The notes under the pieces were generated by a model that saw only the letters and a program-made list of their open reading frames with translations, made no database searches and was not told the DNA's origin. DNA of 64,000 nt, taken from assembly GCA_002841335.1 (NCBI GenBank), contig PHEY01000002.1, forward strand, positions 248,001-312,000, read 5' to 3'. Within the stretch, counting starts at the first letter, position 1, and the number at the start of each line of letters is the position of its first letter. Shown one piece after another: positions 1-64,000 of this stretch. A program made the position numbers and the translations under genes. Source of the DNA: Actinobacteria bacterium HGW-Actinobacteria-2. Its GTDB lineage: Bacteria > Actinomycetota > Actinomycetes > Propionibacteriales > Propionibacteriaceae.

Positions 1-551
1 TCCTGATGCATCGTCGTACCGACGCCGTGGCCGCCGAAGTCGGTGTTGACGGCGTAGTTCGCACCGGTCAGGACGGCGCCGATGGCGGCGGAGATGTCGC
101 CGGTGTGGTTGCCGACCCGGGCTGCCGCGATGCCGGCGGTCAACGCGTCCCGGGTGGCGGTGATCAGCCGACGGTCCTCCTCGGTACCCTCTGCGCCGAC
201 GACGAAACTGATCGCGGCGTCGGCGACCACGCCGTCCACGCTGACCGCGAAGTCGAGGCTGAGCAGGTCACCTTCGATCAGGGCGTAGTCGTGCGGCAGG
301 CCGTGCAGCACCGCATCGTTCACCGAGGTGCAGATCACCTTGCCGAACGGGCCACGCCCGAAGGACGGGGCGTAGTCGTAGTAGCAGGAGACCGCGCCGC
401 GCTGAGTGATCAGGTCCTGGGTCCAGGCATCGATGGTGAGCAGGTTGGTGCCCGGCTCGGTACGTCGGCGCAACTCGGCCAAGGTGGAGCCGACGAACGC
501 CCCCGCCCGGCGTGCGGCATCGGCTTGGCGGCTGTTCAGCAGCTCGATCAC
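1..551 (-). CDS. map: Methionine aminopeptidase, type I (C-terminus cut by window edge)
   Basis: Removes the N-terminal methionine of nascent proteins in the cytosol using a dinuclear metal centre. About 183 residues are visible. They include the family signatures CTSVNDAVLHGLP (metal-site His region), LLSLDFAVSVDG and VVADAAISF (two metal-ligand Asp), and GGHGVGTTMHQ (next His ligand). The last two Glu ligands lie beyond base 1. I chose the GTG at 551 (GTG ATC GAG CTG CTG) because GGGGAAG stands just upstream and the protein begins as family members do. It is the last gene visible of the minus-strand series transcarboxylase-rpiB-map. Confidence 0.9.
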   Translation of the reverse strand, partial: MIELLNSRQADAARRAGAFVGSTLAELRRRTEPGTNLLTIDAWTQDLITQRGAVSCYYDYAPSFGRGPFGKVICTSVNDAVLHGLPHDYALIEGDLLSLDFAVSVDGVVADAAISFVVGAEGTEEDRRLITATRDALTAGIAAARVGNHTGDISAAIGAVLTGANYAVNTDFGGHGVGTTMHQ

Positions 552-634
552 GGATTCACTTCCCCAGAAAGACAACCTGTCGAAGCTACGTCCGCGGTGG
601 TGGCGGCGTCAATCGGGGGCCTTACCCACCGCTG

Positions 635-680
635 CTGGTTGAGCCCACCCGGTGCTGGTTGAGCGTGTCGAGACCACCAA
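635..680. repeat. Half copy of the dispersed GGTTGAGC/TGTCGAAACC repeat
   Basis: Two GCTGGTTGAGC words lie 18 bp apart here, the second followed by GTGTCGAGACCACC. They match one arm of the long palindrome at 1203-1297. The opposite arm is absent, so this copy cannot fold into the full hairpin. It fills most of the gap between map and rpiB. Confidence 0.6.
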
Positions 681-681
681 C

Positions 682-1167
682 TCAGTCGGTCGGCAGGGGT
701 GGCAGGACGCCCTTGGTCTCGTAGGCGGTCAGCATCGCCAACCGGCGGACGTGGCGCACATCTGCGCTGAACGGCGTGCTCACGAAGGTCTCGACGAAAC
801 CGACGGCGTCCTCGATCGGGTGCATCCGCGCACCCACGGCGGCCACCCAGGCGTCGTTGTGGGCGCGCGCGAGGGTCGCGGTCTCGTCCGACCAGACCAA
901 GGCGGCGCGAATGCCGGCGACCAGATTGGCCGCCAGCTGTTCGCCATTGCCCGAACCGCCGATCACCACCCCGACGGCCTCGACACCTTCGGCGCGGTCA
1001 GCGGCCACGCCTTCGGCGGCGCGCAGGCAGTAGACCGGATAGTCGTCCTCGGGGTCGAACACCACCGGTCCGTGATCGACGACGTCGTGGCCGAGCTCGG
1101 TCAAACGCTGAAGCAAGCGCTGCTTCAACTCCAGTCCGGCATGGTCACTACCCAGATGAACTCGCAT
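682..1167 (-). CDS. rpiB: Ribose-5-phosphate isomerase B
   Basis: Interconverts ribose-5-phosphate and ribulose-5-phosphate in the pentose phosphate pathway. The 161-residue protein begins MRVHLGSDHAG, the usual RpiB/LacAB N-terminus. It carries GGSGNGEQ, the actinobacterial form of the active site in which, as known for mycobacterial RpiB, a Glu takes the place of the catalytic Cys of other bacteria. ARAHNDAWVAAVGARMH follows, also typical. The ATG at 1167 is chosen over an upstream in-frame start because GGAG precedes it and the family begins there. It is co-directional with transcarboxylase but separated from it by a 95-bp palindromic repeat. Confidence 0.92.
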   Translation of the reverse strand: MRVHLGSDHAGLELKQRLLQRLTELGHDVVDHGPVVFDPEDDYPVYCLRAAEGVAADRAEGVEAVGVVIGGSGNGEQLAANLVAGIRAALVWSDETATLARAHNDAWVAAVGARMHPIEDAVGFVETFVSTPFSADVRHVRRLAMLTAYETKGVLPPLPTD

Positions 1168-1202
1168 GGCTCCAGTGTGCGCCGCCGGCAGACACAACGC
1201 AC

Positions 1203-1297
1203 CGCTGGTTGAGCAGCGAGCAGAGCGAGCGTGTCGAAACCACCCGGGCAGAAACGGTGGTTTCGACAAGCTCAGGGCAGGCTCTGCTCAACCAGCG
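1203..1297. repeat. Long nested palindrome of the GGTTGAGC/TGTCGAAACC family
   Basis: The outer arms CGCTGGTTGAGCAG (1203-1216) and CTGCTCAACCAGCG (1284-1297) are perfectly complementary. The inner arms TGTCGAAACCACC (1232-1244) and GGTGGTTTCGACA (1256-1268) are also perfect. The element lies downstream of the 1.3S gene, so it may also end the transcarboxylase transcript. Related copies lie at 635-680, 37593-37666 and 41071-41140. Confidence 0.85.
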
Positions 1298-1303
1298 TGT
1301 GGG

Positions 1304-1669
1304 TCAGTCGAGCTCGATCAGGCCTTCACCGGCCTGGACGGCGGTGCCCTTGTCCACCAGGATCCGCGACACCTTGCCGTCGCGCGGCGCGGTGATCTCG
1401 GTCTCCATCTTCATGGCCTCCAGGACCAGCAGGACCTCGCCGGCGGTGATGTCCTGGCCTTCCTCGACCAGCACGCGGGCCACCGAACCGGCCAGCGGGG
1501 CGGTGACGGCATTCGCCGAGGCGCCACTGACCGAGGCGGTGCTGGGCACCACGATGCCGCTGGTGCCCGAGCCACCGATGATGATCGGACCAAGCTGCTG
1601 AGCCTCCGGCTCTTCGACCTCGACGTCAATGTCGTAGGCGACACCGTTGACGGTTACCTTCAGTTTCAT
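1304..1669 (-). CDS. Methylmalonyl-CoA carboxyltransferase 1.3S biotin carrier subunit
   Basis: Biotinylated carrier that shuttles CO2 between the 12S and 5S subunits of transcarboxylase. The protein is 121 residues, close to the classical 1.3S size. An N-terminal segment ([20 protein letters not shown]) and a flexible Gly/Ser/Val/Ala linker (about 30-55) precede a biotinyl domain. The biotin-accepting Lys is K87 in EAMKMET. The start has GAGGAA about 6 bp upstream. It is last in the 5S-12S-small-1.3S order, 21 bp after the small subunit. Confidence 0.95.
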
Positions 1670-1690
1670 TCTGATTTCCTCACTCGGTCG

Positions 1691-1957
1691 TCAGCGGGTG
1701 TAGAGCGGATGGTGGGCCAGCTGCGAGCGACGCGTGCTCGACAGCCATCCCGGAGCGGTGGTGAAGTGCGGCTGGTGACGCTTGGCGCGGTGGCCCAGGT
1801 AGGCGGCCACGGCAGCCGCAATGGCCACCATGGTCTCCTCCGGGACGTCCTTGCTGTGCACTTCCAGGCTCTTGATCTTGACCTCAAGGCCCTCGATCCG
1901 ATCGGTCAGCGACTTGACCAGTTCGAGCAGTTCGGCGTTGGTGTCCATCTCGATCAC
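1691..1957 (-). CDS. Small subunit of the transcarboxylase / acyl-CoA carboxylase operon
   Basis: An 88-residue protein whose first third (TNAELLELVKSLTDRIEGLEVKI as a region) looks like a short coiled coil. An Ala-rich helix (VAIAAAVAAYLG) and a basic His/Arg tail follow. Its ATG overlaps the 12S stop by four bases (ATGA), so translation is coupled. A short gene at this position, between the 12S and 1.3S genes, is known in propionibacterial transcarboxylase operons, and comparable small subunits occur with actinobacterial acyl-CoA carboxylases. An assembly or stabilising role for the complex is inferred; no catalytic motif is seen. Confidence 0.75.
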   Translation of the reverse strand: MIEMDTNAELLELVKSLTDRIEGLEVKIKSLEVHSKDVPEETMVAIAAAVAAYLGHRAKRHQPHFTTAPGWLSSTRRSQLAHHPLYTR

Positions 1958-3522
1958 ACCGGGCCCAGACCGTGCTTCTTGGCCGGACGCAGCACACGCT
2001 TGCTGGCCAGGTTCTCCAGCGCGGTGGCCAGTGCCCGTCGGGTGTCGCCGGGATCGATGATCTCGTCGACCAGGCCACGGGAGGCCGCCATGAACGGAGT
2101 GGCGAAGGTGTTGCGGTACTCCTCGACCAGCTCAGCCCGCCGCGCCTCGGGATCGTCAGCCGCAGCGATCTCCTTGCGGAACACCACCGCAGCTGCGCCT
2201 TCGGCACCCATCACCGCGATCTCGGCGGTCGGCCAGGCGAACACCCGGTCGGCACCCAGATCCTTGCTGGCCATCGCCAGGTAGGAGCCGCCGTAGGCCT
2301 TGCGCAGCACCACGGTCAGCTTCGGGACGGTGGCCGCGGAGTAGGCGTACAGCATCTTCGCGCCGTGGCGGATGATGCCGCCGTACTCCTGGGCGACACC
2401 CGGCAGGTAGCCGGGGACGTCGACCAGGGTGACGATCGGGATGTTGAACGCGTTGCAGAAGCGGACGAACTTGCTGCCCTTGTCGGAGGCGTTGATGTCG
2501 AGCACCCCGGCCAGCTGGTTGGGCTGGTTGGCGACCAGCCCGACGCTGCGTCCGTTGATCCGTCCGAAGCCCACCACGATGTTGGTGGCGTAGCCGGCCT
2601 GCACTTCGAGGAAGTCGGCGTTGTCGACCAGACGGCCGATGACGTCGCGGACGTCGTAGCCGGCCTTGCCGTCCACCGGCACGATCTCGGCCAGCGTCTT
2701 GTCGTACTCCAGGCTGTACTCACCCGGCAGCACCGGGACATCCTCGGCGTTGTTCTGCGGCAGGAAGGTCAGCAGCTTCTTGGCGATCAGGATGGCCTGC
2801 TCGTCATCGTCGGCGACGAAGCTGTTCACGCCCGACACCGACATGTGAGTGTCGGCGCCGCCGAGCTGATCCTGGGTGACGTCCTCACCAGTGACCTGCT
2901 TGATCACGTTCGGCCCGGTGATGAACATGTGGGCCTTGCGGGTCTGGATGATGAAGTCGGTCAACGCCGGGGAGTAGACCGCGCCACCGGCACACGGACC
3001 GGCGATGATCGAGATCTGCGGCACCACACCCGACAGCAGGACGTTGGCGTAGAACACCTGGCCATAGCCGGACAGCGAATCGATGCCCTCCTGGACGCGG
3101 GCGCCGCCGGAATCGTTGAAGAAGATGAACGGCGTGCCGTTCTCCAACGCCGACTGCATCATCGCCACAACCTTCTTGTTGTGGGTCTCGCCGGCCGAAC
3201 CGCCGGCCACGGTGAAGTCCTGGCTGGCCACCCGGACCGGGCGTCCCAGCACGGTGCCGCAGCCGGTGACCACGCCGTCGGCGGGCATGTCTGCGACATC
3301 CATGCCGAAGGTGGTGGTGCGGTTGCGACGGAACAGCCCGACCTCTTCGAAGCTGTCGGCGTCCAGCAGGGAGTCCAGCCGCTCGCGGGCCGACAACTTG
3401 CCTTGCGAATGCTGCTTCTCCAGCCGGGCGTCACCGCCACCAAGGCGGGCCTTGGCCTCAGCCTCGTGCAACGCAGTGATGCGCTTGGCCATCGACTCTG
3501 GCTTCTTGCTCATCTGATTCAC
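1954..3522 (-). CDS. mmdA: Methylmalonyl-CoA carboxyltransferase 12S subunit
   Basis: Catalyses transfer of the carboxyl group from methylmalonyl-CoA to biotin, giving propionyl-CoA. It is 522 residues, a normal length for a two-lobed carboxyltransferase. N-lobe signatures include GGSAGETHNKKVV, GGARVQEGIDSL and GPCAGGAVYSPALTDFI. C-lobe signatures include VPGYLPGVAQEYGGIIRHG and KAYGGSYLAMASKDLGAD, the CoA and biotin pockets of the crotonase-like folds. The start may be the ATG at 3522 (MNQMSKK) or the one three codons later. It sits one base after the 5S stop and overlaps the small subunit by four bases. Confidence 0.95.
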   Translation of the reverse strand: MNQMSKKPESMAKRITALHEAEAKARLGGGDARLEKQHSQGKLSARERLDSLLDADSFEEVGLFRRNRTTTFGMDVADMPADGVVTGCGTVLGRPVRVASQDFTVAGGSAGETHNKKVVAMMQSALENGTPFIFFNDSGGARVQEGIDSLSGYGQVFYANVLLSGVVPQISIIAGPCAGGAVYSPALTDFIIQTRKAHMFITGPNVIKQVTGEDVTQDQLGGADTHMSVSGVNSFVADDDEQAILIAKKLLTFLPQNNAEDVPVLPGEYSLEYDKTLAEIVPVDGKAGYDVRDVIGRLVDNADFLEVQAGYATNIVVGFGRINGRSVGLVANQPNQLAGVLDINASDKGSKFVRFCNAFNIPIVTLVDVPGYLPGVAQEYGGIIRHGAKMLYAYSAATVPKLTVVLRKAYGGSYLAMASKDLGADRVFAWPTAEIAVMGAEGAAAVVFRKEIAAADDPEARRAELVEEYRNTFATPFMAASRGLVDEIIDPGDTRRALATALENLASKRVLRPAKKHGLGPV

Positions 3523-3523
3523 C

Positions 3524-5017
3524 TCACGCCATCTCTACGGTGACGCTGTGGTCGCGTCCGCCCATGGAAACCTTGTACTTGATCGGGCCACGGACGGCCT
3601 TGGCGGACCCGCTGGCCGCATCGGCCTCGGCCTTGAGTTGCTCTGCGGTCTTGCCGACGTTCTTGGGACCCTCGTCGCGGTTGGCCAGGAAGCCGGGCGC
3701 CACGCCGGGGAACATCGCGTAGGTCAGCACGTCCTCGTCACTGCCGTCGAAGCCTTCCAACTTGGCGGCATCGGCGGACAGCTTGTCCCATTCGGGAGCC
3801 AGCAGATCGGCCGGACGCTCCGTGATCGGATCCTTCTTGGCCTGAGCCTGAGCGATCGCGATCACCTCGGGGTTGCGCTCGCCGATGCACTCGCCGTAGT
3901 AGCCCAGCATCAGGTCGGCGAACTCGCCGGTCATCACCTTGTACTTGCCCATCAGGACGTTGAACACCGCCTGGGTGCCCACGATCTGGCTGGACGGGGT
4001 GACCAGCGGCGGGTGACCGGCGTCGGCCTTCACCAGCGGCACCTCGGCCATCACTTCCTTGATCCGGTCGCCGGCGCCCTGAGCCTTGAGCTGGCTCTCC
4101 ATGTTGGAGAGCATGCCGCCGGGGATCTGGGAGCTGAAGATGTCGGTGTCGACCAGGGTGGCCGATTCGAACTCGGCGTACTTCGGGCGAACCTTGGCGA
4201 AGTGGTCGCGGATCTTCTCCAGCCGTCCGGCGTCGAGGTTGGTGGTGTACTCGGTGCCCTCCAGCATCGCCACCAGCGATTCGGTCGGGTTGTGACCCGG
4301 GCCGAGCGACATCGAGCTGATCGAGGTGTCGACCACGTCGGCGCCGGCCTCGATGGCCTTCATCAGCGACACCAGGGTGACGCCGGTGGTGGCGTGGCAG
4401 TGGACATTGATCTGGACGTCCTCGCCGTAAGTCTCCTTGATGCCGCGGACGATGTCGTAGGCGGGCTGCGGCTGCAGCAGGGCGGCCATGTCCTTCAAGG
4501 CGATCGATTCGGCACCCATGTCGAGCAGCTGCCCGGCCAGATGCACGTAGCCCTCGACGGTGTGCAGCGGTGAGATGGTGTAGCAGATCGTGCCCTGGGC
4601 GTGCTTGCCGGTCTTCTTGACCGCCTGCATCGCGCGGGCCATGTTGCGGGGATCGTTGAGGGCGTCGAAGACGCGGAAGACGTCCATGCCGTTCTCGGCC
4701 GACTTCTGCACGAACCGATCGACCACTTCATCTTCGTAGTGGCGGTAGCCCAGCAGGTTCTGGCCGCGCAGCAGCATCTGCAGCCGGGAGTTCGGCATCA
4801 GCTCGCGGAAAGTCCGCAGCCGCTGCCAAGGGTCTTCATTCAGGTAGCGGATGCAAGCGTCGTAGGTCGCTCCGCCCCAGCACTCGACGCTCCAGTAACC
4901 GGCTGCATCGATGTCGGCACAAGCATCGACCATGTCCTCCATGGCCATCCTGATAGCGATCAGGCTTTGGTGGGCATCGCGAAGAACGAGTTCGGTAACC
5001 CCAATGTTTCGACTCAT
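3524..5017 (-). CDS. Methylmalonyl-CoA carboxyltransferase 5S subunit
   Basis: Transfers the carboxyl group from biotin to pyruvate, making oxaloacetate in the Wood-Werkman cycle. It is a TIM-barrel carboxyltransferase of about 497 residues. RDAHQS at the start of the barrel, VECWGGATYDACIRYLNEDP, ALKDMAALL (the metal-site Lys that is carbamylated in this family) and HCHATTGV (metal His pair) are all visible, followed by the conserved C-terminal PYC/OADA-like region. I chose ATG 5017 (MSRNIGVTELVLRDAHQS). An ATG three codons upstream (5026) is possible. This is the first gene of the transcarboxylase operon. The whole set points to Propionibacteriaceae. Confidence 0.95.
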   Translation of the reverse strand: MSRNIGVTELVLRDAHQSLIAIRMAMEDMVDACADIDAAGYWSVECWGGATYDACIRYLNEDPWQRLRTFRELMPNSRLQMLLRGQNLLGYRHYEDEVVDRFVQKSAENGMDVFRVFDALNDPRNMARAMQAVKKTGKHAQGTICYTISPLHTVEGYVHLAGQLLDMGAESIALKDMAALLQPQPAYDIVRGIKETYGEDVQINVHCHATTGVTLVSLMKAIEAGADVVDTSISSMSLGPGHNPTESLVAMLEGTEYTTNLDAGRLEKIRDHFAKVRPKYAEFESATLVDTDIFSSQIPGGMLSNMESQLKAQGAGDRIKEVMAEVPLVKADAGHPPLVTPSSQIVGTQAVFNVLMGKYKVMTGEFADLMLGYYGECIGERNPEVIAIAQAQAKKDPITERPADLLAPEWDKLSADAAKLEGFDGSDEDVLTYAMFPGVAPGFLANRDEGPKNVGKTAEQLKAEADAASGSAKAVRGPIKYKVSMGGRDHSVTVEMA

Positions 5018-5172
5018 GTCAGTCATCCTGCCATCGCTGAGGAGCGCGTTTGGCAGCTCTATGGAAACTTGACAGAACATGAGACGAACTGCCCGAGTGC
5101 TGAGCAAACGTGCTTGCTCCACCCGTCCAGGACCCCGACCCGGGCGCGCCCCTTTCGTGCTGGACGCCGTCC

Positions 5173-5188
5173 TGCCATCATTCTCGCG
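5173..5188 (+). promoter_or_regulatory. Extended -10 promoter, leaderless start of LRR protein 1
   Basis: TGC-CATCAT (extended -10, 5173-5181) is followed by six bases and then the GTG at 5188, with no Shine-Dalgarno. The paralogous LRR gene has the same arrangement at 19642-19657 (TGC-CATGAT, six bases, GTG). That supports both the start codon and leaderless transcription. Confidence 0.55.
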
Positions 5189-7317
5189 TGAACGTCGTTC
5201 GGCGCCGCGGTCGCGCCACCCGCCCCCCGGGCAAGACCATCGCTGTCGTCCTCAGCCTCGCGCTGGCTTCCTGGCTTCTGCCGGCCATGACCGCAGTAGC
5301 CGTTGACGAGGTCACGATTCCCGACGCGAACCTGCGCGCCTGCGTGTCTGCACAGTTGACCAAGGATGCGCTGCCCGCCGATTTCACCGCCGCCAACCTC
5401 GCCACACTGACCCACTTGGCCTGTCTGACGCCGGTGGCTGATCTCAGCGGCATCGAGGTGTTCGCCGGGGTCCGAGCCTTGAACCTCACCAAGGTGGCAA
5501 CCCCGGACGTGACCCCTCTGGCCTCACTGACCGGGCTGGCCAAGCTCTACCTGACCGCGCCGCAACTCACTGATCCTTCGCCGCTGTCTCGACTCACCGG
5601 GCTCGACTACCTGTATCTCAACGCACCTCAGGTCACCAGCTACGCCTTCGCCTCCCCGCTCATCAACCTCGTCACGGTGTACCTGACAACGTCCGAAACA
5701 GCCGATCCGCACGATCTGGCGCCCCTGACGAAACTCAAAGCGGCCCGGCTGAACATCAACGCCGAGACCGGCGCCAACGTGGGCGAGCTGAACGGTGCCA
5801 TCACCTTGAACCTCACCACAACCGCGTCGAACCTCGCCGGACTCACCCTTCCTTCCACAGTCCGATCGCTCATCCTGAGCGGCAAGAGCGTGACCAGCGT
5901 GGCAGACCTGCCGCACTCGGAGTCGATGGTCTCCTTGTGGCTCGACACCAAGGCACTCACCAGTCTCGACGGCGTCGATCAGGCGCCCAACCTCACCTTC
6001 TTGGCCGCCTCCAGCCTGAGCCTGAACGATGTATCGGCGCTGGCGGCCGAAGACCAGCTGACGAAGGCGCGGTTGTCCCACAACAAGATCACCTCGCTGC
6101 CAGACCTTTCGGGTCTGAGTCAACTGCGCGACCTCGACATCAGCTACAACTCGCTGACCAGCCTGGCGTCCCTGGGCGGCCTTGCCCTGACCGACCTCAA
6201 CGCCGAGCGCTGCCCCATCTCCTCCTTGGAGCCGCTGTCCGGGATGCGGCTGAACAGCCTCCGACTGGCGGGCGGCCCCGTGACCTCACTCGACGGGATC
6301 GCGAACATGGTCTCGGCCACAGCGGCAGTACACATCGCCAGCGGTCGCATCACGGACCCCAGCCCACTGCTCGACCTCCCGCCCGGAGTCAGCATCGCTC
6401 TCAACGGCAATCAGATCTCCGACGTCTCCGCGCTAGCGGACCTGTCTGCCGGAGTGACCGTTGATCTCTCCTACAACCGGATTCGCGACCTCAGCCCGCT
6501 TCCCGACGACGCCGCAGTGACGTTCGCGCATCAGGACGCCGGATTCATCACGGTGGACGCGGGCAAGCCGATCGACCTCGGCCTGCGGTCGATCACCGGC
6601 ACCCCGGTCTGTCCCGATGCCAGAACCGGGCTCTCCTGCGAGGCGGGCATCGCAACCTTCGCCGCAACCAGTGGCTTGACGTGGACGGCCGGCGACACCT
6701 TCTCGGGCCACGTCATCACAACCGGTTCGTTCACACCGCCGCCGGTGGTCACGCCGCCACCAGCGGTTCCGGTGCCGAAACCGTCCCTGCGGCCGAGCAC
6801 GGCACCACCCTGGCCACCAGCCGTCTTCTACGACATCAACTTCTCCCACTGGTCCCTCCTCCCGACCTCCTGGAGAGTCGACTGGTACCGGGACGGAACG
6901 CTGCTTCAGTCCAACACCAACACCGACCTCTACTCCTTCCACCAGGCAACGCTGGCTGACCTCGGCCACGACCTGACCGTCTGTGTCACGACCTACGGCG
7001 GGCTGACCCCAGGCCAGACTGGGTGCAGCGCCCCGCTGCGTCTGGAGCGGGGCGCCTTCCCGCCGATCCAAGCCAAGATCAGCGGGAAGCCCCGAGTAGG
7101 CAAATGGCTCTCCGCCAACACTGCGTGGGCACCCGCAGGCAGCATCAAGACCTACACCTGGCTACGCAACGGCCACCGCATCAAGGGCTGGACGTCGACG
7201 GTCTACCGGCCGAAGCGCTCCGACCGCGGCAAGCGAATCAGCGTCCAGGTGACCTGGCGCCATCCGGCGTACGTGACCGCGACCACCACTTCGGCGTCGG
7301 TCCGGATCAAACGCTGA
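5188..7317 (+). CDS. Secreted leucine-rich-repeat protein 1
   Basis: A 709-residue exported protein. Residues 1 to about 37 form a Sec signal peptide (basic start, Ala/Leu core, TAVAVD cut region). Then comes a short N-cap (VTIPDANLRACVSAQL) and many 20-24-residue repeats of the internalin/SDS22 type, for example LTGLAKLYLTAPQLTDPSPL. The C-terminal part holds a Pro-rich linker and an Ig-like module containing YTWLRNGHRIKGW, with a very basic tail. The same module recurs in the second LRR protein and in the Ig-like protein of this locus. No enzyme motif is seen. Surface protein-protein binding is the likely role. No LPXTG motif or C-terminal transmembrane helix is present. Confidence 0.8.
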   Translation: MNVVRRRGRATRPPGKTIAVVLSLALASWLLPAMTAVAVDEVTIPDANLRACVSAQLTKDALPADFTAANLATLTHLACLTPVADLSGIEVFAGVRALNLTKVATPDVTPLASLTGLAKLYLTAPQLTDPSPLSRLTGLDYLYLNAPQVTSYAFASPLINLVTVYLTTSETADPHDLAPLTKLKAARLNINAETGANVGELNGAITLNLTTTASNLAGLTLPSTVRSLILSGKSVTSVADLPHSESMVSLWLDTKALTSLDGVDQAPNLTFLAASSLSLNDVSALAAEDQLTKARLSHNKITSLPDLSGLSQLRDLDISYNSLTSLASLGGLALTDLNAERCPISSLEPLSGMRLNSLRLAGGPVTSLDGIANMVSATAAVHIASGRITDPSPLLDLPPGVSIALNGNQISDVSALADLSAGVTVDLSYNRIRDLSPLPDDAAVTFAHQDAGFITVDAGKPIDLGLRSITGTPVCPDARTGLSCEAGIATFAATSGLTWTAGDTFSGHVITTGSFTPPPVVTPPPAVPVPKPSLRPSTAPPWPPAVFYDINFSHWSLLPTSWRVDWYRDGTLLQSNTNTDLYSFHQATLADLGHDLTVCVTTYGGLTPGQTGCSAPLRLERGAFPPIQAKISGKPRVGKWLSANTAWAPAGSIKTYTWLRNGHRIKGWTSTVYRPKRSDRGKRISVQVTWRHPAYVTATTTSASVRIKR

Positions 7318-7346
7318 GCAGCGCAGTCGGGCTGGATGTGCAGATC

Positions 7347-7376
7347 ATCCGCCCGGACGAGCCGTACCGGGCGGAT
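7347..7376 (+). terminator. Hairpin downstream of LRR protein 1
   Basis: Perfect 10-bp stem ATCCGCCCGG / CCGGGCGGAT with a 10-base loop, 30 bp after the LRR stop. There is no U-tract, so intrinsic termination is plausible but not proven. Confidence 0.45.
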
Positions 7377-7433
7377 CACCGCCGGCACGGCTTTGCGGCC
7401 ACGACGCTGTCGCGACTCGCCGGGCGCGACGAC

Positions 7434-7466
7434 GTTCACCGAGCCGCCCACGTTCGTTCATCTGGT
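7434..7466 (+). promoter_or_regulatory. PHO-box-like direct repeats before the first pst operon
   Basis: GTTCACC at 7434 and GTTCATC at 7456 are exactly 22 bp (two 11-bp units) apart, with a degenerate middle unit at 7445. This is the spacing of the actinobacterial PhoP box, which is built of 11-bp units beginning GTTCA. It lies about 80 bp before pstC-1, so phosphate-starvation control is inferred. It is weaker than the box at 55082. Confidence 0.5.
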
Positions 7467-7547
7467 TAGGGGTGCGCAGCAATCCACGGCAGCGAGATTG
7501 GTGCCGAGCTTCGGCGGGGGTCGGAGTGATCGCTGAGGGGGAGCTGC

Positions 7548-8567
7548 ATGACTGCCATGTTGAGCACCTCCCTTCCGCGCGCCGATGGCGACGCCGCCAC
7601 CCCCCGTCGATTCCTCAGCCGTGCCTCGATCCCCGACATCGTCTTCAGCCGACTGGCCACCAGCGCCGGTGTGATCACGGTGTCGATCATGTTGGCCGTC
7701 GGACTGTTCCTGTCGCTGCGCGCGAGCACCGCGCTGCAGACGGTGGGCTGGTCGTTCCTCACCGAACAGCAGTGGTCGCCGGAGACCCACACCTTCGGTG
7801 TCGCCGCCGTCCTGTTCGGAACGGTCACCATCGCGGTGATCGCACTGGTGGTCAGCGTGCCGCTGTCGATCGGCACCGCACTGCTGCTGTCGGAGGTGGC
7901 CACCGGACGGCTGCGCGGCCTGCTGGTCACCTTGGTCGACCTGATGGCCGCCGTGCCCAGCATCGTGTTCGGCCTGTGGGGGGTGTACTTCCTGCAGGGC
8001 AACATCATTCCGGTCGCCAAATGGATCTCGATCTGGTTCGGCTGGGTGCCCTTCTTCGCGGTCACCGACGCCCAAGGCCAGCCGTTCACCGAAGCCAGCG
8101 CGTTCACGTCCTCGGCGTTCATCGCCGGCATCGTGGTCGGCATGATGGTGGTTCCCACCCAGACCTCGATCATGCGCGAGGCCTTCGCCCGCGCGCCGAT
8201 CGGTGAGCGCGAGGGCGCCTACGCGCTGGGCTCCACCCGCTGGGGAATGATCCGCGCGGTCGTCCTGCCGTTCGGCAAGGGCGGCATCATCGGCGGAATC
8301 ATGCTCGGCCTGGGACGCGCGCTGGGCGAAACCATCGCGGTGTACATGATCATCTCGCCGATCTTCGTCATCAACTGGCAGGTGCTCAAGACCGGCACCA
8401 ACTCGGTCTCAGCCCTGATCGCGCTGCGCTACGGCGAGGCCAGCGAGTTCGGCCTGTCGGCGCTGATGGCCGCCGGCCTGGTGCTGTTCCTGCTCACGCT
8501 GGTGATCAACTTCACCGCTTCCTCGATTGTTGCCCGCTCACGTTCTGGAGCCGAAAGTGATGACTGA
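7548..8567 (+). CDS. pstC: Phosphate ABC transporter permease PstC (surface locus copy)
   Basis: Inner-membrane subunit of a PstSCAB-type phosphate importer. It has 339 residues, an N-terminal transmembrane segment near 35-60 and a BPD_transp_1 permease domain. The family motif LVDLMAAVPSIVFGLWGVYF is present. The cytoplasmic EAA loop is at about 206-262 (GAYALGSTRWGMI, then GLGRALGET). ATG 7548 has GGGGGAG five bases upstream. The stop overlaps pstA by eight bases (ATGACTGA). A second, more ordinary pstC lies at 56350, and the two copies are clearly diverged. Confidence 0.92.
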   Translation: MTAMLSTSLPRADGDAATPRRFLSRASIPDIVFSRLATSAGVITVSIMLAVGLFLSLRASTALQTVGWSFLTEQQWSPETHTFGVAAVLFGTVTIAVIALVVSVPLSIGTALLLSEVATGRLRGLLVTLVDLMAAVPSIVFGLWGVYFLQGNIIPVAKWISIWFGWVPFFAVTDAQGQPFTEASAFTSSAFIAGIVVGMMVVPTQTSIMREAFARAPIGEREGAYALGSTRWGMIRAVVLPFGKGGIIGGIMLGLGRALGETIAVYMIISPIFVINWQVLKTGTNSVSALIALRYGEASEFGLSALMAAGLVLFLLTLVINFTASSIVARSRSGAESDD

Positions 8568-9825
8568 CGTCACCGAGCTTCTCCCCATCGACCCCGACAC
8601 CTTCAGACCCGCCACGCGCATGCCCGATCCCGGCGACACCCCCCGCGGGGCGCGGCGCAACGTCCGCGGGATGACCGCCCGGCAGCACTTCGACCTGATC
8701 GGTGCCGCCGTCGCCGGGGCGAGCCTGGCCACCCTGCTGTTCGGCTGGTTCGCGCCGCTGTCGGGAGCGATCGGCTGGGTGGTGGTGGCGTTCGTCAGCT
8801 TCCTGGGCCTGTACGTGCTGCTGGTCAGCCTGGACGCCGACCTGCAAGAGGTGATCGACCGGCTGACGGCCGTGCTGTTCGCCAGCGCGGGAGTGGTGCT
8901 GTTCGGGGCGCTGGCCTTCATCGTGGTCTACACCCTGACTCGTGGGCTGGACGCGCTCACCCACACCAACTTCTTCACCCAGACCATGCAGTTCGCCGGG
9001 CCACTGGACCCGCTGACCACCGGCGGGATCATCCACGCCATCGTCGGCACGCTGATCCAGATCGCCATCGCCTTGGCGATCGCGGTCCCGCTGGGTATCG
9101 GCACCGCTGTCTTCCTCAACGAAGTCGGCGGACGCTTCGCCCGCTTCGTCCGCACGGTCTCGGACGCGATGACCGCGCTGCCCTCGATCGTGGCCGGGCT
9201 GTTCGTCTACGCCGCGGTGATCCAGGGCGTCACCCACGAGCGTTCCGGCCTGGCCGCGGGCATCGCGATCACCGTGATGATGCTCCCGATCATCATTCGT
9301 TCCGCCGACGTGGTGCTCCGCCTGGTGCCGGGCAACTTGCGCGAAGCGTCCTACGGGCTGGGCGCCTCCCGCTGGCGCACCGTGTGGCACGTGGTGCTGC
9401 CGACTGCCCGCTCCGGCCTGGTCACCTCGGTGATCCTGGGCACCGCGCGCGGCATCGGCGAGACCAGCCCCGTGCTGCTCACTTCCGGGGTGACCGCAGC
9501 GATGAACACCAACCCGCTGTCCGGTCCGATGATCTCGCTGCCGCTGCAGGTCTTCGACTTCGTCCGCTCGCCGGAGCCGTCCATGGTGGCCCGGGGCTTC
9601 GGGGCTGCCGCCGTGCTGCTGGTGCTGGTGCTGGGTTTGTTCATGCTGGCCCGCACGCTGGGCGGACGGGCGCCGGGGGACCTGTCCGCTCGCCAGCGGC
9701 GAGCCGTCCAGGCCGCTTCGCGTCGCGACGTCCAACGCTTCGCGGCTCGCCACGCCCCGGCTGCGGTGGCTCAGCCCACCCTGCCCGACGCCCCGGCTCG
9801 CGCCACCCAAGGAGATCCTTCGTGA
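8560..9825 (+). CDS. pstA: Phosphate ABC transporter permease PstA (surface locus copy)
   Basis: Second membrane subunit of the importer, 421 residues. Two or three extra N-terminal helices precede the permease domain, as in other actinobacterial PstA. The motif VSDAMTALPSIVAGLFVYA and the EAA loop ASYGLGASRWRTVWHVVLP (about residue 262) followed by GIGETSPVL are clear. A basic, Ala/Pro-rich tail of about 50 residues (from RTLGGRAPGD) is unusual. The ATG at 8560 overlaps the pstC stop, and its own TGA overlaps the next gene's GTG. Confidence 0.92.
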   Translation: MTDVTELLPIDPDTFRPATRMPDPGDTPRGARRNVRGMTARQHFDLIGAAVAGASLATLLFGWFAPLSGAIGWVVVAFVSFLGLYVLLVSLDADLQEVIDRLTAVLFASAGVVLFGALAFIVVYTLTRGLDALTHTNFFTQTMQFAGPLDPLTTGGIIHAIVGTLIQIAIALAIAVPLGIGTAVFLNEVGGRFARFVRTVSDAMTALPSIVAGLFVYAAVIQGVTHERSGLAAGIAITVMMLPIIIRSADVVLRLVPGNLREASYGLGASRWRTVWHVVLPTARSGLVTSVILGTARGIGETSPVLLTSGVTAAMNTNPLSGPMISLPLQVFDFVRSPEPSMVARGFGAAAVLLVLVLGLFMLARTLGGRAPGDLSARQRRAVQAASRRDVQRFAARHAPAAVAQPTLPDAPARATQGDPS

Positions 9826-11435
9826 TTCGCAAGACCCTGCTCGCCGTCGTCTCCCTGAGTCTGTTGACGCTCTCGGCCCTTGCCGGCGGCTCAGCAACCA
9901 CTGCCCACGCCGACACCTACTTCCCGATCACCGGGACGGGGTCGACCTGGTCGCAGAACGCACTGGATCAGTGGCGGGCGAACGTGGCCAAGAACTACGG
10001 CATGCAGGTGAACTACTCCGGCACCGGGTCCTCCCAGGGACGCCGCGACTTCATCGCCGGCACCGTCGACTTCGCAATCTCCGAGATCCCCTTCCAGGCC
10101 AAACCCGAGGACGGATCGCCGCCGGAGAGCCCGTCGGTGGACTACGCCTACCTGCCGATCGTGGCCGGTGGCACCAGCTTCATGTACAACCTGAAGATCA
10201 ACGGCAAGCGGGTGACCAACCTGCGGCTGTCCGGCGCCAACATCGCCAAGATCTTCACCGGCGCGATCACCAACTGGAACGACCCGGCACTGCAGAAGGA
10301 CAACCCCGGCCTGGCCATGCCGAACAAGACCATCGTCCCGGTGATCCGCTCCGACGGCTCGGGTACGTCGGCGCAGTTCACCTTGTGGATGAGCAAGCAG
10401 TTCCCGTCGATCTGGAAGACCGGAATGACCTCGATGTTCCCGTCCTTCGGGAACGCCAAGGCGCAGAAGGGCTCCGACGGGGTCGCCGGTTACGTCTCCC
10501 AGAACTACGGCGAGGGTGCGATCACCTACGTCGAGTACTCCTACGCCAAGAAGTCCGGGTACCCCGTAGCCAAGGTGCTCAACGCCGCCGGCTACTACGT
10601 CGAACCCACGGCCTACTCCGTGGCCGTTGCCCTCACCCAGGCCCGGATCAACACCGACAAGGGCTCTGCCGCCTACCTCACCCAGATCCTCGACGGCGTC
10701 TACAACGCCAGCGACTCCCGCGCCTACCCGGTGTCGAGCTACTCCTACCTGATCGTGCCCACCGAGGTGAAGTCCGGTTCGATCTTCAACACCAACAAGG
10801 GCGCCACCTTGGCCGCGTTCACCCGGTACATGTTGTGTGAGGGCCAACAGCAGGCGGCCACTCTGGGCTACTCGCCGCTCCCGATGAACCTGGTGCAGGC
10901 CGGCTCGGACCAGATCACCCGCATTCCCGGCTCCGGGGGGACGGGCATCGACACCAGCAAGTGCAACAACCCCACCTTCAAAGCCGGTGACTCGCCGACG
11001 AAGAACCAGTTGGCGAAGATCGCGCCCTACCCGGCCGCCTGTGACAAGGAAGGCGCCAACCAGTGCACGACCGGCACCGGCGGTGCGGGTCAGGATACCC
11101 CGACCACCGGCAGCGGCACCGGCGGGTCGGCGAACAACACCCCCGGCACCACCCCGAGCACAAGCACCGGAAGCGGGAGCGGAACGGGAACCGGGAGCGG
11201 GACGACGCCGACCTCCGGTGGCGCCCCCGTGGTGGACGAGAACGGCAACGTGCTGTCCACCACCACCTCCGGCACCGGCCAGGCCGTCGCCACGCCGTTC
11301 ACCCTGCCGGCGCAAGGCGTGGGTGTGTCCCAGTGGCTGATGCTCGCCGCCGCACTCGGACTGATCGCTGCGGTGGTGCTGCCGCCGCTGCTCCTCCAAC
11401 GACTGCGGGCTGGCGGTGAGGGTGGCAATGCGTAG
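9822..11435 (+). CDS. pstS: Membrane-anchored PstS-like phosphate-binding protein
   Basis: Extracellular substrate-binding protein, 537 residues. GTG 9822 is preceded by a perfect AAGGAG and overlaps the pstA stop. There is a signal peptide (about 1-30) and then a PstS-type domain. Its phosphate-site motifs are GTGSTW near the start, TGSSQGRRDF, IFTGAITNWNDP, and RSDGSGT near residue 176. Unlike ordinary lipoprotein PstS, no lipobox Cys is seen. Instead a Gly/Thr/Ser linker (about 420-490) leads to a C-terminal transmembrane helix (WLMLAAALGLIAAVVLPPLL) and a short basic tail. The protein should therefore be tethered by its C-terminus. Confidence 0.85.
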   Translation: MIRKTLLAVVSLSLLTLSALAGGSATTAHADTYFPITGTGSTWSQNALDQWRANVAKNYGMQVNYSGTGSSQGRRDFIAGTVDFAISEIPFQAKPEDGSPPESPSVDYAYLPIVAGGTSFMYNLKINGKRVTNLRLSGANIAKIFTGAITNWNDPALQKDNPGLAMPNKTIVPVIRSDGSGTSAQFTLWMSKQFPSIWKTGMTSMFPSFGNAKAQKGSDGVAGYVSQNYGEGAITYVEYSYAKKSGYPVAKVLNAAGYYVEPTAYSVAVALTQARINTDKGSAAYLTQILDGVYNASDSRAYPVSSYSYLIVPTEVKSGSIFNTNKGATLAAFTRYMLCEGQQQAATLGYSPLPMNLVQAGSDQITRIPGSGGTGIDTSKCNNPTFKAGDSPTKNQLAKIAPYPAACDKEGANQCTTGTGGAGQDTPTTGSGTGGSANNTPGTTPSTSTGSGSGTGTGSGTTPTSGGAPVVDENGNVLSTTTSGTGQAVATPFTLPAQGVGVSQWLMLAAALGLIAAVVLPPLLLQRLRAGGEGGNA

Positions 11436-13899
11436 CCGTCGCCGTCCCGCGCTCGCCGGGCTGGCCGGACTCGGGGTGCTGCTCGCGTCCGGGATGCTGG
11501 CGCTGGATCCGAGCCCGGCGCACGCCGAGGTGTCCACCCCGGCCGCCACCAGTTCGGCCAAGACCGTGTCAGCGTCCAGCTACGACCCCGATGTGGCTCA
11601 CGCACCGATGCCGGACCTGGCCGTCACGGTGTCGCAGACCCGCGACCTGATCCAGCAAGGGCTCACGGTGAGTTGGACCGGCGGAAAGAAGTCGACGATC
11701 CCCAGCCAACAGACCGGTGGCACCAACTACCTGCAGATCTTCCAATGCTGGGGTGACGACCCCGCCGACTCGACCCGTCCGGACCGCCGGACCTGCCAGT
11801 ACGGCGGACTGAACTCCGTCGGTGCGCGCCGCACGTCCACCCGCTCCAGCGAGGACGCCGTGGCACCGGAGGATCAGCCCTACACCACGATCAGCCCTGG
11901 CTGGTGGGAACCGACGCAGACCTCGATTCCGTTCACCTCGGCCACCGGCAAGACGCTGGCCCCGATCGTCGACCGGCAGAAGGTGACCGACCCGCCCGAC
12001 CTCAGCAACAACGAGTTCTATACTAAGTACACGACCAATGAGGTCAGCTGGGCCGGCTCCAGCACCGCCGGTGAAGGGTCGATCAGCTTCGAGCTGCAGA
12101 CCGATCAGCAATCACCAGGGCTGGGCTGCGGGCGGGCGATCAACCAGGGCGGCTCCGTCACCGGCCAGTCGTGCTGGCTGGTCGTCGTGCCCCGCGGCAC
12201 CACCGACGCCGACGGCGGCGACAACACCTCCTCGGGTCTGCTGTGGCAGACCTGGAAGCACCTGCTCGCCTTCAAGCTCGACTTCCGTCCGGTCGGCGTG
12301 CAGTGCAAACTGGGCGCCGCCGAACGTCAGCTCTCCGGCAGCGAACTGATCTCGACCGCGGTCGGGCAGTGGCAGCCGAAGCTGTGCAACGCCCGCGGTG
12401 GCGCGATCTTCTCCCTGCTCACTGGACCGGAATCGGACGCGGCCCTGGCCGCCAACGGCACCGAACCCGCACCACTGGCGCTCACCTCGCGGGCGCTGCC
12501 CTCGGGCACCACCGACAACCTGACCTATGCCCCGATCGCGCTCACCGGCCTTTCCATCGCCTTCGCCGTGGATGAACTGCCCAAGGCCGACGGCTCGGTG
12601 CCCTCCGACGTCCTGGCCCGAGCGCGGCAGCGACTCACCAACCTCAAGCTCAACCCGCGCCTGCTGGCCAAGCTGCTCACTGCGTCCTACACCGACGCGG
12701 TGCCCAGCGGAGCAGACAAGTCCCACCTGTCCGGGTCACGCAACCTGACTACCGATCCGGAGTTTCTGTCGATCAACGACAAGGAATGGCAGTACCTCGC
12801 GATCGCCGGCGTAGGAGTGAGCGACCTGCAGATGCCCTTGGGACGCTCCGACGCCGCCGACGCGGTGTGGCGCTACATCATGTCCGACCCGGCCGCGGTC
12901 GACTTCCTCAACGGGGTTCCCGACAAGTGGGGCATGAAGGTCAACCCGAACTACTCGACCAACCCGCGGGTGAACCCGGCGGGAGTCGGCATGACCTACC
13001 CCACCGACACCTTCCCCAAGGCGGACCCGGTGACCTACCCCGGCACCTCCGTGCGTCACTTCGCCGACGCGGTCAACCTGGTCACCTGGCGCCCCTACGC
13101 CAACAGCCTGGACACCTCCGGCTACCTGGTGTTGCGCGGCGACCCCCAGGCCCTCGGCCCGTGGGACGACATGGCCACCCCACCGAAGTTCAGCAAGGGT
13201 GATCGCGGCCTGATCGGCGAGCAGGCCGTCCTCGGGGTGACCGACACCGGCGCCGCAGCGCGGTACCAGGTGCTGCAGGCCTCCTTGCTCAACGCGGCCG
13301 GCGCGTATGTCGCGCCGACCACCGAGTCGATGAAGGCTGCAGGCGCCCTGATGACCGCAAACCCTGACCAGAAGCAGGTCGTCCAACTCGACCCGGCCGC
13401 AGCCGCGGTGACCACCGCGACCGCCGCCTACCCGCTCACCGTGCCCGTGTATGCCGCCGCGAACCCGGCGATGACCAGCGCTCAACTGCGCACGTCCTAT
13501 GCCGACTTCATCACCTTCGCAGTGACCACGGGGCAGACGCCGGGTACCGGTGACGGTCAGCTTCCTGAGGGCTTCGCTCCGCTGCCGGCCGCGTGGAAGA
13601 CCCAGGCGCTCGACGCGGCGAAGAAGCTCCGCACCGGCGTCGCCCAGCCCACGCCCAGCCCCAGTCCGAAGCCGAGCAGCGCACCGGCGGCCCCGGCGCC
13701 GTCGAACGCCCCGGCACCGTCACCGTCCACGCCGTCGAGCACCCCGACGCCGTCTCCGTCACCCACGCCAGGACCGGTGACCCCGGACGACCCGGCCGTG
13801 GGCGCCTACCAGGTGTTGATTCCCGCCGGAGCGGCGGTTGGTGTTTCTGCGGCCGTCACCGTGCCGTTGCTCGCTCGTTTCCGCAGGCGGCTTGGATGA
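11428..13899 (+). CDS. Large membrane-anchored protein with a PstS-like (periplasmic-binding) fold
   Basis: An 823-residue exported protein with a signal peptide ending near AHAEVS. The segment LTGLSIAFAVDELP followed by NLKLNPRLLAKLLTASYTD matches the hinge and TG-x-I-T-x-W region of PstS-type binding proteins. The strict RSDGSGT phosphate loop was not found, so the ligand is uncertain. The C-terminus is a roughly 50-residue Pro/Ser/Ala linker (PSPSPKPSSAPAAPAP region) and a transmembrane helix with an RFRRRLG stop-transfer tail. ATG 11428 is chosen for the GAGGGTGG upstream; the first eight bases overlap the preceding gene. It may be a second surface receptor or a scaffold. Confidence 0.65.
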   Translation: MRSRRRPALAGLAGLGVLLASGMLALDPSPAHAEVSTPAATSSAKTVSASSYDPDVAHAPMPDLAVTVSQTRDLIQQGLTVSWTGGKKSTIPSQQTGGTNYLQIFQCWGDDPADSTRPDRRTCQYGGLNSVGARRTSTRSSEDAVAPEDQPYTTISPGWWEPTQTSIPFTSATGKTLAPIVDRQKVTDPPDLSNNEFYTKYTTNEVSWAGSSTAGEGSISFELQTDQQSPGLGCGRAINQGGSVTGQSCWLVVVPRGTTDADGGDNTSSGLLWQTWKHLLAFKLDFRPVGVQCKLGAAERQLSGSELISTAVGQWQPKLCNARGGAIFSLLTGPESDAALAANGTEPAPLALTSRALPSGTTDNLTYAPIALTGLSIAFAVDELPKADGSVPSDVLARARQRLTNLKLNPRLLAKLLTASYTDAVPSGADKSHLSGSRNLTTDPEFLSINDKEWQYLAIAGVGVSDLQMPLGRSDAADAVWRYIMSDPAAVDFLNGVPDKWGMKVNPNYSTNPRVNPAGVGMTYPTDTFPKADPVTYPGTSVRHFADAVNLVTWRPYANSLDTSGYLVLRGDPQALGPWDDMATPPKFSKGDRGLIGEQAVLGVTDTGAAARYQVLQASLLNAAGAYVAPTTESMKAAGALMTANPDQKQVVQLDPAAAAVTTATAAYPLTVPVYAAANPAMTSAQLRTSYADFITFAVTTGQTPGTGDGQLPEGFAPLPAAWKTQALDAAKKLRTGVAQPTPSPSPKPSSAPAAPAPSNAPAPSPSTPSSTPTPSPSPTPGPVTPDDPAVGAYQVLIPAGAAVGVSAAVTVPLLARFRRRLG

Positions 13900-13919
13900 G
13901 CGCGCAGAAGACAGATTTC

Positions 13920-13955
13920 GGGGCGGGGTTCACATTGCCACGATCCCCCCGCCCC
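13920..13955 (+). terminator. GC hairpin between two binding-protein genes
   Basis: GGGGCGGGG (13920-13928) pairs perfectly with CCCCGCCCC (13947-13955) around an 18-base loop that contains GTTCACA. It starts 20 bp after a stop codon and ends 56 bp before the next start. It could attenuate read-through or protect the upstream mRNA end, so that the secreted binding protein is expressed at a different level. Confidence 0.4.
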
Positions 13956-14011
13956 GTGGACCGGCCGCGACCGCGGCAGGCCCCGCATTGCAAGGAAAGG
14001 ATCCTTACCCA

Positions 14012-15109
14012 ATGAAACTTACCAAGCCTTTGGTTCTCGGGCTGGCGGCAGGGCTGGCCGTGACGGCACTCGCCGTCGGCGCCCCCGCATTCTCCGATCC
14101 GGTCTCGAACAGCTACGTCCTGGTCGGTTCCGACACTCTGCAGGACTCCGCCAATGCCCTGGTCAACGGCACCGACGTCACCGGCGCCCGGGTACGCATC
14201 AAGGCTGCCGGCGCGAGCCTGGCCAACTACGACGCCTTCCCCACCACCGGGGCCGGCAGCAGCATCCAGACCAAGCCGGGCGGTGTCTTCTTCCCCCGTC
14301 CGTCGGGTTCCGGCGCCGGCGTGAACGCCCTGAAGGCCTCGATCAACGGCACTACCTACCTCACCAGCGCCCAGGCGATCACCGGCCAGGTCGACATCGC
14401 TCGGTCGTCGTCCGGCCCCGGCAACAACGCCAACGACAACGGCCTGCTCGCCTATGTGCCCTACGCCCGTGACGGTGTCGCCTACGCCTACCGTGGCGAT
14501 GCGAAGCTGGCCAACCTGACCACCGATCAACTCAAGGCGATCTACCAGGGCACCCTGACCTCGGTCGACGGCGTGACCGTAAAGCCGCTGATTCCGCAGG
14601 CCGACTCCGGCACCCGCAAGTTCTTCCTCTCTGCGATCGGCGCGACCTGCGCCCTCACCGACGGCTCCTGCACCACCAGCGCCTTGGCCGAGAACGACGC
14701 CTCCGTGCTGAAGGAAGACGGCAACATCATCCCGATCTCCGCCGGTAGCTGGATCGCCCAGTCCAATGGCGTGGCCCCGAGCACCATCCCCACCGACGGA
14801 AGCGTCAAGCTGGGCTCGCCGGACGGCACCGCCCCGTTCAACGGAACCGGGACCAACCTGGTGCCGAACGCCACCTTCTACAACACCATCTACGGCCGCG
14901 ACACCTACCTGGTCGTCGAGCGCGCCCGGATCACCCCCGGCAACGGCAAGTACGACCCGGCCTTGTTCAACCTGATGGATCAGTCCTCTGCGACCAGCCT
15001 GACCAACTTCATCACCACTCCGGATGCTGCCGGTGCGGTGAAGCAGAAGTTCGGGTTCGTCGCCCCGAAGTCGACCGCGGTCATCTTCGCCTACGCGACG
15101 TTGTCCTGA
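14012..15109 (+). CDS. Secreted PstS-family substrate-binding protein
   Basis: A 365-residue exported protein with a signal peptide of about 30 residues (basic MKLTK start, Ala/Leu core). It has a single PBP-like domain with GSDTLQDSAN near residue 39, LTTDQLKAIYQGTLTSVDGV (the PstS-type TG-x-I region) and ADSGTRKFFL near 197, which sits where PstS has its RxDxSGT phosphate loop. It has neither a lipobox nor a C-terminal helix, so it should be free or bound through partners. The ATG at 14012 has AAGGAAAGG about 10 bp upstream. Phosphate or an organophosphate is the likely ligand given its neighbours, but this is inference. Confidence 0.75.
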   Translation: MKLTKPLVLGLAAGLAVTALAVGAPAFSDPVSNSYVLVGSDTLQDSANALVNGTDVTGARVRIKAAGASLANYDAFPTTGAGSSIQTKPGGVFFPRPSGSGAGVNALKASINGTTYLTSAQAITGQVDIARSSSGPGNNANDNGLLAYVPYARDGVAYAYRGDAKLANLTTDQLKAIYQGTLTSVDGVTVKPLIPQADSGTRKFFLSAIGATCALTDGSCTTSALAENDASVLKEDGNIIPISAGSWIAQSNGVAPSTIPTDGSVKLGSPDGTAPFNGTGTNLVPNATFYNTIYGRDTYLVVERARITPGNGKYDPALFNLMDQSSATSLTNFITTPDAAGAVKQKFGFVAPKSTAVIFAYATLS

Positions 15110-15138
15110 TCGTCGGCGACCAACAGAACAGGAAGCTC

Positions 15139-16557
15139 ATGAAGCTCAACAAGTTCCATCGCCTGGCTGCGGCCGGCGTGATTGCGGGACTACTCGGACT
15201 GGCACTGCCGGCCGCGCTGGTTCAGGCCGCCGACACCCCGTCGTTCCCCGCCGGCTCAGCCGGCGACGTGTACCTGGTGAACGGCAAAACCAACCAGGTC
15301 TACGCCGCCGGTAGCGAGCTGGCCTGGGACGAGACCCAGGGCGTGTTCCTCTCGGCGACCTCGGTGGCCTCGACGCCGGCCGATTCGGCCGCCTACGAGG
15401 CACTGCGGCTGCCGGCTCCGACCGACGGCGCGACCACCGCGACCACCTTCCTCGCGGCCCCCGGCCATGAGGCCACGGTGGCCGACTGGAAGGCCTACTC
15501 CGATCCGGTCCCGCTGAACAGCAAGGGTGTGCTGCTGCCGCAGGTCACCCCGTCCTACCAGGCCTATGGCGCTGGGCTCGCTGACGGGCTCGGTGCGCTG
15601 GCGGTCAAGGCGACCGGTGGCACCTACAGCCTGGGCGTCGCCTACCTCAAGGGCTCGACCGTGGTGAAGACCTACTACACCACGATTGCGGTCACCAGCG
15701 GCTCGGGAGCGTTCAAGTTCGCCACCCCGGGTGCGGTCAAGACCGCCAGCAGCACTGCGCTGGCCGCTGCACCGACCTCGTCGACGTTCGGCACCGAGGT
15801 GACGCTGACCGCGACGGTGAGCCCCTCGGCGGCCACCGGGTCGGTGGACTTCTACGAGGGCTCGACCAAGCTGGGGACCGGTTCGCTGGCCAGCGGCGTG
15901 GCGTCCTTCTCCACGTCCGCACTGACGGTGGGCAGCCACACCGTGAAGGCGGTCTACGCCGGTGACGACACCTACGCCACGTCCACCTCGGCCAATGCCA
16001 CGGTGACCGTGACCGGGGCGACCTTCACCGCCGCGACCCCGACCATCTCCGGGACGGTCTCGGCGGGCAACACCGTCACCGCCGTCCCCGGTACCTGGAC
16101 GCCGGCCCCGACCACCACCACCTACGCGTGGCTGTTGGACGGCGCTGCCATCGCCGGGGCGACCAGCCCCACCCTGGTGGTCAACGCCGAATGGGGTGGC
16201 AAACAGCTCGCGGTGTCGGTGACCGGATCGAAGAACGGCTACGCCACCGCAACCAAGACCTCGGCTGCCATCGCGGTGCCGAAGTCGAGCTTCACCAAGT
16301 CCAGCACGCCCACGATCAGCGGCACCGCGAAGGTCGGCAAGACCCTCAAGGCCAAGGCGGGCATCTGGTCCCCCACGGCAGCGTTCAGCTACCAGTGGTA
16401 CGCGAACGGCAAGGCGATCAAGGGCGCGACCAAGTCGAGCTACAAGATCGCGAAGTCCTACAAGGGGAAGAAGCTCACCGTGAAGGTGACTGCTTCCAAG
16501 GCCGGCTACGACTCCAAGTCGCGCACGTCGAAAGCGACCAAGAAGGTAGCCAAGTGA
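15139..16557 (+). CDS. Secreted Ig-like domain protein
   Basis: 472 residues with a signal peptide (about 1-31). An N-terminal domain of unknown type (about 32-200) is followed by a bacterial Ig-like domain (FGTEVTLTATVSPSAATGSV ... GSHTVKAVYAGDDTYATST, about 210-295). Two related Ig-like modules follow, one containing TYAWLLDGAAIAGATSPTL and the other YQWYANGKAIKGATKSSYKI, then a Lys-rich end. The last module is homologous to the C-termini of both LRR proteins in this locus. It lies 29 bp after the secreted binding protein, with AGGAAG upstream of its ATG. A structural or adhesive surface role is likely. Confidence 0.75.
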   Translation: MKLNKFHRLAAAGVIAGLLGLALPAALVQAADTPSFPAGSAGDVYLVNGKTNQVYAAGSELAWDETQGVFLSATSVASTPADSAAYEALRLPAPTDGATTATTFLAAPGHEATVADWKAYSDPVPLNSKGVLLPQVTPSYQAYGAGLADGLGALAVKATGGTYSLGVAYLKGSTVVKTYYTTIAVTSGSGAFKFATPGAVKTASSTALAAAPTSSTFGTEVTLTATVSPSAATGSVDFYEGSTKLGTGSLASGVASFSTSALTVGSHTVKAVYAGDDTYATSTSANATVTVTGATFTAATPTISGTVSAGNTVTAVPGTWTPAPTTTTYAWLLDGAAIAGATSPTLVVNAEWGGKQLAVSVTGSKNGYATATKTSAAIAVPKSSFTKSSTPTISGTAKVGKTLKAKAGIWSPTAAFSYQWYANGKAIKGATKSSYKIAKSYKGKKLTVKVTASKAGYDSKSRTSKATKKVAK

Positions 16558-16570
16558 GGAATGGTCAGGC

Positions 16571-17500
16571 TTGACGACCACCGTTGAAGCACGGAAGCCG
16601 CGGACGGGCACCCAGCCCGTCCGCGGACTTCCCGCGTCCCGTCTTACTCAACTCAGCCCCCGCGACCGGCTCCTGCAGGCCGTGCTGGTGATGGTTGCCG
16701 CCGTCATGATCGGCCTGCTGGTCAACCTCGCCGGGCTCAGCCAACTGCAACACACCATCGCCCAACAGAACCTCCGCTCGGGTTTCGCCGAGGCCCTGGC
16801 CGCCGGCACCGCGCCGGTCAGCGAGGGTGACGTCGACAACGTCCTGCTGACCGATGGCACTCCCGTCGCGCAGCTACGGATCCCTGACCTCGGCATCGAC
16901 GAAACGGTGGTCGAGGGCACCACCTCTGGCGACCTGACCGCTGGTGTGGGACACCGGCGCGACAGCGTCCTACCGGGCCAGGAAGGGGTCAGCGTGCTGC
17001 TCGGACGAGCCAGCGCGTACGGCGGACCCTTCGCCCGAATCGCCCAACTGACCCCCGGCGCCCTCTTTACGGTCATCACCGGCCAAGGCGAGCAACAGTT
17101 CCGCGTGCTCGACGTCCGCTACGCCGGCCAGAACGCGCCCAATGTGATCGCGCCCGGGGCGTCCCGGCTGGTGCTGGTGTCGGCGCGGGGCTGGCCGTAC
17201 ATGCCGTCCGGTCTGGTGCGGGTGGATGCCGAACTGGTCTCCAAGACCCAGCCCGCCGGTACCCGCCAGACCACCCCCAAGACCCTGCCCGCCGCCCACC
17301 GCGAGCTCACCGTCGACACCAGCACCGTGTGGATGTTGGTGTTCGCGCTGCAGTTCCTGGTCGTGGCCGAGTTGGGCGCGGTGTGGTCGTGGCGCCGTTT
17401 CGGCGGCGCGCGCACCTGGGTGGTGTTCACCCCCGTGCTGCTGTTGTCCGGGTTGCTGGTCGCCGACCAGGTGACCCGGTTGCTTCCCAATCTGATCTAG
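16571..17500 (+). CDS. Sortase-fold membrane protein lacking the catalytic His and Cys
   Basis: A 309-residue membrane protein starting at TTG 16571 (no better start in the 13-bp gap). There is one transmembrane helix at about 34-55, an extracytoplasmic sortase-like domain (about 95-225), and two C-terminal helices (252-274, 283-300). The class E-like sortase landmarks are recognisable: [30 protein letters not shown] and [14 protein letters not shown]. But the usual GHR motif is GRA (Arg146 for the catalytic His) and the usual LVTC is LVSA (Ala205 for the nucleophile Cys). The Arg of the active site (R217, LVRVDAEL) remains. Transpeptidase activity is therefore not expected; a scaffold or receptor role is inferred. 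Confidence 0.75.
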
Positions 17501-17511
17501 CTGGAGTCACT

Positions 17512-18411
17512 GTGACCTTGAACCACGACCTGCCCACTGAGCTGCTGCCGCAGACGCCGTATCGGCCGAGTTTCGCCGTAGCCGACGCGGCCACGGCGGT
17601 GATGCCCGCCGTCGACGCGGTCGGCGCCTCCTCGTCGCTGTCGGGGCTGCAGGCGAACAACATCTCGGCCTGGTTCGGCGACCATCTGGTGCTCGATCGG
17701 GTCAGTCTGGACATGTCGGCCGGTCAGATCACCGCCTTGATCGGCCCCTCAGGCTGTGGCAAGTCGACCTTTCTGCGCATCCTGAACCGGATGCATGAGC
17801 TGGTCCCGTCGGCATCGATGGCCGGTGAGGTTCTACTCGACGGGGACGACATTTACGACCGCAGCCACCGCCTGGTGGACGCCCGCAAACACATCGGCAT
17901 GGTCTTTCAGAAGCCCAACCCGTTCCCGGCGATGTCGATCTACGACAACGTCCTGGCCGGGCTGAAGCTCACCGGGGTCAAGGCCGGACGCGACGAACGC
18001 GACGGCCTGGTCGAGACCAGCCTGATTCGCGCCGGGTTGTGGAAAGAGGTGCGTGACCGGCTGCGTCAGCCCGGCGGCGGGCTGTCCGGTGGCCAGCAGC
18101 AGCGGTTGTGCATCGCCCGATCGTTGGCCGTGCAGCCCAAAGTGCTGCTGATGGACGAGCCGTGCTCGGCCCTCGATCCGACGTCCACCCGGGTCATCGA
18201 GGACACCATGCTCGAGCTGCGTCACCAGGTGACCATCGTGATCGTCACCCACAACATGCAGCAGGCTCAGCGGGTCTCCCAGCAGTGCGCGTTCTTCCTG
18301 GCCGCGCAGGGACAGCCTGGGGTGATCGTCGAACACGGCGACACCGAGGCGATGTTCGGCGAACCGCAGGACCCACGCACCTTCGACTACGTCAACGGCC
18401 GGTTCGGCTGA
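17512..18411 (+). CDS. pstB: Phosphate ABC transporter ATPase PstB (surface locus copy)
   Basis: Cytoplasmic ATPase that powers the PstCA permease. 299 residues: Walker [11 protein letters not shown]-loop [13 protein letters not shown] (typical PstB), signature [14 protein letters not shown], Walker B VLLMDEP and D-loop SALDPTST, H-loop [10 protein letters not shown]. An N-terminal extension of about 45 residues without recognisable motifs precedes the ABC domain and is absent from the second copy at 58398. GTG 17512 has CTGGAG upstream. The gene is separated from its permeases by five genes, an unusual order for pst. Confidence 0.93.
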
Positions 18412-18414
18412 GTC

Positions 18415-19200
18415 ATGGGTGTTGGGAAACTGCTGCACCGGTGGCACCGCGTGGGCACCACTTTGGTCACGGCGCTGGTCGTGATGGTGGTCACCGGCGG
18501 TGCGATCGGCGGACTCGCCGATGCCGCCGCGCAACGCACCAATGCTGCGGCCCGCGCGCCGATCCCGGTGGCCGAGGCCCCGGTGGAGGCGCCGGCCCCG
18601 CCGGCGGCGGCCCCGACCCAGGTCGACGAGCTGCCCCGTGACCGCATCGACCACACCTGGGCGGCACGGACGTCCGCGCGCACGGGCATCCCGTTGCGCG
18701 CCTTCCTCGCCTACGCCGCGGCCAGCCTGCAGCTGAAGTCCGAGACTCCCGGCTGCGGCGTCTCCTGGAACACCCTGGCCGGCATCGGCTACATCGAGTC
18801 CGGACATGCCAGTCACGGCGGCGCACGGCTGCTCGGCTCCGGGCACACCGACCGTCCCATTCTCGGCCCGGTGCTGGACGGCCGGCGAACCGGTCTGATC
18901 CGGGACAGTGATCGTGGCCGGTGGGACGGCGACGCCAACTACGACCGGGCGATCGGACCGATGCAGTTCATCCCCGGCACCTGGAAGCGGTGGGGTGCCG
19001 ACGCCGACGGCGACGGCGTGGCCGACCCCAACCAGATCGACGACGCGGCCCTGGCTGCAGCCCGGTACCTGTGCGCGTCCGGCTCGCTGCGCAGCACGGG
19101 CGGCTGGCGGGCAGCCGTCCTCTCCTACAACCACTCCGAGGAGTACGCCGATCGAGTCGCCGGGGCAGCCAACGACTACGCCGCCAAGGCCTCAGCATGA
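18415..19200 (+). CDS. Membrane-anchored lytic murein transglycosylase
   Basis: Cleaves the peptidoglycan glycan strand, often to make room for envelope machines. 261 residues: an N-terminal signal-anchor (about 13-34), an Ala/Pro linker (45-70), then a transglycosylase SLT-2-like domain. The likely catalytic Glu is E128 in GIGYIESGH. The family motifs RAIGPMQFIPGTWKRWG and DADGDGVADPNQIDDAA follow. It begins three bases after pstB stops and its TGA overlaps the next start (ATGA), so it belongs to the same operon. Confidence 0.82.
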   Translation: MGVGKLLHRWHRVGTTLVTALVVMVVTGGAIGGLADAAAQRTNAAARAPIPVAEAPVEAPAPPAAAPTQVDELPRDRIDHTWAARTSARTGIPLRAFLAYAAASLQLKSETPGCGVSWNTLAGIGYIESGHASHGGARLLGSGHTDRPILGPVLDGRRTGLIRDSDRGRWDGDANYDRAIGPMQFIPGTWKRWGADADGDGVADPNQIDDAALAAARYLCASGSLRSTGGWRAAVLSYNHSEEYADRVAGAANDYAAKASA

Positions 19201-19599
19201 GCGCCCAGACCAGCGGCGCGCCGACCCCGTTCGCCAACCGGTTCGTGTTGGGCCCGCTCCTGGGATCGGGCGGCTCATCGGCGGCCTACCGCGCCACCGA
19301 CCTCGTCACCGCAGGGACAGCGTCCGGCAGCCGGCAGTGCGGTCGCGGTGGGGGCGGTGGTGCAACTCGGGGTGGCCTCCGGCAGCAACGCGGTACCGGC
19401 GGTGAGCGGACTCACCGTGGCCGCCGCGTCGGCGGTGCTGGAGTCATCCGGCTTCACCCTCACCGACGCCAGCCGGGCGCTCAGTCCAGAAGAGATCGTG
19501 AGCGAATCCCAGCCGGCTGTCGGCACCCCATTGCGCCTCGGGGTGGCGGTCACTTTGGTGATCAGTCCCACGCCGACGCCGAGCGACACCCCGGCCTGA
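19197..19599 (+). pseudogene. Collapsed Ser/Thr protein kinase-PASTA gene
   Basis: The ATG at 19197 overlaps the preceding stop and begins a clear PknB-type kinase N-lobe (FANRFVLGPLLGSGGSSAAY, then RATDLVTAG, the glycine-rich ATP loop). After about 38 residues the kinase stops. From about 19325, in another frame, the sequence encodes the end of one PASTA domain (SAVAVGAVVQLGVASG) and one full PASTA unit (VPAVSGLTVAAASAVLESSG ... VAVTLVISP), ending at 19599. The catalytic loop, activation segment and transmembrane helix are missing. An internal deletion with frame change explains this best. An assembly collapse is a possible alternative. Confidence 0.8.
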
Positions 19600-19641
19600 G
19601 CAATGACGCAGATCGACCCACTTTCGCTCCGAGCTCGCGGC

Positions 19642-19657
19642 TGCCATGATTCACCCG
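19642..19657 (+). promoter_or_regulatory. Extended -10 promoter, leaderless start of LRR protein 2
   Basis: TGC-CATGAT (19642-19650), six bases, then GTG 19657, with no Shine-Dalgarno. It mirrors the first LRR gene's promoter. Confidence 0.55.
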
Positions 19658-21681
19658 TGAACAGCGTTCCGCAGCGTTTTCGCGCCACCCTCACCCGCAG
19701 CGTCTCAGCTGCCGCCGCCCTCACTCTTGCCGCCGCCTCGTGGCTGATTCCGGCCCAGCCGGCCGCAGCCGAAGACAGCGTCACCATCCCGGACGTCACG
19801 CTGGCTTCCTGCATCTCGGCACGCCTGTCCACCGAGTCGCTGCCAGCTGACTTCACCGCCACCAACCTGGCGAAGCTCACTCAGCTCAGCTGCCCGTCCA
19901 GCGGGATCGCCGACCTCACCGGACTCGACAGTCTCACCGGCCTGACGCGCCTCTCCTTGGCGACGACCACAGCGGACCTGAGCCCCCTGACGAGTCTGGT
20001 CGGTCTGCAGTACCTGGTCATCGTCGACTCCAACGTGACCGATGCATCGCCGATCGCCGCCCTGCCAAACATCACGCAACTGCTTGTCAAAGCGCCGCTG
20101 GTGACCAGCTACGGCTTTGCGCTCGGGCACGACAATCTCGTGCGCGGCAGCTTCGAGGTGCCGCTCGCCGACGATCTCGCTGATTTGGCCACGCTCCCCG
20201 CCCTGTCAGACCTCCAACTCATCAACCCGTCCGGGTCGGCGCGGGCCGCAGCCAGGACGCTCGTCGGCGTGACTCAGCTGCGCATCACCACCAACACCGC
20301 GGACGGCCTGGCGGGGCTCGACGTCCCGCCCGGTGTGACTCAGCTGTACTTGAACGGGGCGAAACTCACCGATCTGACCGGACTGAAGCCCAGCTCCGCG
20401 CCGGCTCACCTAACCGTGTCGGCCGCGCAGCTCACCAGCCTCGATGGCATCAACCAGCTGCCCAACCTGACGCAGCTCAAGACCTACGCCAGCGACCTGA
20501 GTGACATCTCCGCGATCTCCGGCCTCATCGACCTGGACAGTCTCGACGTGAGCAACAGCAAGGTCGCCGACCTCACCCCGATCAGCGGGCACACAACCCT
20601 GCGCACGCTGAATATCTCCAACACCGCGGTGAGCGACATCTCCGCGATCTCCGGCCTCACCGACCTGGACAGTCTCGACGTGAGCAACAGCAAGGTCGCC
20701 GACCTCACCCCGATCAGCGGGCACACGACCCTGCGCACGCTGAACATCTCCAACACCGCGGTGAGCGATCTCAGCGCCCTCACCGGGCTCCCGCTCACCT
20801 CCTTGAAGGCACCCTTCCTGGGCCTCACCGAGGTCACCGCCCTGGCCGGCTTCGGTCCGCACGCCACGGTCGAGCTTGACGGCAACCACATCAAGGACCT
20901 CAGCCCGCTCCCCGACGATGCCGAGGTCAGCATCGGCGTCCAGAGCTTGCCGGACTACCCGACGGCGACCGTGGGCACGCCCTTCGACTTCGGACTGCGA
21001 TCGGCCAACGGGCAGGCGCTGTGCCCGCAACTGCCCGCGGCAGTCCTCTGCACCAACGGCGCGGCGACCTATCCGGCCTCCGGCACCTACCGCACCGACG
21101 GGGGCAGCTTCTCCTTCACCCAGTACGCGGGACCGAACCGGACGTTCACCCACCCGTCGATCACCGTGCAGGGCAAGCCCGTGATCGACCTCGACATCTC
21201 GGTGATCACCGGTAAGTGGAGCCCGACGCCCACGGTCGCAACCATTCGGTGGTATCGCGACGGTGTCGACGTGACCCCGAGCGGAGCGCCGTCCTTCTAC
21301 AGGATTACCGCTGCCGATGTGGGGCACCGCATCAAGGCGTGCTACACCGCTTCGCTCGACGGCTACGACACCACAACCGCCTGCACGGCCCCGACGGCGG
21401 TCGTCAAGCCCAGACAGTTCGGCAGTATCCCCTCCCCCCGCCTCGCCGGCACCAAGCGCGTTGGGCACACCCTCACCACGGTGGCCACCGGGCCATGGGA
21501 GGAGGGCTCGGTGCGGCACTACCAGTGGTACCGAGACGGCAAGAAACTCCGTGGCGAGACCTCGGCGTCCTACCGGCTACGGAAGGCTGATCGCAGGCAC
21601 CTCATCAAGGTGCGCGTCACGGCGACCAAGCCCGGCTACACCACCGTGGTGAGGTACACCCCCAGCTACCGCATCCGGTAA
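19657..21681 (+). CDS. Secreted leucine-rich-repeat protein 2 (paralogue of LRR 1)
   Basis: 674 residues. A signal peptide (about 1-38, ending PAAAED) is followed by the same N-cap as LRR 1 (VTIPDVTLASCISARL against VTIPDANLRACVSAQL; both continue LPADFTA). SDS22/internalin-type repeats follow. Two of them form a near-identical 44-residue duplication (SNSKVADLTPISGHTTLRTL and its flanks, encoded at 20503-20766). The C-terminus has two Ig-like modules, the last containing YQWYRDGKKLRGETSASYRL, homologous to LRR 1 and to the Ig-like protein at 15139. The stop codon abuts the stop of the convergent GTPase gene with no gap. Surface binding function is inferred. Confidence 0.8.
   Translation: MNSVPQRFRATLTRSVSAAAALTLAAASWLIPAQPAAAEDSVTIPDVTLASCISARLSTESLPADFTATNLAKLTQLSCPSSGIADLTGLDSLTGLTRLSLATTTADLSPLTSLVGLQYLVIVDSNVTDASPIAALPNITQLLVKAPLVTSYGFALGHDNLVRGSFEVPLADDLADLATLPALSDLQLINPSGSARAAARTLVGVTQLRITTNTADGLAGLDVPPGVTQLYLNGAKLTDLTGLKPSSAPAHLTVSAAQLTSLDGINQLPNLTQLKTYASDLSDISAISGLIDLDSLDVSNSKVADLTPISGHTTLRTLNISNTAVSDISAISGLTDLDSLDVSNSKVADLTPISGHTTLRTLNISNTAVSDLSALTGLPLTSLKAPFLGLTEVTALAGFGPHATVELDGNHIKDLSPLPDDAEVSIGVQSLPDYPTATVGTPFDFGLRSANGQALCPQLPAAVLCTNGAATYPASGTYRTDGGSFSFTQYAGPNRTFTHPSITVQGKPVIDLDISVITGKWSPTPTVATIRWYRDGVDVTPSGAPSFYRITAADVGHRIKACYTASLDGYDTTTACTAPTAVVKPRQFGSIPSPRLAGTKRVGHTLTTVATGPWEEGSVRHYQWYRDGKKLRGETSASYRLRKADRRHLIKVRVTATKPGYTTVVRYTPSYRIR
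20503..20766 (+). repeat. 132-bp tandem duplication inside LRR gene 2
   Basis: Copy 1 (20503-20634) and copy 2 (20635-20766) differ at only three positions by eye (T/C in the CTCATCGAC word, A/G in CACACAACC, T/C in GAATATC). Each encodes two LRR units (44 residues), so the reading frame and the solenoid phase are kept. The identity is far higher than between other repeats of the gene, which points to a recent duplication. Confidence 0.9.
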
Positions 21682-22803
21682 CTACTCCGGCTTGCGAATG
21701 CCCGGCATTCGGCGGGCCAGCTCGGCCTCGAACAGGTGCCGGACGGCGGCGGTGTCGACTTTGCCGTCGATCATCGGCAGGGTCTTGTTGAACGTCTTCT
21801 GACAGACCACCAGCCACGCCTGGCCCATCGCCAGGGTCAGACCGGAGGCCACCGAGGCGTTGATCACGCCGCCGACCACCGAGCCGGCGCCGGGAATGAA
21901 CTTCAGCAGGCTGGATGCGGCCGCGCGTCCGGCCGAGGTGGCGATCGAGGTGGACGCCACCGCCAGCAACGCGGACTTCTCCAACCCGATGCCATGCAGG
22001 TGGGCGATGCGGGCCATCATCGACAGCTGAATGGGCACCAGCACCGCAGCGGACGAGAACGGGATCGGCACCGCCGCAGCTGCCGCGGCCGCGGCTACCG
22101 CTGCCGCGATCGCTTTGTTCGACTGGTTCGTCTTGAGTTCCAGATCGATCTCTTGGGCGGCGGCGAGGGCGGCTTGTACCGCTTCAGGAGCAAGGTGAAA
22201 GGTGGCACGGAGCACATCGATCAAGCCGTAGGCCGGCTGACCGCTGAACGGGTCCCTCATCGCGTAGGTCAGGAACGGACGTCCGCCGAAGATCGGCAGG
22301 TCGCGGGCCTCGATCTGGCGCGCCAACTCCACCGCGTCCGGGTGGAACTGGCCGTCCCGCATCGGCACCTGGGTGAGCACGACCACCACCGGAATCTCCA
22401 GGGCGGCCAGCGTGCGAATGAACCGGTCTTCGACGTCCTCGAAGCGGCGATCCATGCCACGCACGCAGTACCAGGCCACATGGATCTGTTCGCTCAGCGG
22501 CTTGCTGCGTGAGTCCTTCACCGCCTGGGTGAGTTCCTTGATCAGCTCGTCGTCGTCGCGGCCGATCTCCAGCCCGCGGGTGTCGATCACCCCGAGCGTG
22601 CCACGGCGGTCGAGGTACAGGTGGGAGCCGATCGTCACCGGGGCACCGATGCCCGTCGCGGCGACGCGCTCGCCGAAGATCGCATTCACCAACGTGGACT
22701 TGCCCACGCCGGTCTTACCGAAGACGGCCAGGTTGACGCGGCCGAGCGCCTCGGCCTGCTTGGCGAACTCGGCGTTGAACGACTCTGAGAACCATTGGGT
22801 CAC
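21682..22803 (-). CDS. Dynamin/Era-like GTPase with a C-terminal membrane-associated DUF697-type region
   Basis: 373 residues. The G1 P-loop GKTGVGKST spans residues 29-37, with switch-II IDTRGLEI. The usual NKxD/TKxD is replaced by LTQVP, so guanine specificity is less certain. The C-terminal half has an Ala-rich hydrophobic stretch (AAAVAAAAAAAAVPIPFSSA) and GAGSVVGGVINASVASGLTL, typical of DUF697 proteins that associate with membranes. The GTG start at 22803 lies six bases after TAGGCT. The biological role of the family is not established. Confidence 0.75.
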   Translation of the reverse strand: MTQWFSESFNAEFAKQAEALGRVNLAVFGKTGVGKSTLVNAIFGERVAATGIGAPVTIGSHLYLDRRGTLGVIDTRGLEIGRDDDELIKELTQAVKDSRSKPLSEQIHVAWYCVRGMDRRFEDVEDRFIRTLAALEIPVVVVLTQVPMRDGQFHPDAVELARQIEARDLPIFGGRPFLTYAMRDPFSGQPAYGLIDVLRATFHLAPEAVQAALAAAQEIDLELKTNQSNKAIAAAVAAAAAAAAVPIPFSSAAVLVPIQLSMMARIAHLHGIGLEKSALLAVASTSIATSAGRAAASSLLKFIPGAGSVVGGVINASVASGLTLAMGQAWLVVCQKTFNKTLPMIDGKVDTAAVRHLFEAELARRMPGIRKPE

Positions 22804-22815
22804 AGCCCCAGCCTA
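22804..22815 (-). promoter_or_regulatory. Leaderless promoter of the GTPase gene
   Basis: On the minus strand TAGGCT (22815-22810) is followed by GGGGCT and the GTG at 22803. The six-base distance puts the transcript start at or next to the start codon. Confidence 0.5.
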
Positions 22816-22976
22816 CGGACCGGCACCCCCGCGGGGACCCCGAACGACCCCGGACGCGGCCCTGGCGCCTCCCGTGCGCCGGATGCTGGTCGTGGTCAGG
22901 GGCGACCAGGTGAGCGAACTACGGTGTGGGAGCCCCACGCCGAGGCCGCGACGAAGCGTCCATCCTGGAGGAACGC

Positions 22977-24506
22977 ATGAACCTGCTGCGCACCAAGTCG
23001 ATCGAACAGTCGATCGCCGACACTGACGAACCGGAATACCAGCTCAAACGCTCCCTGGGCGCGCTGGATCTGACCGTGTTCGGCGTCGGCGTGGTGATCG
23101 GGGCCGGCATCTTCACCCTCACCGGACGCGCCGCCCACAACGTGGCCGGGCCGGCCATCGTGGTCAGCTTCGTGATCGCCGCGATCGCCTGCGCGCTGGC
23201 TGCGATGTGCTACGCCGAGTTCGCCTCCACGGTGCCGGTGTCGGGCTCGGCCTACACCTTCTCCTATGCAGCCCTCGGCGAGGTATTTGCCTGGATCATC
23301 GGCTGGGACCTGATCCTGGAGATGTTCCTGGGCGCGTCCGTGGTCGCCCAAGGGTGGAGCGCCTACCTGAGCGTGTTCCTCGGCAAACTCGGCTTCGAGT
23401 TGCCTGCGGCGATCAGCTACGGCGGGGTGATCGATCTGCCGGCGGTCCTGCTGGTGCTCGTCCTCGGCTTGCTGGTGGCAGTCGGCATCAAAGAGTCGCT
23501 GCGGGTCAACATGGCCCTGGTGGCATTGAAGCTGTTCATCGTGCTGTTCGTGATCGTGGCCGGCATCGGCTTCATCAACCCGGCCAACTACGTCCCGTTC
23601 GTGCCCGAATCGGTGCCCACCCCGGCCGGCGACCCGAACGCCTGGGCCACCCAGCCGCTGCTGGAGTTCGTCACCGGGCAGGTGCCGGCCACCTTCGGTG
23701 TCGGCGGCATTCTGGCTGGCGCGGCCCTGGTGTTCTTCGCCTACATCGGCTTCGACGTGGTGGCCACCACCGCGGAGGAAACCCGCAATCCGCAGCGCAA
23801 TCTGCCGATCGGCATCATCGCCTCGCTGGTGATCTGCACCATCTTGTACTGCGCGGTGGCCCTGGTGGTCACCGGGATGGTCCCCTACGACCAGCTCGAC
23901 CCGAAGGCCGCCTTGGCCAACGCCTTCGTCCAGCATGGCCAGACCTGGGCGGCCACCTTGATCTCGGCCGGTGCGGTGGCCGGCCTGACCACCGTGGTGC
24001 TCACCTTGATGATCGGCGCCACCCGGTTGATCTTCGCCATGTCGCGCGACGCGCTGCTGCCGATGAGCCTGGCCAAGGTGCACCCGAAGTTCCGTACCCC
24101 GTGGCTGATCACCGCGATCGTCACCGGCGCGGTGGCCGTGGTCGCCGGCTTCACGCCGGTCGGCATCCTGGAGGAAATGGTCAACATCGGCACCCTCAGC
24201 GCGTTCGTGCTGGTGTCGATCGGCGTGGTGGTGCTGCGGCGCAAGCGTCCGGACCTGCCGCGGGCGTTCCGCGTCCCGTGGTCTCCGGTGCTGCCGATCG
24301 CCTCGGCGGTGATCTGCGGCTACCTGATGCTCAACCTGAGCGTGGAGACCTGGTTGCGGTTCGTGATCTGGCTGGCGATCGGGTTCGGGGTCTATTTCAC
24401 CTATTCGATGCGCAAGTCTCGGCTCGCGACCGGGGTGGCGATCCGTCCCGACATGCTGGACGCCATGGAGCACGGCCGCGTACAGGACCCCGACGACCTG
24501 CGCTGA
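22977..24506 (+). CDS. APC-family (cationic) amino acid permease
   Basis: Secondary transporter importing amino acids. 509 residues with about 12-14 transmembrane helices. It begins with the CAT-type sequence LKRSLGALDLTVFGVGVVIG followed by AGIFTLTG, the unwound substrate-binding part of helix 1. Then come AMCYAEFASTVPVSGSAYTF and FFAYIGFDVVATTAEETRNP, all hallmarks of the cationic amino acid transporter subgroup. ATG 22977 has TGGAGGA upstream. It is a single gene, with a GCGGCC/GGCCGC hairpin downstream. Confidence 0.88.
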   Translation: MNLLRTKSIEQSIADTDEPEYQLKRSLGALDLTVFGVGVVIGAGIFTLTGRAAHNVAGPAIVVSFVIAAIACALAAMCYAEFASTVPVSGSAYTFSYAALGEVFAWIIGWDLILEMFLGASVVAQGWSAYLSVFLGKLGFELPAAISYGGVIDLPAVLLVLVLGLLVAVGIKESLRVNMALVALKLFIVLFVIVAGIGFINPANYVPFVPESVPTPAGDPNAWATQPLLEFVTGQVPATFGVGGILAGAALVFFAYIGFDVVATTAEETRNPQRNLPIGIIASLVICTILYCAVALVVTGMVPYDQLDPKAALANAFVQHGQTWAATLISAGAVAGLTTVVLTLMIGATRLIFAMSRDALLPMSLAKVHPKFRTPWLITAIVTGAVAVVAGFTPVGILEEMVNIGTLSAFVLVSIGVVVLRRKRPDLPRAFRVPWSPVLPIASAVICGYLMLNLSVETWLRFVIWLAIGFGVYFTYSMRKSRLATGVAIRPDMLDAMEHGRVQDPDDLR

Positions 24507-24572
24507 GGCACGGTCGGTCGCGATGCGACCCGGGCTGGTGTGCCACCCGTAGCCCAGATGGCCCGGGGCCTG

Positions 24573-24589
24573 GCGGCCACGAAGGCCGC
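24573..24589 (+). terminator. Short hairpin after the permease gene
   Basis: GCGGCC-ACGAA-GGCCGC, a perfect 6-bp stem 66 bp after the permease stop. There is no T-run. It directly precedes the likely -10 (TAGAGT) of the next gene. Confidence 0.3.
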
Positions 24590-24593
24590 GCAA

Positions 24594-24599
24594 TAGAGT
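24594..24599 (+). promoter_or_regulatory. -10 element (TAGAGT) of the FG-GAP-like gene
   Basis: TAGAGT matches the actinobacterial TANNNT hexamer. It lies 51 bp before the ATG at 24651, leaving a normal leader with GAAGGG as ribosome-binding site. No convincing -35 is seen. Confidence 0.4.
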
Positions 24600-24650
24600 C
24601 GATGGTGGGGTCAGTGCGACTCTTGTTCTGCTGAATCGAAGGGATCCCCG

Positions 24651-25928
24651 ATGAGGCACCATCGGATCACCTCGCTTGCCATCGCTTCGGCGATGACCGC
24701 GACACCGTTCGCTCTGGTCGTGACTCAGGCGGACGCTGCGCCGCTCAGGCTGGTGGCCCCAGCGGACGTCACCGCGCCGACAGTCGCGAAGCATGTCGTC
24801 ACCGACCTTGATGGCGACGGCACCCGCGATTCGGTGACTCTCACCTACCTCGGAGCAGACCGGTTCAGCCTGAACGCGACGACGACGAAGGGGGCTTCCT
24901 CCACGGTCTCGTTCACCTCCCACGTCGACGCGAAGTGGGCACCGGCCGAAGACACCTGGTACGGAGCTTCGGCCATCGACGGTCGCAAAGGCTCGGAGCT
25001 GATCGTCAACGCGTTCACCACCCGTACCGCCGCGAGCCGCGGGAACGTTTCGCTGCGGGTGTACACCTGGAGGTCGGGCAAGCTCGTGATGGCAAAAGCC
25101 CCCGCTAGTCGATGGGGAAAGACCTGGAAGGTCAACGCGAGCCTCGCCGGCGAGGCCCGCGGCTACAACTTCTTCACAAAGTCTGGGCGTCGCTACGTCG
25201 ATGCCACCCGGATGACCACCGGGAAATACACCAAGCCATGGAACGGCTACGTCACCCGTTCGGTATGGCGAAACGGCAAGTGGGCCACGCTCTGGACGCA
25301 CAAGGCCAAGACGGTCAAGAGTTCAGCACTGTCCAAATGGGGCCAAGTGGGGATCGCGGGACCGAACCTGCTGCTCGGACAGGTCAATGTCGATGTCGAC
25401 GGTGACGGTCGCTCAGACCTGGTGACCTACTACCGCGGCGGCTTCGACGCCCACATGCTTCGCGTGGTCACGGCCTCAGGCAAGTTCAACCAGGTCGGCT
25501 ACCAGACCGAGCAGGACTCGGCATTCATCGGGGCTGCCCAGCTGGACGGAGTAGCGGGCTACGAACTCATCGCCGAGATCGCCGGCGAAGGACCGGTGTG
25601 GACCGTGTTCAGCTGGAGCGACTACACGATCAGAGAAACACCGATGCCTGCCCTGTACGGCACCACGGGCGGGGCGATTCCCTGGCACGGCCACAGCGAC
25701 GAAGCGATTACCAACCTTCGCTTCTACACCGATGCCGGCACCTCCTACGTCGAGACGGGCTGGATCTCGTACGAGAACTCGATCCTGACCGACCCGGTGA
25801 ATTTCGCTGTCTCGGCGTGGCAGGACGGCAACTGGGTCAAGAAGTCCGAGGGGCAGCGCGTACTCACCCCTGCCGAACGCGCCAGCTTCCACCTCGGCTT
25901 CAGCGTGAACGGGCTGGTCGCTCCCTAA
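24651..25928 (+). CDS. Secreted protein with two FG-GAP-like calcium motifs
   Basis: 425 residues with a signal peptide (about 1-30, ending ADAAP). Two DxDxDG calcium-type motifs are visible: DLDGDGTRDSVTLTY (about 52-66) and DVDGDGRSDLVTYY (about 248-261). Each is followed by beta-strand-like sequence, as in FG-GAP/VCBS propeller blades. A long Trp/Tyr-rich middle (KPWNGYVTRSVWRNGKWATLW) suggests further blades. No catalytic motif and no cell-wall anchor are present. It is a single gene; function unknown beyond an extracellular, probably calcium-binding propeller. Confidence 0.65.
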   Translation: MRHHRITSLAIASAMTATPFALVVTQADAAPLRLVAPADVTAPTVAKHVVTDLDGDGTRDSVTLTYLGADRFSLNATTTKGASSTVSFTSHVDAKWAPAEDTWYGASAIDGRKGSELIVNAFTTRTAASRGNVSLRVYTWRSGKLVMAKAPASRWGKTWKVNASLAGEARGYNFFTKSGRRYVDATRMTTGKYTKPWNGYVTRSVWRNGKWATLWTHKAKTVKSSALSKWGQVGIAGPNLLLGQVNVDVDGDGRSDLVTYYRGGFDAHMLRVVTASGKFNQVGYQTEQDSAFIGAAQLDGVAGYELIAEIAGEGPVWTVFSWSDYTIRETPMPALYGTTGGAIPWHGHSDEAITNLRFYTDAGTSYVETGWISYENSILTDPVNFAVSAWQDGNWVKKSEGQRVLTPAERASFHLGFSVNGLVAP

Positions 25929-25932
25929 CATC

Positions 25933-25966
25933 GGTCGTCGCTCCTGGGGGAATCGCGTCGACGACC
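25933..25966. terminator. Bidirectional hairpin between convergent genes
   Basis: GGTCGTCG (25933-25940) pairs with CGACGACC (25959-25966), with GGGGGAA in the loop. It sits between the stops of two convergent genes, so it may serve both. Confidence 0.4.
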
Positions 25967-25994
25967 TCGTTCCCCTGATGACGGCAGCGAATGC

Positions 25995-27596
25995 TCAGGC
26001 GTTCGCGGCGGCGTGAGCCTTCGGCAGTTCGCGGCGTAGCACCTTGCCGGCGGCCGATCGCGGCACCTTGTCGATGAAGGTCACCCCACCCAACCGCTTG
26101 TAGCCGGCCACCTGGTCGGCAAGCCAGTGGATCAGCTCGGACGCGCTCACCTCGGCGCCCTCGCGCAGCTGCACCAACGCATGCGGGATCTGCTCCCCCG
26201 GCGTACTGGACGCCAACCCGAGCACGCCCGCGTCGGCCACCGCCGGATGCGCACACAGCAGTGCTTCCAACTCGGCCGGCGCCACCTGGAAGCCGCGGCG
26301 TTTGATCAGCTCCTTGATCCGATCGACGATCCGCACCACGCCGTCGGCATCGACGGTCACCAGGTCGCCGGTGTGCACCCAGCCGTCCGCATCCAGGACG
26401 GCGTCGGCGTCCACCGGTGAGCCCAGGTAGCCGACCATCGCGTTCGGCCCGGTGCACCACAACTCGCCGGGCTGACTCTCCCCGCTGGTGGGCGGGGCCA
26501 CGTCCAGCCCGGTGTCGGGGTCAACCACCCGGAAGCGCACGTTCGGGATGGCCGGGCCGATCGTGCCCAGGTCGATGTCGCGCCGCTCGGGCGGGATCAC
26601 GTGGGTCACCGGCGACAGCTCCGTCATGCCATAGCCCTGCACCACCCGGGTACCCAGGCGCTCCTGGATCAGCTCGCCGATGGCACCGTCCAGCGGTGCG
26701 GCGCCGGAGACGATCAGCTTCACGCTGGCCCAACTGACGCCGCGGGCGGCCGGATGCTTGGCCAGGAACGCCGCCACCGGCGGCACGATGAACAACAACG
26801 TCGGGCGGTGGGTGGCGATGATCTCCAGGAACGCCGGCGGCGCGAAGCTGGACATCGTGAACTGCGGGAACCCGCGGAACAGGCCGTAGTTGAGGTTGGT
26901 GGTCATCCCGTAGATGTGGCTGTACGGCAGGAAGGCCACGATCGCGTTGTCCGCGCCCATGCCGGCGAGCACCTCGTTGAACTGCAGCAGGTTCGCCACC
27001 AGATTTCGATGGGTCAGCATCACCGCCTTCGGCAGCCCGGACGTCCCCGACGAGAACGGCAGGCAGACCAGCTGGGTGGCCGGATCGATGCTCACCTGCG
27101 GCAGATCGGGCGTGGTGGCCAGCAGCTCCACCCAGGACGTGTGCCCGGCGGCACCTTCCAACACGATCACCGCTTCCGGCGCCAGCCCGGCGAGCGTGGC
27201 CGCCTCGGCAACCTTGCCCAGCAGCGCCTGGCTGGTGATCACGAACCGTGACCGGGTCTCGGTGAGCTGGCGGGCGATCTCGGAGGCGATCGCCGCCGGA
27301 TTCACCGGCGAGGTGGCCGCCCCCGTCCGAGCAATGCCGTGAAAGGCCGCGGCGTAGTCCGGACAGTTCTGCAGATCGATGGCCACCGCGTCCCCGGGGC
27401 CGACGCCGTGCGCGGCCAGCCAGGTGGCCACCGCATCGGTGTCGTGTTTGACCTGGCGATAGGTCAGGCTGGCGCCGGTCTCGGGATGGACGAACGCCGT
27501 CCGGTCCCAGTCGGCATCGGAACGCTCGGCGAAGAGCAGGTCGTAGAGAGCCACATTCGGGATCTCGATGTCGGGCAAGGGGCCGCGATACTCCAT
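25995..27596 (-). CDS. 4-coumarate-CoA-ligase-like acyl-CoA synthetase
   Basis: Activates a carboxylic acid to acyl-AMP and then acyl-CoA. 533 residues of the ANL superfamily. The P-loop FSSGTSGLPKAVMLTH, the A5 motif QGYGMTELSPVTH, GWVHTGDL, the hinge RIVDRIKELIKRRGFQVAPAE and the C-terminal catalytic Lys in SAAGKVLRREL are all intact. ATG 27596 is chosen because GGAGG lies about 8 bp upstream. It is a single gene, so the substrate (aromatic or medium-chain acid) cannot be told. Confidence 0.85.
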   Translation of the reverse strand: MEYRGPLPDIEIPNVALYDLLFAERSDADWDRTAFVHPETGASLTYRQVKHDTDAVATWLAAHGVGPGDAVAIDLQNCPDYAAAFHGIARTGAATSPVNPAAIASEIARQLTETRSRFVITSQALLGKVAEAATLAGLAPEAVIVLEGAAGHTSWVELLATTPDLPQVSIDPATQLVCLPFSSGTSGLPKAVMLTHRNLVANLLQFNEVLAGMGADNAIVAFLPYSHIYGMTTNLNYGLFRGFPQFTMSSFAPPAFLEIIATHRPTLLFIVPPVAAFLAKHPAARGVSWASVKLIVSGAAPLDGAIGELIQERLGTRVVQGYGMTELSPVTHVIPPERRDIDLGTIGPAIPNVRFRVVDPDTGLDVAPPTSGESQPGELWCTGPNAMVGYLGSPVDADAVLDADGWVHTGDLVTVDADGVVRIVDRIKELIKRRGFQVAPAELEALLCAHPAVADAGVLGLASSTPGEQIPHALVQLREGAEVSASELIHWLADQVAGYKRLGGVTFIDKVPRSAAGKVLRRELPKAHAAANA

Positions 27597-27735
27597 TGTT
27601 GTGGTCCTCCACTCGATTCTGAGTGGGCCACAGCGTAGGGTCCGGCTCGGCGCGGGGGGATGGCGAAAACCCACAAGTTTGCCCCCTGGATCACTGGCGT
27701 TTTCGCTCTGGGCAAGGCGGCAGAAGACAAGGCGG

Positions 27736-27741
27736 TAGACT
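27736..27741 (+). promoter_or_regulatory. -10 element (TAGACT) of typA
   Basis: TAGACT fits TANNNT and lies 32 bp before the ATG at 27774. ACCGGAG in between serves as ribosome-binding site. Confidence 0.4.
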
Positions 27742-27773
27742 TGTCCGGTTCCCCGATCAGACCGGAGTCATCC

Positions 27774-29634
<1,861 letters not shown>

Positions 29635-29636
<2 letters not shown>

Positions 29637-29660
29637 CCTCCGGCGACGAGCCAGGAGGCT
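29635..29660. terminator. Hairpin between typA and a convergent lipoprotein gene
   Basis: AGCCTCC (29635-29641) pairs with GGAGGCT (29654-29660). It overlaps the typA stop and lies 7 bp from the end of the convergent gene. A weak bidirectional terminator is possible. Confidence 0.35.
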
Positions 29661-29666
29661 GCCGGG

Positions 29667-30326
29667 TCAGGGGATGTACACCTCATCGACCCGCGCCGCA
29701 CGCCCCTCGGACACTCGAAGGTCCGTCGGGATGTTGTTCAGAGGTGAGTAGCCGTCCCAGGAGGGGTCGCGGCCGGGGCCATAGAGCGCGGCGAATGTGG
29801 TGCCGGTGAAGTGACGTGTGACCATCCCTGAGTCGCTGCTGAACAACAACGTGACCTTGAACGTGCCGGAGACGGGCACGGCGAAAACTTCCCGGTCCCG
29901 GTTGCGAATGTAGAAGGGGTTGGGCAGATCCTCGTTCGGCCCGATCTCGCCGTCCTCACGCGCTGCCTTCACGGCAGCCTCGTTTCCGTACATCTCGGCC
30001 GGATCGACGTAGAGACATTTGCCGTCGAAGTAACGAACGAAGCCGAAGACCTTTCCCGCCTTCACCGCAACCTTCCCGACCTTGGAGCCATCCGGCAAGC
30101 GGTCCGGACAAGGCATCGACGGAGGTGTCAGCTGCGAGGCGGGGTCGGGCGTCGGCGTCTCGCTCACCACTGAAGGCGGCGTAGGCGAGGCTGAGACGGG
30201 GACGACAGTCGGCTGCGCACTCCGGATCGGATCAGTGCCACCCGCCGATCCAGCACACCCCTCAAGACCGGCGGTCAGAAGAAGAACCACCGCCATTGCG
30301 ATTGCGCCTTTCCCGGCAGCCATCAT
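29667..30326 (-). CDS. Putative lipoprotein of unknown function
   Basis: 219 residues. A signal peptide with lipobox LEGC puts the lipidated Cys at residue 24. A Pro/Thr/Ser linker (about 36-68) and a compact domain of about 150 residues follow, including FVRYFDGKCLYVDPAEMYGN and a second Cys pair (C72, C103 region) that could form a disulphide. Upstream AGAGGAA supports ATG 30326. No family recognised. It is convergent with typA and divergent from the membrane-protein operon at 30559. Confidence 0.6.
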   Translation of the reverse strand: MMAAGKGAIAMAVVLLLTAGLEGCAGSAGGTDPIRSAQPTVVPVSASPTPPSVVSETPTPDPASQLTPPSMPCPDRLPDGSKVGKVAVKAGKVFGFVRYFDGKCLYVDPAEMYGNEAAVKAAREDGEIGPNEDLPNPFYIRNRDREVFAVPVSGTFKVTLLFSSDSGMVTRHFTGTTFAALYGPGRDPSWDGYSPLNNIPTDLRVSEGRAARVDEVYIP

Positions 30327-30525
30327 CTGCGTTCCTCTCGCCCGGATCTGGGTCGGCGAACTGCCTCCTGCCGGATGCTGAGAACACTATTCCTCAATCG
30401 AGGATGTGGGAGGAATTGTCACCTAGATGCGATCTGACAGCTCAAACACCCCCGATTCGGGCATCGAGGGGAGGATTCCTCCCACCACACCACCCACTCA
30501 GCGACCGGTGTTCGCGTCCGGCCTC

Positions 30526-30562
30526 TAAGCTGGCGGTGATGCGCACCGAGGACACCCGATGA
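30526..30562 (+). promoter_or_regulatory. Promoter and seven-codon leader ORF before the DUF membrane-protein operon
   Basis: TAAGCT (30526-30531) is a TANNNT -10. Seven bases later ATG 30539 opens a tiny frame (MRTEDTR) whose TGA (30560-30562) overlaps the ATG of the next gene (ATGA). GAGGAC inside the leader frame is also a usable ribosome-binding site for the gene at 30559. The spacing suits a leaderless leader peptide coupled to the operon; translation of the leader is inference. Confidence 0.4.
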
Positions 30563-31539
30563 CCGCCCCCACCGGCTGGGACGTGACCGGCTACTACGCT
30601 GCGCAACTCCTCCCCGAGCAAGCACCGCCGGACAGCGTCGTGCGGGTCGCCGAGCTCGGCATCATCACCCCTCGTCCGCTGCAACTCGGTGACTTCCTGG
30701 GTGGCGCCTTCCGCGCCGTGCGCTACTCCCCGGTGACCATGTTCGGGGTGACCCTCATGGGCATGCTGGTCGCGCAACTGCTGGCCGTGGGCGTCGGCGT
30801 CGTCGCCGGACGAGAGTTCACCTCCGTCCTCGATACCACCGAGCTCGGCGCAGTGGGATCGCTCGCCGGCTGGACGACTATCGTCAGCTACCTGACCACC
30901 TCGGTGGCCACGATCATCCTGCAGATCGGCCTGGCCTTCGCAGTCCACGAGGCGGTCTTCGCGCGCCGCACCCCACCGTCGGCCGCGCTGCGCCGGATCG
31001 GCTCGGGCGCCGGCGCCGCTCTCGGCTTCGCCGGTCTGGTGCTGCTGGCCTACCTGGCCGTCGGCCTGATCGTCGCGCTCCTTGCCAACATCTCGACCAC
31101 GTCGCAGAACGCCATCGGCTGGGTGATCCTGGTTCCGCTGATCCTCGCCGCCGCCGTCCTCAGCATGTTCCTCAGCATCCGGCTGCTGTTGGTGCCGCCG
31201 GTGATCGCGATCGAGAAGCTGGGACCGATCGCCGCGATCCGGCGCAGTTGGGAACTGACCACGGGCCAGTTCTGGCGCTTCCTCGGAATCTTCCTGCTGT
31301 CCAGCATCCTGATCTCGATGGCCGCCAATGTGATCTCCACCGTCTTCAGCTTCGTGGCGATCCTGGTCAGTGCCAGCAATCCGGAGTTCGGCCTGATGGT
31401 GGCGGTCGCCGCGACCACGGTGGCCACCGCCGTGTTCTACATCCCGTTGTCTACATCGGTGATCACGCTGCTGTACACCGATGCGCGGATTCGCCGCGAG
31501 GGTCATGACCTGGCGATCGCAGAGGCGCTGTACGGATGA
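30559..31539 (+). CDS. Multi-spanning membrane protein (glycerophosphodiesterase-type membrane domain)
   Basis: 326 residues with about six transmembrane helices (for example VTLMGMLVAQLLAVGVGVVA, GFAGLVLLAYLAVGLIVALL, IGWVILVPLILAAAVLSMFL). The sequence PPVIAIEKLGPIAAIRRSWEL between helices is characteristic of actinobacterial membrane proteins annotated as glycerophosphoryl diester phosphodiesterase membrane domain; no phosphodiesterase site is present. It is first gene of the DUF4129-DUF4350-MoxR-DUF58 cluster and overlaps the next gene by ATGA. Confidence 0.75.
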   Translation: MTAPTGWDVTGYYAAQLLPEQAPPDSVVRVAELGIITPRPLQLGDFLGGAFRAVRYSPVTMFGVTLMGMLVAQLLAVGVGVVAGREFTSVLDTTELGAVGSLAGWTTIVSYLTTSVATIILQIGLAFAVHEAVFARRTPPSAALRRIGSGAGAALGFAGLVLLAYLAVGLIVALLANISTTSQNAIGWVILVPLILAAAVLSMFLSIRLLLVPPVIAIEKLGPIAAIRRSWELTTGQFWRFLGIFLLSSILISMAANVISTVFSFVAILVSASNPEFGLMVAVAATTVATAVFYIPLSTSVITLLYTDARIRREGHDLAIAEALYG

Positions 31540-32219
31540 GCCCGCCGCTGACCCCGGACGCCGACGAAGCCCGGCGCCAGCTCGCAGACGAGCTCTCAAA
31601 GGCGATCTACGCCGATCCTGGCGGATGGATCTCCGACCTGTGGAACCGCGTGTTCGAGTGGCTGACCGGTGCCACACCGACGCCGACGGGGCTGTCCACC
31701 GGCCAACTCGGCGGCATCATCCTGGTCGCGGTCGTGTTGGCCGCCATCATCGTGTGGGCCACCCTCGGCCCGATCCAACGACGCCGGAGGGCGAAGGGCG
31801 ATGCGCTGTTCACCGACGATCAGCGCAGCGCCGCCGAGGTACGGGCGGACGCGAATGCGCTGGCCACCGCCGGGAACTGGACCGAGGCGTCGCTGGCGAT
31901 CTTTCGCGCCATGATCCGCACCCTCGCCGAACGCGGCACCATCGAGGAGTTCGGTGGCATGACCGCCCACGAGGGCACCGACCAGGCCGGTGAACGACTG
32001 CCCGACTACGCCGATCGCCTGGACGCGTCCGCGCGGCTGTTCGATTCGGTCGCCTACGGGCGCCGCGCTGCCTCCAGTGAGCAGTACCAACTGCTGGCGC
32101 AACTGGATGCCGAGGTGACCACCGCCACTCATGAAGCGGCTGCTGATCGCCGGTGGCATCGCCCTGGCCCTGTTCGCCGGCATCGTGGTCTTGGGCGTGA
32201 TGCTCCCGACGAGCCCTGA
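31536..32219 (+). CDS. DUF4129 membrane protein
   Basis: 227 residues. An N-terminal amphipathic segment (DEARRQLADELSKAIYAD, then WISDLWNRVFEWL) precedes one transmembrane helix (about 61-80). A cytosolic C-terminal helical region with the DUF4129 pattern AGNWTEASLAIFRAMIRTL and RLFDSVAYGRR follows. It overlaps the upstream gene by four bases and the downstream gene by 89 bases. Genes like this regularly accompany MoxR and DUF58 in actinobacteria, in clusters thought to work in envelope protein assembly or maturation. Confidence 0.8.
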   Translation: MSPPLTPDADEARRQLADELSKAIYADPGGWISDLWNRVFEWLTGATPTPTGLSTGQLGGIILVAVVLAAIIVWATLGPIQRRRRAKGDALFTDDQRSAAEVRADANALATAGNWTEASLAIFRAMIRTLAERGTIEEFGGMTAHEGTDQAGERLPDYADRLDASARLFDSVAYGRRAASSEQYQLLAQLDAEVTTATHEAAADRRWHRPGPVRRHRGLGRDAPDEP

Positions 32220-33257
32220 CCGCTTGCCCTACTCGGCGACCAACCCCCGTCCCAACGGGACCCGTGCGCTCGCCCAGGTGATGGGCGCCAACGGGGTGGC
32301 CGTCACTCAAGTCACGACCCTCGCTGCGGCCACCGCCGCCCCGGCCGGTTCCACCCTGGTGGTGGTGTTGACCGATGACCTCAATGACTCCGCCACGGCC
32401 GCACTCATGCAGGTGCCGGCTGATTTGGTGGTGGTCTACCCAGGAGTCGCCGAGTCCTTCACCGTGGCCGATCTGGCCGCGCACCGGGTCATGACTGCCG
32501 ACCGATGGGCCTCCAGTGATGCCGCGGGCTGCTCCGACCCGGACGCACAAGCAGCCGGATCGATCACTGACGACTCGAGCTGGGCACTGGAAAGCCCCAG
32601 TAGTCGAGTCACCACCTGTTTCGTCAATGACGACCGCACCGCGCTCTACGCCGACCTCACCACCGACACTCATCGGGTCACGATCCTGACCGGCAGGACC
32701 TGGCTGCAGAACGGCACCATCACCGAGCAAGGCAATGCCGCCCTGGCCCTTCGCGTGTTCGGACGGCACCCCCAACTGACCTGGTACCTGCCCGGAGAAG
32801 ACGTGAAGGACGCCGGCGACACCGATGAGCAGGGCTTCGACCTGTTCGACCTGCTGCCGCCGTGGTCGCGTCCGGTGTTCGCGGTGCTGCTGGTCGCCGG
32901 TGCCGCCGCCGCGCTGTGGCGGGGACGCCGCTTCGGCGCCCTGGTGAAGGAGCCGATGCCGGTCGAGGTGCCCGCGTCCGAGGCGTCCTCTGGCCTGGCC
33001 GGGCTCTACCGGCAGGCGGGGGCCCGCGGCCACGCGGCCGCCGCCTTGCGCGCCGCGGCGATCATGCGCGTCTCCGCCCGCTTGGGCCTGTCCGCGTCCG
33101 CCTCGCCGCAGACTGTGGTGGAGCGGATCGCACAAGCCAGCGGCACCGATCCGGGCGCGCTGAACGCCTTGCTGTACGGAAGTCCGCCAGCCACCGACCA
33201 GGAACTGGCCGACCTTGCCCACACTCTGACCGACCTCGAAAGAAAGCTGAGCAGCAG

Positions 33258-33261
<4 letters not shown>
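32131..33261 (+). CDS. DUF4350 membrane protein
   Basis: 376 residues. An N-terminal transmembrane helix (about 3-25) is followed by an extracytoplasmic DUF4350 domain (NPRPNGTRALAQVMGANGVAV start; LVVVLTDDLNDS; WYLPGEDVKD), a second transmembrane helix near 246-265 and a cytoplasmic helical tail. ATG 32131 (MKRLLIAGGIALALF) has a normal signal-anchor start. The 89-base overlap with the DUF4129 gene is in another frame. The next gene overlaps by ATGA. Confidence 0.8.
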
Positions 33262-34370
<1,109 letters not shown>

Positions 34371-34375
34371 CGCCG

Positions 34376-35680
34376 ATGGCGATCTCGGGCCGCGTTCCGC
34401 TCCTGCTGATACTGGGAGCGATACCGGTGATCCTGTGGCCACAGCCCATCACCGTGGTGGGCTGGGTGGCGTTGGTGATCGTGCTCTGCGTGATCGACGT
34501 GCTGGCCGCGGTCCGCCCCGATCAGCTGCGGATCACCCGCGAGTTGCCGCCCAGCGTCCGGTTGACCGAGGCGGCCGACTCCCAGCTGACCGTGGTGAAC
34601 CCGACCCGCCGCCGGGCGCGGCTGCGCGTCCGCGACGCCTGGCCGCCGAGTGCGCACCCGTCCGGTACGCACCCCTGGATCCGACTGGACGGCGGCCGCT
34701 CGATCCGCCAGGTCACCACCCTCACCCCGACCCGCCGCGGTGATCTGGCTGCGGCCGCGGTGACCGTGCGTTCCTTCGGCCCGCTCGGGCTGGCCGCCCG
34801 GCAGCGCTCGCTGAGCGTCCCCGGCGTGCTGCGGGTGCTTCCGGAGTTCCGCTCGCGCAGCCATCTGCCCTCCCGCCTCGCTCGGCTGCGGGAACTGGAC
34901 GGGCAAGCCTCGGTGCAGGTGCGCGGCCAGGGCACCGAGTTCGATTCGCTGCGCGAGTACGCCGCCGGCGACGACGTCCGTTCGATCGACTGGCGGGCCA
35001 CCGCCCGCGCCACCCGGACGATGGTGCGCACCTGGCGTCCCGAACGCGACCGGCACATTCTGATGGTGTTGGACACCTCCCGGTGGGCGGCCGGACGGAT
35101 CGGCACCGGCGACACCGACCAACTGCGGCTGGACGCCGGTATCGAGGCCTGCCTGTTGATGGCCGCGCTGGGTTCGGCCTCCGGCGACCGGATGAGCCTG
35201 CTGGTGGCCGACTCGATGGTTCGCCAGCGCCTGGCCGGCACCGCGAAGGGCTCGGCGCTCGCCGCCTTCTCCGACCGGCTCAGCCTGGCCGAAGCCGCCT
35301 TGGTCGAGACCGACTGGTCGATGGTCGCCGACCAGGTGAGCCAGTTGTGCCGCCAGCGCAGCCTGGTGGTGCTGATCACCGGGCTGGACCCGGCCGTCCA
35401 CGCCGAGGGGCTCGGCACCGTCATCGGCGGCTTGGCCCACCAGCACCAGGTGGTGATCGCCCACGTCACCGATCCGGCCGAGAAGGACCCCACCCCACAG
35501 ACCACCACTGCGCAGGAGGCGTACGCGGCCGCGGCGTCGGCACGACTGTGGCTGGCCGGCCAGGGCCTGGCCGACCGGGTGCATCGGATGGGGGTCGAGA
35601 TCGTCCATGCCGACCCCGAGCGGCTCGCGCCGGCGGTGTGTGACACCTACCTGCTGCTCAAAGCCACCGGACGGCTGTAG
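34376..35680 (+). CDS. DUF58 protein (MoxR partner)
   Basis: 434 residues. Two transmembrane helices lie at the N-terminus (about 6-45), followed by a beta-rich domain and the DUF58 signature GTEFDSLREYAAGDDVRSID plus WRATAR. A VWA-like fold with MVLDTSRW follows. ATG 34376 lies five bases after the MoxR stop. Pairing of a DUF58 protein with MoxR is a standard arrangement. The gene converges on spoIIM. Confidence 0.9.
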   Translation: MAISGRVPLLLILGAIPVILWPQPITVVGWVALVIVLCVIDVLAAVRPDQLRITRELPPSVRLTEAADSQLTVVNPTRRRARLRVRDAWPPSAHPSGTHPWIRLDGGRSIRQVTTLTPTRRGDLAAAAVTVRSFGPLGLAARQRSLSVPGVLRVLPEFRSRSHLPSRLARLRELDGQASVQVRGQGTEFDSLREYAAGDDVRSIDWRATARATRTMVRTWRPERDRHILMVLDTSRWAAGRIGTGDTDQLRLDAGIEACLLMAALGSASGDRMSLLVADSMVRQRLAGTAKGSALAAFSDRLSLAEAALVETDWSMVADQVSQLCRQRSLVVLITGLDPAVHAEGLGTVIGGLAHQHQVVIAHVTDPAEKDPTPQTTTAQEAYAAAASARLWLAGQGLADRVHRMGVEIVHADPERLAPAVCDTYLLLKATGRL

Positions 35681-35689
35681 CGCGCGGAC

Positions 35690-36685
35690 TCAGCCGGCGA
35701 CGGCAACCTCGTTGCGCGCTTCTTCCTCACTGAGGCCTGGATCGGTACCGGCATCGACCGCGCGCCGTCCGGCCACGAAAGTGACCACCCAGAAGGCGGC
35801 ACAGGCCAGCACCCCGAGGGCGATCTTCACCCACGGGTTCAGCTGCGAGCCGGTGACGAACCCTTCGATGATCCCGCTCACCCCCAGGCCGATGGTGAGC
35901 GCGAGCACCACCACGATCGTGGTGCGTCCCTCCTGCGCCAACGCCTTGGCCCGGGTGCGCACGCCGGGCACCAGCCACGCCCAGAAGAGTCGCATCCCGG
36001 CGGCACCGGCAACGAAAACGCAGCTGAGCTCCAGCAGGCCGTGCGGCAGGATCAGGGTCCAGAACACATAGTCGGCGTTCTGGACATGCATCACCGCACC
36101 CATCACGCCCACGTTCAGCGAGTTGGTGAACAGGACGTACGCCGGGTAGATCCCGGTGATGCCGGTGGCCACACACAGCGCCGCGATCATGGAGTTGTTG
36201 GTCCACACCTGGCTCGCGAAGCTCCCGCTGGGATAGGTCGAGTAGTACGAGGCGAACGCCTCCTCGGCGATCAGCCGCTGTTCGTCCGGCGGCACCAGGG
36301 AGTCCAGCAACGCCGGATTCTCGGCCATCCAGACGCCGGCGACCACTGCGATCACCAGGCAGGCGGCCGACACCACTACCGACCACCACCGCACCCGATA
36401 CAGCGCGGCCGGGATGGTCTGGGCGAAGAACGCACCGATAGCGGGCCAGCTGAGGTTGCGGGGGCTGGCAATCCGCGCCTTGGCTGCCACCAGCAGCACC
36501 GACAGCTCGTTGATCAGCCCGGGCTCGGGGGCTCGCGAACGCAGCAGGGACAAGTGGGTGGCGGTCTGCCGGTAAAGCCGGACGAGTTCGTCGGCCTCCT
36601 GCCCGTTCAGGCGTCGCTGGGCAGCCAGAAAGCGCAACCGTTGCCATTGCGCGTCGTGCGCCGCCACAAACACGTCGACATCCAC
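35690..36685 (-). CDS. Stage II sporulation protein M (SpoIIM)-like membrane protein
   Basis: 331 residues. A cytosolic N-terminal helical region (VDVFVAAHDAQWQRLRFLAA) precedes a SpoIIM-type membrane domain of five or six helices. The pattern NNSMIAALCVATGITGIYPA and LPHGLLELSCVFVAGAAGMR is diagnostic of the family. Nothing else suggests sporulation. In actinobacteria the gene usually sits, as here, with RDD and DUF58/MoxR genes. GTG 36685 is chosen because TACGCT lies seven bases upstream and the N-terminus matches family length. Confidence 0.85.
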   Translation of the reverse strand: MDVDVFVAAHDAQWQRLRFLAAQRRLNGQEADELVRLYRQTATHLSLLRSRAPEPGLINELSVLLVAAKARIASPRNLSWPAIGAFFAQTIPAALYRVRWWSVVVSAACLVIAVVAGVWMAENPALLDSLVPPDEQRLIAEEAFASYYSTYPSGSFASQVWTNNSMIAALCVATGITGIYPAYVLFTNSLNVGVMGAVMHVQNADYVFWTLILPHGLLELSCVFVAGAAGMRLFWAWLVPGVRTRAKALAQEGRTTIVVVLALTIGLGVSGIIEGFVTGSQLNPWVKIALGVLACAAFWVVTFVAGRRAVDAGTDPGLSEEEARNEVAVAG

Positions 36686-36692
36686 ATCGGTC

Positions 36693-36698
36693 AGCGTA
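36693..36698 (-). promoter_or_regulatory. Leaderless -10 (TACGCT) of spoIIM-like gene
   Basis: TACGCT on the minus strand lies seven bases before GTG 36685. It is back to back with the RDD-gene promoter 33 bp away, so the two divergent genes can be regulated from one 57-bp space. Confidence 0.5.
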
Positions 36699-36730
36699 GC
36701 GTCGGCCTCCGCATCACTTCGCAGGCACGC

Positions 36731-36736
36731 TAGCCT
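36731..36736 (+). promoter_or_regulatory. Leaderless -10 (TAGCCT) of the RDD gene
   Basis: TAGCCT, six bases, then ATG 36743. There is no Shine-Dalgarno. Confidence 0.55.
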
Positions 36737-36742
36737 CGACCC

Positions 36743-37567
36743 ATGGCCGACGAGATCCTCACCGGGGAAGGCGTTGCGCTTCAGGTCAGCGCCGCCTCCG
36801 TGCTCGTTCGAGCGTTGGCGTGGTTGATCGACGCCGTGGTCGTGGTCGTCGTCTTGGTGGTCACCCCGCTGACGATCCTCGCCATCATCGGCGTCGACCG
36901 CCTCGATCAGGCCTTGGCCACCGCGATCATGCTCGCGATCGTCTTCTTCGCGTTCATCGTGGTGCCGGTGACGGTGGAGACCCTCAGCCATGGACGCTCG
37001 CTGGGCAAGCTGGCCCTGGGTCTGCAGGTGATTCGCGACGACGGCGGCCCGGTCCGGCTGCGACACACGGCCGTCCGCGGCTTGATCGGCTTCTTCGAGC
37101 TGTGGATGATGACCGGCGGTCTGGCCTTCATCGTGGCGATGTTCAACGATCGCGGTAAGCGCGTCGGTGACTTCCTGGCCGGCACCTATGTGATTCGGGT
37201 GCGGTCGGCGCCGCGAGCGATCACCGGGCTGTGGCTGCCGCCGCAGTTGGCCGCATGGGCGCAGTTGGCAGACATCCGTCCGCTGCCTGCCGGGTTGGCG
37301 CTGCGGGCCCGCCAGTTCCTGGGACGCGCGCGACAGTTCCCGCCGGCCGCCCGCCATCGCCTGGGGCTGCGCCTCGCGGCTCAGCTGGAACGCCATGTCG
37401 CGCCCGCGCCGCCGTGGGGCACCTACCCGGAGGAGTTCATCGCGGCCGTCCTGTACGAGCGACGCCGCCGCGACCAGGAGGCGTTCGATCGACGTCAGCC
37501 CCGTCTGCATGCTCAGCTGGCCGGGATCGATGTGCTGCCCTTCGCCGTCCCCGATCCGGAGAGCTGA
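36743..37567 (+). CDS. RDD-family membrane protein
   Basis: 274 residues. The RDD domain (about 18-155) has two or three helices: VLVRALAWLIDAVVVVVVLV with the conserved R and D, the loop SHGRSLGKLALGLQV, and FNDRGKRVGDFLAGTYVI. A long Arg-rich cytosolic tail of about 110 residues with repeated RARQF and ERRRRDQEAFDRR follows. It is divergent from spoIIM and a usual companion of that gene. The function of RDD proteins is poorly defined; ion transport has been proposed for some. Confidence 0.85.
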   Translation: MADEILTGEGVALQVSAASVLVRALAWLIDAVVVVVVLVVTPLTILAIIGVDRLDQALATAIMLAIVFFAFIVVPVTVETLSHGRSLGKLALGLQVIRDDGGPVRLRHTAVRGLIGFFELWMMTGGLAFIVAMFNDRGKRVGDFLAGTYVIRVRSAPRAITGLWLPPQLAAWAQLADIRPLPAGLALRARQFLGRARQFPPAARHRLGLRLAAQLERHVAPAPPWGTYPEEFIAAVLYERRRRDQEAFDRRQPRLHAQLAGIDVLPFAVPDPES

Positions 37568-37592
37568 CCGCCCACCCTGCTACCGCGGCGCT

Positions 37593-37666
37593 GGTTGAGC
37601 TTGTCGAAACCAGGCCTGCACTGTGCGCGGAGGTTTCGACACGGCCGCTCCGGGTCCTGCTCAACC
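37593..37666. repeat. Third copy of the GGTTGAGC/TGTCGAAACC palindrome
   Basis: Outer arms GGTTGAGC (37593-37600) and GCTCAACC (37659-37666), with inner arms TGTCGAAACC (37602-37611) and GGTTTCGACA (37632-37641), repeat the nested layout of the copy at 1203-1297 with a different spacer. It lies 25 bp after the RDD gene. Confidence 0.8.
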
Positions 37667-37698
37667 CGTCTCGGACGGGACGCACCCTCGTCCATATT

Positions 37699-37714
37699 TT
37701 TGCAGCCCTGCAAA
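37699..37714 (+). promoter_or_regulatory. Likely TetR operator
   Basis: TTTGCAG-CC-CTGCAAA is a perfect 7-bp inverted repeat with a 2-base spacer. It overlaps the -35 region of the exporter promoter, with the -10 TATAAA at 37725-37730. The size and position fit a TetR dimer that represses the exporter-tetR operon. Confidence 0.55.
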
Positions 37715-37724
37715 GTTGCACTAC

Positions 37725-37730
37725 TATAAA
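37725..37730 (+). promoter_or_regulatory. -10 element TATAAA of the exporter operon
   Basis: TATAAA is one of the few near-consensus -10 boxes in the window. TTGCAG, inside the operator, lies 19 bp upstream as a loose -35. The leader is about 45 bases with GGAGG before ATG 37781. Confidence 0.55.
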
Positions 37731-37734
37731 TCTG

Positions 37735-37754
37735 CGCCGCTGCAATCAGCGGCG
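37735..37754 (+). other. Perfect inverted repeat in the exporter leader
   Basis: CGCCGCTG-CAAT-CAGCGGCG forms an 8-bp stem with a 4-base loop just downstream of the -10, so it covers the transcription start. It may act as an mRNA hairpin or a second binding site. Confidence 0.45.
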
Positions 37755-37780
37755 TTTGGTGTGCACTGGAGGTTCCCCGC

Positions 37781-40468
37781 ATGGCGACAGCTGTCGAAGC
37801 ACGTCCCTCGATCGACGAGGCGACGCCGAAGCCATTCATGACTCATCGCCAGATCCTGCTGGTGATCTACGGACTGATGGCCGGCATGTTCTTGTCATCG
37901 CTGGACCAGACCATCGTTGGCACCGCGATTCGTACCATCGGCGACGACCTCAACGGCCTCGACCAGCAGGCCTGGGTGACCACCGCCTACATGATCGCCG
38001 CGACCATCACCACCCCGCTGTACGGCAAGCTCTCCGACATCTTCGGCCGCCGCCCGCTGTTCCTGATCAGCATCACCATCTTCGTTCTGGGCTCCGCCCT
38101 GTCGAGCTTCTCCACCTCGATGCTCATGCTGGCCGGCTTCCGCGCCTTCCAGGGCCTGGGCGCCGGCGGCCTGATGTCGCTGCCGCTGGCCATCGTGGGC
38201 GACATCATGTCGCCGCGCGAGCGCGCCAAGTACCAGGGCTACTTCATGGCCACTTTCGGCATCGCCTCGGTGGTCGGACCGCTGGTCGGCGGCGTGTTCG
38301 CCGGCACCGATCAGATCCTGGGGATCGCCGGCTGGCGCTGGGTGTTCCTGGTGAACGTCCCGGTCGGCATCGTGGCCCTGTTCATGGTGACCGCCTTCCT
38401 GCACCTGCCGCAGGTTCCGCACGCCACCGCACGCCGGATCGACTGGTGGGGTGCGGGCCTGGTGGTGGCCACCTTGTCTCCGCTGCTGCTGATCGCTGAG
38501 CAGGGACGCGACTGGGGCTGGGGCTCGCCGCAGGCGATCGCCTGCTACGTCATCGGCGGAGCCAGCCTGATCGCCTTCGTCCTGGTCGAACGGGCCATGG
38601 GGTCGGATGCGATCATCCCGCTGCGACTGTTCTCCTCCCGCGCCTTCTCGATGACCACCATGCTCGGCGCGCTGGTGGGCTTCGGCATGTTCGGTGCGAT
38701 GCTGACCATCCCGCTGTACCTGCAGATCGTGAACGGCCTGACCCCGACCGAGTCCGGTTTCGCCACCTTGCCGATGATGGGCGGCGTGATGCTGGCCTCG
38801 ATCGGCACCGGCCAGCTGATCGGCCGCACCGGCAAGTATCGGATCTTCCCGGTGACCGGAACCGCGACCACCGCGATCGGCTACCTCCTGCTGCTGAACC
38901 TGTCGCTGGATAAGCCGTCGTGGTACCTGATGGTGGCGATGTTCGTCATCGGCATGGGCCTGGGTCAGCTGATGCAGACCCTCACCTTGGCCGCCCAGAA
39001 CTCCGCACCGCCAGAAGACATGGGGGTGGCGACCAGCTCGTCGACCTTCTTCCGCTCGATCGGCGGCACCTTGGGCACCGCCGTGCTGTTGTCGATGCTG
39101 TTCACGGTGCTGCCGCTGAACATCACCAACACCCTCACCGACTCCGCCACGGTCACCGCCGCCTTGGACGCCGCGCTCGATCCCGCGGTCGCCACCGCCC
39201 CGAACAACACCGCAGTGATGGACAAGATGTGGACCACGGCGGTCACCAAGATCAAGGACCAGGTCGACACCAACCTCATTGACGCCACCAAGACCGTCAA
39301 CGACCAGGTCGAAGCCACGGTGCGCCAGAAGGTGTCCGACGCGGTCCACAAGGCCGCCGCGTCCGGCACCGGCAAGCTCGCCACGGGCATCACCGCGCTC
39401 AGCTTGGGGCTGGGCAAACTCGCCGACGGGGCCGCGGCCTATGTCGCCGGAGTGAGCCAGATCGGCTCCGGAGCCCAGCAACTCGCCGCCGGCGCCTCCA
39501 CGGCCAGCACCAGCAGCCAGAAGCTTTCCGGCAGCATGGACCAGCTGTCCTCCGACCTCGCGACCGACAGCAGCGCCGCGACCAAGGCGGGCAAGACGTC
39601 GGCGGACGCGGTCAGTGACGTGACCGCACTGAAGTCCGCGATCACCAAGCTCAACACCGACACCGACGCCTGCACCGGCGGTGACGCCGGCGCGTGCTCC
39701 GCACTGACCGGTGACCGCAGCGATGTCGACGCGGCCGTGACCAGCCTGAGCGGCGACGTCCACGACACCGACGGCTACCTCAACGGCGACTCCGGATTGG
39801 TGGACGGCCTGGCCGCCCGGTCAGGAACCGCCAGCGGCCTGGCCAAGGGCGTCGGCGCACTGTCGGGTGGGCTGGGCGGGTTGTCGTCCGGGTTGAACCA
39901 ACTCGCCGGTGGCGCCACCGTGGCCGGCCAAAAGGGCACCCTGCTGAGCAGCGGCGCTTCCGGCGCGGCCGTCGGCAGCGGCAAGATCGCCGCCGGGGCC
40001 ACCAAGTTGTCCCAGATCGAGCAGGTGGTCGACGACAAGGTCGCCGAGGTGCTGCCCGAGGCTCAGCGCAAGGCGCTGAAGAAGGTCGCCGAGGAGAAGA
40101 ACCTCAGCGTCATCGACGGCAAGCTCGCGGTGAACTGGGCCGACCCCGTCCAGCGGCGGGCCATGATCGACGAACTGGTGCCCCAGCTGATCGAGAGCAT
40201 CCGCAGTGGTGACAACGACCAGAACCTGAGCACCGACACCAGCGCGTCCGACACGTCCTTCGTCAAGGGCGCCGATCCGCGGCTCACCACGCCGTTCCTG
40301 CAAGGCTTCAACGACTCGGTGGTTACGATCTACTGGGTGGGGTTGGGCGTGATGCTGGTGGCGTTCCTGATGACCTGGTTCTATGACGTGCCGCCGCTGC
40401 GTCGCCGCTCCGCTCTGGAAGAGAAGCACGATCGGCATGAAGCAGCCAAGCAGGAGGCAGGGGCATGA
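37781..40468 (+). CDS. DHA2-type MFS multidrug exporter with a ~400-residue extracytoplasmic insertion
   Basis: 895 residues, against about 500 for ordinary EmrB/QacA proteins. Helices 1-13 are normal, with motif A GKLSDIFGRRPLF, motif C SVVGPLVGGVF and the DHA2 start SSLDQTIVGTAIRTIGDDL. Between TM13 (about 427-445) and TM14 (about 846-870) lies an Ala/Gly/Ser-rich segment with repeats such as GVSQIGSGAQQLAAGAS and GVGALSGGLGGLSSGLNQL. These resemble the GA-x-x-L repeats of YhgE/Pip proteins and probably form a long helical hairpin outside the membrane. It is co-transcribed with the TetR gene (ATGA overlap). Drug or lipid efflux is inferred. Confidence 0.88.
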   Translation: MATAVEARPSIDEATPKPFMTHRQILLVIYGLMAGMFLSSLDQTIVGTAIRTIGDDLNGLDQQAWVTTAYMIAATITTPLYGKLSDIFGRRPLFLISITIFVLGSALSSFSTSMLMLAGFRAFQGLGAGGLMSLPLAIVGDIMSPRERAKYQGYFMATFGIASVVGPLVGGVFAGTDQILGIAGWRWVFLVNVPVGIVALFMVTAFLHLPQVPHATARRIDWWGAGLVVATLSPLLLIAEQGRDWGWGSPQAIACYVIGGASLIAFVLVERAMGSDAIIPLRLFSSRAFSMTTMLGALVGFGMFGAMLTIPLYLQIVNGLTPTESGFATLPMMGGVMLASIGTGQLIGRTGKYRIFPVTGTATTAIGYLLLLNLSLDKPSWYLMVAMFVIGMGLGQLMQTLTLAAQNSAPPEDMGVATSSSTFFRSIGGTLGTAVLLSMLFTVLPLNITNTLTDSATVTAALDAALDPAVATAPNNTAVMDKMWTTAVTKIKDQVDTNLIDATKTVNDQVEATVRQKVSDAVHKAAASGTGKLATGITALSLGLGKLADGAAAYVAGVSQIGSGAQQLAAGASTASTSSQKLSGSMDQLSSDLATDSSAATKAGKTSADAVSDVTALKSAITKLNTDTDACTGGDAGACSALTGDRSDVDAAVTSLSGDVHDTDGYLNGDSGLVDGLAARSGTASGLAKGVGALSGGLGGLSSGLNQLAGGATVAGQKGTLLSSGASGAAVGSGKIAAGATKLSQIEQVVDDKVAEVLPEAQRKALKKVAEEKNLSVIDGKLAVNWADPVQRRAMIDELVPQLIESIRSGDNDQNLSTDTSASDTSFVKGADPRLTTPFLQGFNDSVVTIYWVGLGVMLVAFLMTWFYDVPPLRRRSALEEKHDRHEAAKQEAGA

Positions 40469-41058
40469 CCCACACCGTCGACGACGTCGCCTCCGGTTCG
40501 CTGCGAGAACGCAAGAAGCAGGCCACCCGTCAGGCCATCCACGAAGCCGCCCTGCGGCTGCTGGAGGAGCGCGGACTGGAAGGCGTCACCGTCGAGGAGA
40601 TCTGCGCCGAGGTCGGGGTCTCCCCGCGGACCTTCTTCAACTACTTCGCCACCAAGACCGCTGCCGCCTTCGATCTGGTCGAGACCACCATCGAGCCGGA
40701 GGTGCGGGAGTGGTTCCTGGCCGCCGAGGGCGACCTGATCTCTGACGTGTGCGACTTGTTCGCTCGCTCGATGAGCGTGCCCAGCGACTATCAGCGGGTG
40801 AGGGAGCTACTCAAGAAGAATCCCGATCTGAGCATGACCTTCTGGAAACAGTTCAGTGTGCGCAAGCAACCGGTCATCGACATCATCGCCGAGCGCACCG
40901 GTGACCGGGACGTGGCCGGCACCGCCTTCGGGGTGATGATCATGGCGGTGATGGCCATGCTGCGGCACCCCAGTGAGACCCCCGGAGCACAGATCGCCAC
41001 CCGGCTGAAGGCTGAGGTACGCACCATCGCCAACCTGATCGGCAACTGCGGCTGCTGA
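40465..41058 (+). CDS. TetR-family regulator of the exporter
   Basis: 197 residues. The N-terminal HTH (about 15-60) has RERKKQATRQAIHEAALRL, TVEEICAEVGVSPRTFFNYF and KTAAAF, the classical TetR DNA-binding region. The C-terminal ligand domain is helical. It overlaps the exporter stop by ATGA, so it is autoregulated through the same promoter if the palindrome at 37699 is its operator. Confidence 0.9.
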   Translation: MTHTVDDVASGSLRERKKQATRQAIHEAALRLLEERGLEGVTVEEICAEVGVSPRTFFNYFATKTAAAFDLVETTIEPEVREWFLAAEGDLISDVCDLFARSMSVPSDYQRVRELLKKNPDLSMTFWKQFSVRKQPVIDIIAERTGDRDVAGTAFGVMIMAVMAMLRHPSETPGAQIATRLKAEVRTIANLIGNCGC

Positions 41059-41070
41059 GCCGCGCTACCC

Positions 41071-41140
41071 CGCTGGTCGAACCTGTCGAACCCCAGCCCC
41101 CGCCGGTTGAGCAGCGGCGCCGCCGCGGGTCGAGACCCGG
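41071..41140. repeat. Degenerate copies of the GGTTGAGC/TCGAAACC repeat
   Basis: CGCTGGTCGAACCTGTCGAACC is followed by CGCCGGTTGAGCAGCGGCG and GGGTCGAGACCCGG. The words of the palindrome family are recognisable but several positions are changed and the arms no longer pair fully. They fill the gap between tetR and the convergent amidase gene. Confidence 0.5.
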
Positions 41141-41204
41141 CTGATTCAGCGAGCCAAAGCCCCACCACAGACCGCGGCGGGCTCGCTTCGCTCGCTACCG
41201 ACCC

Positions 41205-42596
41205 TCAGCCCAGAGCCGGCCGCGCCTGGGCCCACGGACGGACCCGCTCCAACTGCGCCGACACCTGCACCACCGTGGGTTCGTCGTTCGGCCGCCCGAC
41301 CAGCTGGACGCTCAGCGGCAGGCCGTCGGCGGTAAAGCCGGACGGAATCGCTGCGGCCGGATTGCCCAACACATTCCACAGCGAGGTGAAGCCCGACGCC
41401 TTGGTGGCCTTGGCCGAAGCGGCCACCGCGCCCAGGCCGTCCAGTTGTCCCACCGGAACCGCAGGCGTGGGCGTGGTGGGCATCAGCAGCAGGTCGAAGC
41501 CGGAGAAGAAGTCGGCCGCGAATCGCTCGCCGGCGGCGATCCCGGCGCGCTCGGCCCACTCGGCCCGTCCACGCAGCGCCGCGGTGAGCTTCAGCAACGT
41601 ACGGGTGCGCTGCTCCAGCAGTTGCGGATGCTCGGCCCGCTCGGCCTCCTCGGCCACCCCGGCTGCGGTCTGCGCCATGAACGCCACCGACACCTCCGGA
41701 AAGTCCGGACGCACCTGAGTGACCAAATGCCCCACCTCGCGCAACGCCTCCACCGTGGCCAGCAGCGCGGCAGTGGTCTCATCATCGGCTCGGGCCGCAC
41801 CCAAGCGGGTGGTGAAGCCGATTCGCAGTCGCCCCGGTTCACCGGCGAGGGCTTCGGCGAGGCTCACCGGCCAGTCCGGCGCACGCCACGCATCCGAGGG
41901 CAGCGCACCGGCGATCGCATCGTTGATCAGGGCACTGTCTTCGACCGTTCGGGTCAGCGGGCCGATCACGCCGAGCGAGCGCCACAGATGAGCATTGGGG
42001 GCGGCACTCACCCGGCCGCGCTGGGCTTTGAGCCCGTACAACCCACAAAACGACGACGGCAGCCGGATCGAGCCGCCACCGTCCCCACCGATCGCCGCGG
42101 CAACCATGCCGGACGCCACGGCCGCCGCCGAACCGCCCGAGGATCCGGCGACCGAACGCAGCCGGTTCCACGGGTTGCGGGTGTAGCCATTGGCGCTGGT
42201 CTCGGTCCATGGCCAGATGCCGAACTCGGGCATCCGGGTCTTGCCGATGATCACCGCACCGGCCGCGCGCAGCCGCCGCACCACTTCAGAGTCTTGGTTC
42301 GCGGGGGTGCTGAACGCCGCACCACCGTAGGCAGTGGGCAGTCCGGCGACATCGTTCTCGTCCTTGATCGCGATCGGCACCCCGTGTAGGGCGCCACGCG
42401 CGGCCGCCGGGGTGGCATCCCGCTCAGCCGCCTCGGCGCGGGCAGCGTCACGCAACACATAGGCGAAGGCGTTGAGGTCATCGTCGAGGCGGTCGATCCG
42501 GCCCAGGGCGTGCTCCACCAACTCCGCAGAGGTCACCTCACCGGCGGCGACCAGACGGGCTTGTTCGGCAAAACTGGTGAAGTCGAGATCAGTCAT
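41205..42596 (-). CDS. Amidase (amidase-signature family)
   Basis: Hydrolyses a carboxylic amide by a Ser-cisSer-Lys triad. 463 residues. Lys78 is in PIAIKDEND, the cis-Ser in VAGSSGGSAAA (152-153), and the nucleophile Ser176 in GGDGGGSIRLPSSFCGLYGL. Glu-tRNA amidotransferase partners (GatB, GatC) are absent nearby, so it is a stand-alone amidase of unknown substrate. ATG 42596 (MTDLDF) lies six bases after GATGAT, a possible leaderless -10. Confidence 0.88.
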   Translation of the reverse strand: MTDLDFTSFAEQARLVAAGEVTSAELVEHALGRIDRLDDDLNAFAYVLRDAARAEAAERDATPAAARGALHGVPIAIKDENDVAGLPTAYGGAAFSTPANQDSEVVRRLRAAGAVIIGKTRMPEFGIWPWTETSANGYTRNPWNRLRSVAGSSGGSAAAVASGMVAAAIGGDGGGSIRLPSSFCGLYGLKAQRGRVSAAPNAHLWRSLGVIGPLTRTVEDSALINDAIAGALPSDAWRAPDWPVSLAEALAGEPGRLRIGFTTRLGAARADDETTAALLATVEALREVGHLVTQVRPDFPEVSVAFMAQTAAGVAEEAERAEHPQLLEQRTRTLLKLTAALRGRAEWAERAGIAAGERFAADFFSGFDLLLMPTTPTPAVPVGQLDGLGAVAASAKATKASGFTSLWNVLGNPAAAIPSGFTADGLPLSVQLVGRPNDEPTVVQVSAQLERVRPWAQARPALG

Positions 42597-42637
42597 GGCT
42601 GAATCATCCAGCCTTGCGCCCACCCTGTGGTGACGAC

Positions 42638-43555
42638 TCAGCCTCTGGTCGCTCGGAAATGCAGCCCGACGTCCGGATTCACCACCAACTCCTGGGCGGC
42701 ATCAATGCCGTCGACGACCAGGGCGGCATCCACCGGGGTCTGGCGCTTCAGCAAGGCCAGGCCGATCGGGCCCAGTTCGTAGTGGCGCTCGCTCGTGCCC
42801 ATCCGCCCCACCACTACGCCATCGACGAGCACCTCGGCACCCACAGCAGGCAGCGCGTCGGCCGAGCCGTCCAGGTGCAGCAGGGTGAGCCGGCGCGGCG
42901 GACGTCCCAAGTTGAAGATGCGCGCCACAGCCTCCTGGCCGGGGTAGCAGCCCTTGTTCAGATGGACCGCCGGGCCCAAGGCGACGCCATCGGGGTTGGC
43001 CAGCTCGTTGGGAATGGTGCGCTCGTCGGTGTCGAGGAAGATCCGCGGCAATCCGGCGGCGATCCGGACGGCTTCCATCGCCCACGTTCCGGCCCGCACC
43101 TGGCCAAGAGCAGCCTCCACGCCGTCCCGCGAGACCACCTGGGGTCCGGCGCCGGGAGCGATCACCACCGCCAGCTCGTCGTCCACGTCGCCGATCTCCA
43201 CCCGGGCAGCGAAAACCATCTTGCGCAGCCAGGCGAGCAGCGCTTCAGCATGCCCCGGCTCGGTGTGGCACCGCAGCGTCTGGCCGTCATCGATGGCGGC
43301 GAAGACCTGAGTGATGTGGCCTTGCGGGTTCAAGATGAACGCGTTCAACGGCACCCCCGGCTGCAGGTGCTCGAAATCCGCCGAGGTGATCGCGTGCAGC
43401 CAAGTGAGCCGATCAGGGCCCGAAATGGTGAAGACCGGGCGATGGGACAGGTCAACTCCGGCCAGGCCTGCGGCCAACGCCTTCTGCTCAGCGAAGGGGT
43501 CGCCGTAATGCCACACCGCACCGGCGTCGACGCCGGCCGGAACCAACACGGTCAT
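42638..43555 (-). CDS. ygfZ: Folate-binding YgfZ-type protein (iron-sulphur cluster maintenance)
   Basis: 305 residues with a GcvT-like folate-binding fold. The family hallmark KGCYPGQE is present in HLNKGCYPGQEAVARIFN. YgfZ proteins help assemble or repair certain Fe-S enzymes in a folate-dependent manner. Its start overlaps the FABP-family stop (ATGA), which is a typical actinobacterial pairing. Confidence 0.88.
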   Translation of the reverse strand: MTVLVPAGVDAGAVWHYGDPFAEQKALAAGLAGVDLSHRPVFTISGPDRLTWLHAITSADFEHLQPGVPLNAFILNPQGHITQVFAAIDDGQTLRCHTEPGHAEALLAWLRKMVFAARVEIGDVDDELAVVIAPGAGPQVVSRDGVEAALGQVRAGTWAMEAVRIAAGLPRIFLDTDERTIPNELANPDGVALGPAVHLNKGCYPGQEAVARIFNLGRPPRRLTLLHLDGSADALPAVGAEVLVDGVVVGRMGTSERHYELGPIGLALLKRQTPVDAALVVDGIDAAQELVVNPDVGLHFRATRG

Positions 43556-44049
43556 CGTCGTGCCATGGTGGCCCAGAGATAGGGCTGCAGCTCTTCGGTC
43601 TCGGTGGCTCGGTCGAAGGAGAACATCAGCTTGCCCTCCACCGTGCCGTACAGGCGGCGTCCGGCGGTGTAGGCGACCTTGGCATCGCGGGTGCGGGCGA
43701 CCGCGTCGGTGATCAGGTCGATCCGACCGGGCTGTAACTTGCCGAACCAGATCTCGGCGTAGCCATCGGGGGAAGTCATCATCACGTCCACGGTGCCGTC
43801 GGGCAGCGGACGCCAGAAGCCGGTCTCCATGAACAGCGGCTTGACCGGCGTGCCACTCTCGTCGGTCACAAAGCCCTGAGCGAGGTAGTGCAGGAAGTCG
43901 TCACCGTTGTCGGCGAAATCGACCTGGATCGCGTAGCTGACCTTCTCCTCACCGGGCCACTGGCGGTAGCCGGTGCCTTCCCAGCGCCCGCGCAACCACG
44001 CCAACCCGACCAACGCCGGGTTCAGGTCGGACGGAATCTCGAAGGCCAT
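43552..44049 (-). CDS. FABP/nitrobindin-like beta-barrel protein (DUF1794)
   Basis: 165 residues forming a calycin-type barrel, with the nitrobindin signature G-x-W-x-G-x-G visible as GRWEGTG. In heme-binding nitrobindins a His near the C-terminus holds the iron. Here the corresponding stretch reads LQPYLWATMARR, with Tyr where His is expected, as in the non-heme actinobacterial subgroup. Ligand unknown. GAGGAG upstream supports ATG 44049. It lies between a 39-residue microprotein gene and ygfZ. Confidence 0.85.
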   Translation of the reverse strand: MAFEIPSDLNPALVGLAWLRGRWEGTGYRQWPGEEKVSYAIQVDFADNGDDFLHYLAQGFVTDESGTPVKPLFMETGFWRPLPDGTVDVMMTSPDGYAEIWFGKLQPGRIDLITDAVARTRDAKVAYTAGRRLYGTVEGKLMFSFDRATETEELQPYLWATMARR

Positions 44050-44050
44050 G

Positions 44051-44170
44051 TCATTCTCCTCGCTTACCTCGCATCACGGTGACGATCCCCAGCCCGGCCA
44101 ACACGACCACGACCAGGCAGGCGGTAAACACCACCAGTCCGGTCACCGAAAGCGGCACGAGGAGCAGCAC
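44051..44170 (-). CDS. 39-residue single-helix membrane microprotein
   Basis: GTG 44170 opens a frame of 39 codons, nearly all one hydrophobic helix (VPLSVTGLVVFTACLVVVVL) with a positively charged end (RGKRGE). TATGCT lies exactly six bases upstream, matching the leaderless starts elsewhere in the window. The stop is one base from the FABP start, whose Shine-Dalgarno sits inside this gene's last codons. So it looks like the promoter-proximal gene of the FABP-ygfZ operon. No known family. Confidence 0.5.
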   Translation of the reverse strand: MLLLVPLSVTGLVVFTACLVVVVLAGLGIVTVMRGKRGE

Positions 44171-44176
44171 CTGTGC

Positions 44177-44182
44177 AGCATA
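44177..44182 (-). promoter_or_regulatory. Leaderless -10 (TATGCT) of the microprotein-FABP-ygfZ operon
   Basis: TATGCT, six bases, GTG 44170 on the minus strand. It is divergent from the DUF4184 promoter 54 bp away. Confidence 0.5.
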
Positions 44183-44235
44183 ACCGGCGCGGCCGTCCGG
44201 CCATTCCGAGCGGCGCCGGGGTTGGTGGCCACTTC

Positions 44236-44241
44236 TAGCAT
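44236..44241 (+). promoter_or_regulatory. Leaderless -10 (TAGCAT) of the DUF4184 gene
   Basis: TAGCAT, six bases, GTG 44248, no Shine-Dalgarno. Confidence 0.55.
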
Positions 44242-44247
44242 GCAACT

Positions 44248-45009
44248 GTGCCGTTCACGCCGAGCCATATCGCCGCAGTCCTGCCGCTGCGCCGCCTCGG
44301 CGTGGGCCTGCCGCTGGCAGCTCTGGCCGCTGGAAGCGCCAGCCCCGACGTCCCGTACTTCATCCCTGGGCTGATGGCGGTCGGGCAGGCCACTCACCGT
44401 CCGCTGGCGGTGGTCAGCCTCGACGTGGTGATCGGGCTGGTGCTGTGGGTCGGCTGGCGTGCCGGTGCCAGACCGCTGCACGATCTCGCACCCGCGTCGG
44501 TCCGGGAGCGATGGCGGCCGGCCGATTGGCGCTCGACCCCTCCCTGGACGGTGCCGGTGGCGGTCGCGCTCGGGGCCGCCACCCACGTGCTCTGGGACTC
44601 TTTCACGCACGCTCACCGCTTCGCCGCCACCCACCTGACTGTGCTGAGCGCCAGCTATCCGAGTCCTCTCGGTGGCGAGTGGCCGGGATATCAGTGGGCT
44701 CAGTACCTCAGCGGTGCGGTCGGGCTGATCGTCCTCGCGTGGGTCGGGTGGCGGCAGCCTCGCCGTCCGACCACCGCGGTGCGCACCTGCGTCCCGAACG
44801 CAGCGGTGGTCGTGGTGACCGCGCTGGCCGCGATCGGCGGCGCAGCCGCGCGGATCGTCTCCTCCGGGGCGGCCGAGGATGGCGCCGGCTCGGTCATGTT
44901 CGCCGGAATCACCGGTGCGATCGCGGCCGCAGCAGCCTCTCTCGCAGCGTTCGTTTCCTGGCAAGCACTGTCCACAGCCCGTCGAACCCACTCCACAGCT
45001 TCGCCATGA
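44248..45009 (+). CDS. DUF4184 membrane protein
   Basis: 253 residues starting MPFTPSHIAAVLPLRRLG, the standard DUF4184 opening. About five to six helices follow, with family His/Asp residues in SASPDVPYF, ATHRPL and HVLWDSFTHAHRF. The His/Asp pattern resembles YdjM-type membrane metal-dependent hydrolases, but activity has not been shown. It is a single gene with a leaderless start. Confidence 0.8.
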   Translation: MPFTPSHIAAVLPLRRLGVGLPLAALAAGSASPDVPYFIPGLMAVGQATHRPLAVVSLDVVIGLVLWVGWRAGARPLHDLAPASVRERWRPADWRSTPPWTVPVAVALGAATHVLWDSFTHAHRFAATHLTVLSASYPSPLGGEWPGYQWAQYLSGAVGLIVLAWVGWRQPRRPTTAVRTCVPNAAVVVVTALAAIGGAAARIVSSGAAEDGAGSVMFAGITGAIAAAAASLAAFVSWQALSTARRTHSTASP

Positions 45010-45030
45010 CCTGACTCGTCTCTCCCCGCG

Positions 45031-46008
45031 TTGCCCAAGCTGGAGGAAGTGAAGACTCCCCGACCATGGCAGCTGCCCACCGACCCGACCACCGCCGCGC
45101 AACTCCGGCAACGCGGAGTCACTGAGTCGATGATCCAGACTCAACTGCGCAGCGGCGCGTTGGTTCGCCTCCGCCGCGGTGTCTTCCTGGCGGCGAGCGC
45201 CTGGCCGTCGGATCCGGGCCTGAGGCACCAGCTGTTGGCTCGGGCGGAGGTGGCGGCCAACCCTGATGCCGTGATCAGCCACGAGTCAGCGGCCGTGACC
45301 TGGGGATTGCCGTTCCCCGGGTTCGGCCAATGGGTCGATGCTCCGGTATCGATAGCCCTGCCCGCGGGGGAGGGATACCGGGGCGCCCGCGGCAGCGCAG
45401 TGCACCACGTGGTGACGCTTACCGCCGCAGACCTGTCTCGGGACACCGCCGGCTACCCGGTCACCAGCGTCCCGCGCACCGCTGTCGACCTCGCGGCCTC
45501 GCTCGACCTGCCGGCCGCCTTAGCCGTTCTCGACGCGGCCGCACGCCTGCTCTGCGCCAGCTTTGTGACCGAACCCCGGCGTCGTGACTACGCCAACCCC
45601 GGCCTGGCGCAGGCTGCCCGCGCCCAGCTGATCGAAGCCGCGCTGTCGAGGCGCCGCCCAAGCTTGGTCGAAGTGATTGCGATCACCGACCCCGCAAGAG
45701 AGTCGGTCGCGGAGTCTCTGTCGGCGGGACACTTTGTGCTCGCCGGGCTCCCCACACCGATCTACCAAGCGCGGGTCGTCACCACCGCTGGCACCTTCTT
45801 CCCCGACTGTCTGTGGCGCGACCGCAGGCTGATCGGTGAGTGCGACGGGGCGGTGAAGTACACCGACGCCGCCGCGCACGTACGCGAGAAGGAACGTGAG
45901 CAGGCGCTGCGCGACGCCGGGTTCGGGATGGTCCGCTGGCTGGCCAAGGAGATCATGGCCACTCCCGGCGTGGTGGTGGAGCGGGTGAGCCGCGCTCTAT
46001 CCCAATAA
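45031..46008 (+). CDS. Orphan AbiEi-like protein with a C-terminal Vsr/DUF559-type nuclease fold
   Basis: About 325 residues. The N-terminal AbiEi-type winged helix (TAAQLRQRGVTESMIQTQLR, then GALVRLRRGVF) is followed by the AbiEi middle region (SHESAAVTWGLP, VTSVPRTAVDLA). The C-terminus has the very-short-patch-repair nuclease pattern FPDCLWRDRRLIGECDGAVK followed by REKEREQALRDAGFGMVRW, a D-(x)n-E-x-D-G-x-x-K site. No AbiEii toxin partner is adjacent. The start may be TTG 45031 or GTG 45049. Four inverted-repeat units begin two bases after its stop. Confidence 0.75.
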   Translation: MPKLEEVKTPRPWQLPTDPTTAAQLRQRGVTESMIQTQLRSGALVRLRRGVFLAASAWPSDPGLRHQLLARAEVAANPDAVISHESAAVTWGLPFPGFGQWVDAPVSIALPAGEGYRGARGSAVHHVVTLTAADLSRDTAGYPVTSVPRTAVDLAASLDLPAALAVLDAAARLLCASFVTEPRRRDYANPGLAQAARAQLIEAALSRRRPSLVEVIAITDPARESVAESLSAGHFVLAGLPTPIYQARVVTTAGTFFPDCLWRDRRLIGECDGAVKYTDAAAHVREKEREQALRDAGFGMVRWLAKEIMATPGVVVERVSRALSQ

Positions 46009-46009
46009 G

Positions 46010-46171
46010 CGCCGAGTTGTCGGGGTTTTCGCGAGGCACCTTCCTGCGTGGTTTGGGTAGGCACCGAGTTGTCTTGGTTATGAAGCCCAAAACGCGGCTG
46101 ATAACCCTGGCAACTCGGCGGCGACCTGCGATGACGTGCTTCGGGGCGGTGATAACCCCGACAACTCGGCG
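46010..46171. repeat. Four-unit inverted-repeat array next to the AbiEi/Vsr-like gene
   Basis: Two plus-oriented units (CGCCGAGTTGTCGGGGTT at 46010-46027; ACCGAGTTGTCTTGGTTAT at 46063-46081) face two minus-oriented units (ATAACCCTGGCAACTCGGCG at 46101-46120; ATAACCCCGACAACTCGGCG at 46152-46171). The outermost arms are perfectly complementary over 18 bases (46010-46027 with 46154-46171). The array fills the whole gap between the AbiEi/Vsr-like gene and dtd. Confidence 0.9.
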
Positions 46172-46191
46172 ATGGGTGCTTGGATTGCCTC

Positions 46192-46623
46192 ATGCGAGCA
46201 GTGGCACAGCGAGTGAGTCGGGCGAGCGTGAGCGTTGCCGGTGAAATGATCGGGCGGATCGACACGCCCGGGCTACTGGTTCTGGTCGGGGTCACCCACA
46301 CCGACACGCCCGAGATCGCCGCCAAACTGGCCACCAAGTTGTGGCATCTGCGCATCCTCCACGGGGAGACCTCCTGCGCCGAGACGAATGCTCCGTTGCT
46401 GGTGGTGAGCCAGTTCACGCTGTACGCCGACACTGCCAAAGGGCGGCGTCCGTCCTGGTCGAAGGCGGCTCCTGGGCCGATCAGCGAACCGCTGGTCGAG
46501 GCGGTGGTGGCATCCCTTCGTTCCCTGGGTGCTCAGGTGGAAACCGGTGAATTCGGTGCCATGATGGACGTCGAGTTGGTCAACGATGGACCCATGACCA
46601 TCATTCTCGACGTCAATGAGTGA
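46192..46623 (+). CDS. dtd: D-aminoacyl-tRNA deacylase
   Basis: Proofreading enzyme that removes D-amino acids (and glycine) wrongly attached to tRNA. 143 residues, the normal length. Motifs SQFTLYAD and the Gly-cisPro motif NDGPMT are intact. It begins [15 protein letters not shown] as the family does. ATG 46192 follows TTGGAT by six bases, a possible leaderless start. Confidence 0.95.
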
Positions 46624-46666
46624 CCACTCTCGTGGACGCCGACGCGACCACCTCGCCTGAACTCAC

Positions 46667-46672
46667 TAGAGT
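46667..46672 (+). promoter_or_regulatory. -10 element (TAGAGT) of the glnR-like gene
   Basis: TAGAGT lies 30 bp before ATG 46702, leaving a short leader with GGGAG as ribosome-binding site. Confidence 0.45.
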
Positions 46673-46701
46673 TTGCCCCGAGAAGTAGGACGGGAGATCA
46701 C

Positions 46702-47379
46702 ATGGCGAAGCTGTTGCTGGTCAGCAACGAAGTCGCTGGCGGCGTGCCCGCGGAGCGATCACTGCCCGTCCTGGCGCTGCTCTCCCACGAAATCCTCGGT
46801 GTAGCCGCCGACACTCAAGCCCTGACTGAATCGGCGCGCTGTGACATCGTCGTCCTGGACGGACGCAATGACTTGGCCGGTGCCCGCATGATGGCCCGGC
46901 TTTTTCAGTCCTCAGGCTCAACCGTGCCGATGCTGCTGGTGTTGACCGAGTCGGGGCTGGCTGCGGTCGCCGCCGACTGGGGCCTGTCCGATGTGGTGCT
47001 CGACACCGCCGGACCGGCCGAGGTGGAGACCCGAATCCGACTGCTGGCCAGCGGCGCAGCCAATGACGGCTTGATCTCCGCCGGTGGCATCGTCATCGAC
47101 GATCAGGCCTACTCGGTGATGCTGGAAGGCGAACCGCTCGACCTGACCTACACCGAGTTCGAGTTGCTGAAGTACCTGGTGCAGCATCCCGGTCGAGTGT
47201 TCAGCCGCGAGCATCTGCTGGCCGACGTGTGGGGTTACGACTATTACGGCGGCACTCGCACCGTGGACGTCCACGTCCGCCGGCTGCGCGCCAAGCTCGG
47301 CACCGAGCACGAAGCGCTCATCGGCACCGTCCGCAACGTCGGCTACCGGTTCTCACCGGACGCCATTTCCCGCCGCTGA
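46702..47379 (+). CDS. GlnR-type winged-helix response regulator
   Basis: 225 residues. The N-terminal receiver-like domain has the actinobacterial GlnR pattern (CDIVVLDGRNDLAGARMMA, LLVLTESGLAAVAADWGLSD, DTAGPAEVETRIRLL). The C-terminal OmpR-type winged helix has LTYTEFELLKYLVQHPGRVF and RTVDVHVRRLRAKLG. GlnR-like proteins control nitrogen metabolism without a partner kinase. Position next to mshD matches the mycobacterial order (Rv0818-mshD). Whether this is GlnR itself or a paralogue is open. Confidence 0.82.
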   Translation: MAKLLLVSNEVAGGVPAERSLPVLALLSHEILGVAADTQALTESARCDIVVLDGRNDLAGARMMARLFQSSGSTVPMLLVLTESGLAAVAADWGLSDVVLDTAGPAEVETRIRLLASGAANDGLISAGGIVIDDQAYSVMLEGEPLDLTYTEFELLKYLVQHPGRVFSREHLLADVWGYDYYGGTRTVDVHVRRLRAKLGTEHEALIGTVRNVGYRFSPDAISRR

Positions 47380-47406
47380 GGACTGCCCTCGGCGCGCCCC
47401 GGGGCG

Positions 47407-47412
47407 TAGCCT
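47407..47412 (+). promoter_or_regulatory. Leaderless -10 (TAGCCT) of mshD
   Basis: TAGCCT, six bases, ATG 47419, no Shine-Dalgarno. Confidence 0.55.
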
Positions 47413-47418
47413 CCTGCC

Positions 47419-48261
47419 ATGTGGATCCACCGGATGACCTCTGCCCAGGTGGCCCGGGTGTTGGCGCTGGCCGATCGGGCCGCAGCCGCCGACGGCGTTG
47501 ATCCGCTCAACGAGGAAGCACGCTTGTCGCTGTACCGCTCAACGGCCCGCCATCTTCTGGTGGGTCAACGGGGACACCTCCACGGCTATCTGAACCATCA
47601 TCCGACCTTCGCCACCGCCCAACTGGTCATCGACCCCGAGCATCGCCGTGCCGGCCTGGGCTCGCGGTTGTGGCATCAGCTGCCGGTGCCAGCCGGAACC
47701 TGGGCCTTTGGCGACACCCCGGCCTCACGCGGCTTCGCGGCCGCCATGGGGATGCACGCCTCGCGCCGCTTGAAGATGTACGTCCGCCCGCTCACCGAGG
47801 TGCCGACCCCGCAGCTGCCGGACGGCCTGACCCTGCGCACCTACACCCCTGCGGACGCCGCTGAACTGCTGGCAGTGAACGCCGCCGCCTTCGCCGAACA
47901 CCCCGAGCAGGGCCAACTCGACGCCACCGGGTTGGCCGACCGGATGGCCGAAGGCTGGTTCGATCCGGACGGGCTGCTGCTCGGCTACGACGCGGACGGC
48001 CTGGCCGGCTTCCACTGGACGAAAACCGTCGATGGCGTCGGCGAGGTGTACGTGATCGCGGTGGCTCCGCGGGCCCAGGGGCGCGGCTACGGAAAGGCCC
48101 TGTTGGACGCAGGCATGTCTCACCTTGCTGCGAAGGGTTTGCCCACGGTTTCGCTGTTCGTTGATGCGGCCGATCAGATCGCGGTAAAAATGTACGAGCG
48201 GGCGGGCTTCGGCCTCGCCCGCGAAGACGTGTATTACGCCCCAGGCGATGAGGAGCATTGA
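47419..48261 (+). CDS. mshD: Mycothiol synthase
   Basis: Last step of mycothiol synthesis: acetylates Cys-GlcN-inositol with acetyl-CoA. 280 residues with two tandem GNAT domains. The N-terminal one carries [10 protein letters not shown]. The active C-terminal one carries [51 protein letters not shown] and [10 protein letters not shown], the MshD fingerprint. It lies between the GlnR-like gene and ppk. The stop shares one base with the ppk ATG. Confidence 0.92.
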
Positions 48262-50384
48262 TGGCGTTCACCGAAGGACAGGTCGATCTCGACGACCTGA
48301 TCGCGGACCTGCCCGAGTTGCCCTCTGATCGCTACAACGACCGCGAACTCAGCTGGCTGGCGTTCAACGAGCGGGTGCTCGATCTGGCCCGTGACACCAA
48401 GCGGGTGCCGCTGTTGGAGCGCGCGCGTTTCCTGGCCATCTTCTGCAGCAACCTGGACGAGTTCTTCATGGTCCGGGTGGCCGGCCTGAAGCGCCGCATG
48501 GCCGCCGGCGTGGCCGTCCCGTCCAACTCCGGGATGATGCCGCGCGAGCTGCTGGACGCGATCCTGACCCGCAGCCGCGAACTGGTCGACGAAGCCACCC
48601 GGGTCTTCGCGGAGGAGATCCGTCCGGAGCTGGCCAGCAACGGCATTGCGTTGGTCGCCTGGAACGAGCTCACCGAGGACGAACGCGCCCGGATGACCGA
48701 GCTGTTCGAGAACCGGATCTTCCCGGTACTCACCCCGCTGGCGGTCGATCCGTCCCACCCGTTCCCCTACATCTCCGGGCTGAGCGTCAACCTGGCGGTG
48801 CTGGTGATGAACCCGGCCACGGGCGCGCGCCAGTTCGCCCGGGTGAAGGTGCCCACGATCCTGAGCCGGTTCGTGGCGCTGGGCAACGACCGGTTCATCC
48901 CGCTGGAGGAGGTCATCGCCCCGCACCTCGGGTTGCTGTTCTCGGGCATGCAGGTGGTCGCCCACAGCACCTTCCGGGTGACCAGGAACGAGGACGTCGA
49001 GGTCGAAGAGGACGACGCGGAGAACCTGCTGTTCGCCCTGGAGAAGGAACTGCTGCGTCGTACCACCGGACGTCCGCCGGTGCGGCTCGAGGTCGAGGCC
49101 GACATCGACGAGTCGATGTTGGAACTGTTGACCAGCGAGCTCGACATCGATGCCGGTGAGGTGTTCAAGCTGCCGCGTCCGCTGGACCTGCGCGGGTTGT
49201 TCTCCCTGGCCGATCTGGATCGCGATTCGCTGAAGTACCCGTCCTTCTTGCCCAAGACGCACCCCGAGCTGGCCAAGGTCGAGACCGCTCAGCCGGCCGA
49301 CATGTTCGCCGCGCTCAAGAGCCATGACGTGTTGTTGCAGCACCCCTACGACTCGTTCGCCACCAGCGTCCAGCGGTTCATCGAGCAGGCCGCCGCCGAC
49401 CCGGCCGTCCTGGCGATCAAACAGACCCTGTATCGCACCAGTGGTGATTCGCCGATCATCGATGCCCTCATCGAGGCTTCCCGCGCCGGCAAGCAGGTGT
49501 TGGCGCTGGTGGAGATCAAGGCCCGCTTCGATGAGCAGGCCAACATCGCCTGGGCCCGCAAGTTGGAGAAGGCCGGCTGCCACGTCGTCTACGGCGTGCT
49601 CGGGCTGAAGACTCACTGCAAGCTGTCGATGGTGGTCCGCGAGGAGCCGACCGGCCTGCGTCGCTACTGCCACATCGGCACCGGCAACTACAACCCGAAG
49701 ACCGCCCGGCTGTACGAGGACATGGGTCTGCTCACCTCGAACGCGGTGATCACCGAGGATGTCGCCAAGCTTTTCAATCACCTGTCGGGAATGTCGCAGG
49801 AGACGGGCTACCGGCGGCTGCTGGTGGCGCCGCATTCGGTGCGCCGCGGCCTGATCTCGGCGATCAACCGGGAGATCCTCAATCACCGCGAGGGACTGCC
49901 GGCTGGGATCCGGATCAAGGTCAACTCCATCGTCGACGAGGCCACCACCGACGCCCTTTACCGGGCCTCGCAGGCCGGGGTCTCGGTCGATCTGTGGGTG
50001 CGCGGGATCTGCGCGGTACGTCCAGGGGTGCCCGGCCTGAGTGAGAACATTCGGGTGCGCAGCATCCTGGGACGCTTCCTGGAGCACAGCCGGCTGTACT
50101 GGTTCGCCAACGGCGGCCATCCGCAGGTGGGCATCGGTTCTGCCGACTTGATGCACCGCAACCTCGATCGTCGCGTCGAGGTGATCGTCGGTCTGGCCAA
50201 CCCCAATCACATTGCCCAGATCGAACATCTCTTCGACCTGGCGTTCGCCGACGGCACGGCGTCGTGGTGGTTGGACGGCGAAGACTGGAGCCAGCACACT
50301 CTCGGCGCCGACGGTGAGCCGCTGACCGACTTGCAGGACCACCTGATCAGCCAGATGGGTCAACGCCGCGGGCTCGATCGCTGA
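48261..50384 (+). CDS. ppk1: Polyphosphate kinase 1
   Basis: Makes inorganic polyphosphate from the terminal phosphate of ATP (reversible). 707 residues, normal for PPK1. The N domain has [17 protein letters not shown] and [20 protein letters not shown]. The phospholipase-D-like catalytic domains carry the two active His residues: H452 in [12 protein letters not shown], the phosphorylated one, and H632 in [15 protein letters not shown] 48261 is chosen for GAGGAG upstream; it touches the mshD stop, so mshD, ppk and the mutT1-like gene form one operon. Confidence 0.97.
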
Positions 50385-50388
50385 GGTC

Positions 50389-51276
50389 ATGGCAGAGCTC
50401 AGCAAGCGCATCCTCGCCGGTGGGACGGTCACCATCCGGGTCACCGATGGCACGCCGGAAATCCTGTTGGTGCATCGTCCGCGCTACGACGACTGGACGC
50501 TCCCCAAGGGCAAGCTCGAGGTCGGTGAACAGCTGGCGGCCTGCGCGGCCCGGGAGACCGTCGAGGAGTCCGCGGTCAGCGTGCGGCTCGGTCTGCCGGT
50601 CGGCGAGATCAGCTACCCGATCAGCAGCGGCATCAAGGCAGTCAGCTACTGGGTGGGGCACCCCACTGCCTTCGGCAAGCTCCGGCCGAACAACGAGGTC
50701 GACACCTTGGCCTGGTTCTCGGTCACCAACGCCTTGCGGCAGACCTCGTACGCCGATGAGCGCGAGTTGATCCGGCGCGCGGTGAACCTGCCCGCGGCTA
50801 CTCCGCTGGTCCTCCTGCGGCACGCCAAGGCCCTCTCCCGCAGCGAGTGGCCCGATGCACCGGACGTCCAGCGCCCCCTCGACGAGCGCGGACGCATCCA
50901 GGCCAAGGCGGTGATGCCCCTGCTGGACGCCTATGGGATCACCCGGGTGGTGAGCTCGGCGGCCGAACGCTGCGCTCGCACCGTGCGTCCGTTCGCCAAG
51001 GCGCGCGGTGTGGAGGTGGACCTGCGCGAGGAGCTGACCGAGGAGTCGGGCGTCCCTCGGCCGAAAAAGGTCACTGCGGCCCTGGCCGAGCTGGCCCGCC
51101 GCACCGCCGCGGACGGCGTACCGACCGTGGTGTGTGGGCATCGTCCGGTGCTGCCGGCGATGTTCGCCGGCGTGGGTGTCGAACCGGCTGCGCTCAGCCC
51201 GGCATCGGCGATGGTCGTCCATCTGGCCGCCGACGCCACCGTGGTCGCGGTGGAACTGCATCGCCCGCTCCACTGA
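50389..51276 (+). CDS. mutT1: Nudix hydrolase fused to a histidine phosphatase (MutT1-like)
   Basis: 295 residues. The N-terminal Nudix domain has its box at 41-63 (GKLEVGEQLAACAARETVEE). The C-terminal SixA-type histidine phosphatase domain has LVLLRHAKA near 140 and a second His in VVCGHRPVLPA. This is the architecture of mycobacterial MutT1, which removes oxidised nucleotides or diadenosine polyphosphates, and mutT1 is next to ppk1 there as well. It starts four bases after the ppk stop. In the Nudix box the usual Gly after EE is Ala (EESAV). Confidence 0.9.
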   Translation: MAELSKRILAGGTVTIRVTDGTPEILLVHRPRYDDWTLPKGKLEVGEQLAACAARETVEESAVSVRLGLPVGEISYPISSGIKAVSYWVGHPTAFGKLRPNNEVDTLAWFSVTNALRQTSYADERELIRRAVNLPAATPLVLLRHAKALSRSEWPDAPDVQRPLDERGRIQAKAVMPLLDAYGITRVVSSAAERCARTVRPFAKARGVEVDLREELTEESGVPRPKKVTAALAELARRTAADGVPTVVCGHRPVLPAMFAGVGVEPAALSPASAMVVHLAADATVVAVELHRPLH

Positions 51277-51363
51277 GACCGGCACCGCTCACCTGAGCGG
51301 ACCGGATGCTGCCCAGAACATGCCCAGCGGCAGCAGCGCAGCCACCCAGGTGGTTCGCCGGAC

Positions 51364-51407
51364 ATTCACGTGGTTGGCCTGCCAGGTTCACCCCGTTCAC
51401 ACCCAGG
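51364..51407 (+). promoter_or_regulatory. PHO-box-like repeats before the phytase-like gene
   Basis: ATTCACG at 51364 and GTTCACC at 51386 are 22 bp (two 11-bp units) apart. A further GTTCACA follows at 51395, nine bases after the second. The spacing between the first two matches the boxes before both pst operons. Predicted PhoP control is inference. Confidence 0.45.
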
Positions 51408-51479
51408 CGCCATTCGCTGCCCGGAAGCTGGGCGCACCCACCCGTTGCCCGCTGCCATCACATCCAGAAGGCCAACTTG

Positions 51480-53882
51480 ATGAATCACCCGCGACGCCTT
51501 GGCTCGTCTTCCCTTGCCCGCATCCATCGAACATTCATCGCTCCCCTTGTGCTCGCCGTCGGCGCGGTGAGTCTGTTCGCGCTGCCGGCGCACGCCGCCG
51601 ACAGCGATGTCGTGATCAATGAGGTGTTCAGCGCGAACACCAGCAACGCGGCCGATACCGACGCCTTGCGCTACGACTGGGTCGAGCTCCGCAACACCGG
51701 ATCGTCCCCGGTCGACGTCACCGGCTGGTGCCTGTACGACGGCGACCTGTCGGCGGCGAAGTACTACCGCTTCGGGACGTCCACCATCGTTCCGGCCTCG
51801 ACGGTGATTCCGGCCGGTGGCTATCTGGTTGCCTACATCTCCTCCGATCCGGGCTTGGGCAAGGGCGACGCGGCGACGCTGACGACCACCTGCGCCGGCG
51901 ACGGCACCTACGACGCCGCGCTCAAGGTCGGCGACACGGTCACCTGGCCGGCGTCGACGCACGCCAGTCCGTCCTGGGCCCGTACCTCCACCGGCAGCTA
52001 CGCCATGTCTGCCGCGGCGACACCGGAAGCGGCGAACTCCTTCCCCGCGGGGGTGGACGATCCCTCCCCGAGCCCGACGCCCACTCCCTCCCCGACCCCG
52101 ACGTCGCCTGCGGTGACCCCGATGTCGCTGGACGCCTGGTCGGGTCTGCAGCCGGTGGCCACCCTCGACGACCAGGGCGCGTTCGGGGCGCTCGGGTCGG
52201 GCGGCTCCCACACCGACGGCAATCTCTCCGGGCTGGTCTTCCAGCCCGCGTCAGCAACCGAGCCGGCCGTGCTGTGGGCGGCGGACAATGACCTCAACCC
52301 GACCCTCGGCAACACCACCACCAAGGGGCCCGGCGCGATCAACAAGTTCGTGCAGGTGAACGGTAAGTGGGCCCAGGATCCTGCCGACGGCTGGAGCTGG
52401 GACGCCTCCGGCACCACCAAGGGCGGCAAGCAGTTGCACTACACCGACGGCAGCGGCGGCGTCGACTCCGAGGGCATCACCTTGGTGAACGGCTCGTCGG
52501 CCAACGGCCTCTTCATCGCCTCCGAGCGCGACAACACCAACAAGAGCGTCTCCCGGCCCTCCATCCTGCGCTACGACGTGACCACGGCCGCCACGGACAC
52601 CAGCGGTGATGGCGCTGCCGACCTGAGCGCCACCAGCGAGTGGAACCTGCTGTCGATCATCAACGGCACCGGAGTGACGTTGGCCACCAGCGCCGAGGCC
52701 AACCTCGGGCTCGAAGCCGTCGCCTGGGTTCCGGACAGCTACCTGACCGCGAAGCACTTCCGGTTGGCCGATGGCTCGCTCTACAACCCGACGAACTACG
52801 GCAGCCACTTCGGGGGCCTGTTCCTGGCCGCGTTGGAGAAGAACGGCCACATCTACGCCGTGGCCCTGGACGAGGCCGGGAGCAACGCCACCTTGGTGCG
52901 CGACATCGCCATTCCCGACACCGCCCAGGCTGCGGGCTTCACGGTCATCCAGGACCTCACCTGGGACGCCGACACGACCAGCCTGTTGGCTCAGTGCGAC
53001 AACTCCTGCGGCACTGACCAGGCGGCCAAGCTGGCCACCTACACCATCAACACCGACGGTGACTTCACCATCACCGCCTTGGTGGCCTCGCCGACCGCCG
53101 TCGCCGCTCAGAACACCGAGGGCTTCGCCATCGCCCCGCTCAACACCGCGTCCACTGTTGCCTCCGGTGATCCGGGCACGCTCTACCGGGCGGTCTTCTG
53201 GGCCGACGATTCGGTGACCGACGGCTACTCCTTGCGGAGCGGCTACCTCGCGGCCGGCCCGGCGCCCACCCCGACGCCGTCGCCCACGCCGAGCGCTCCG
53301 GTCAGCACGACGGTCCAGCTCGCGGTGGCCCCGGCCTCGGTGGCCTACGGCGCCGCTGCCACGGCGGCGGTCTCGGTTGTCCCCGCGGTCGCCGGAACGG
53401 CGATTGCCGGCGCGGTGACGGTGACGGTCGACGGCGTGTCCGTGAGCACGCGGACGGCGGCGCCGAGCCTGACGGTCTCGCTCCCGGCCCAGCTGGCGGT
53501 CGGCAGCCATCAGGTGCGGGCATCCTTCGTCCCAGCCGATCCGACGGCCATAGCCGGTTCGGTCTCGACGAATCAGGCGTTGACCGTGGTCAAGCGGGCC
53601 ACCAAGCTCACGGTGAAGGCACCCTCGCGCGCCAAGCGCGGCCACACGATCACCGTGCGGGTCAGCGTTTCGGCCATGGGCCTGTCGGTGTCGCCGTCCG
53701 GATCAGTCCGGGTCGCCGTCTCCGGCGGCAGTGTCCGCACGGTCGCACTGAAGCACGGCACGGCGGTGGTCAAGGTTCGCCTCCCTCGCCGTGGCACCAA
53801 GGCCACGATCAAGGCCACTTACGGTTCCGACGCCCGGTTCGGTGGGTCTTCGGCAACCAAGAAGGTCGCGCTTCACCGGTGA
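51480..53882 (+). CDS. Secreted lamin-tail-domain / phytase-like esterase with Ig-like C-terminus
   Basis: 800 residues with a long signal peptide (about 1-40, ending AHAAD). A lamin-tail domain (about 43-190: VVINEVFSANTS, DWVELRNTGSSPVDVTGWCL) is followed by a Pro/Thr linker and a large beta-propeller-like region (about 220-600) with GLVFQPASATEPAVLWAADN, SEGITLV and FIASERDN, matching the esterase-like/phytase-like secreted family. The C-terminus holds two Ig-like domains with a basic end. ATG 51480 has AGAAGG upstream. With the PHO box upstream and ppk/pst neighbours, extracellular organophosphate hydrolysis is a reasonable inference; no assay-level evidence is in the sequence. Confidence 0.7.
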   Translation: MNHPRRLGSSSLARIHRTFIAPLVLAVGAVSLFALPAHAADSDVVINEVFSANTSNAADTDALRYDWVELRNTGSSPVDVTGWCLYDGDLSAAKYYRFGTSTIVPASTVIPAGGYLVAYISSDPGLGKGDAATLTTTCAGDGTYDAALKVGDTVTWPASTHASPSWARTSTGSYAMSAAATPEAANSFPAGVDDPSPSPTPTPSPTPTSPAVTPMSLDAWSGLQPVATLDDQGAFGALGSGGSHTDGNLSGLVFQPASATEPAVLWAADNDLNPTLGNTTTKGPGAINKFVQVNGKWAQDPADGWSWDASGTTKGGKQLHYTDGSGGVDSEGITLVNGSSANGLFIASERDNTNKSVSRPSILRYDVTTAATDTSGDGAADLSATSEWNLLSIINGTGVTLATSAEANLGLEAVAWVPDSYLTAKHFRLADGSLYNPTNYGSHFGGLFLAALEKNGHIYAVALDEAGSNATLVRDIAIPDTAQAAGFTVIQDLTWDADTTSLLAQCDNSCGTDQAAKLATYTINTDGDFTITALVASPTAVAAQNTEGFAIAPLNTASTVASGDPGTLYRAVFWADDSVTDGYSLRSGYLAAGPAPTPTPSPTPSAPVSTTVQLAVAPASVAYGAAATAAVSVVPAVAGTAIAGAVTVTVDGVSVSTRTAAPSLTVSLPAQLAVGSHQVRASFVPADPTAIAGSVSTNQALTVVKRATKLTVKAPSRAKRGHTITVRVSVSAMGLSVSPSGSVRVAVSGGSVRTVALKHGTAVVKVRLPRRGTKATIKATYGSDARFGGSSATKKVALHR

Positions 53883-53896
53883 TCTCACTGCAGGCG

Positions 53897-53935
53897 TCCG
53901 CATCGTCGGCTCAGTTGATGAGTCGGCGGTGCGGA
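53897..53935. terminator. Hairpin between convergent genes
   Basis: TCCGCATCG (53897-53905) pairs with CGGTGCGGA (53927-53935) with one G-U pair. It sits between the phytase-like gene and the convergent lacI-type gene. Confidence 0.35.
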
Positions 53936-53971
53936 TGTCCCAGTGGCCCGACCACTCGCCCGCGTCCCGGC

Positions 53972-54997
53972 TCAGTGCGGGGGCGCGGTGCTCTCTCGAA
54001 CGACCAGCGTCGGCTCCAAGGTGATGTGCTCGGCGTTGCGCGTGCCCGACTCGATCATGTCCAGCAGCAACTCGACGCTGAGCCGACCGATCTCGTTGAA
54101 GTCCTGACGGATGGTGGTCAGCCCCGGGGTGAAGTACTCCGCCATCGGATTGTCGTCGAACCCGACGATGCTGAGCTCGCGCGGGCAGTCACGTCCGCGC
54201 TCGTGGGCGGCATGCAGGAGGCCCAGCGCCATCTCGTCGTTGGCACAGAAGACCGCGGTCACCTCCGCACGGTCGAGCAGCTCCGCGGCAGCCTGGTAAC
54301 CGGACGCCGCACTCCAGTCGCCGTGAATGGGCTCGACGATCTCGGCCCCGGCATCGGCCAAAGCCTGCCGCCAGCCGGCTTCACGCTCAACGCTCTCGTA
54401 CCAGTTGGTCGGCCCGGCCAGGTGGTGGACGGTGCGGTGACCCAGCCCCAGCAAATGCTCGGTGGCCTTGCGGGCGCCCAGCCCCTGATCGACTCCGATC
54501 AGCGGGTAGTTGTCCTGCAGCCCGGCGTGAATGGCGACCATCGGCGGCAGGCCGGACGGCAGCGCCTCGGCGTTCGCGGTCATCCGCGGCTGCACCAGCA
54601 CCACCCCCTCGCTGGAGCGGGAACGCATCAGATTGGCGCCGCGAGCGACCGCGTTCGGGCCGCCTTCGCTCAAGTGGGTGATGGTGACCGCATAGCCGCG
54701 GTCATGGGCGGCGATCTCGATGCCGTGCAGCGCCGCACTCGGGCCCCACAAGGTGGTGTCCTCGGTGAGCACGCCGATCGTCCGCGACCGGCCACTGGCC
54801 AGGCCCTGCGCCATCAGGTTGGGACGGAAGTCGAGATCGCGCATCGCCGCGAGCACCCGCTCGCGAGTGTCGTCGGCCACCCGGGCTTGCTGGTTGATCA
54901 CCCGCGACACCGTCATCGCCGACACTCCGGCCCGTCGGGCAACGTCGGTGACAGTCGGCACGCGACGGCCTGGGGTCTGCAAGGGGCCGTCTTCCAT
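53972..54997 (-). CDS. LacI-family transcriptional regulator
   Basis: 341 residues. The LacI HTH is PTVTDVARRAGVSAMTVSRV, then the hinge FRPNLMAQGLASGRSRTIGVL. A periplasmic-binding-like effector domain with VFCANDEMALGLLHAA and IVGFDDNPMAEYFTPGLTTI follows. ATG 54997 (MEDGPL) lies six bases after TACGCT. It is divergent from pstS-2 and no sugar genes are near, so its effector and targets are unknown. Confidence 0.9.
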   Translation of the reverse strand: MEDGPLQTPGRRVPTVTDVARRAGVSAMTVSRVINQQARVADDTRERVLAAMRDLDFRPNLMAQGLASGRSRTIGVLTEDTTLWGPSAALHGIEIAAHDRGYAVTITHLSEGGPNAVARGANLMRSRSSEGVVLVQPRMTANAEALPSGLPPMVAIHAGLQDNYPLIGVDQGLGARKATEHLLGLGHRTVHHLAGPTNWYESVEREAGWRQALADAGAEIVEPIHGDWSAASGYQAAAELLDRAEVTAVFCANDEMALGLLHAAHERGRDCPRELSIVGFDDNPMAEYFTPGLTTIRQDFNEIGRLSVELLLDMIESGTRNAEHITLEPTLVVRESTAPPH

Positions 54998-55003
54998 GGG
55001 TTC

Positions 55004-55009
55004 AGCGTA
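55004..55009 (-). promoter_or_regulatory. Leaderless -10 (TACGCT) of the lacI-type gene
   Basis: TACGCT, six bases, ATG 54997 on the minus strand. Confidence 0.55.
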
Positions 55010-55081
55010 TTCCACCCTGGCGCCACCGGGGCAGCGGGCTGGCCGGTGCGGGTCGCTTCGCCGCGAGGGGTTTTGGCCAGA

Positions 55082-55136
55082 GTTCACCTGCCGTTCACCA
55101 AACTGCCGCGGCACGCTCACCCGTCCCCTCTAGCGT
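55082..55136 (+). promoter_or_regulatory. PHO box and -10 of the pstSCAB operon
   Basis: Four 11-bp units start at 55082 (GTTCACCTGCC), 55093 (GTTCACCAAAC), 55104 (degenerate) and 55115 (GCTCACCCGTC). This is the best PHO box of the window. TAGCGT at 55131-55136 is the likely -10, so the box occupies the -35 position, as expected for PhoP activation under phosphate limitation. Confidence 0.75.
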
Positions 55137-55198
55137 CCCTGTTAGAGCCCAGTGCTCACCAATGATGACGAACACGAACGACGAACCTAAGGACTACC

Positions 55199-56260
55199 TT
55201 GAAGATCAAGCTGATCACTGCCGCCGCCCTGGTGACCGCCTCGGCACTGGCGTTCGCTGGCTGTGCGGCCAACGAAGGTGGCGCCGCCACCAAGACTCTG
55301 ACCGGTAAGGGCGCATCGTCACAGAAGGCCGCCCAGGAGAAGTGGGTCGCCGCCTTCCAGACCGCCAACTCCGGCGTCACCGTCAACTACGCTCCCGACG
55401 GCTCCAGCGCGGGTCGTTCGGCCTTCGTCGCTGGTGCGGTTGCCTTCGCCGGCTCCGACCGTCCGTTCAAGGACGAGGAGATGGGTGCGGGCAAGTTCGC
55501 TGGCTGCGCCGCCGACTCCAACGCTCTGAACCTGCCCGTTTACGTCTCGCCGATCGCGGTGATCTACAAGCTGGACGGCGTCGACTCGCTCACCTTGGAT
55601 CCGACCGCTGTGGCCAGCATCTTCGCCGGCAAGATCACCAAGTGGAACGATCCGGCCATCGCCAAGCTGAACCCGAAGGCGAAGCTGCCCGATCTGGCCA
55701 TCACCGCCGTGCACCGCGCGGACGGCTCCGGCACCACCAACAACTTCACCGACACGCTGAACCAGTTGGCGCCGACGGTGTGGACCGAAGCCGCCTCTGA
55801 CGACTGGCCGGCCGCGTTCAGTGGCGAGGCTGCCAACGGCACCTCCGGCGTGGTCAGCGCGGTCTCCGGTGGCACTGGCACCATCGGCTACGCCGATGCT
55901 TCGGCCGCCAAGAACGTCGGCATCGCCGACCTGCTGATCAACGGCAAGACGCTCAAGCCGGAGGCTGCGGCCGCTGCGGCGATCCTGGACAACTCGAAGG
56001 TGATCCCCGGTCGGGCCACCAACGACCTGGCCTACAAGCTGGATCGCACCGCTGAGGGCGCTTACCCGGCCGTCCTGGTCTCCTACGCGATCGTCTGCCA
56101 GACCTACAAGGACTCGGCTACCGCTTCCCTGGTGAAGAGCTACGTGGGCTACATCGCCTCGGCCGAAGGCCAGCAGGCGGCGGCCACCGCAGCCGGCTCC
56201 GCGCCGCTGTCGGCCGATCTGCAGACCAAGGTGAAGGCCGCGGTCGACTCGATCAAGTGA
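55199..56260 (+). CDS. pstS: Phosphate-binding lipoprotein PstS
   Basis: High-affinity phosphate receptor anchored by lipid. 353 residues. The lipobox AFAGC gives lipidated Cys22. The domain has GKGASSQKAAQEKW, YAPDGSSAGRSAFV, SIFAGKITKWNDP and VHRADGSGTTNNF, the complete phosphate pocket. Start TTG 55199 with AAGGA six bases upstream. First gene of the canonical pstSCAB operon under the PHO box. Confidence 0.96.
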   Translation: MKIKLITAAALVTASALAFAGCAANEGGAATKTLTGKGASSQKAAQEKWVAAFQTANSGVTVNYAPDGSSAGRSAFVAGAVAFAGSDRPFKDEEMGAGKFAGCAADSNALNLPVYVSPIAVIYKLDGVDSLTLDPTAVASIFAGKITKWNDPAIAKLNPKAKLPDLAITAVHRADGSGTTNNFTDTLNQLAPTVWTEAASDDWPAAFSGEAANGTSGVVSAVSGGTGTIGYADASAAKNVGIADLLINGKTLKPEAAAAAAILDNSKVIPGRATNDLAYKLDRTAEGAYPAVLVSYAIVCQTYKDSATASLVKSYVGYIASAEGQQAAATAAGSAPLSADLQTKVKAAVDSIK

Positions 56261-56349
56261 TCCGCTGAAACCGACGGCGCCGGTGGGAATCATCCCGTCG
56301 GCGCCGTTGGTCGGCCTAGCCTTAGCACTACCTGCAGAAAGCGAGCCCG

Positions 56350-57318
56350 ATGAGCACCACCACGGCCCCGGTCGATAGCGATACCTCGCCGTCGTCCGCC
56401 GCTGATCCCCGGCGGTTCGGTGATCGCATCTTCAGCGGTCTGGCCGCGGCGTCCGGGATCATGATTCTGGTCATCTTGGCCATGGTCGCGGCGTTCCTCC
56501 TGGTTGAAGGCGGCCCCGCACTGTTCGCCGACCCGGCCAAGCTGATCAGCGAGGGCTACGGCGAGTTCGCCTCCTGGGTGGCTCCTTACGCCTTCGGCAC
56601 GGTGTGGGCAGCGGTACTGGCCTTGCTGATGGCCGTCCCGGTGTCGATCGGGATCGCGCTGTTCATCACTCATTACGCACCGCGTCGGATGGCTGCTCCG
56701 CTGGGCTACCTGATCGATCTGCTCGCCGCGGTTCCCTCGGTGGTCTTCGGCCTGTGGGGCGCAGAACTGCTGGCCCCGTCGGTGCGCGTCTTCTACGTGT
56801 GGCTCAACGAGAACCTCGGCTTCATTCCCTTGTTCGACGGCAAGGTGTCCGGTACCGGACGCACCATCCTGACCGCCGCTGTGGTGCTGGCGGTGATGGT
56901 GCTGCCGATCATCACCAGCCTGAGCCGGGAAGTGTTCCTGCAGACTCCCCGCCTCCACGAGGAGGCCGCCCTGGCGTTGGGCGCCACCCGCTGGGAAATG
57001 ATCAAGATGGCGGTGCTGCCGTTCGCCCGGCCGGGCCTGGTGGCCGCCATCATGCTGGGCTTGGGACGGGCCCTGGGTGAGACCATGGCGGTCACCATGG
57101 TGTTGTCGGGAGGCAAGAACATCACCTTCGAGATCCTGACCAGCGACAATCCCAACACGATCGCTGCGACGATCGCGCAGAACTTCCCTGAGGCTTTCGG
57201 CCTCAAGACCAACCAGTTGATCGCCGCGGGCTTGGTGCTGTTCGCAATCACCTTGGCGGTCAACACCATCGCGCGCTGGATCGTGTCCCGCCGCGCCGAG
57301 TACTCCGGAGCGAACTGA
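56350..57318 (+). CDS. pstC: Phosphate ABC transporter permease PstC
   Basis: 322 residues, six helices. Typical PstC sequence: LIDLLAAVPSVVFGLWGAEL, and an EAA loop AALALGATRWEMIKMAVLPF with GLGRALGETMAVTMV. It lies 90 bp after pstS, a gap that has a TAGCCT word and so may hold a secondary promoter. It ends in an ATGA overlap with pstA. Confidence 0.95.
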   Translation: MSTTTAPVDSDTSPSSAADPRRFGDRIFSGLAAASGIMILVILAMVAAFLLVEGGPALFADPAKLISEGYGEFASWVAPYAFGTVWAAVLALLMAVPVSIGIALFITHYAPRRMAAPLGYLIDLLAAVPSVVFGLWGAELLAPSVRVFYVWLNENLGFIPLFDGKVSGTGRTILTAAVVLAVMVLPIITSLSREVFLQTPRLHEEAALALGATRWEMIKMAVLPFARPGLVAAIMLGLGRALGETMAVTMVLSGGKNITFEILTSDNPNTIAATIAQNFPEAFGLKTNQLIAAGLVLFAITLAVNTIARWIVSRRAEYSGAN

Positions 57319-58382
57319 TGACCACCATCAGCCAATCGATGGCTCCCGGCCAGCTCACCGCCGGACGGCTCCCCAAGGTGGTCGTGCCCGCCCTCCTGGC
57401 GGGCGCTGCCCTGCTGGGACTCGCGATCTCGCTGTTGGTCGGCGGCGGCAATCTGGCGCTGGCTGCGGCACTGGCCTACATCATCTTCCTGATTGCGGTG
57501 GAAGTCTCCGCCCGCATCGTCGAGGGCGCCCGCCAGGCCGCTGATCGCCGGGCCACCAGCATGATCGTCGGGGCGTTCGTGCTCGCGCTGCTGCCGCTGG
57601 GCTCGGTCACCTGGGAGGCGCTCAGCAAGGGCGCGGCCCGGTTCGACCTGACCTTCTTCACCTACTCGATGCGCAACGTCGTCGGCGAAGGCGGCGGCGC
57701 CCTGCACGCGATCACCGGAACCTTGTGGGTCACCGGCATGGCCACCTTGATCTCGGTGCCGATCGGGCTGATGACGGCGGTCTACTTGTCCGAGTACGGT
57801 GCGAAGAACCGACTGGCCAAGGCCATCACCTTCTTCGTCGACGTGATGACCGGTGTCCCGTCCATCGTGGCCGGCCTGTTCGCCTACGCGCTGATGACGT
57901 TGATCATCGGCCCCAACACCGGCTTCGGCTTCGCCGGCAGCGTGGCGCTGTCAGTGCTGATGATTCCGGTGGTGGTGCGCTCCAGCGAGGAGCTGCTGCG
58001 GCTGGTGCCCAACGAACTGCGTGAGGCCGCCTACGCCCTCGGCGTCCCCAAGTGGTTGACCATCACCCGAGTGGTCATTCCCACCGCGATCTCCGGCATC
58101 GTGTCCGGCGTCATTCTGGCCGTCGCCCGGGTGATCGGGGAGACCGCCCCCTTGCTCGTCGCCGCCGGCTTCACCGCGAGCCTGAACAACAATCTGTTCG
58201 CCAATCCGATGATGACCCTGCCGGTCTTCGTCTACGACTCCTACGCCCATCCGGGCGTGGACGTGCAGGTGTACCTGGATCGGGCGTGGGCTGGTGCGCT
58301 CACCCTGATCGCCATCGTCATGCTGCTGAACCTGATCGGACGGCTCGTCGCCCGCCGATTCGCCCCCAAGACCGGGAACTGA
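57318..58382 (+). CDS. pstA: Phosphate ABC transporter permease PstA
   Basis: 354 residues. Two extra N-terminal helices (about 13-60) precede the permease domain, as usual in actinobacteria. VDVMTGVPSIVAGLFAYALM and the EAA loop AAYALGVPKWLTITRVVIP with VIGETAPLLVAAG are intact. It overlaps pstC by one base of ATG/TGA (TGATG). Confidence 0.95.
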   Translation: MTTISQSMAPGQLTAGRLPKVVVPALLAGAALLGLAISLLVGGGNLALAAALAYIIFLIAVEVSARIVEGARQAADRRATSMIVGAFVLALLPLGSVTWEALSKGAARFDLTFFTYSMRNVVGEGGGALHAITGTLWVTGMATLISVPIGLMTAVYLSEYGAKNRLAKAITFFVDVMTGVPSIVAGLFAYALMTLIIGPNTGFGFAGSVALSVLMIPVVVRSSEELLRLVPNELREAAYALGVPKWLTITRVVIPTAISGIVSGVILAVARVIGETAPLLVAAGFTASLNNNLFANPMMTLPVFVYDSYAHPGVDVQVYLDRAWAGALTLIAIVMLLNLIGRLVARRFAPKTGN

Positions 58383-58397
58383 GAGAAAGAGACCCGC

Positions 58398-59177
58398 ATG
58401 GGTAAGAGGATCGAAGTCACTGACCTGAACGTCTACTACGGCGATTTTCGTGCCGTAGAGGATGTCAGCATCACCATCGAGGCGAAGTCGGTGACGGCGT
58501 TCATTGGTCCGTCCGGCTGTGGCAAGTCGACGTTCCTGCGCACGTTGAACCGGATGCACGAAGTGATTCCCGGGGCGCGTGTCGAGGGCGAGGTGCTGTT
58601 GGACGGGGAGAACCTGTACGGCCCCGGCGTCGACCCGGTGCGGGTTCGCCGCCACATCGGCATGGTGTTCCAGCGGCCCAACCCGTTCCCGACGATGTCG
58701 ATCAAGGAGAACGTGCTGGCCGGCATCAACCTGAACAACCGACGGATGCCCGGCAGCGAGAAGGACGACCTGGCCGAGCAGGCGCTCAAGGGCGCCAATC
58801 TGTGGGAAGAGGTCAAGAACCGGCTCAACAAGCCCGGCGCCAGCCTGTCCGGTGGTCAGCAGCAGCGGCTCTGCATCGCCCGGGCGATCGCGATGGAGCC
58901 TGAGGTGCTGCTGATGGACGAGCCGGCCTCGGCCCTGGACCCGATCTCCACCTTGGCGATCGAGGACCTGATGAACGAGCTGAAGCAGCAGTACACGATC
59001 GTGATCGTCACCCACAACATGCAGCAGGCCGCTCGGGTTTCCGACGTCACCGCTTTCTTCAACATCGCCGGCGCCGGGGCACCCGGACGGCTGATCGAGT
59101 CCGGACCGACCGAGAAGATCTTCTCCGCTCCCGACGTGAAGGCCACCGAGGATTACATCTCCGGCCGCTTCGGCTGA
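58398..59177 (+). CDS. pstB: Phosphate ABC transporter ATPase PstB
   Basis: 259 residues, the standard length. Walker [11 protein letters not shown]-loop [13 protein letters not shown], signature [14 protein letters not shown], Walker [15 protein letters not shown]-loop [12 protein letters not shown]. It has none of the N-terminal extension present in the copy at 17512. No phoU follows, which is unusual for a pst operon. Confidence 0.97.
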
Positions 59178-59229
59178 GCCGGGAGTGCACTGCGTAACCT
59201 CACCCAGGCGCTGGCTGGATTCGTCCTAC

Positions 59230-59235
59230 TAGGAT
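59230..59235 (+). promoter_or_regulatory. Leaderless -10 (TAGGAT) of the DUF2510 gene
   Basis: TAGGAT, six bases, GTG 59242, no Shine-Dalgarno. Confidence 0.55.
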
Positions 59236-59241
59236 TCATCC

Positions 59242-60102
59242 GTGGCGAACGTGGGGTGGTATCCCGATCCGGGCGGTCAGCCTGGTCAGTTCCGGTACTG
59301 GAACGGCAGTTCATGGTCTGTTGAGACCACGTCCACGCCCCGACAGACCCCACCGCCGGCCGGGCAACCCGCCGGCGTGCCCGGAGCGACCGAGCCGCGC
59401 AAGAAGACCTCGGTGGGGGTCTGGATCGGTATCGGCGCGGCGATCGTGGTGGTCGCGCTGATCGTCTGGGCGGTCGTCCAGTTCCTGCCCAATCTCGCCG
59501 GCGGCGGCACCCCGTGGCAGCCCGGCGGCAACCCCACGCAGAACTTCTGCACCGCCGGCGGCACCTCGAGTTCGGCCACCCCGATCCCCGACCGGCCCGG
59601 ACGGGTCTCGGCCGGGCACCTGTCCTACCCGACCCTCGGCGACCCGTGGGAGGCCCCCGGCGGCGACAACCGGGTGCCGTTCGGGACCTACGCGGTGATG
59701 CAGAGCGCGACCGATCAGGACGACTACGACGGCAATGGCAACAGGTGGGTGTCCAGTGTGCTGGTCTCCGATCTGGTCTCCGGCGACGGCTTCGGTGATG
59801 CCAAGTCGGCGGCCAACATGGTGATGAAGTGCGTGCTCGGCAAGTACTACTCCAACACCGTGGTCGAGCGCCAAGACCTGAGTTCGGCGGCCTACAAGGT
59901 CGATGGCCACCCCGGCTGGCTGATCGAATCCCAGCTCAGCTTCAACGTTCCGGGGCTGCGAGCCAAGGGCGAACGCGTCCTGCTGTTGGTGGTGGCGGTC
60001 GCTGAGGACCAGTACGGACTGTTCTACGCCTCGGTGCCCGACACCAGCCCGGATCGGCTTCCCGAAGCCCGTGACGCGATGGCCAAGCTCACCGTCGACT
60101 AG
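59242..60102 (+). CDS. DUF2510 membrane protein
   Basis: 286 residues. The N-terminal DUF2510 domain (about 5-30; GWYPDPGGQPGQFRYWNGSS) is followed by a Pro-rich stretch and one transmembrane helix (about 56-78). An extracytoplasmic domain of about 200 residues has a conserved-looking HLSYPTLGDPWEAPGG and Cys pair. DUF2510 is a short Trp-rich module common at the start of actinobacterial membrane proteins. Function unknown. Confidence 0.75.
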   Translation: MANVGWYPDPGGQPGQFRYWNGSSWSVETTSTPRQTPPPAGQPAGVPGATEPRKKTSVGVWIGIGAAIVVVALIVWAVVQFLPNLAGGGTPWQPGGNPTQNFCTAGGTSSSATPIPDRPGRVSAGHLSYPTLGDPWEAPGGDNRVPFGTYAVMQSATDQDDYDGNGNRWVSSVLVSDLVSGDGFGDAKSAANMVMKCVLGKYYSNTVVERQDLSSAAYKVDGHPGWLIESQLSFNVPGLRAKGERVLLLVVAVAEDQYGLFYASVPDTSPDRLPEARDAMAKLTVD

Positions 60103-60145
60103 AGAGCGCCGCCGGCAGAGTCGGCCGGGGCACCTCCCCGACCGA

Positions 60146-61321
60146 TCAGCTGCAGGTCACCAGGCCCAAGGAGTGCTTGAGCCGGAACACTCGTATCGCG
60201 GCCGCGCTCAAGGTGTCAGCGAAGCCGGGATCAGCGTCAGCCCTGGCTACAAGGCCAGCGGCGAACGTCGTAGCCAAACGCGGGTTGACGGTGATCGCGA
60301 GGTCGCCACCCGCCATCACGAAGCGCGCCGCACGGTCCTTCGCCGGCACCGCGCGGACGGCCGCGGCAACCCCCAGGTCATCACTGATCACCACCTGGTC
60401 GTAGCCCCACCCGCGGAGCAGACCGATCACCGTCGGGGAGAACACTGCGGGATTCTTGGCGTCGATCTTGGTGTAGACCGCCGAAGAGACCATCACCGCA
60501 TCCGCCTGACCGGCGACCGCATCCCGGAAGGGCAGCAGCAAGGGCGAGTCCGCGGTCGTGGTGGAATCCACCACCCGGGGGGCGAAATCGGTGTTGCCCA
60601 CCACCGCACCCAAGCCCGGAAAGTGCTTCACCGCAGTAGCCACCCCGGCGGCCTTCATGCCGCTCCGGAACGCCAGCACCTTGGCCGAGACCAGCGCCGG
60701 GTCGCTGCCGTAGCCGCGTCCGAGCCTGGCCACGGGACGGTTGCTGCCCTTGTTGGCCGACGGCACCACATCGGCAACCGGGGCGAGGTCGAGCCCCACT
60801 CCGGCCTCGGCCAGAGCCTTCCCCCACGTGGTGGCCCTGGCGGTCAGCGTGGCGTCGGTCAGCTTGGCCTGCTGTGCCGCGCTCGGCATGGCCGCGAAAC
60901 CGCTGCCATGCAGCCGCTGGACGAGGCCACCCTCCTGGTCCACGGCGATCAGCACCTGCCCGCCGCCCACTTCCTGCAGCTCGGCCGTCAGGTCAGCCAC
61001 GCCGTCGACACCGGCGTAGGTGGTGCCCATCAAGATCACCGCACCCGCCTTGCTGCGCCTGATCGCCGTCCGCTCGGTGGCGGTCAGCCCGGTGACGCTC
61101 ACTGCGACCATGATCAGCTGGCCCGCCTGTTCCTTCACGCTCAGCGCTGCCACCTCGGAGGCACACGTCGGCGGGGAGGTCGGCACCACAGTGGCCGACG
61201 CCTGGCTGGCTGAAGGCGTCGCGGTGCCCGCAGGCGGCGGAGCAATGCATCCGGCCACCAGGACGGACAGGGCTGACAGCGCCGCCGCCCGGCGGCCGTA
61301 GCCTGCCGAAGGACTCCTCAC
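60146..61321 (-). CDS. NagZ-like glycoside hydrolase family 3 lipoprotein (LpqI type)
   Basis: 391 residues. The lipobox LVAGC gives lipidated Cys25, then a Pro/Thr linker and a GH3 TIM barrel: AVDQEGGLVQRL, VGLDLAPVADV, KHFPGLGAVVGNTDF and the nucleophile Asp in VISDDLGVAAA. The GDSH-type loop that gives the general acid in classical NagZ is replaced by GNTDF, a variant of the lipoprotein subgroup. It probably cleaves N-acetylglucosamine from cell-wall muropeptides. GTG 61321 overlaps the mycothione reductase stop by four bases (GTGA). Confidence 0.85.
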   Translation of the reverse strand: MRSPSAGYGRRAAALSALSVLVAGCIAPPPAGTATPSASQASATVVPTSPPTCASEVAALSVKEQAGQLIMVAVSVTGLTATERTAIRRSKAGAVILMGTTYAGVDGVADLTAELQEVGGGQVLIAVDQEGGLVQRLHGSGFAAMPSAAQQAKLTDATLTARATTWGKALAEAGVGLDLAPVADVVPSANKGSNRPVARLGRGYGSDPALVSAKVLAFRSGMKAAGVATAVKHFPGLGAVVGNTDFAPRVVDSTTTADSPLLLPFRDAVAGQADAVMVSSAVYTKIDAKNPAVFSPTVIGLLRGWGYDQVVISDDLGVAAAVRAVPAKDRAARFVMAGGDLAITVNPRLATTFAAGLVARADADPGFADTLSAAAIRVFRLKHSLGLVTCS

Positions 61322-62706
61322 CCCAGGTCCAGGTCGAGCAGCGCGTTCTCCACGACCTCCGGCAAGGACGGATGGATCCAGTACTGCCCCCGCGCCATCG
61401 TGCGCGCGTCCAGCCCGGTACTCATCGCCTGAATCAACGGCTGCAACAGCACGGACGCCTGCGGGCCGATGATGTGCGCGCCGAGCAGTCGACCGGTGCC
61501 ACGCTCGGCGATCACCTTGGCGAAGTGGTCGCTGTCCTCCATCGCCCAGCCGTAGGCCACCCCGCCGTAGTCCCGCACGCCGACGGCGTAGTCGAGCCCC
61601 TCGGCGCGGCATTCGGCCTCGGTGAGCCCGACGCAGGCCACCTGGGGGTCGCTGAACACCGCCCGCGGGACGAAGCGGTGGTCGGACGCGATCGGCTGGG
61701 TGGGGTTGAGCAGATTGTGCTGAACGACCCGGGCCTCGTGGTTGGCGACGTGGCGCAGTTGGTAGGGCGAGCTCACATCGCCCAGGGCGTAGATGCCCTC
61801 GGCGGTGGTGCGCTGGAACTCGTCGACGATCACTCGGCCGGACAGCGGATCGACGTCCACGCCGGTGTGGTGCAGGTCGAGGGTGTCGCTGTTGGGCGTC
61901 CGTCCGGTTGCCAGCAGGAGTTGTTCGGCGCCGAAGAAGTACTCGATGCCGTCGTCGTCGACGGTACCCACCTCCAGCCCCCGATCGGTCGCCTCCACCG
62001 AGGCCAGGTGGTGCCCGAAGCGCAGTGCGACGCGGGCGTTCATCAGGCTGGCGAAACGGTCAGAAACCGCGGCATCGGCGAACTTCAGCAGCCGCTGGCC
62101 ACGGTGCAGGACGGTGACCTGGGTACCGAAGGCGGCGAAGATGTGGGCGAACTCGGCCGCGATCGCGCCTCCGCCGACGATGATCAGCGACTTCGGCAGC
62201 TCGGCCAGCCGCATGATCGAATCGGAGGTGTGCACACGCTCGGCCACGGTCGGATCGTCCAGCCCGGTCACTTCCGGGACGAACGGGCGCGATCCCGCGG
62301 CGATCACGAAACGGTCAGCGGTGAACTCCCGCGAAGCGACCTTGAGCTTCTTGGGTCCGATGAAGCGCGCCCGCTCTCTGATCAGGGTCACATTCGGCTG
62401 AGCCAATCGGTAGGCCTGCTCGCTCTCGGCCACCGGGTCGATCCGTCCGAAGATCCGATCACGCAGCCGCGGCCAATCGACATTCACCCCGCCGACGTCG
62501 ACCCCCAGATCGCCGGCGTGCCGGGCCAACTGGGCCAGGTCGGCGGGGTAGACGAACATCTTGGTGGGAATGCAGCCCACGTTGAGGCAGGTCCCGCCGA
62601 ACCACTTCTGGCCGTCCACGAGCGCCACTCGCCAGTCGGCGAATCGCTTGGTGATGATCGCATTGCCGGCTCCGGAGCCGATCACACACAGGTCGAAGTC
62701 AGCCAT
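61318..62706 (-). CDS. mtr: Mycothione reductase
   Basis: NADPH-dependent flavoprotein that recycles oxidised mycothiol. 462 residues. The FAD site is DLCVIGSGAGN, the redox disulphide GGTCLNVGCIPTK (Cys39/Cys44), the NADPH site SLIIVGGGAIAAEFAHIF, then YALGDVSSPYQLRH. The C-terminus QYWIHPSLPEVVENALLDL distinguishes it from dihydrolipoamide dehydrogenase and holds the catalytic His-Glu pair. ATG 62706 has no ribosome-binding site; AAGTAT six bases upstream may be a leaderless -10. It pairs functionally with mshD at 47419. Confidence 0.9.
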   Translation of the reverse strand: MADFDLCVIGSGAGNAIITKRFADWRVALVDGQKWFGGTCLNVGCIPTKMFVYPADLAQLARHAGDLGVDVGGVNVDWPRLRDRIFGRIDPVAESEQAYRLAQPNVTLIRERARFIGPKKLKVASREFTADRFVIAAGSRPFVPEVTGLDDPTVAERVHTSDSIMRLAELPKSLIIVGGGAIAAEFAHIFAAFGTQVTVLHRGQRLLKFADAAVSDRFASLMNARVALRFGHHLASVEATDRGLEVGTVDDDGIEYFFGAEQLLLATGRTPNSDTLDLHHTGVDVDPLSGRVIVDEFQRTTAEGIYALGDVSSPYQLRHVANHEARVVQHNLLNPTQPIASDHRFVPRAVFSDPQVACVGLTEAECRAEGLDYAVGVRDYGGVAYGWAMEDSDHFAKVIAERGTGRLLGAHIIGPQASVLLQPLIQAMSTGLDARTMARGQYWIHPSLPEVVENALLDLDLG

Positions 62707-62765
62707 GGATCAATACTTCCACGCGACAGGTGGGGGCGCGCCAGAGGTCGAGCCGAAGTGCGCAA

Positions 62766-63413
62766 TCAGGCGCCGGGACGGAACCGCTTCTTCTTCGGCG
62801 GCACCAGGTCGCCGGCCGGTTCGGCATAGGACACCCCGACCAGTTCGTCTCCGTCGAAGGTGAACGTGGTCACGCTGGCCAGCCGGGTCTCGCGCTTGCG
62901 CGGATCGTGGACGAGCGGACGTCCCTCGGCCCAGCTGCGGGCCATCCAGATCGGCAGTTCGTGGGCGACGATCAGCGCCTCGCCATCGACGGCGTGTTCG
63001 GCGGCATCGGCCAGCGCGGCGCGCATCCGCGCCACGATCGACGGGTACGGCTCGCCCCAGCTGGGACGCAGCGGGTTGCGCAACTGCCACCAGCTCGACG
63101 GCTTGAGCAACAGCTGGTTGTACTTCCCGAACGACTTGCCCTCGAACGCGTTGGCGGCCTCGATCACCCGTTCGTCGATGTTGACCGTCAGCTCCGGGTG
63201 GCCGGCGGCGATCGGCGCCATGGTCTCTTGCGCCCGCTGCAGCGGCGAGCTCACCAGGTGCACCAGCGGCGCGTCGGCGAAGTACTCCCCCAGCCGCTCG
63301 GCCATCTGCTTGCCGAGGTCGGACAGCCCGAAGCCCGGCAGCCGTCCGTACAGCACGGCGTCAGGGTTGTAGACCTGTCCGTGTCGGACCAGGTGAACGA
63401 TTCTGGGTGCCAT
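62766..63413 (-). CDS. Histidine phosphatase family protein
   Basis: 215 residues. The phosphoglycerate-mutase-like site is IVHLVRHGQVYNP, with SSPLQRAQETMAPIA and the second catalytic His in ALIVAHELPIWMA (usually GHE, here AHE). A basic tail PPKKKRFRPGA ends the protein. CAGGAG supports ATG 63413. Substrate unknown; broad-acid phosphatase or phosphosugar activity is possible. Confidence 0.88.
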   Translation of the reverse strand: MAPRIVHLVRHGQVYNPDAVLYGRLPGFGLSDLGKQMAERLGEYFADAPLVHLVSSPLQRAQETMAPIAAGHPELTVNIDERVIEAANAFEGKSFGKYNQLLLKPSSWWQLRNPLRPSWGEPYPSIVARMRAALADAAEHAVDGEALIVAHELPIWMARSWAEGRPLVHDPRKRETRLASVTTFTFDGDELVGVSYAEPAGDLVPPKKKRFRPGA

Positions 63414-63446
63414 CAACGCTCCTGTGCTCGCCGTGGGTAGCCCACA

Positions 63447-63475
63447 ACGACGTTCCCGCGAGACGGGAACGTCGT
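63447..63475 (-). terminator. Strong hairpin downstream of bS22
   Basis: A perfect 12-bp stem ACGACGTTCCCG / CGGGAACGTCGT with loop CGAGA, located 53 bp after the bS22 stop and before the phosphatase gene. There is no long U-tract, but it is the most stable hairpin in the window and the best terminator candidate. Confidence 0.65.
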
Positions 63476-63527
63476 CGGTGAGATTGCGCTACCGGTGGTC
63501 ATGATCAGGCCGGTAGCCGATGGCGGC

Positions 63528-63629
63528 TTACTTGCCGGCGCGACGGCGCTGGATGCGCGTGCGCTTCAGCAGCTTGCGGTGCTTCTTCTTCGCCATCCGC
63601 TTACGGCGCTTCTTGATGACCGAACCCAC
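63528..63629 (-). CDS. 30S ribosomal protein bS22 (AURKAIP1/COX24-type)
   Basis: A 33-residue, extremely basic protein read from GTG 63629: it starts [11 protein letters not shown] and continues [17 protein letters not shown]. This matches the small actinobacterial ribosomal protein bS22 seen in mycobacterial 70S structures. AGAGG lies about 8 bp upstream. Neighbouring BldC-like gene and order agree with the mycobacterial Rv0500A-Rv0500B pair. It is too short for most gene finders. Confidence 0.92.
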
Positions 63630-63649
63630 TGGCAGGACCTCTTTCGATT

Positions 63650-63667
63650 CCACCTCGAACGAGGTGG
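63650..63667. other. Perfect 18-bp palindrome before bS22
   Basis: CCACCTCG-AA-CGAGGTGG stands 21 bp upstream of the bS22 start and 101 bp after the BldC-like gene. It may be a regulator site or an mRNA hairpin next to the bS22 ribosome-binding site. Confidence 0.5.
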
Positions 63668-63767
63668 CACGTTTCGTTGGTTCACGGCTGCTCGGCAGCC
63701 CTGACGAATCCGGCTGGCCAATCCAGCCGACGCACGATCTTACTTCACCCGGACCCGCAGGCCGAAA

Positions 63768-63971
63768 TCAACCGGCCTGGTAGAACGCACCGCGCAGGTA
63801 AGCGTTCACCGCGTGCTCCGGAACACGGAAGTTGCGACCGAAGCGAACCGCTTCCAGGTCACCGGAGTGGATCAGTCGGTAGACCGACATTCGGGAGACC
63901 CGCAACGCCGCCGCGACCTCGGCCACCTTCAGAAACTTCACGTTTCCCAAGCTGGTGACCGAATCGTTCAT
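63768..63971 (-). CDS. BldC/excisionase-like small HTH protein
   Basis: 67 residues. A MerR-type winged helix without effector domain: FLKVAEVAAALRVSRMSVYR, IHSGDLEAVRFGRNFRVPE. Homologous in layout to BldC, a developmental DNA-binding protein of actinobacteria, and to the Rv0500A type that lies beside bS22. Upstream GGAGAAGG supports ATG 63971. Targets unknown; the adjacent palindrome is a candidate. Confidence 0.85.
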   Translation of the reverse strand: MNDSVTSLGNVKFLKVAEVAAALRVSRMSVYRLIHSGDLEAVRFGRNFRVPEHAVNAYLRGAFYQAG

Positions 63972-64000
63972 GGCTGACCGCCTTCTCCCACACGCCCACC

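Follow-up and report, generated by a model that had tools for sequence, protein, structure and literature searches.

The window analysed here is a stretch of 64,000 nt from Actinobacteria bacterium HGW-Actinobacteria-2 (PHEY01000002.1, positions 248,001–312,000 of the forward strand), and all positions below are counted within it. The segment 7548–18411 contains genes for PstC, PstA and PstB and, between those for PstA and PstB, for two membrane-anchored proteins of predicted PstS fold, one secreted PstS-like protein, an Ig-like protein and a protein of sortase fold; this gene set is called the cassette below. All its features lie on the + strand. Upstream of pstC is a PHO-box-like operator (7434..7466) made of three 11-nt repeat units, of which the first and third match GTTCACC/GTTCATC. 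The cassette-type permeases PstC (7548..8567; TIGR02138, 238 bits) and PstA (8560..9825; TIGR00974, 227.6 bits) exceed the curated cut-offs. The next gene, sbp1 (9822..11435), encodes a PstS domain above its cut-off (TIGR00975, 222.8 bits) and a C-terminal membrane helix; big2 (about 11425..13899) encodes a protein with such a helix and a weak TIGR00975 match at residues 611–733. The product of sbp3 (14012..15109; PF12849, PBP_like_2, E 6.7e-11) has an N-terminal hydrophobic stretch without an anchor, and that of ig (15139..16557; PF16640, Big_3_5) is predicted to be secreted and combines a conserved N-terminal region with Ig-like repeats. The sortase-fold protein, termed here the pseudosortase (about 16571..17500; PF04203, E 7.9e-12), has three hydrophobic helices; the start of its gene is uncertain, gene calling having favoured 16682. 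The PstB ATPase (about 17497..18411) scores 336.6 bits against TIGR00972, its best-scoring family, just below the curated cut-off of 343.2. An accessory lytic transglycosylase gene (18415..19200; PF13406, SLT_2, E 5.9e-8) and then a decayed kinase gene lie 3' of pstB. The initial annotation had described pst genes split by anchored and secreted binding proteins, an Ig-like protein and a sortase, and the families and helices found here confirm this description.

The conservation of the gene order, proposed there as a check with its absence from every relative as a refutation, holds across genera, so the order is not due to chance and this refutation fails. In Propionibacteriaceae and Microbacteriaceae it is typically pstA-sbp1-big2-sbp3-ig-X1-X2-pseudosortase-pstB, and variants of the cassette occur in other actinobacteria; this second Pst architecture is widespread among them. 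Counted as same-strand neighbours, pstA and sbp1 are adjacent in all 71 loci with a called pstA, and sbp1 and big2 in 77 of 80 loci. The next same-strand gene after the pseudosortase is pstB in 82 of 96 loci (80 of the 92 with enough downstream sequence); in L037 and L043 the pstB gene was missed by gene calling and recovered by tblastn, which gives two more pseudosortase-pstB loci. Relatives carry homologues of ig at the equivalent position. L033, a close relative, encodes a further two anchored proteins between ig and the sortase, neither of which is present in the window. The display genes differ by lineage, whereas pstC-pstA-pstB, sbp1, big2, the pseudosortase and usually sbp3 are kept. 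Gene calling gave the transglycosylase in 21 of the 81 loci with adequate coverage, which leaves unsupported both its place as a core part and the earlier idea that it makes room in the wall; a Ser/Thr kinase with PASTA domains was called in 8 of these 81.

The PstS domain of sbp1 is joined to the C-terminal helix by a linker of 148 aa in the window. In an alignment of 86 sequences with the window protein as the reference, all 87 rows have Arg and Asp at the positions aligned with the phosphate contacts Arg135 and Asp137 of E. coli PstS. The C-terminal helix is present in 78 of the 86 sequences; no lipobox was seen in the window protein, and a lipobox-like pattern occurs in two of the 86. The AlphaFold2 model of big2 (mean pLDDT 86.3) resembles PstS, and its Foldseek search gave 36 matches at E ≤ 0.001 with PstS structures at the top and TM-scores by target of 0.69–0.78 for the first ten. 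On the strength of this model, big2 is a large diverged PstS-fold protein. Motifs VGSDT, DxARSS and QxxSGT are conserved in the sbp3 family. A WxLIP-like peptidoglycan-binding domain was found in 20 of the 21 X1 proteins scanned in relatives, which also have a C-terminal membrane helix; no X1 or WxLIP protein was found in the window or in its genome. At E ≤ 0.01, three of the 39 proteins of the ig family match WxL weakly; the ig of the window is not among them. The sbp1 linker and the WxLIP-like domain of relatives agree with the earlier suggestion of a machine that spans the cell wall.

The motif that precedes the helix in the sbp1 of the window is LPAQG. Among the anchored sbp1 tails of X1/X2 cassettes (plus the window), L[PA]xxG stands directly before the helix in 40 of 64, against 5.3 expected on shuffling, for a motif picked after inspection of the tails and in rows that are mostly from Microbacteriaceae. 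Only five of these tails have Thr at the fourth place, and in cassettes other than the X1/X2 type L[PA]xxG precedes the helix in none of 20. Anchoring by LPxTG/LAxTG as a general rule was rejected, full motifs being rare (L[PA]xTG in 5 of 84 sbp1).

A sortase fold is predicted for the pseudosortase by its AlphaFold2 model (mean pLDDT 85.0), for which all 50 Foldseek matches listed are sortases. The best NCBIfam match is the class E sortase, at 49.2 bits far below the cut-off of 160. Neither the catalytic His nor the catalytic Cys occurs in any of 115 aligned pseudosortases; both are present in the ten sortases compared. In the window they are replaced by Arg146 and Ala205, and the column of the catalytic Arg holds Leu215, with an Arg two columns further, in line with the "dead sortase" of the initial annotation. 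The nine rows from a streamlined family have Arg at the His place and Ser at the Cys place. Judged from the alignment, the catalytic His and Cys are lost. The catalytic Arg, absent from its column in all 115 sequences, is probably lost too; this is less sure because an Arg lies within three columns in 62 of them. The protein is most likely a non-catalytic scaffold and probably an assembly partner. The sortase fold gains with it a conserved pseudoenzyme, and annotation of genomes with the cassette should not credit them with an additional active sortase.

In the PstC tree, 31 cassette rows form one clade against 30 canonical rows (support 100/99), and 8 rows of the streamlined family fall on the cassette side (100/99), which places the ancestry of cassette PstC apart from that of canonical PstC. 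The canonical pstSCAB operon reported at 55199–59177 is present in the window as open frames, and a perfect PHO box at 55082–55099 belongs to it. A strict PHO-box pattern of two adjacent consensus units missed the operator of the cassette: its best match there has five mismatches, a result that 149 of 200 shuffles equalled or bettered, and the two good units of the operator are 22 nt apart rather than adjacent. A repeat-array matrix was trained on 17 canonical pstS promoters, with units chosen by likeness to that consensus, and compared with 382 control upstream regions. Only 0.8% of the controls score as high as the window operator, a value to be read with caution because the matrix was built after the strict pattern had failed there. 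Among 31 cassette promoters, which include L039 (inside an operon) and the near-identical pair L042 and L203, 16 exceed the 95th percentile of the controls (Mann-Whitney p 1.5e-8); the other 15 are below the PHO-box threshold, with L157, L159 and L161 among those without signal.

The streamlined family has the pseudosortase in 9 of 40 genomes. Eight of these nine have a single detected Pst, which is of the cassette type and in seven of the eight lies on the pseudosortase contig. The proteins are strongly diverged (big2, 67–104 bits; pseudosortase, 125–165 bits), and the pseudosortase is part of a divergent gene set, still beside Pst genes in eight of nine genomes, including G311. No match to PF01384 or PF02690 (Pit and Na/Pi transporters) was found in G223, G301 and G306, which are 94–97% complete. 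In a few small genomes the cassette type is thus the sole phosphate importer detected, in a search that covered Pst, Pit and Na/Pi transporters and among assemblies that are incomplete (77–97%).

High-affinity uptake of phosphate by PstSCAB, with PstS as a lipoprotein or a periplasmic protein, is textbook biology. We consider it likely that the cassette is a distinct actinobacterial Pst subtype with a wall-spanning tethered PstS and a scaffold pseudosortase, induced through a PHO box. A PHO-box regulator would probably induce the cassette, and PstC, PstA and PstB would carry in inorganic phosphate as usual. The receptor would be sbp1, held by its C-terminal helix and long flexible linker in place of a lipid anchor. 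Within the wall it would be surrounded by the anchored big2 and the secreted sbp3, and in many lineages also by peptidoglycan-binding or Ig proteins, and the membrane-embedded pseudosortase would bind partner proteins without cleaving them. Transport of phosphate, its transfer from one binding protein to another and the role of the pseudosortase as a scaffold are what we infer from sequence. A bolder version, in which the pseudosortase is a receptor that holds sorting-signal-like tails uncut and the proteins form a phosphate relay across the wall, in an undescribed class-wide Pst subtype, can be put forward only tentatively. The passage of phosphate through the thick wall of monoderm bacteria has here a natural test case.

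The initial annotation had the second copy free to do another job and left the substrate between phosphate and an organophosphate. Further PstC-family copies, present in each of the 20 genomes with the cassette in a set of 96 relatives and in all 26 of a class sample, could indeed allow the cassette to diverge, and big2 and sbp3 have diverged strongly, as might be expected if a re-tuned Pst-like pocket served to import some other oxyanion or an organic compound that carries phosphate. The sbp1 contacts are nevertheless conserved, a PHO-box-like site is kept at the promoter, and the cassette type is the only Pst detected in some genomes; for these reasons freedom for another job is unsupported, inorganic phosphate is the favoured substrate, and import of another compound seems quite improbable. 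The earlier proposal of phosphate capture at the surface holds in large part, as a surface-specialised Pst with C-terminal tethers.

The WxLIP-like protein of relatives, the weak WxL matches, the Ig and LRR proteins and the kinase of some loci would also suit a phosphate sensor or a surface adhesion and display complex with transport as a secondary role. The full permease-ATPase set is retained, however, and persists with its binding proteins and pseudosortase where display genes vary; import and sensing can, besides, coexist, and a mainly sensory or adhesive function appears improbable. Contact of the pseudosortase with partners is a proposal from gene context, and in the streamlined family its gene set is divergent, so that it may be a membrane protein that has its own function and only accompanies the operon. 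This is unlikely given that pstB so regularly follows it on the same strand and that it stays beside Pst genes in eight of the nine streamlined genomes despite their divergent arrangement.

The Pst subtype favoured here shares with PstSCAB the PstC, PstA and PstB homologues, a PstS domain with conserved contacts and a PHO-box-like repeat. It differs in the tether of its PstS, in the second anchored PstS-fold protein, the secreted PstS-like protein and the pseudosortase, in the separate PstC clade and, in the non-streamlined loci read, in a pstB split from the permease genes. Unlike the lipoprotein-type PstS of Gram-positive bacteria, sbp1 almost always lacks a lipobox cysteine. The pseudosortase has the predicted fold and best family match of class E sortases but differs from them in its missing catalytic His and Cys, in the absence of Arg from the catalytic Arg column and in two extra C-terminal hydrophobic helices. 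PMC10599100 presents the WxL/WxLIP surface cluster as a Firmicutes system; relatives of the window share with it the WxLIP domain and C-terminal membrane helix of X1 and some weakly WxL-like ig proteins, whereas the actinobacterial cassette combines such proteins with a Pst transporter and the window is without X1. Where they mention sortase together with PstS, PMC9723661 and PMC8863785 deal with an LPxTG-anchored phosphatase beside an ordinary PstSCAB and with lipoprotein PstS. Among the matches listed in a literature search on the system or its parts, with subscription papers mostly outside its scope, titles and abstracts contained no description of the locus, and the cassette appears to be undescribed as a Pst subtype.

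Scans of the locus for intrinsic signals were uninformative, with no promoter-like site (0.7 expected) and seven terminator-like sites (4.5 expected). For the big2-sbp3 gap, folding of an initial six loci gave a strong candidate RNA structure (z < -2) in four. Across 64 loci its median z of -0.99 did not surpass the -1.19 of controls, and the candidate was dropped. The decayed kinase gene (19197..19596, +) is a Ser/Thr kinase-PASTA remnant with a large internal deletion, located between the transglycosylase gene and the next LRR gene. Its ends correspond to residues 1–38 and 447–539 of the L033 kinase and are in different frames; the Pfam domains of this gene were read from an intact homologue.

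Profile searches of the window recovered PstC, PstA, an anchored PstS (Sbp1), a large anchored protein (Big2), a secreted PstS-like protein (Sbp3), an Ig-like protein, a sortase-fold protein and PstB, which form the cassette (7548-18411), as well as a lytic transglycosylase, all on the plus strand. Where neighbouring cassette genes do not overlap, the gap between them is 29 bases or less, with the exception of 112 bases between big2 and sbp3, when spacing is computed from the annotated starts and the chosen start of the sortase-fold gene. The unidirectional, tightly packed arrangement described in the initial annotation is thus confirmed, and so is the separate canonical pstSCAB (55199-59177) of this 2.92-Mb, 98.58% complete genome. 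In many other loci, two extra anchored proteins, X1 and X2, are encoded between ig and the sortase-fold gene; of 21 X1 proteins scanned, 20 matched the peptidoglycan-binding WxLIP domain. At the window locus neither X1 nor X2 had a match, the start used here lies 13 bases from ig (16557-16571), and X1 was not found in the rest of the genome. A Ser/Thr kinase-PASTA remnant (19197-19596) comprises only two ends, equivalent to residues 1-38 and 447-539 of the homologue in a relative's locus, L033, and lying in different frames; in L033 the kinase frame is open, and X1 and X2 are both present. X1, X2 and most of the kinase appear to be lineage losses in the window. Secreted leucine-rich-repeat proteins are encoded on both sides of the cassette (5182-7317 and 19603-21681), and related proteins adjoin it in several relatives.

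The sortase-fold protein, hereafter pseudosortase, was found in 20 genomes among 96 relatives (E <= 3.2e-33; 23 matches, the window's included), and 80 further loci were kept from 370 relatives in a named genome collection. Comparison of gene order across relatives, proposed earlier as a test of the cassette, favoured it: one main order, pstC-pstA-sbp1-big2-sbp3-ig-X1-X2-pseudosortase-pstB, is common to loci of Propionibacteriaceae and Microbacteriaceae, and other families have rearranged versions. After removal of six repeated contigs, the sample, skewed to the closest relatives and Microbacteriaceae, held 96 loci with a called pseudosortase, 81 of them with at least 9 kb before and at least 2.5 kb after it. 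A simple gene caller, which missed some genes, recognised in these 81 big2 (80), sbp3 (79), pstB (79), sbp1 (77), pstA (69), X1 (62), X2 (62), ig (60), the transglycosylase (21) and the kinase (8); pstC was called in 24, a low count due partly to loci ending before it. In two loci (L037, L043) tblastn placed a missed pstB directly after the pseudosortase. In a class-level sample of 197 genomes, pseudosortase matches exceeded 250 bits in 26; weaker or partial matches were seen in G226 (217 bits), G223 (164), G153 (146) and G143 (97), the last of which falls among ordinary scores, the next best being 106 bits. No description of the cassette was found among the matches listed in the literature on Pst associated with a sortase, on inactive sortases and on WxL combined with Pst. 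We rate it an apparently undescribed variant of Pst, and the conserved pseudoenzyme its most unusual part.

In the maximum-likelihood PstC tree a single branch (100/99) separates 31 cassette rows from 30 canonical rows, the latter mostly top-scoring family matches rather than a random draw, and some long-branched. Further PstC-family matches beyond the cassette occur in all 20 cassette genomes among the 96 relatives: three matches per genome in G003 (74% complete), four or six in the remaining 19. The other 76 relatives have at most two, except for two genomes with four. In the class sample, at least two PstC were found in 26/26 cassette genomes versus 16/171 others.

The AlphaFold2 model of the pseudosortase (mean pLDDT 85) contains the sortase barrel, and the 50 Foldseek matches listed are all sortases. 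Among 115 aligned homologues, selected on the score they reach with a profile built from such proteins and hence biased to likeness with it, the catalytic His column holds Arg (112), Lys (2) or a gap (1), and the Cys column Ala (103), Ser (10), Thr (1) or Val (1). Neither His nor Cys turns up in the three columns on either side of its catalytic place, and ten comparison sortases, themselves weak matches, keep His, Cys and Arg in all cases. Judged by its residues, the cassette sortase is dead, as the initial annotation had stated. Loss of the catalytic Arg is less firm: the column itself has no Arg and one gap, and an Arg stands two columns further on in 60 homologues and within three columns in 62. 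Even so, the protein would be non-catalytic, as the absence of His and Cys is sufficient. Since the His-to-Arg change is uniform, we infer that selection rather than decay acted on it.

Solved PstS structures, among them 1ixh and 1pc3, can be aligned with Sbp1. At positions matching the E. coli PstS contacts, 87 rows (86 sequences plus the window counted again as reference) have Arg in 87, Asp in 87, Ser in 84, Gly in 84 and Thr/Ser in 82; the Asp56 position holds Asp in 85. The high-confidence model of Big2 has a PstS fold, with PstS structures heading its Foldseek list, and Sbp3 retains a QxxSGT-like motif. The canonical PstS of the window's genome has an N-terminal lipobox, recognised by eye, whereas Sbp1 has a C-terminal helix (78/86) preceded by a linker whose median length is 148 residues (range 0-206; incomplete rows account for the lowest values), which would let the receptor range within the wall. 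Sortase cleavage takes place at the Thr of the sorting signal. A sorting-signal-like L[PA]xxG, a motif picked after inspection of the tails and mostly without Thr, ends Sbp1 in 40/64 rows from lineages with X1/X2; its absence from all 20 rows of lineages without them sets a limit to the proposal that this motif is read by the pseudosortase.

The streamlined family of G223 provides a natural experiment. The pseudosortase occurs in 9 of its 40 genomes, and nine pseudosortase rows from the family, additional to the 115, have Arg at the His place and Ser at the Cys place. One Pst set was detected in eight of the nine genomes and two in G311. In seven of the eight, Pst and pseudosortase share a contig (separate contigs in G292), with pstC-pstA-pstB-sbp1 one way and big2-pseudosortase the other. 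This divergent arrangement, usually with sbp3 on the big2 side, is seen in loci L222 and L233-L239. Sbp3 is recognised beside this set in five; in its place the contig ends in G301, and G303 has an unrecognised 852-aa frame. Eight full-length PstC rows of the family fall on the cassette side of the tree (100/99). PF01384 (Pit) had no match in seven of the nine genomes, being found in G303 and G311, and PF02690 had none in any. In G223, G301 and G306 (97, 94 and 97% complete) the cassette-type Pst is the sole importer among the three phosphate-importer families searched. This gene content suggests that the smallest recurrent set is PstC, PstA, PstB, Sbp1, Big2 and the pseudosortase, usually with Sbp3.

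A PHO matrix was built from the canonical pstS promoters of 17 genomes, in which GTTCACC-like repeats recur every 11 nt and two units together show 0 to 4 mismatches. Of 31 cassette promoters, 16 scored higher than the 95th percentile of the controls, which were 382 upstream regions taken from these same loci (p 1.5e-8). The window's PHO-box-like operator (7434-7466) is outscored by 0.8% of controls, and the adjacent-repeat PHO pattern was not found there. Scores in the streamlined family, uncorrected for its lower G+C, ranged from 4.5 to 37. In the Propionibacteriaceae, which include Microlunatus phosphovorus, either PhoP or PolR may be the regulator, and phosphate may not be the sole signal. 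These possibilities follow from two papers: the PHO box upstream of S. coelicolor pstS is described as two 11-nt direct repeat units (PMC7866108), and PolR of M. phosphovorus, proposed as an oxygen-responsive regulator, binds GTTCACnnnnnGTTCaC (PMC6754071).

Some genomes contain two cassettes plus a canonical pst (L037 with L043 in G044, L039 with L050 in G061, L044 with L051 in G086), and several Microbacterium loci (L120, L124, L129 and others) have a further sbp1-like gene directly 3' of pstB. By tblastn, the pstB of L031 (7757-8541) consists of pieces without one shared open frame, owing either to an assembly error or to a broken gene. Pseudosortase and pstB also occur on a 3.4-kb contig (L155) that bears the label Stenotrophomonas maltophilia, probably through contamination by an actinobacterium. 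In relatives (e.g. L034, L037, L089), the gap between ig and X1 contains a strong hairpin without a T-run, 16 bp in the median and some 25 nt past the ig stop. Stems of at least 10 bp occur there in 89% of 53 loci versus 12-17% in three other cassette gaps, and the hairpin may raise expression of the secreted proteins.
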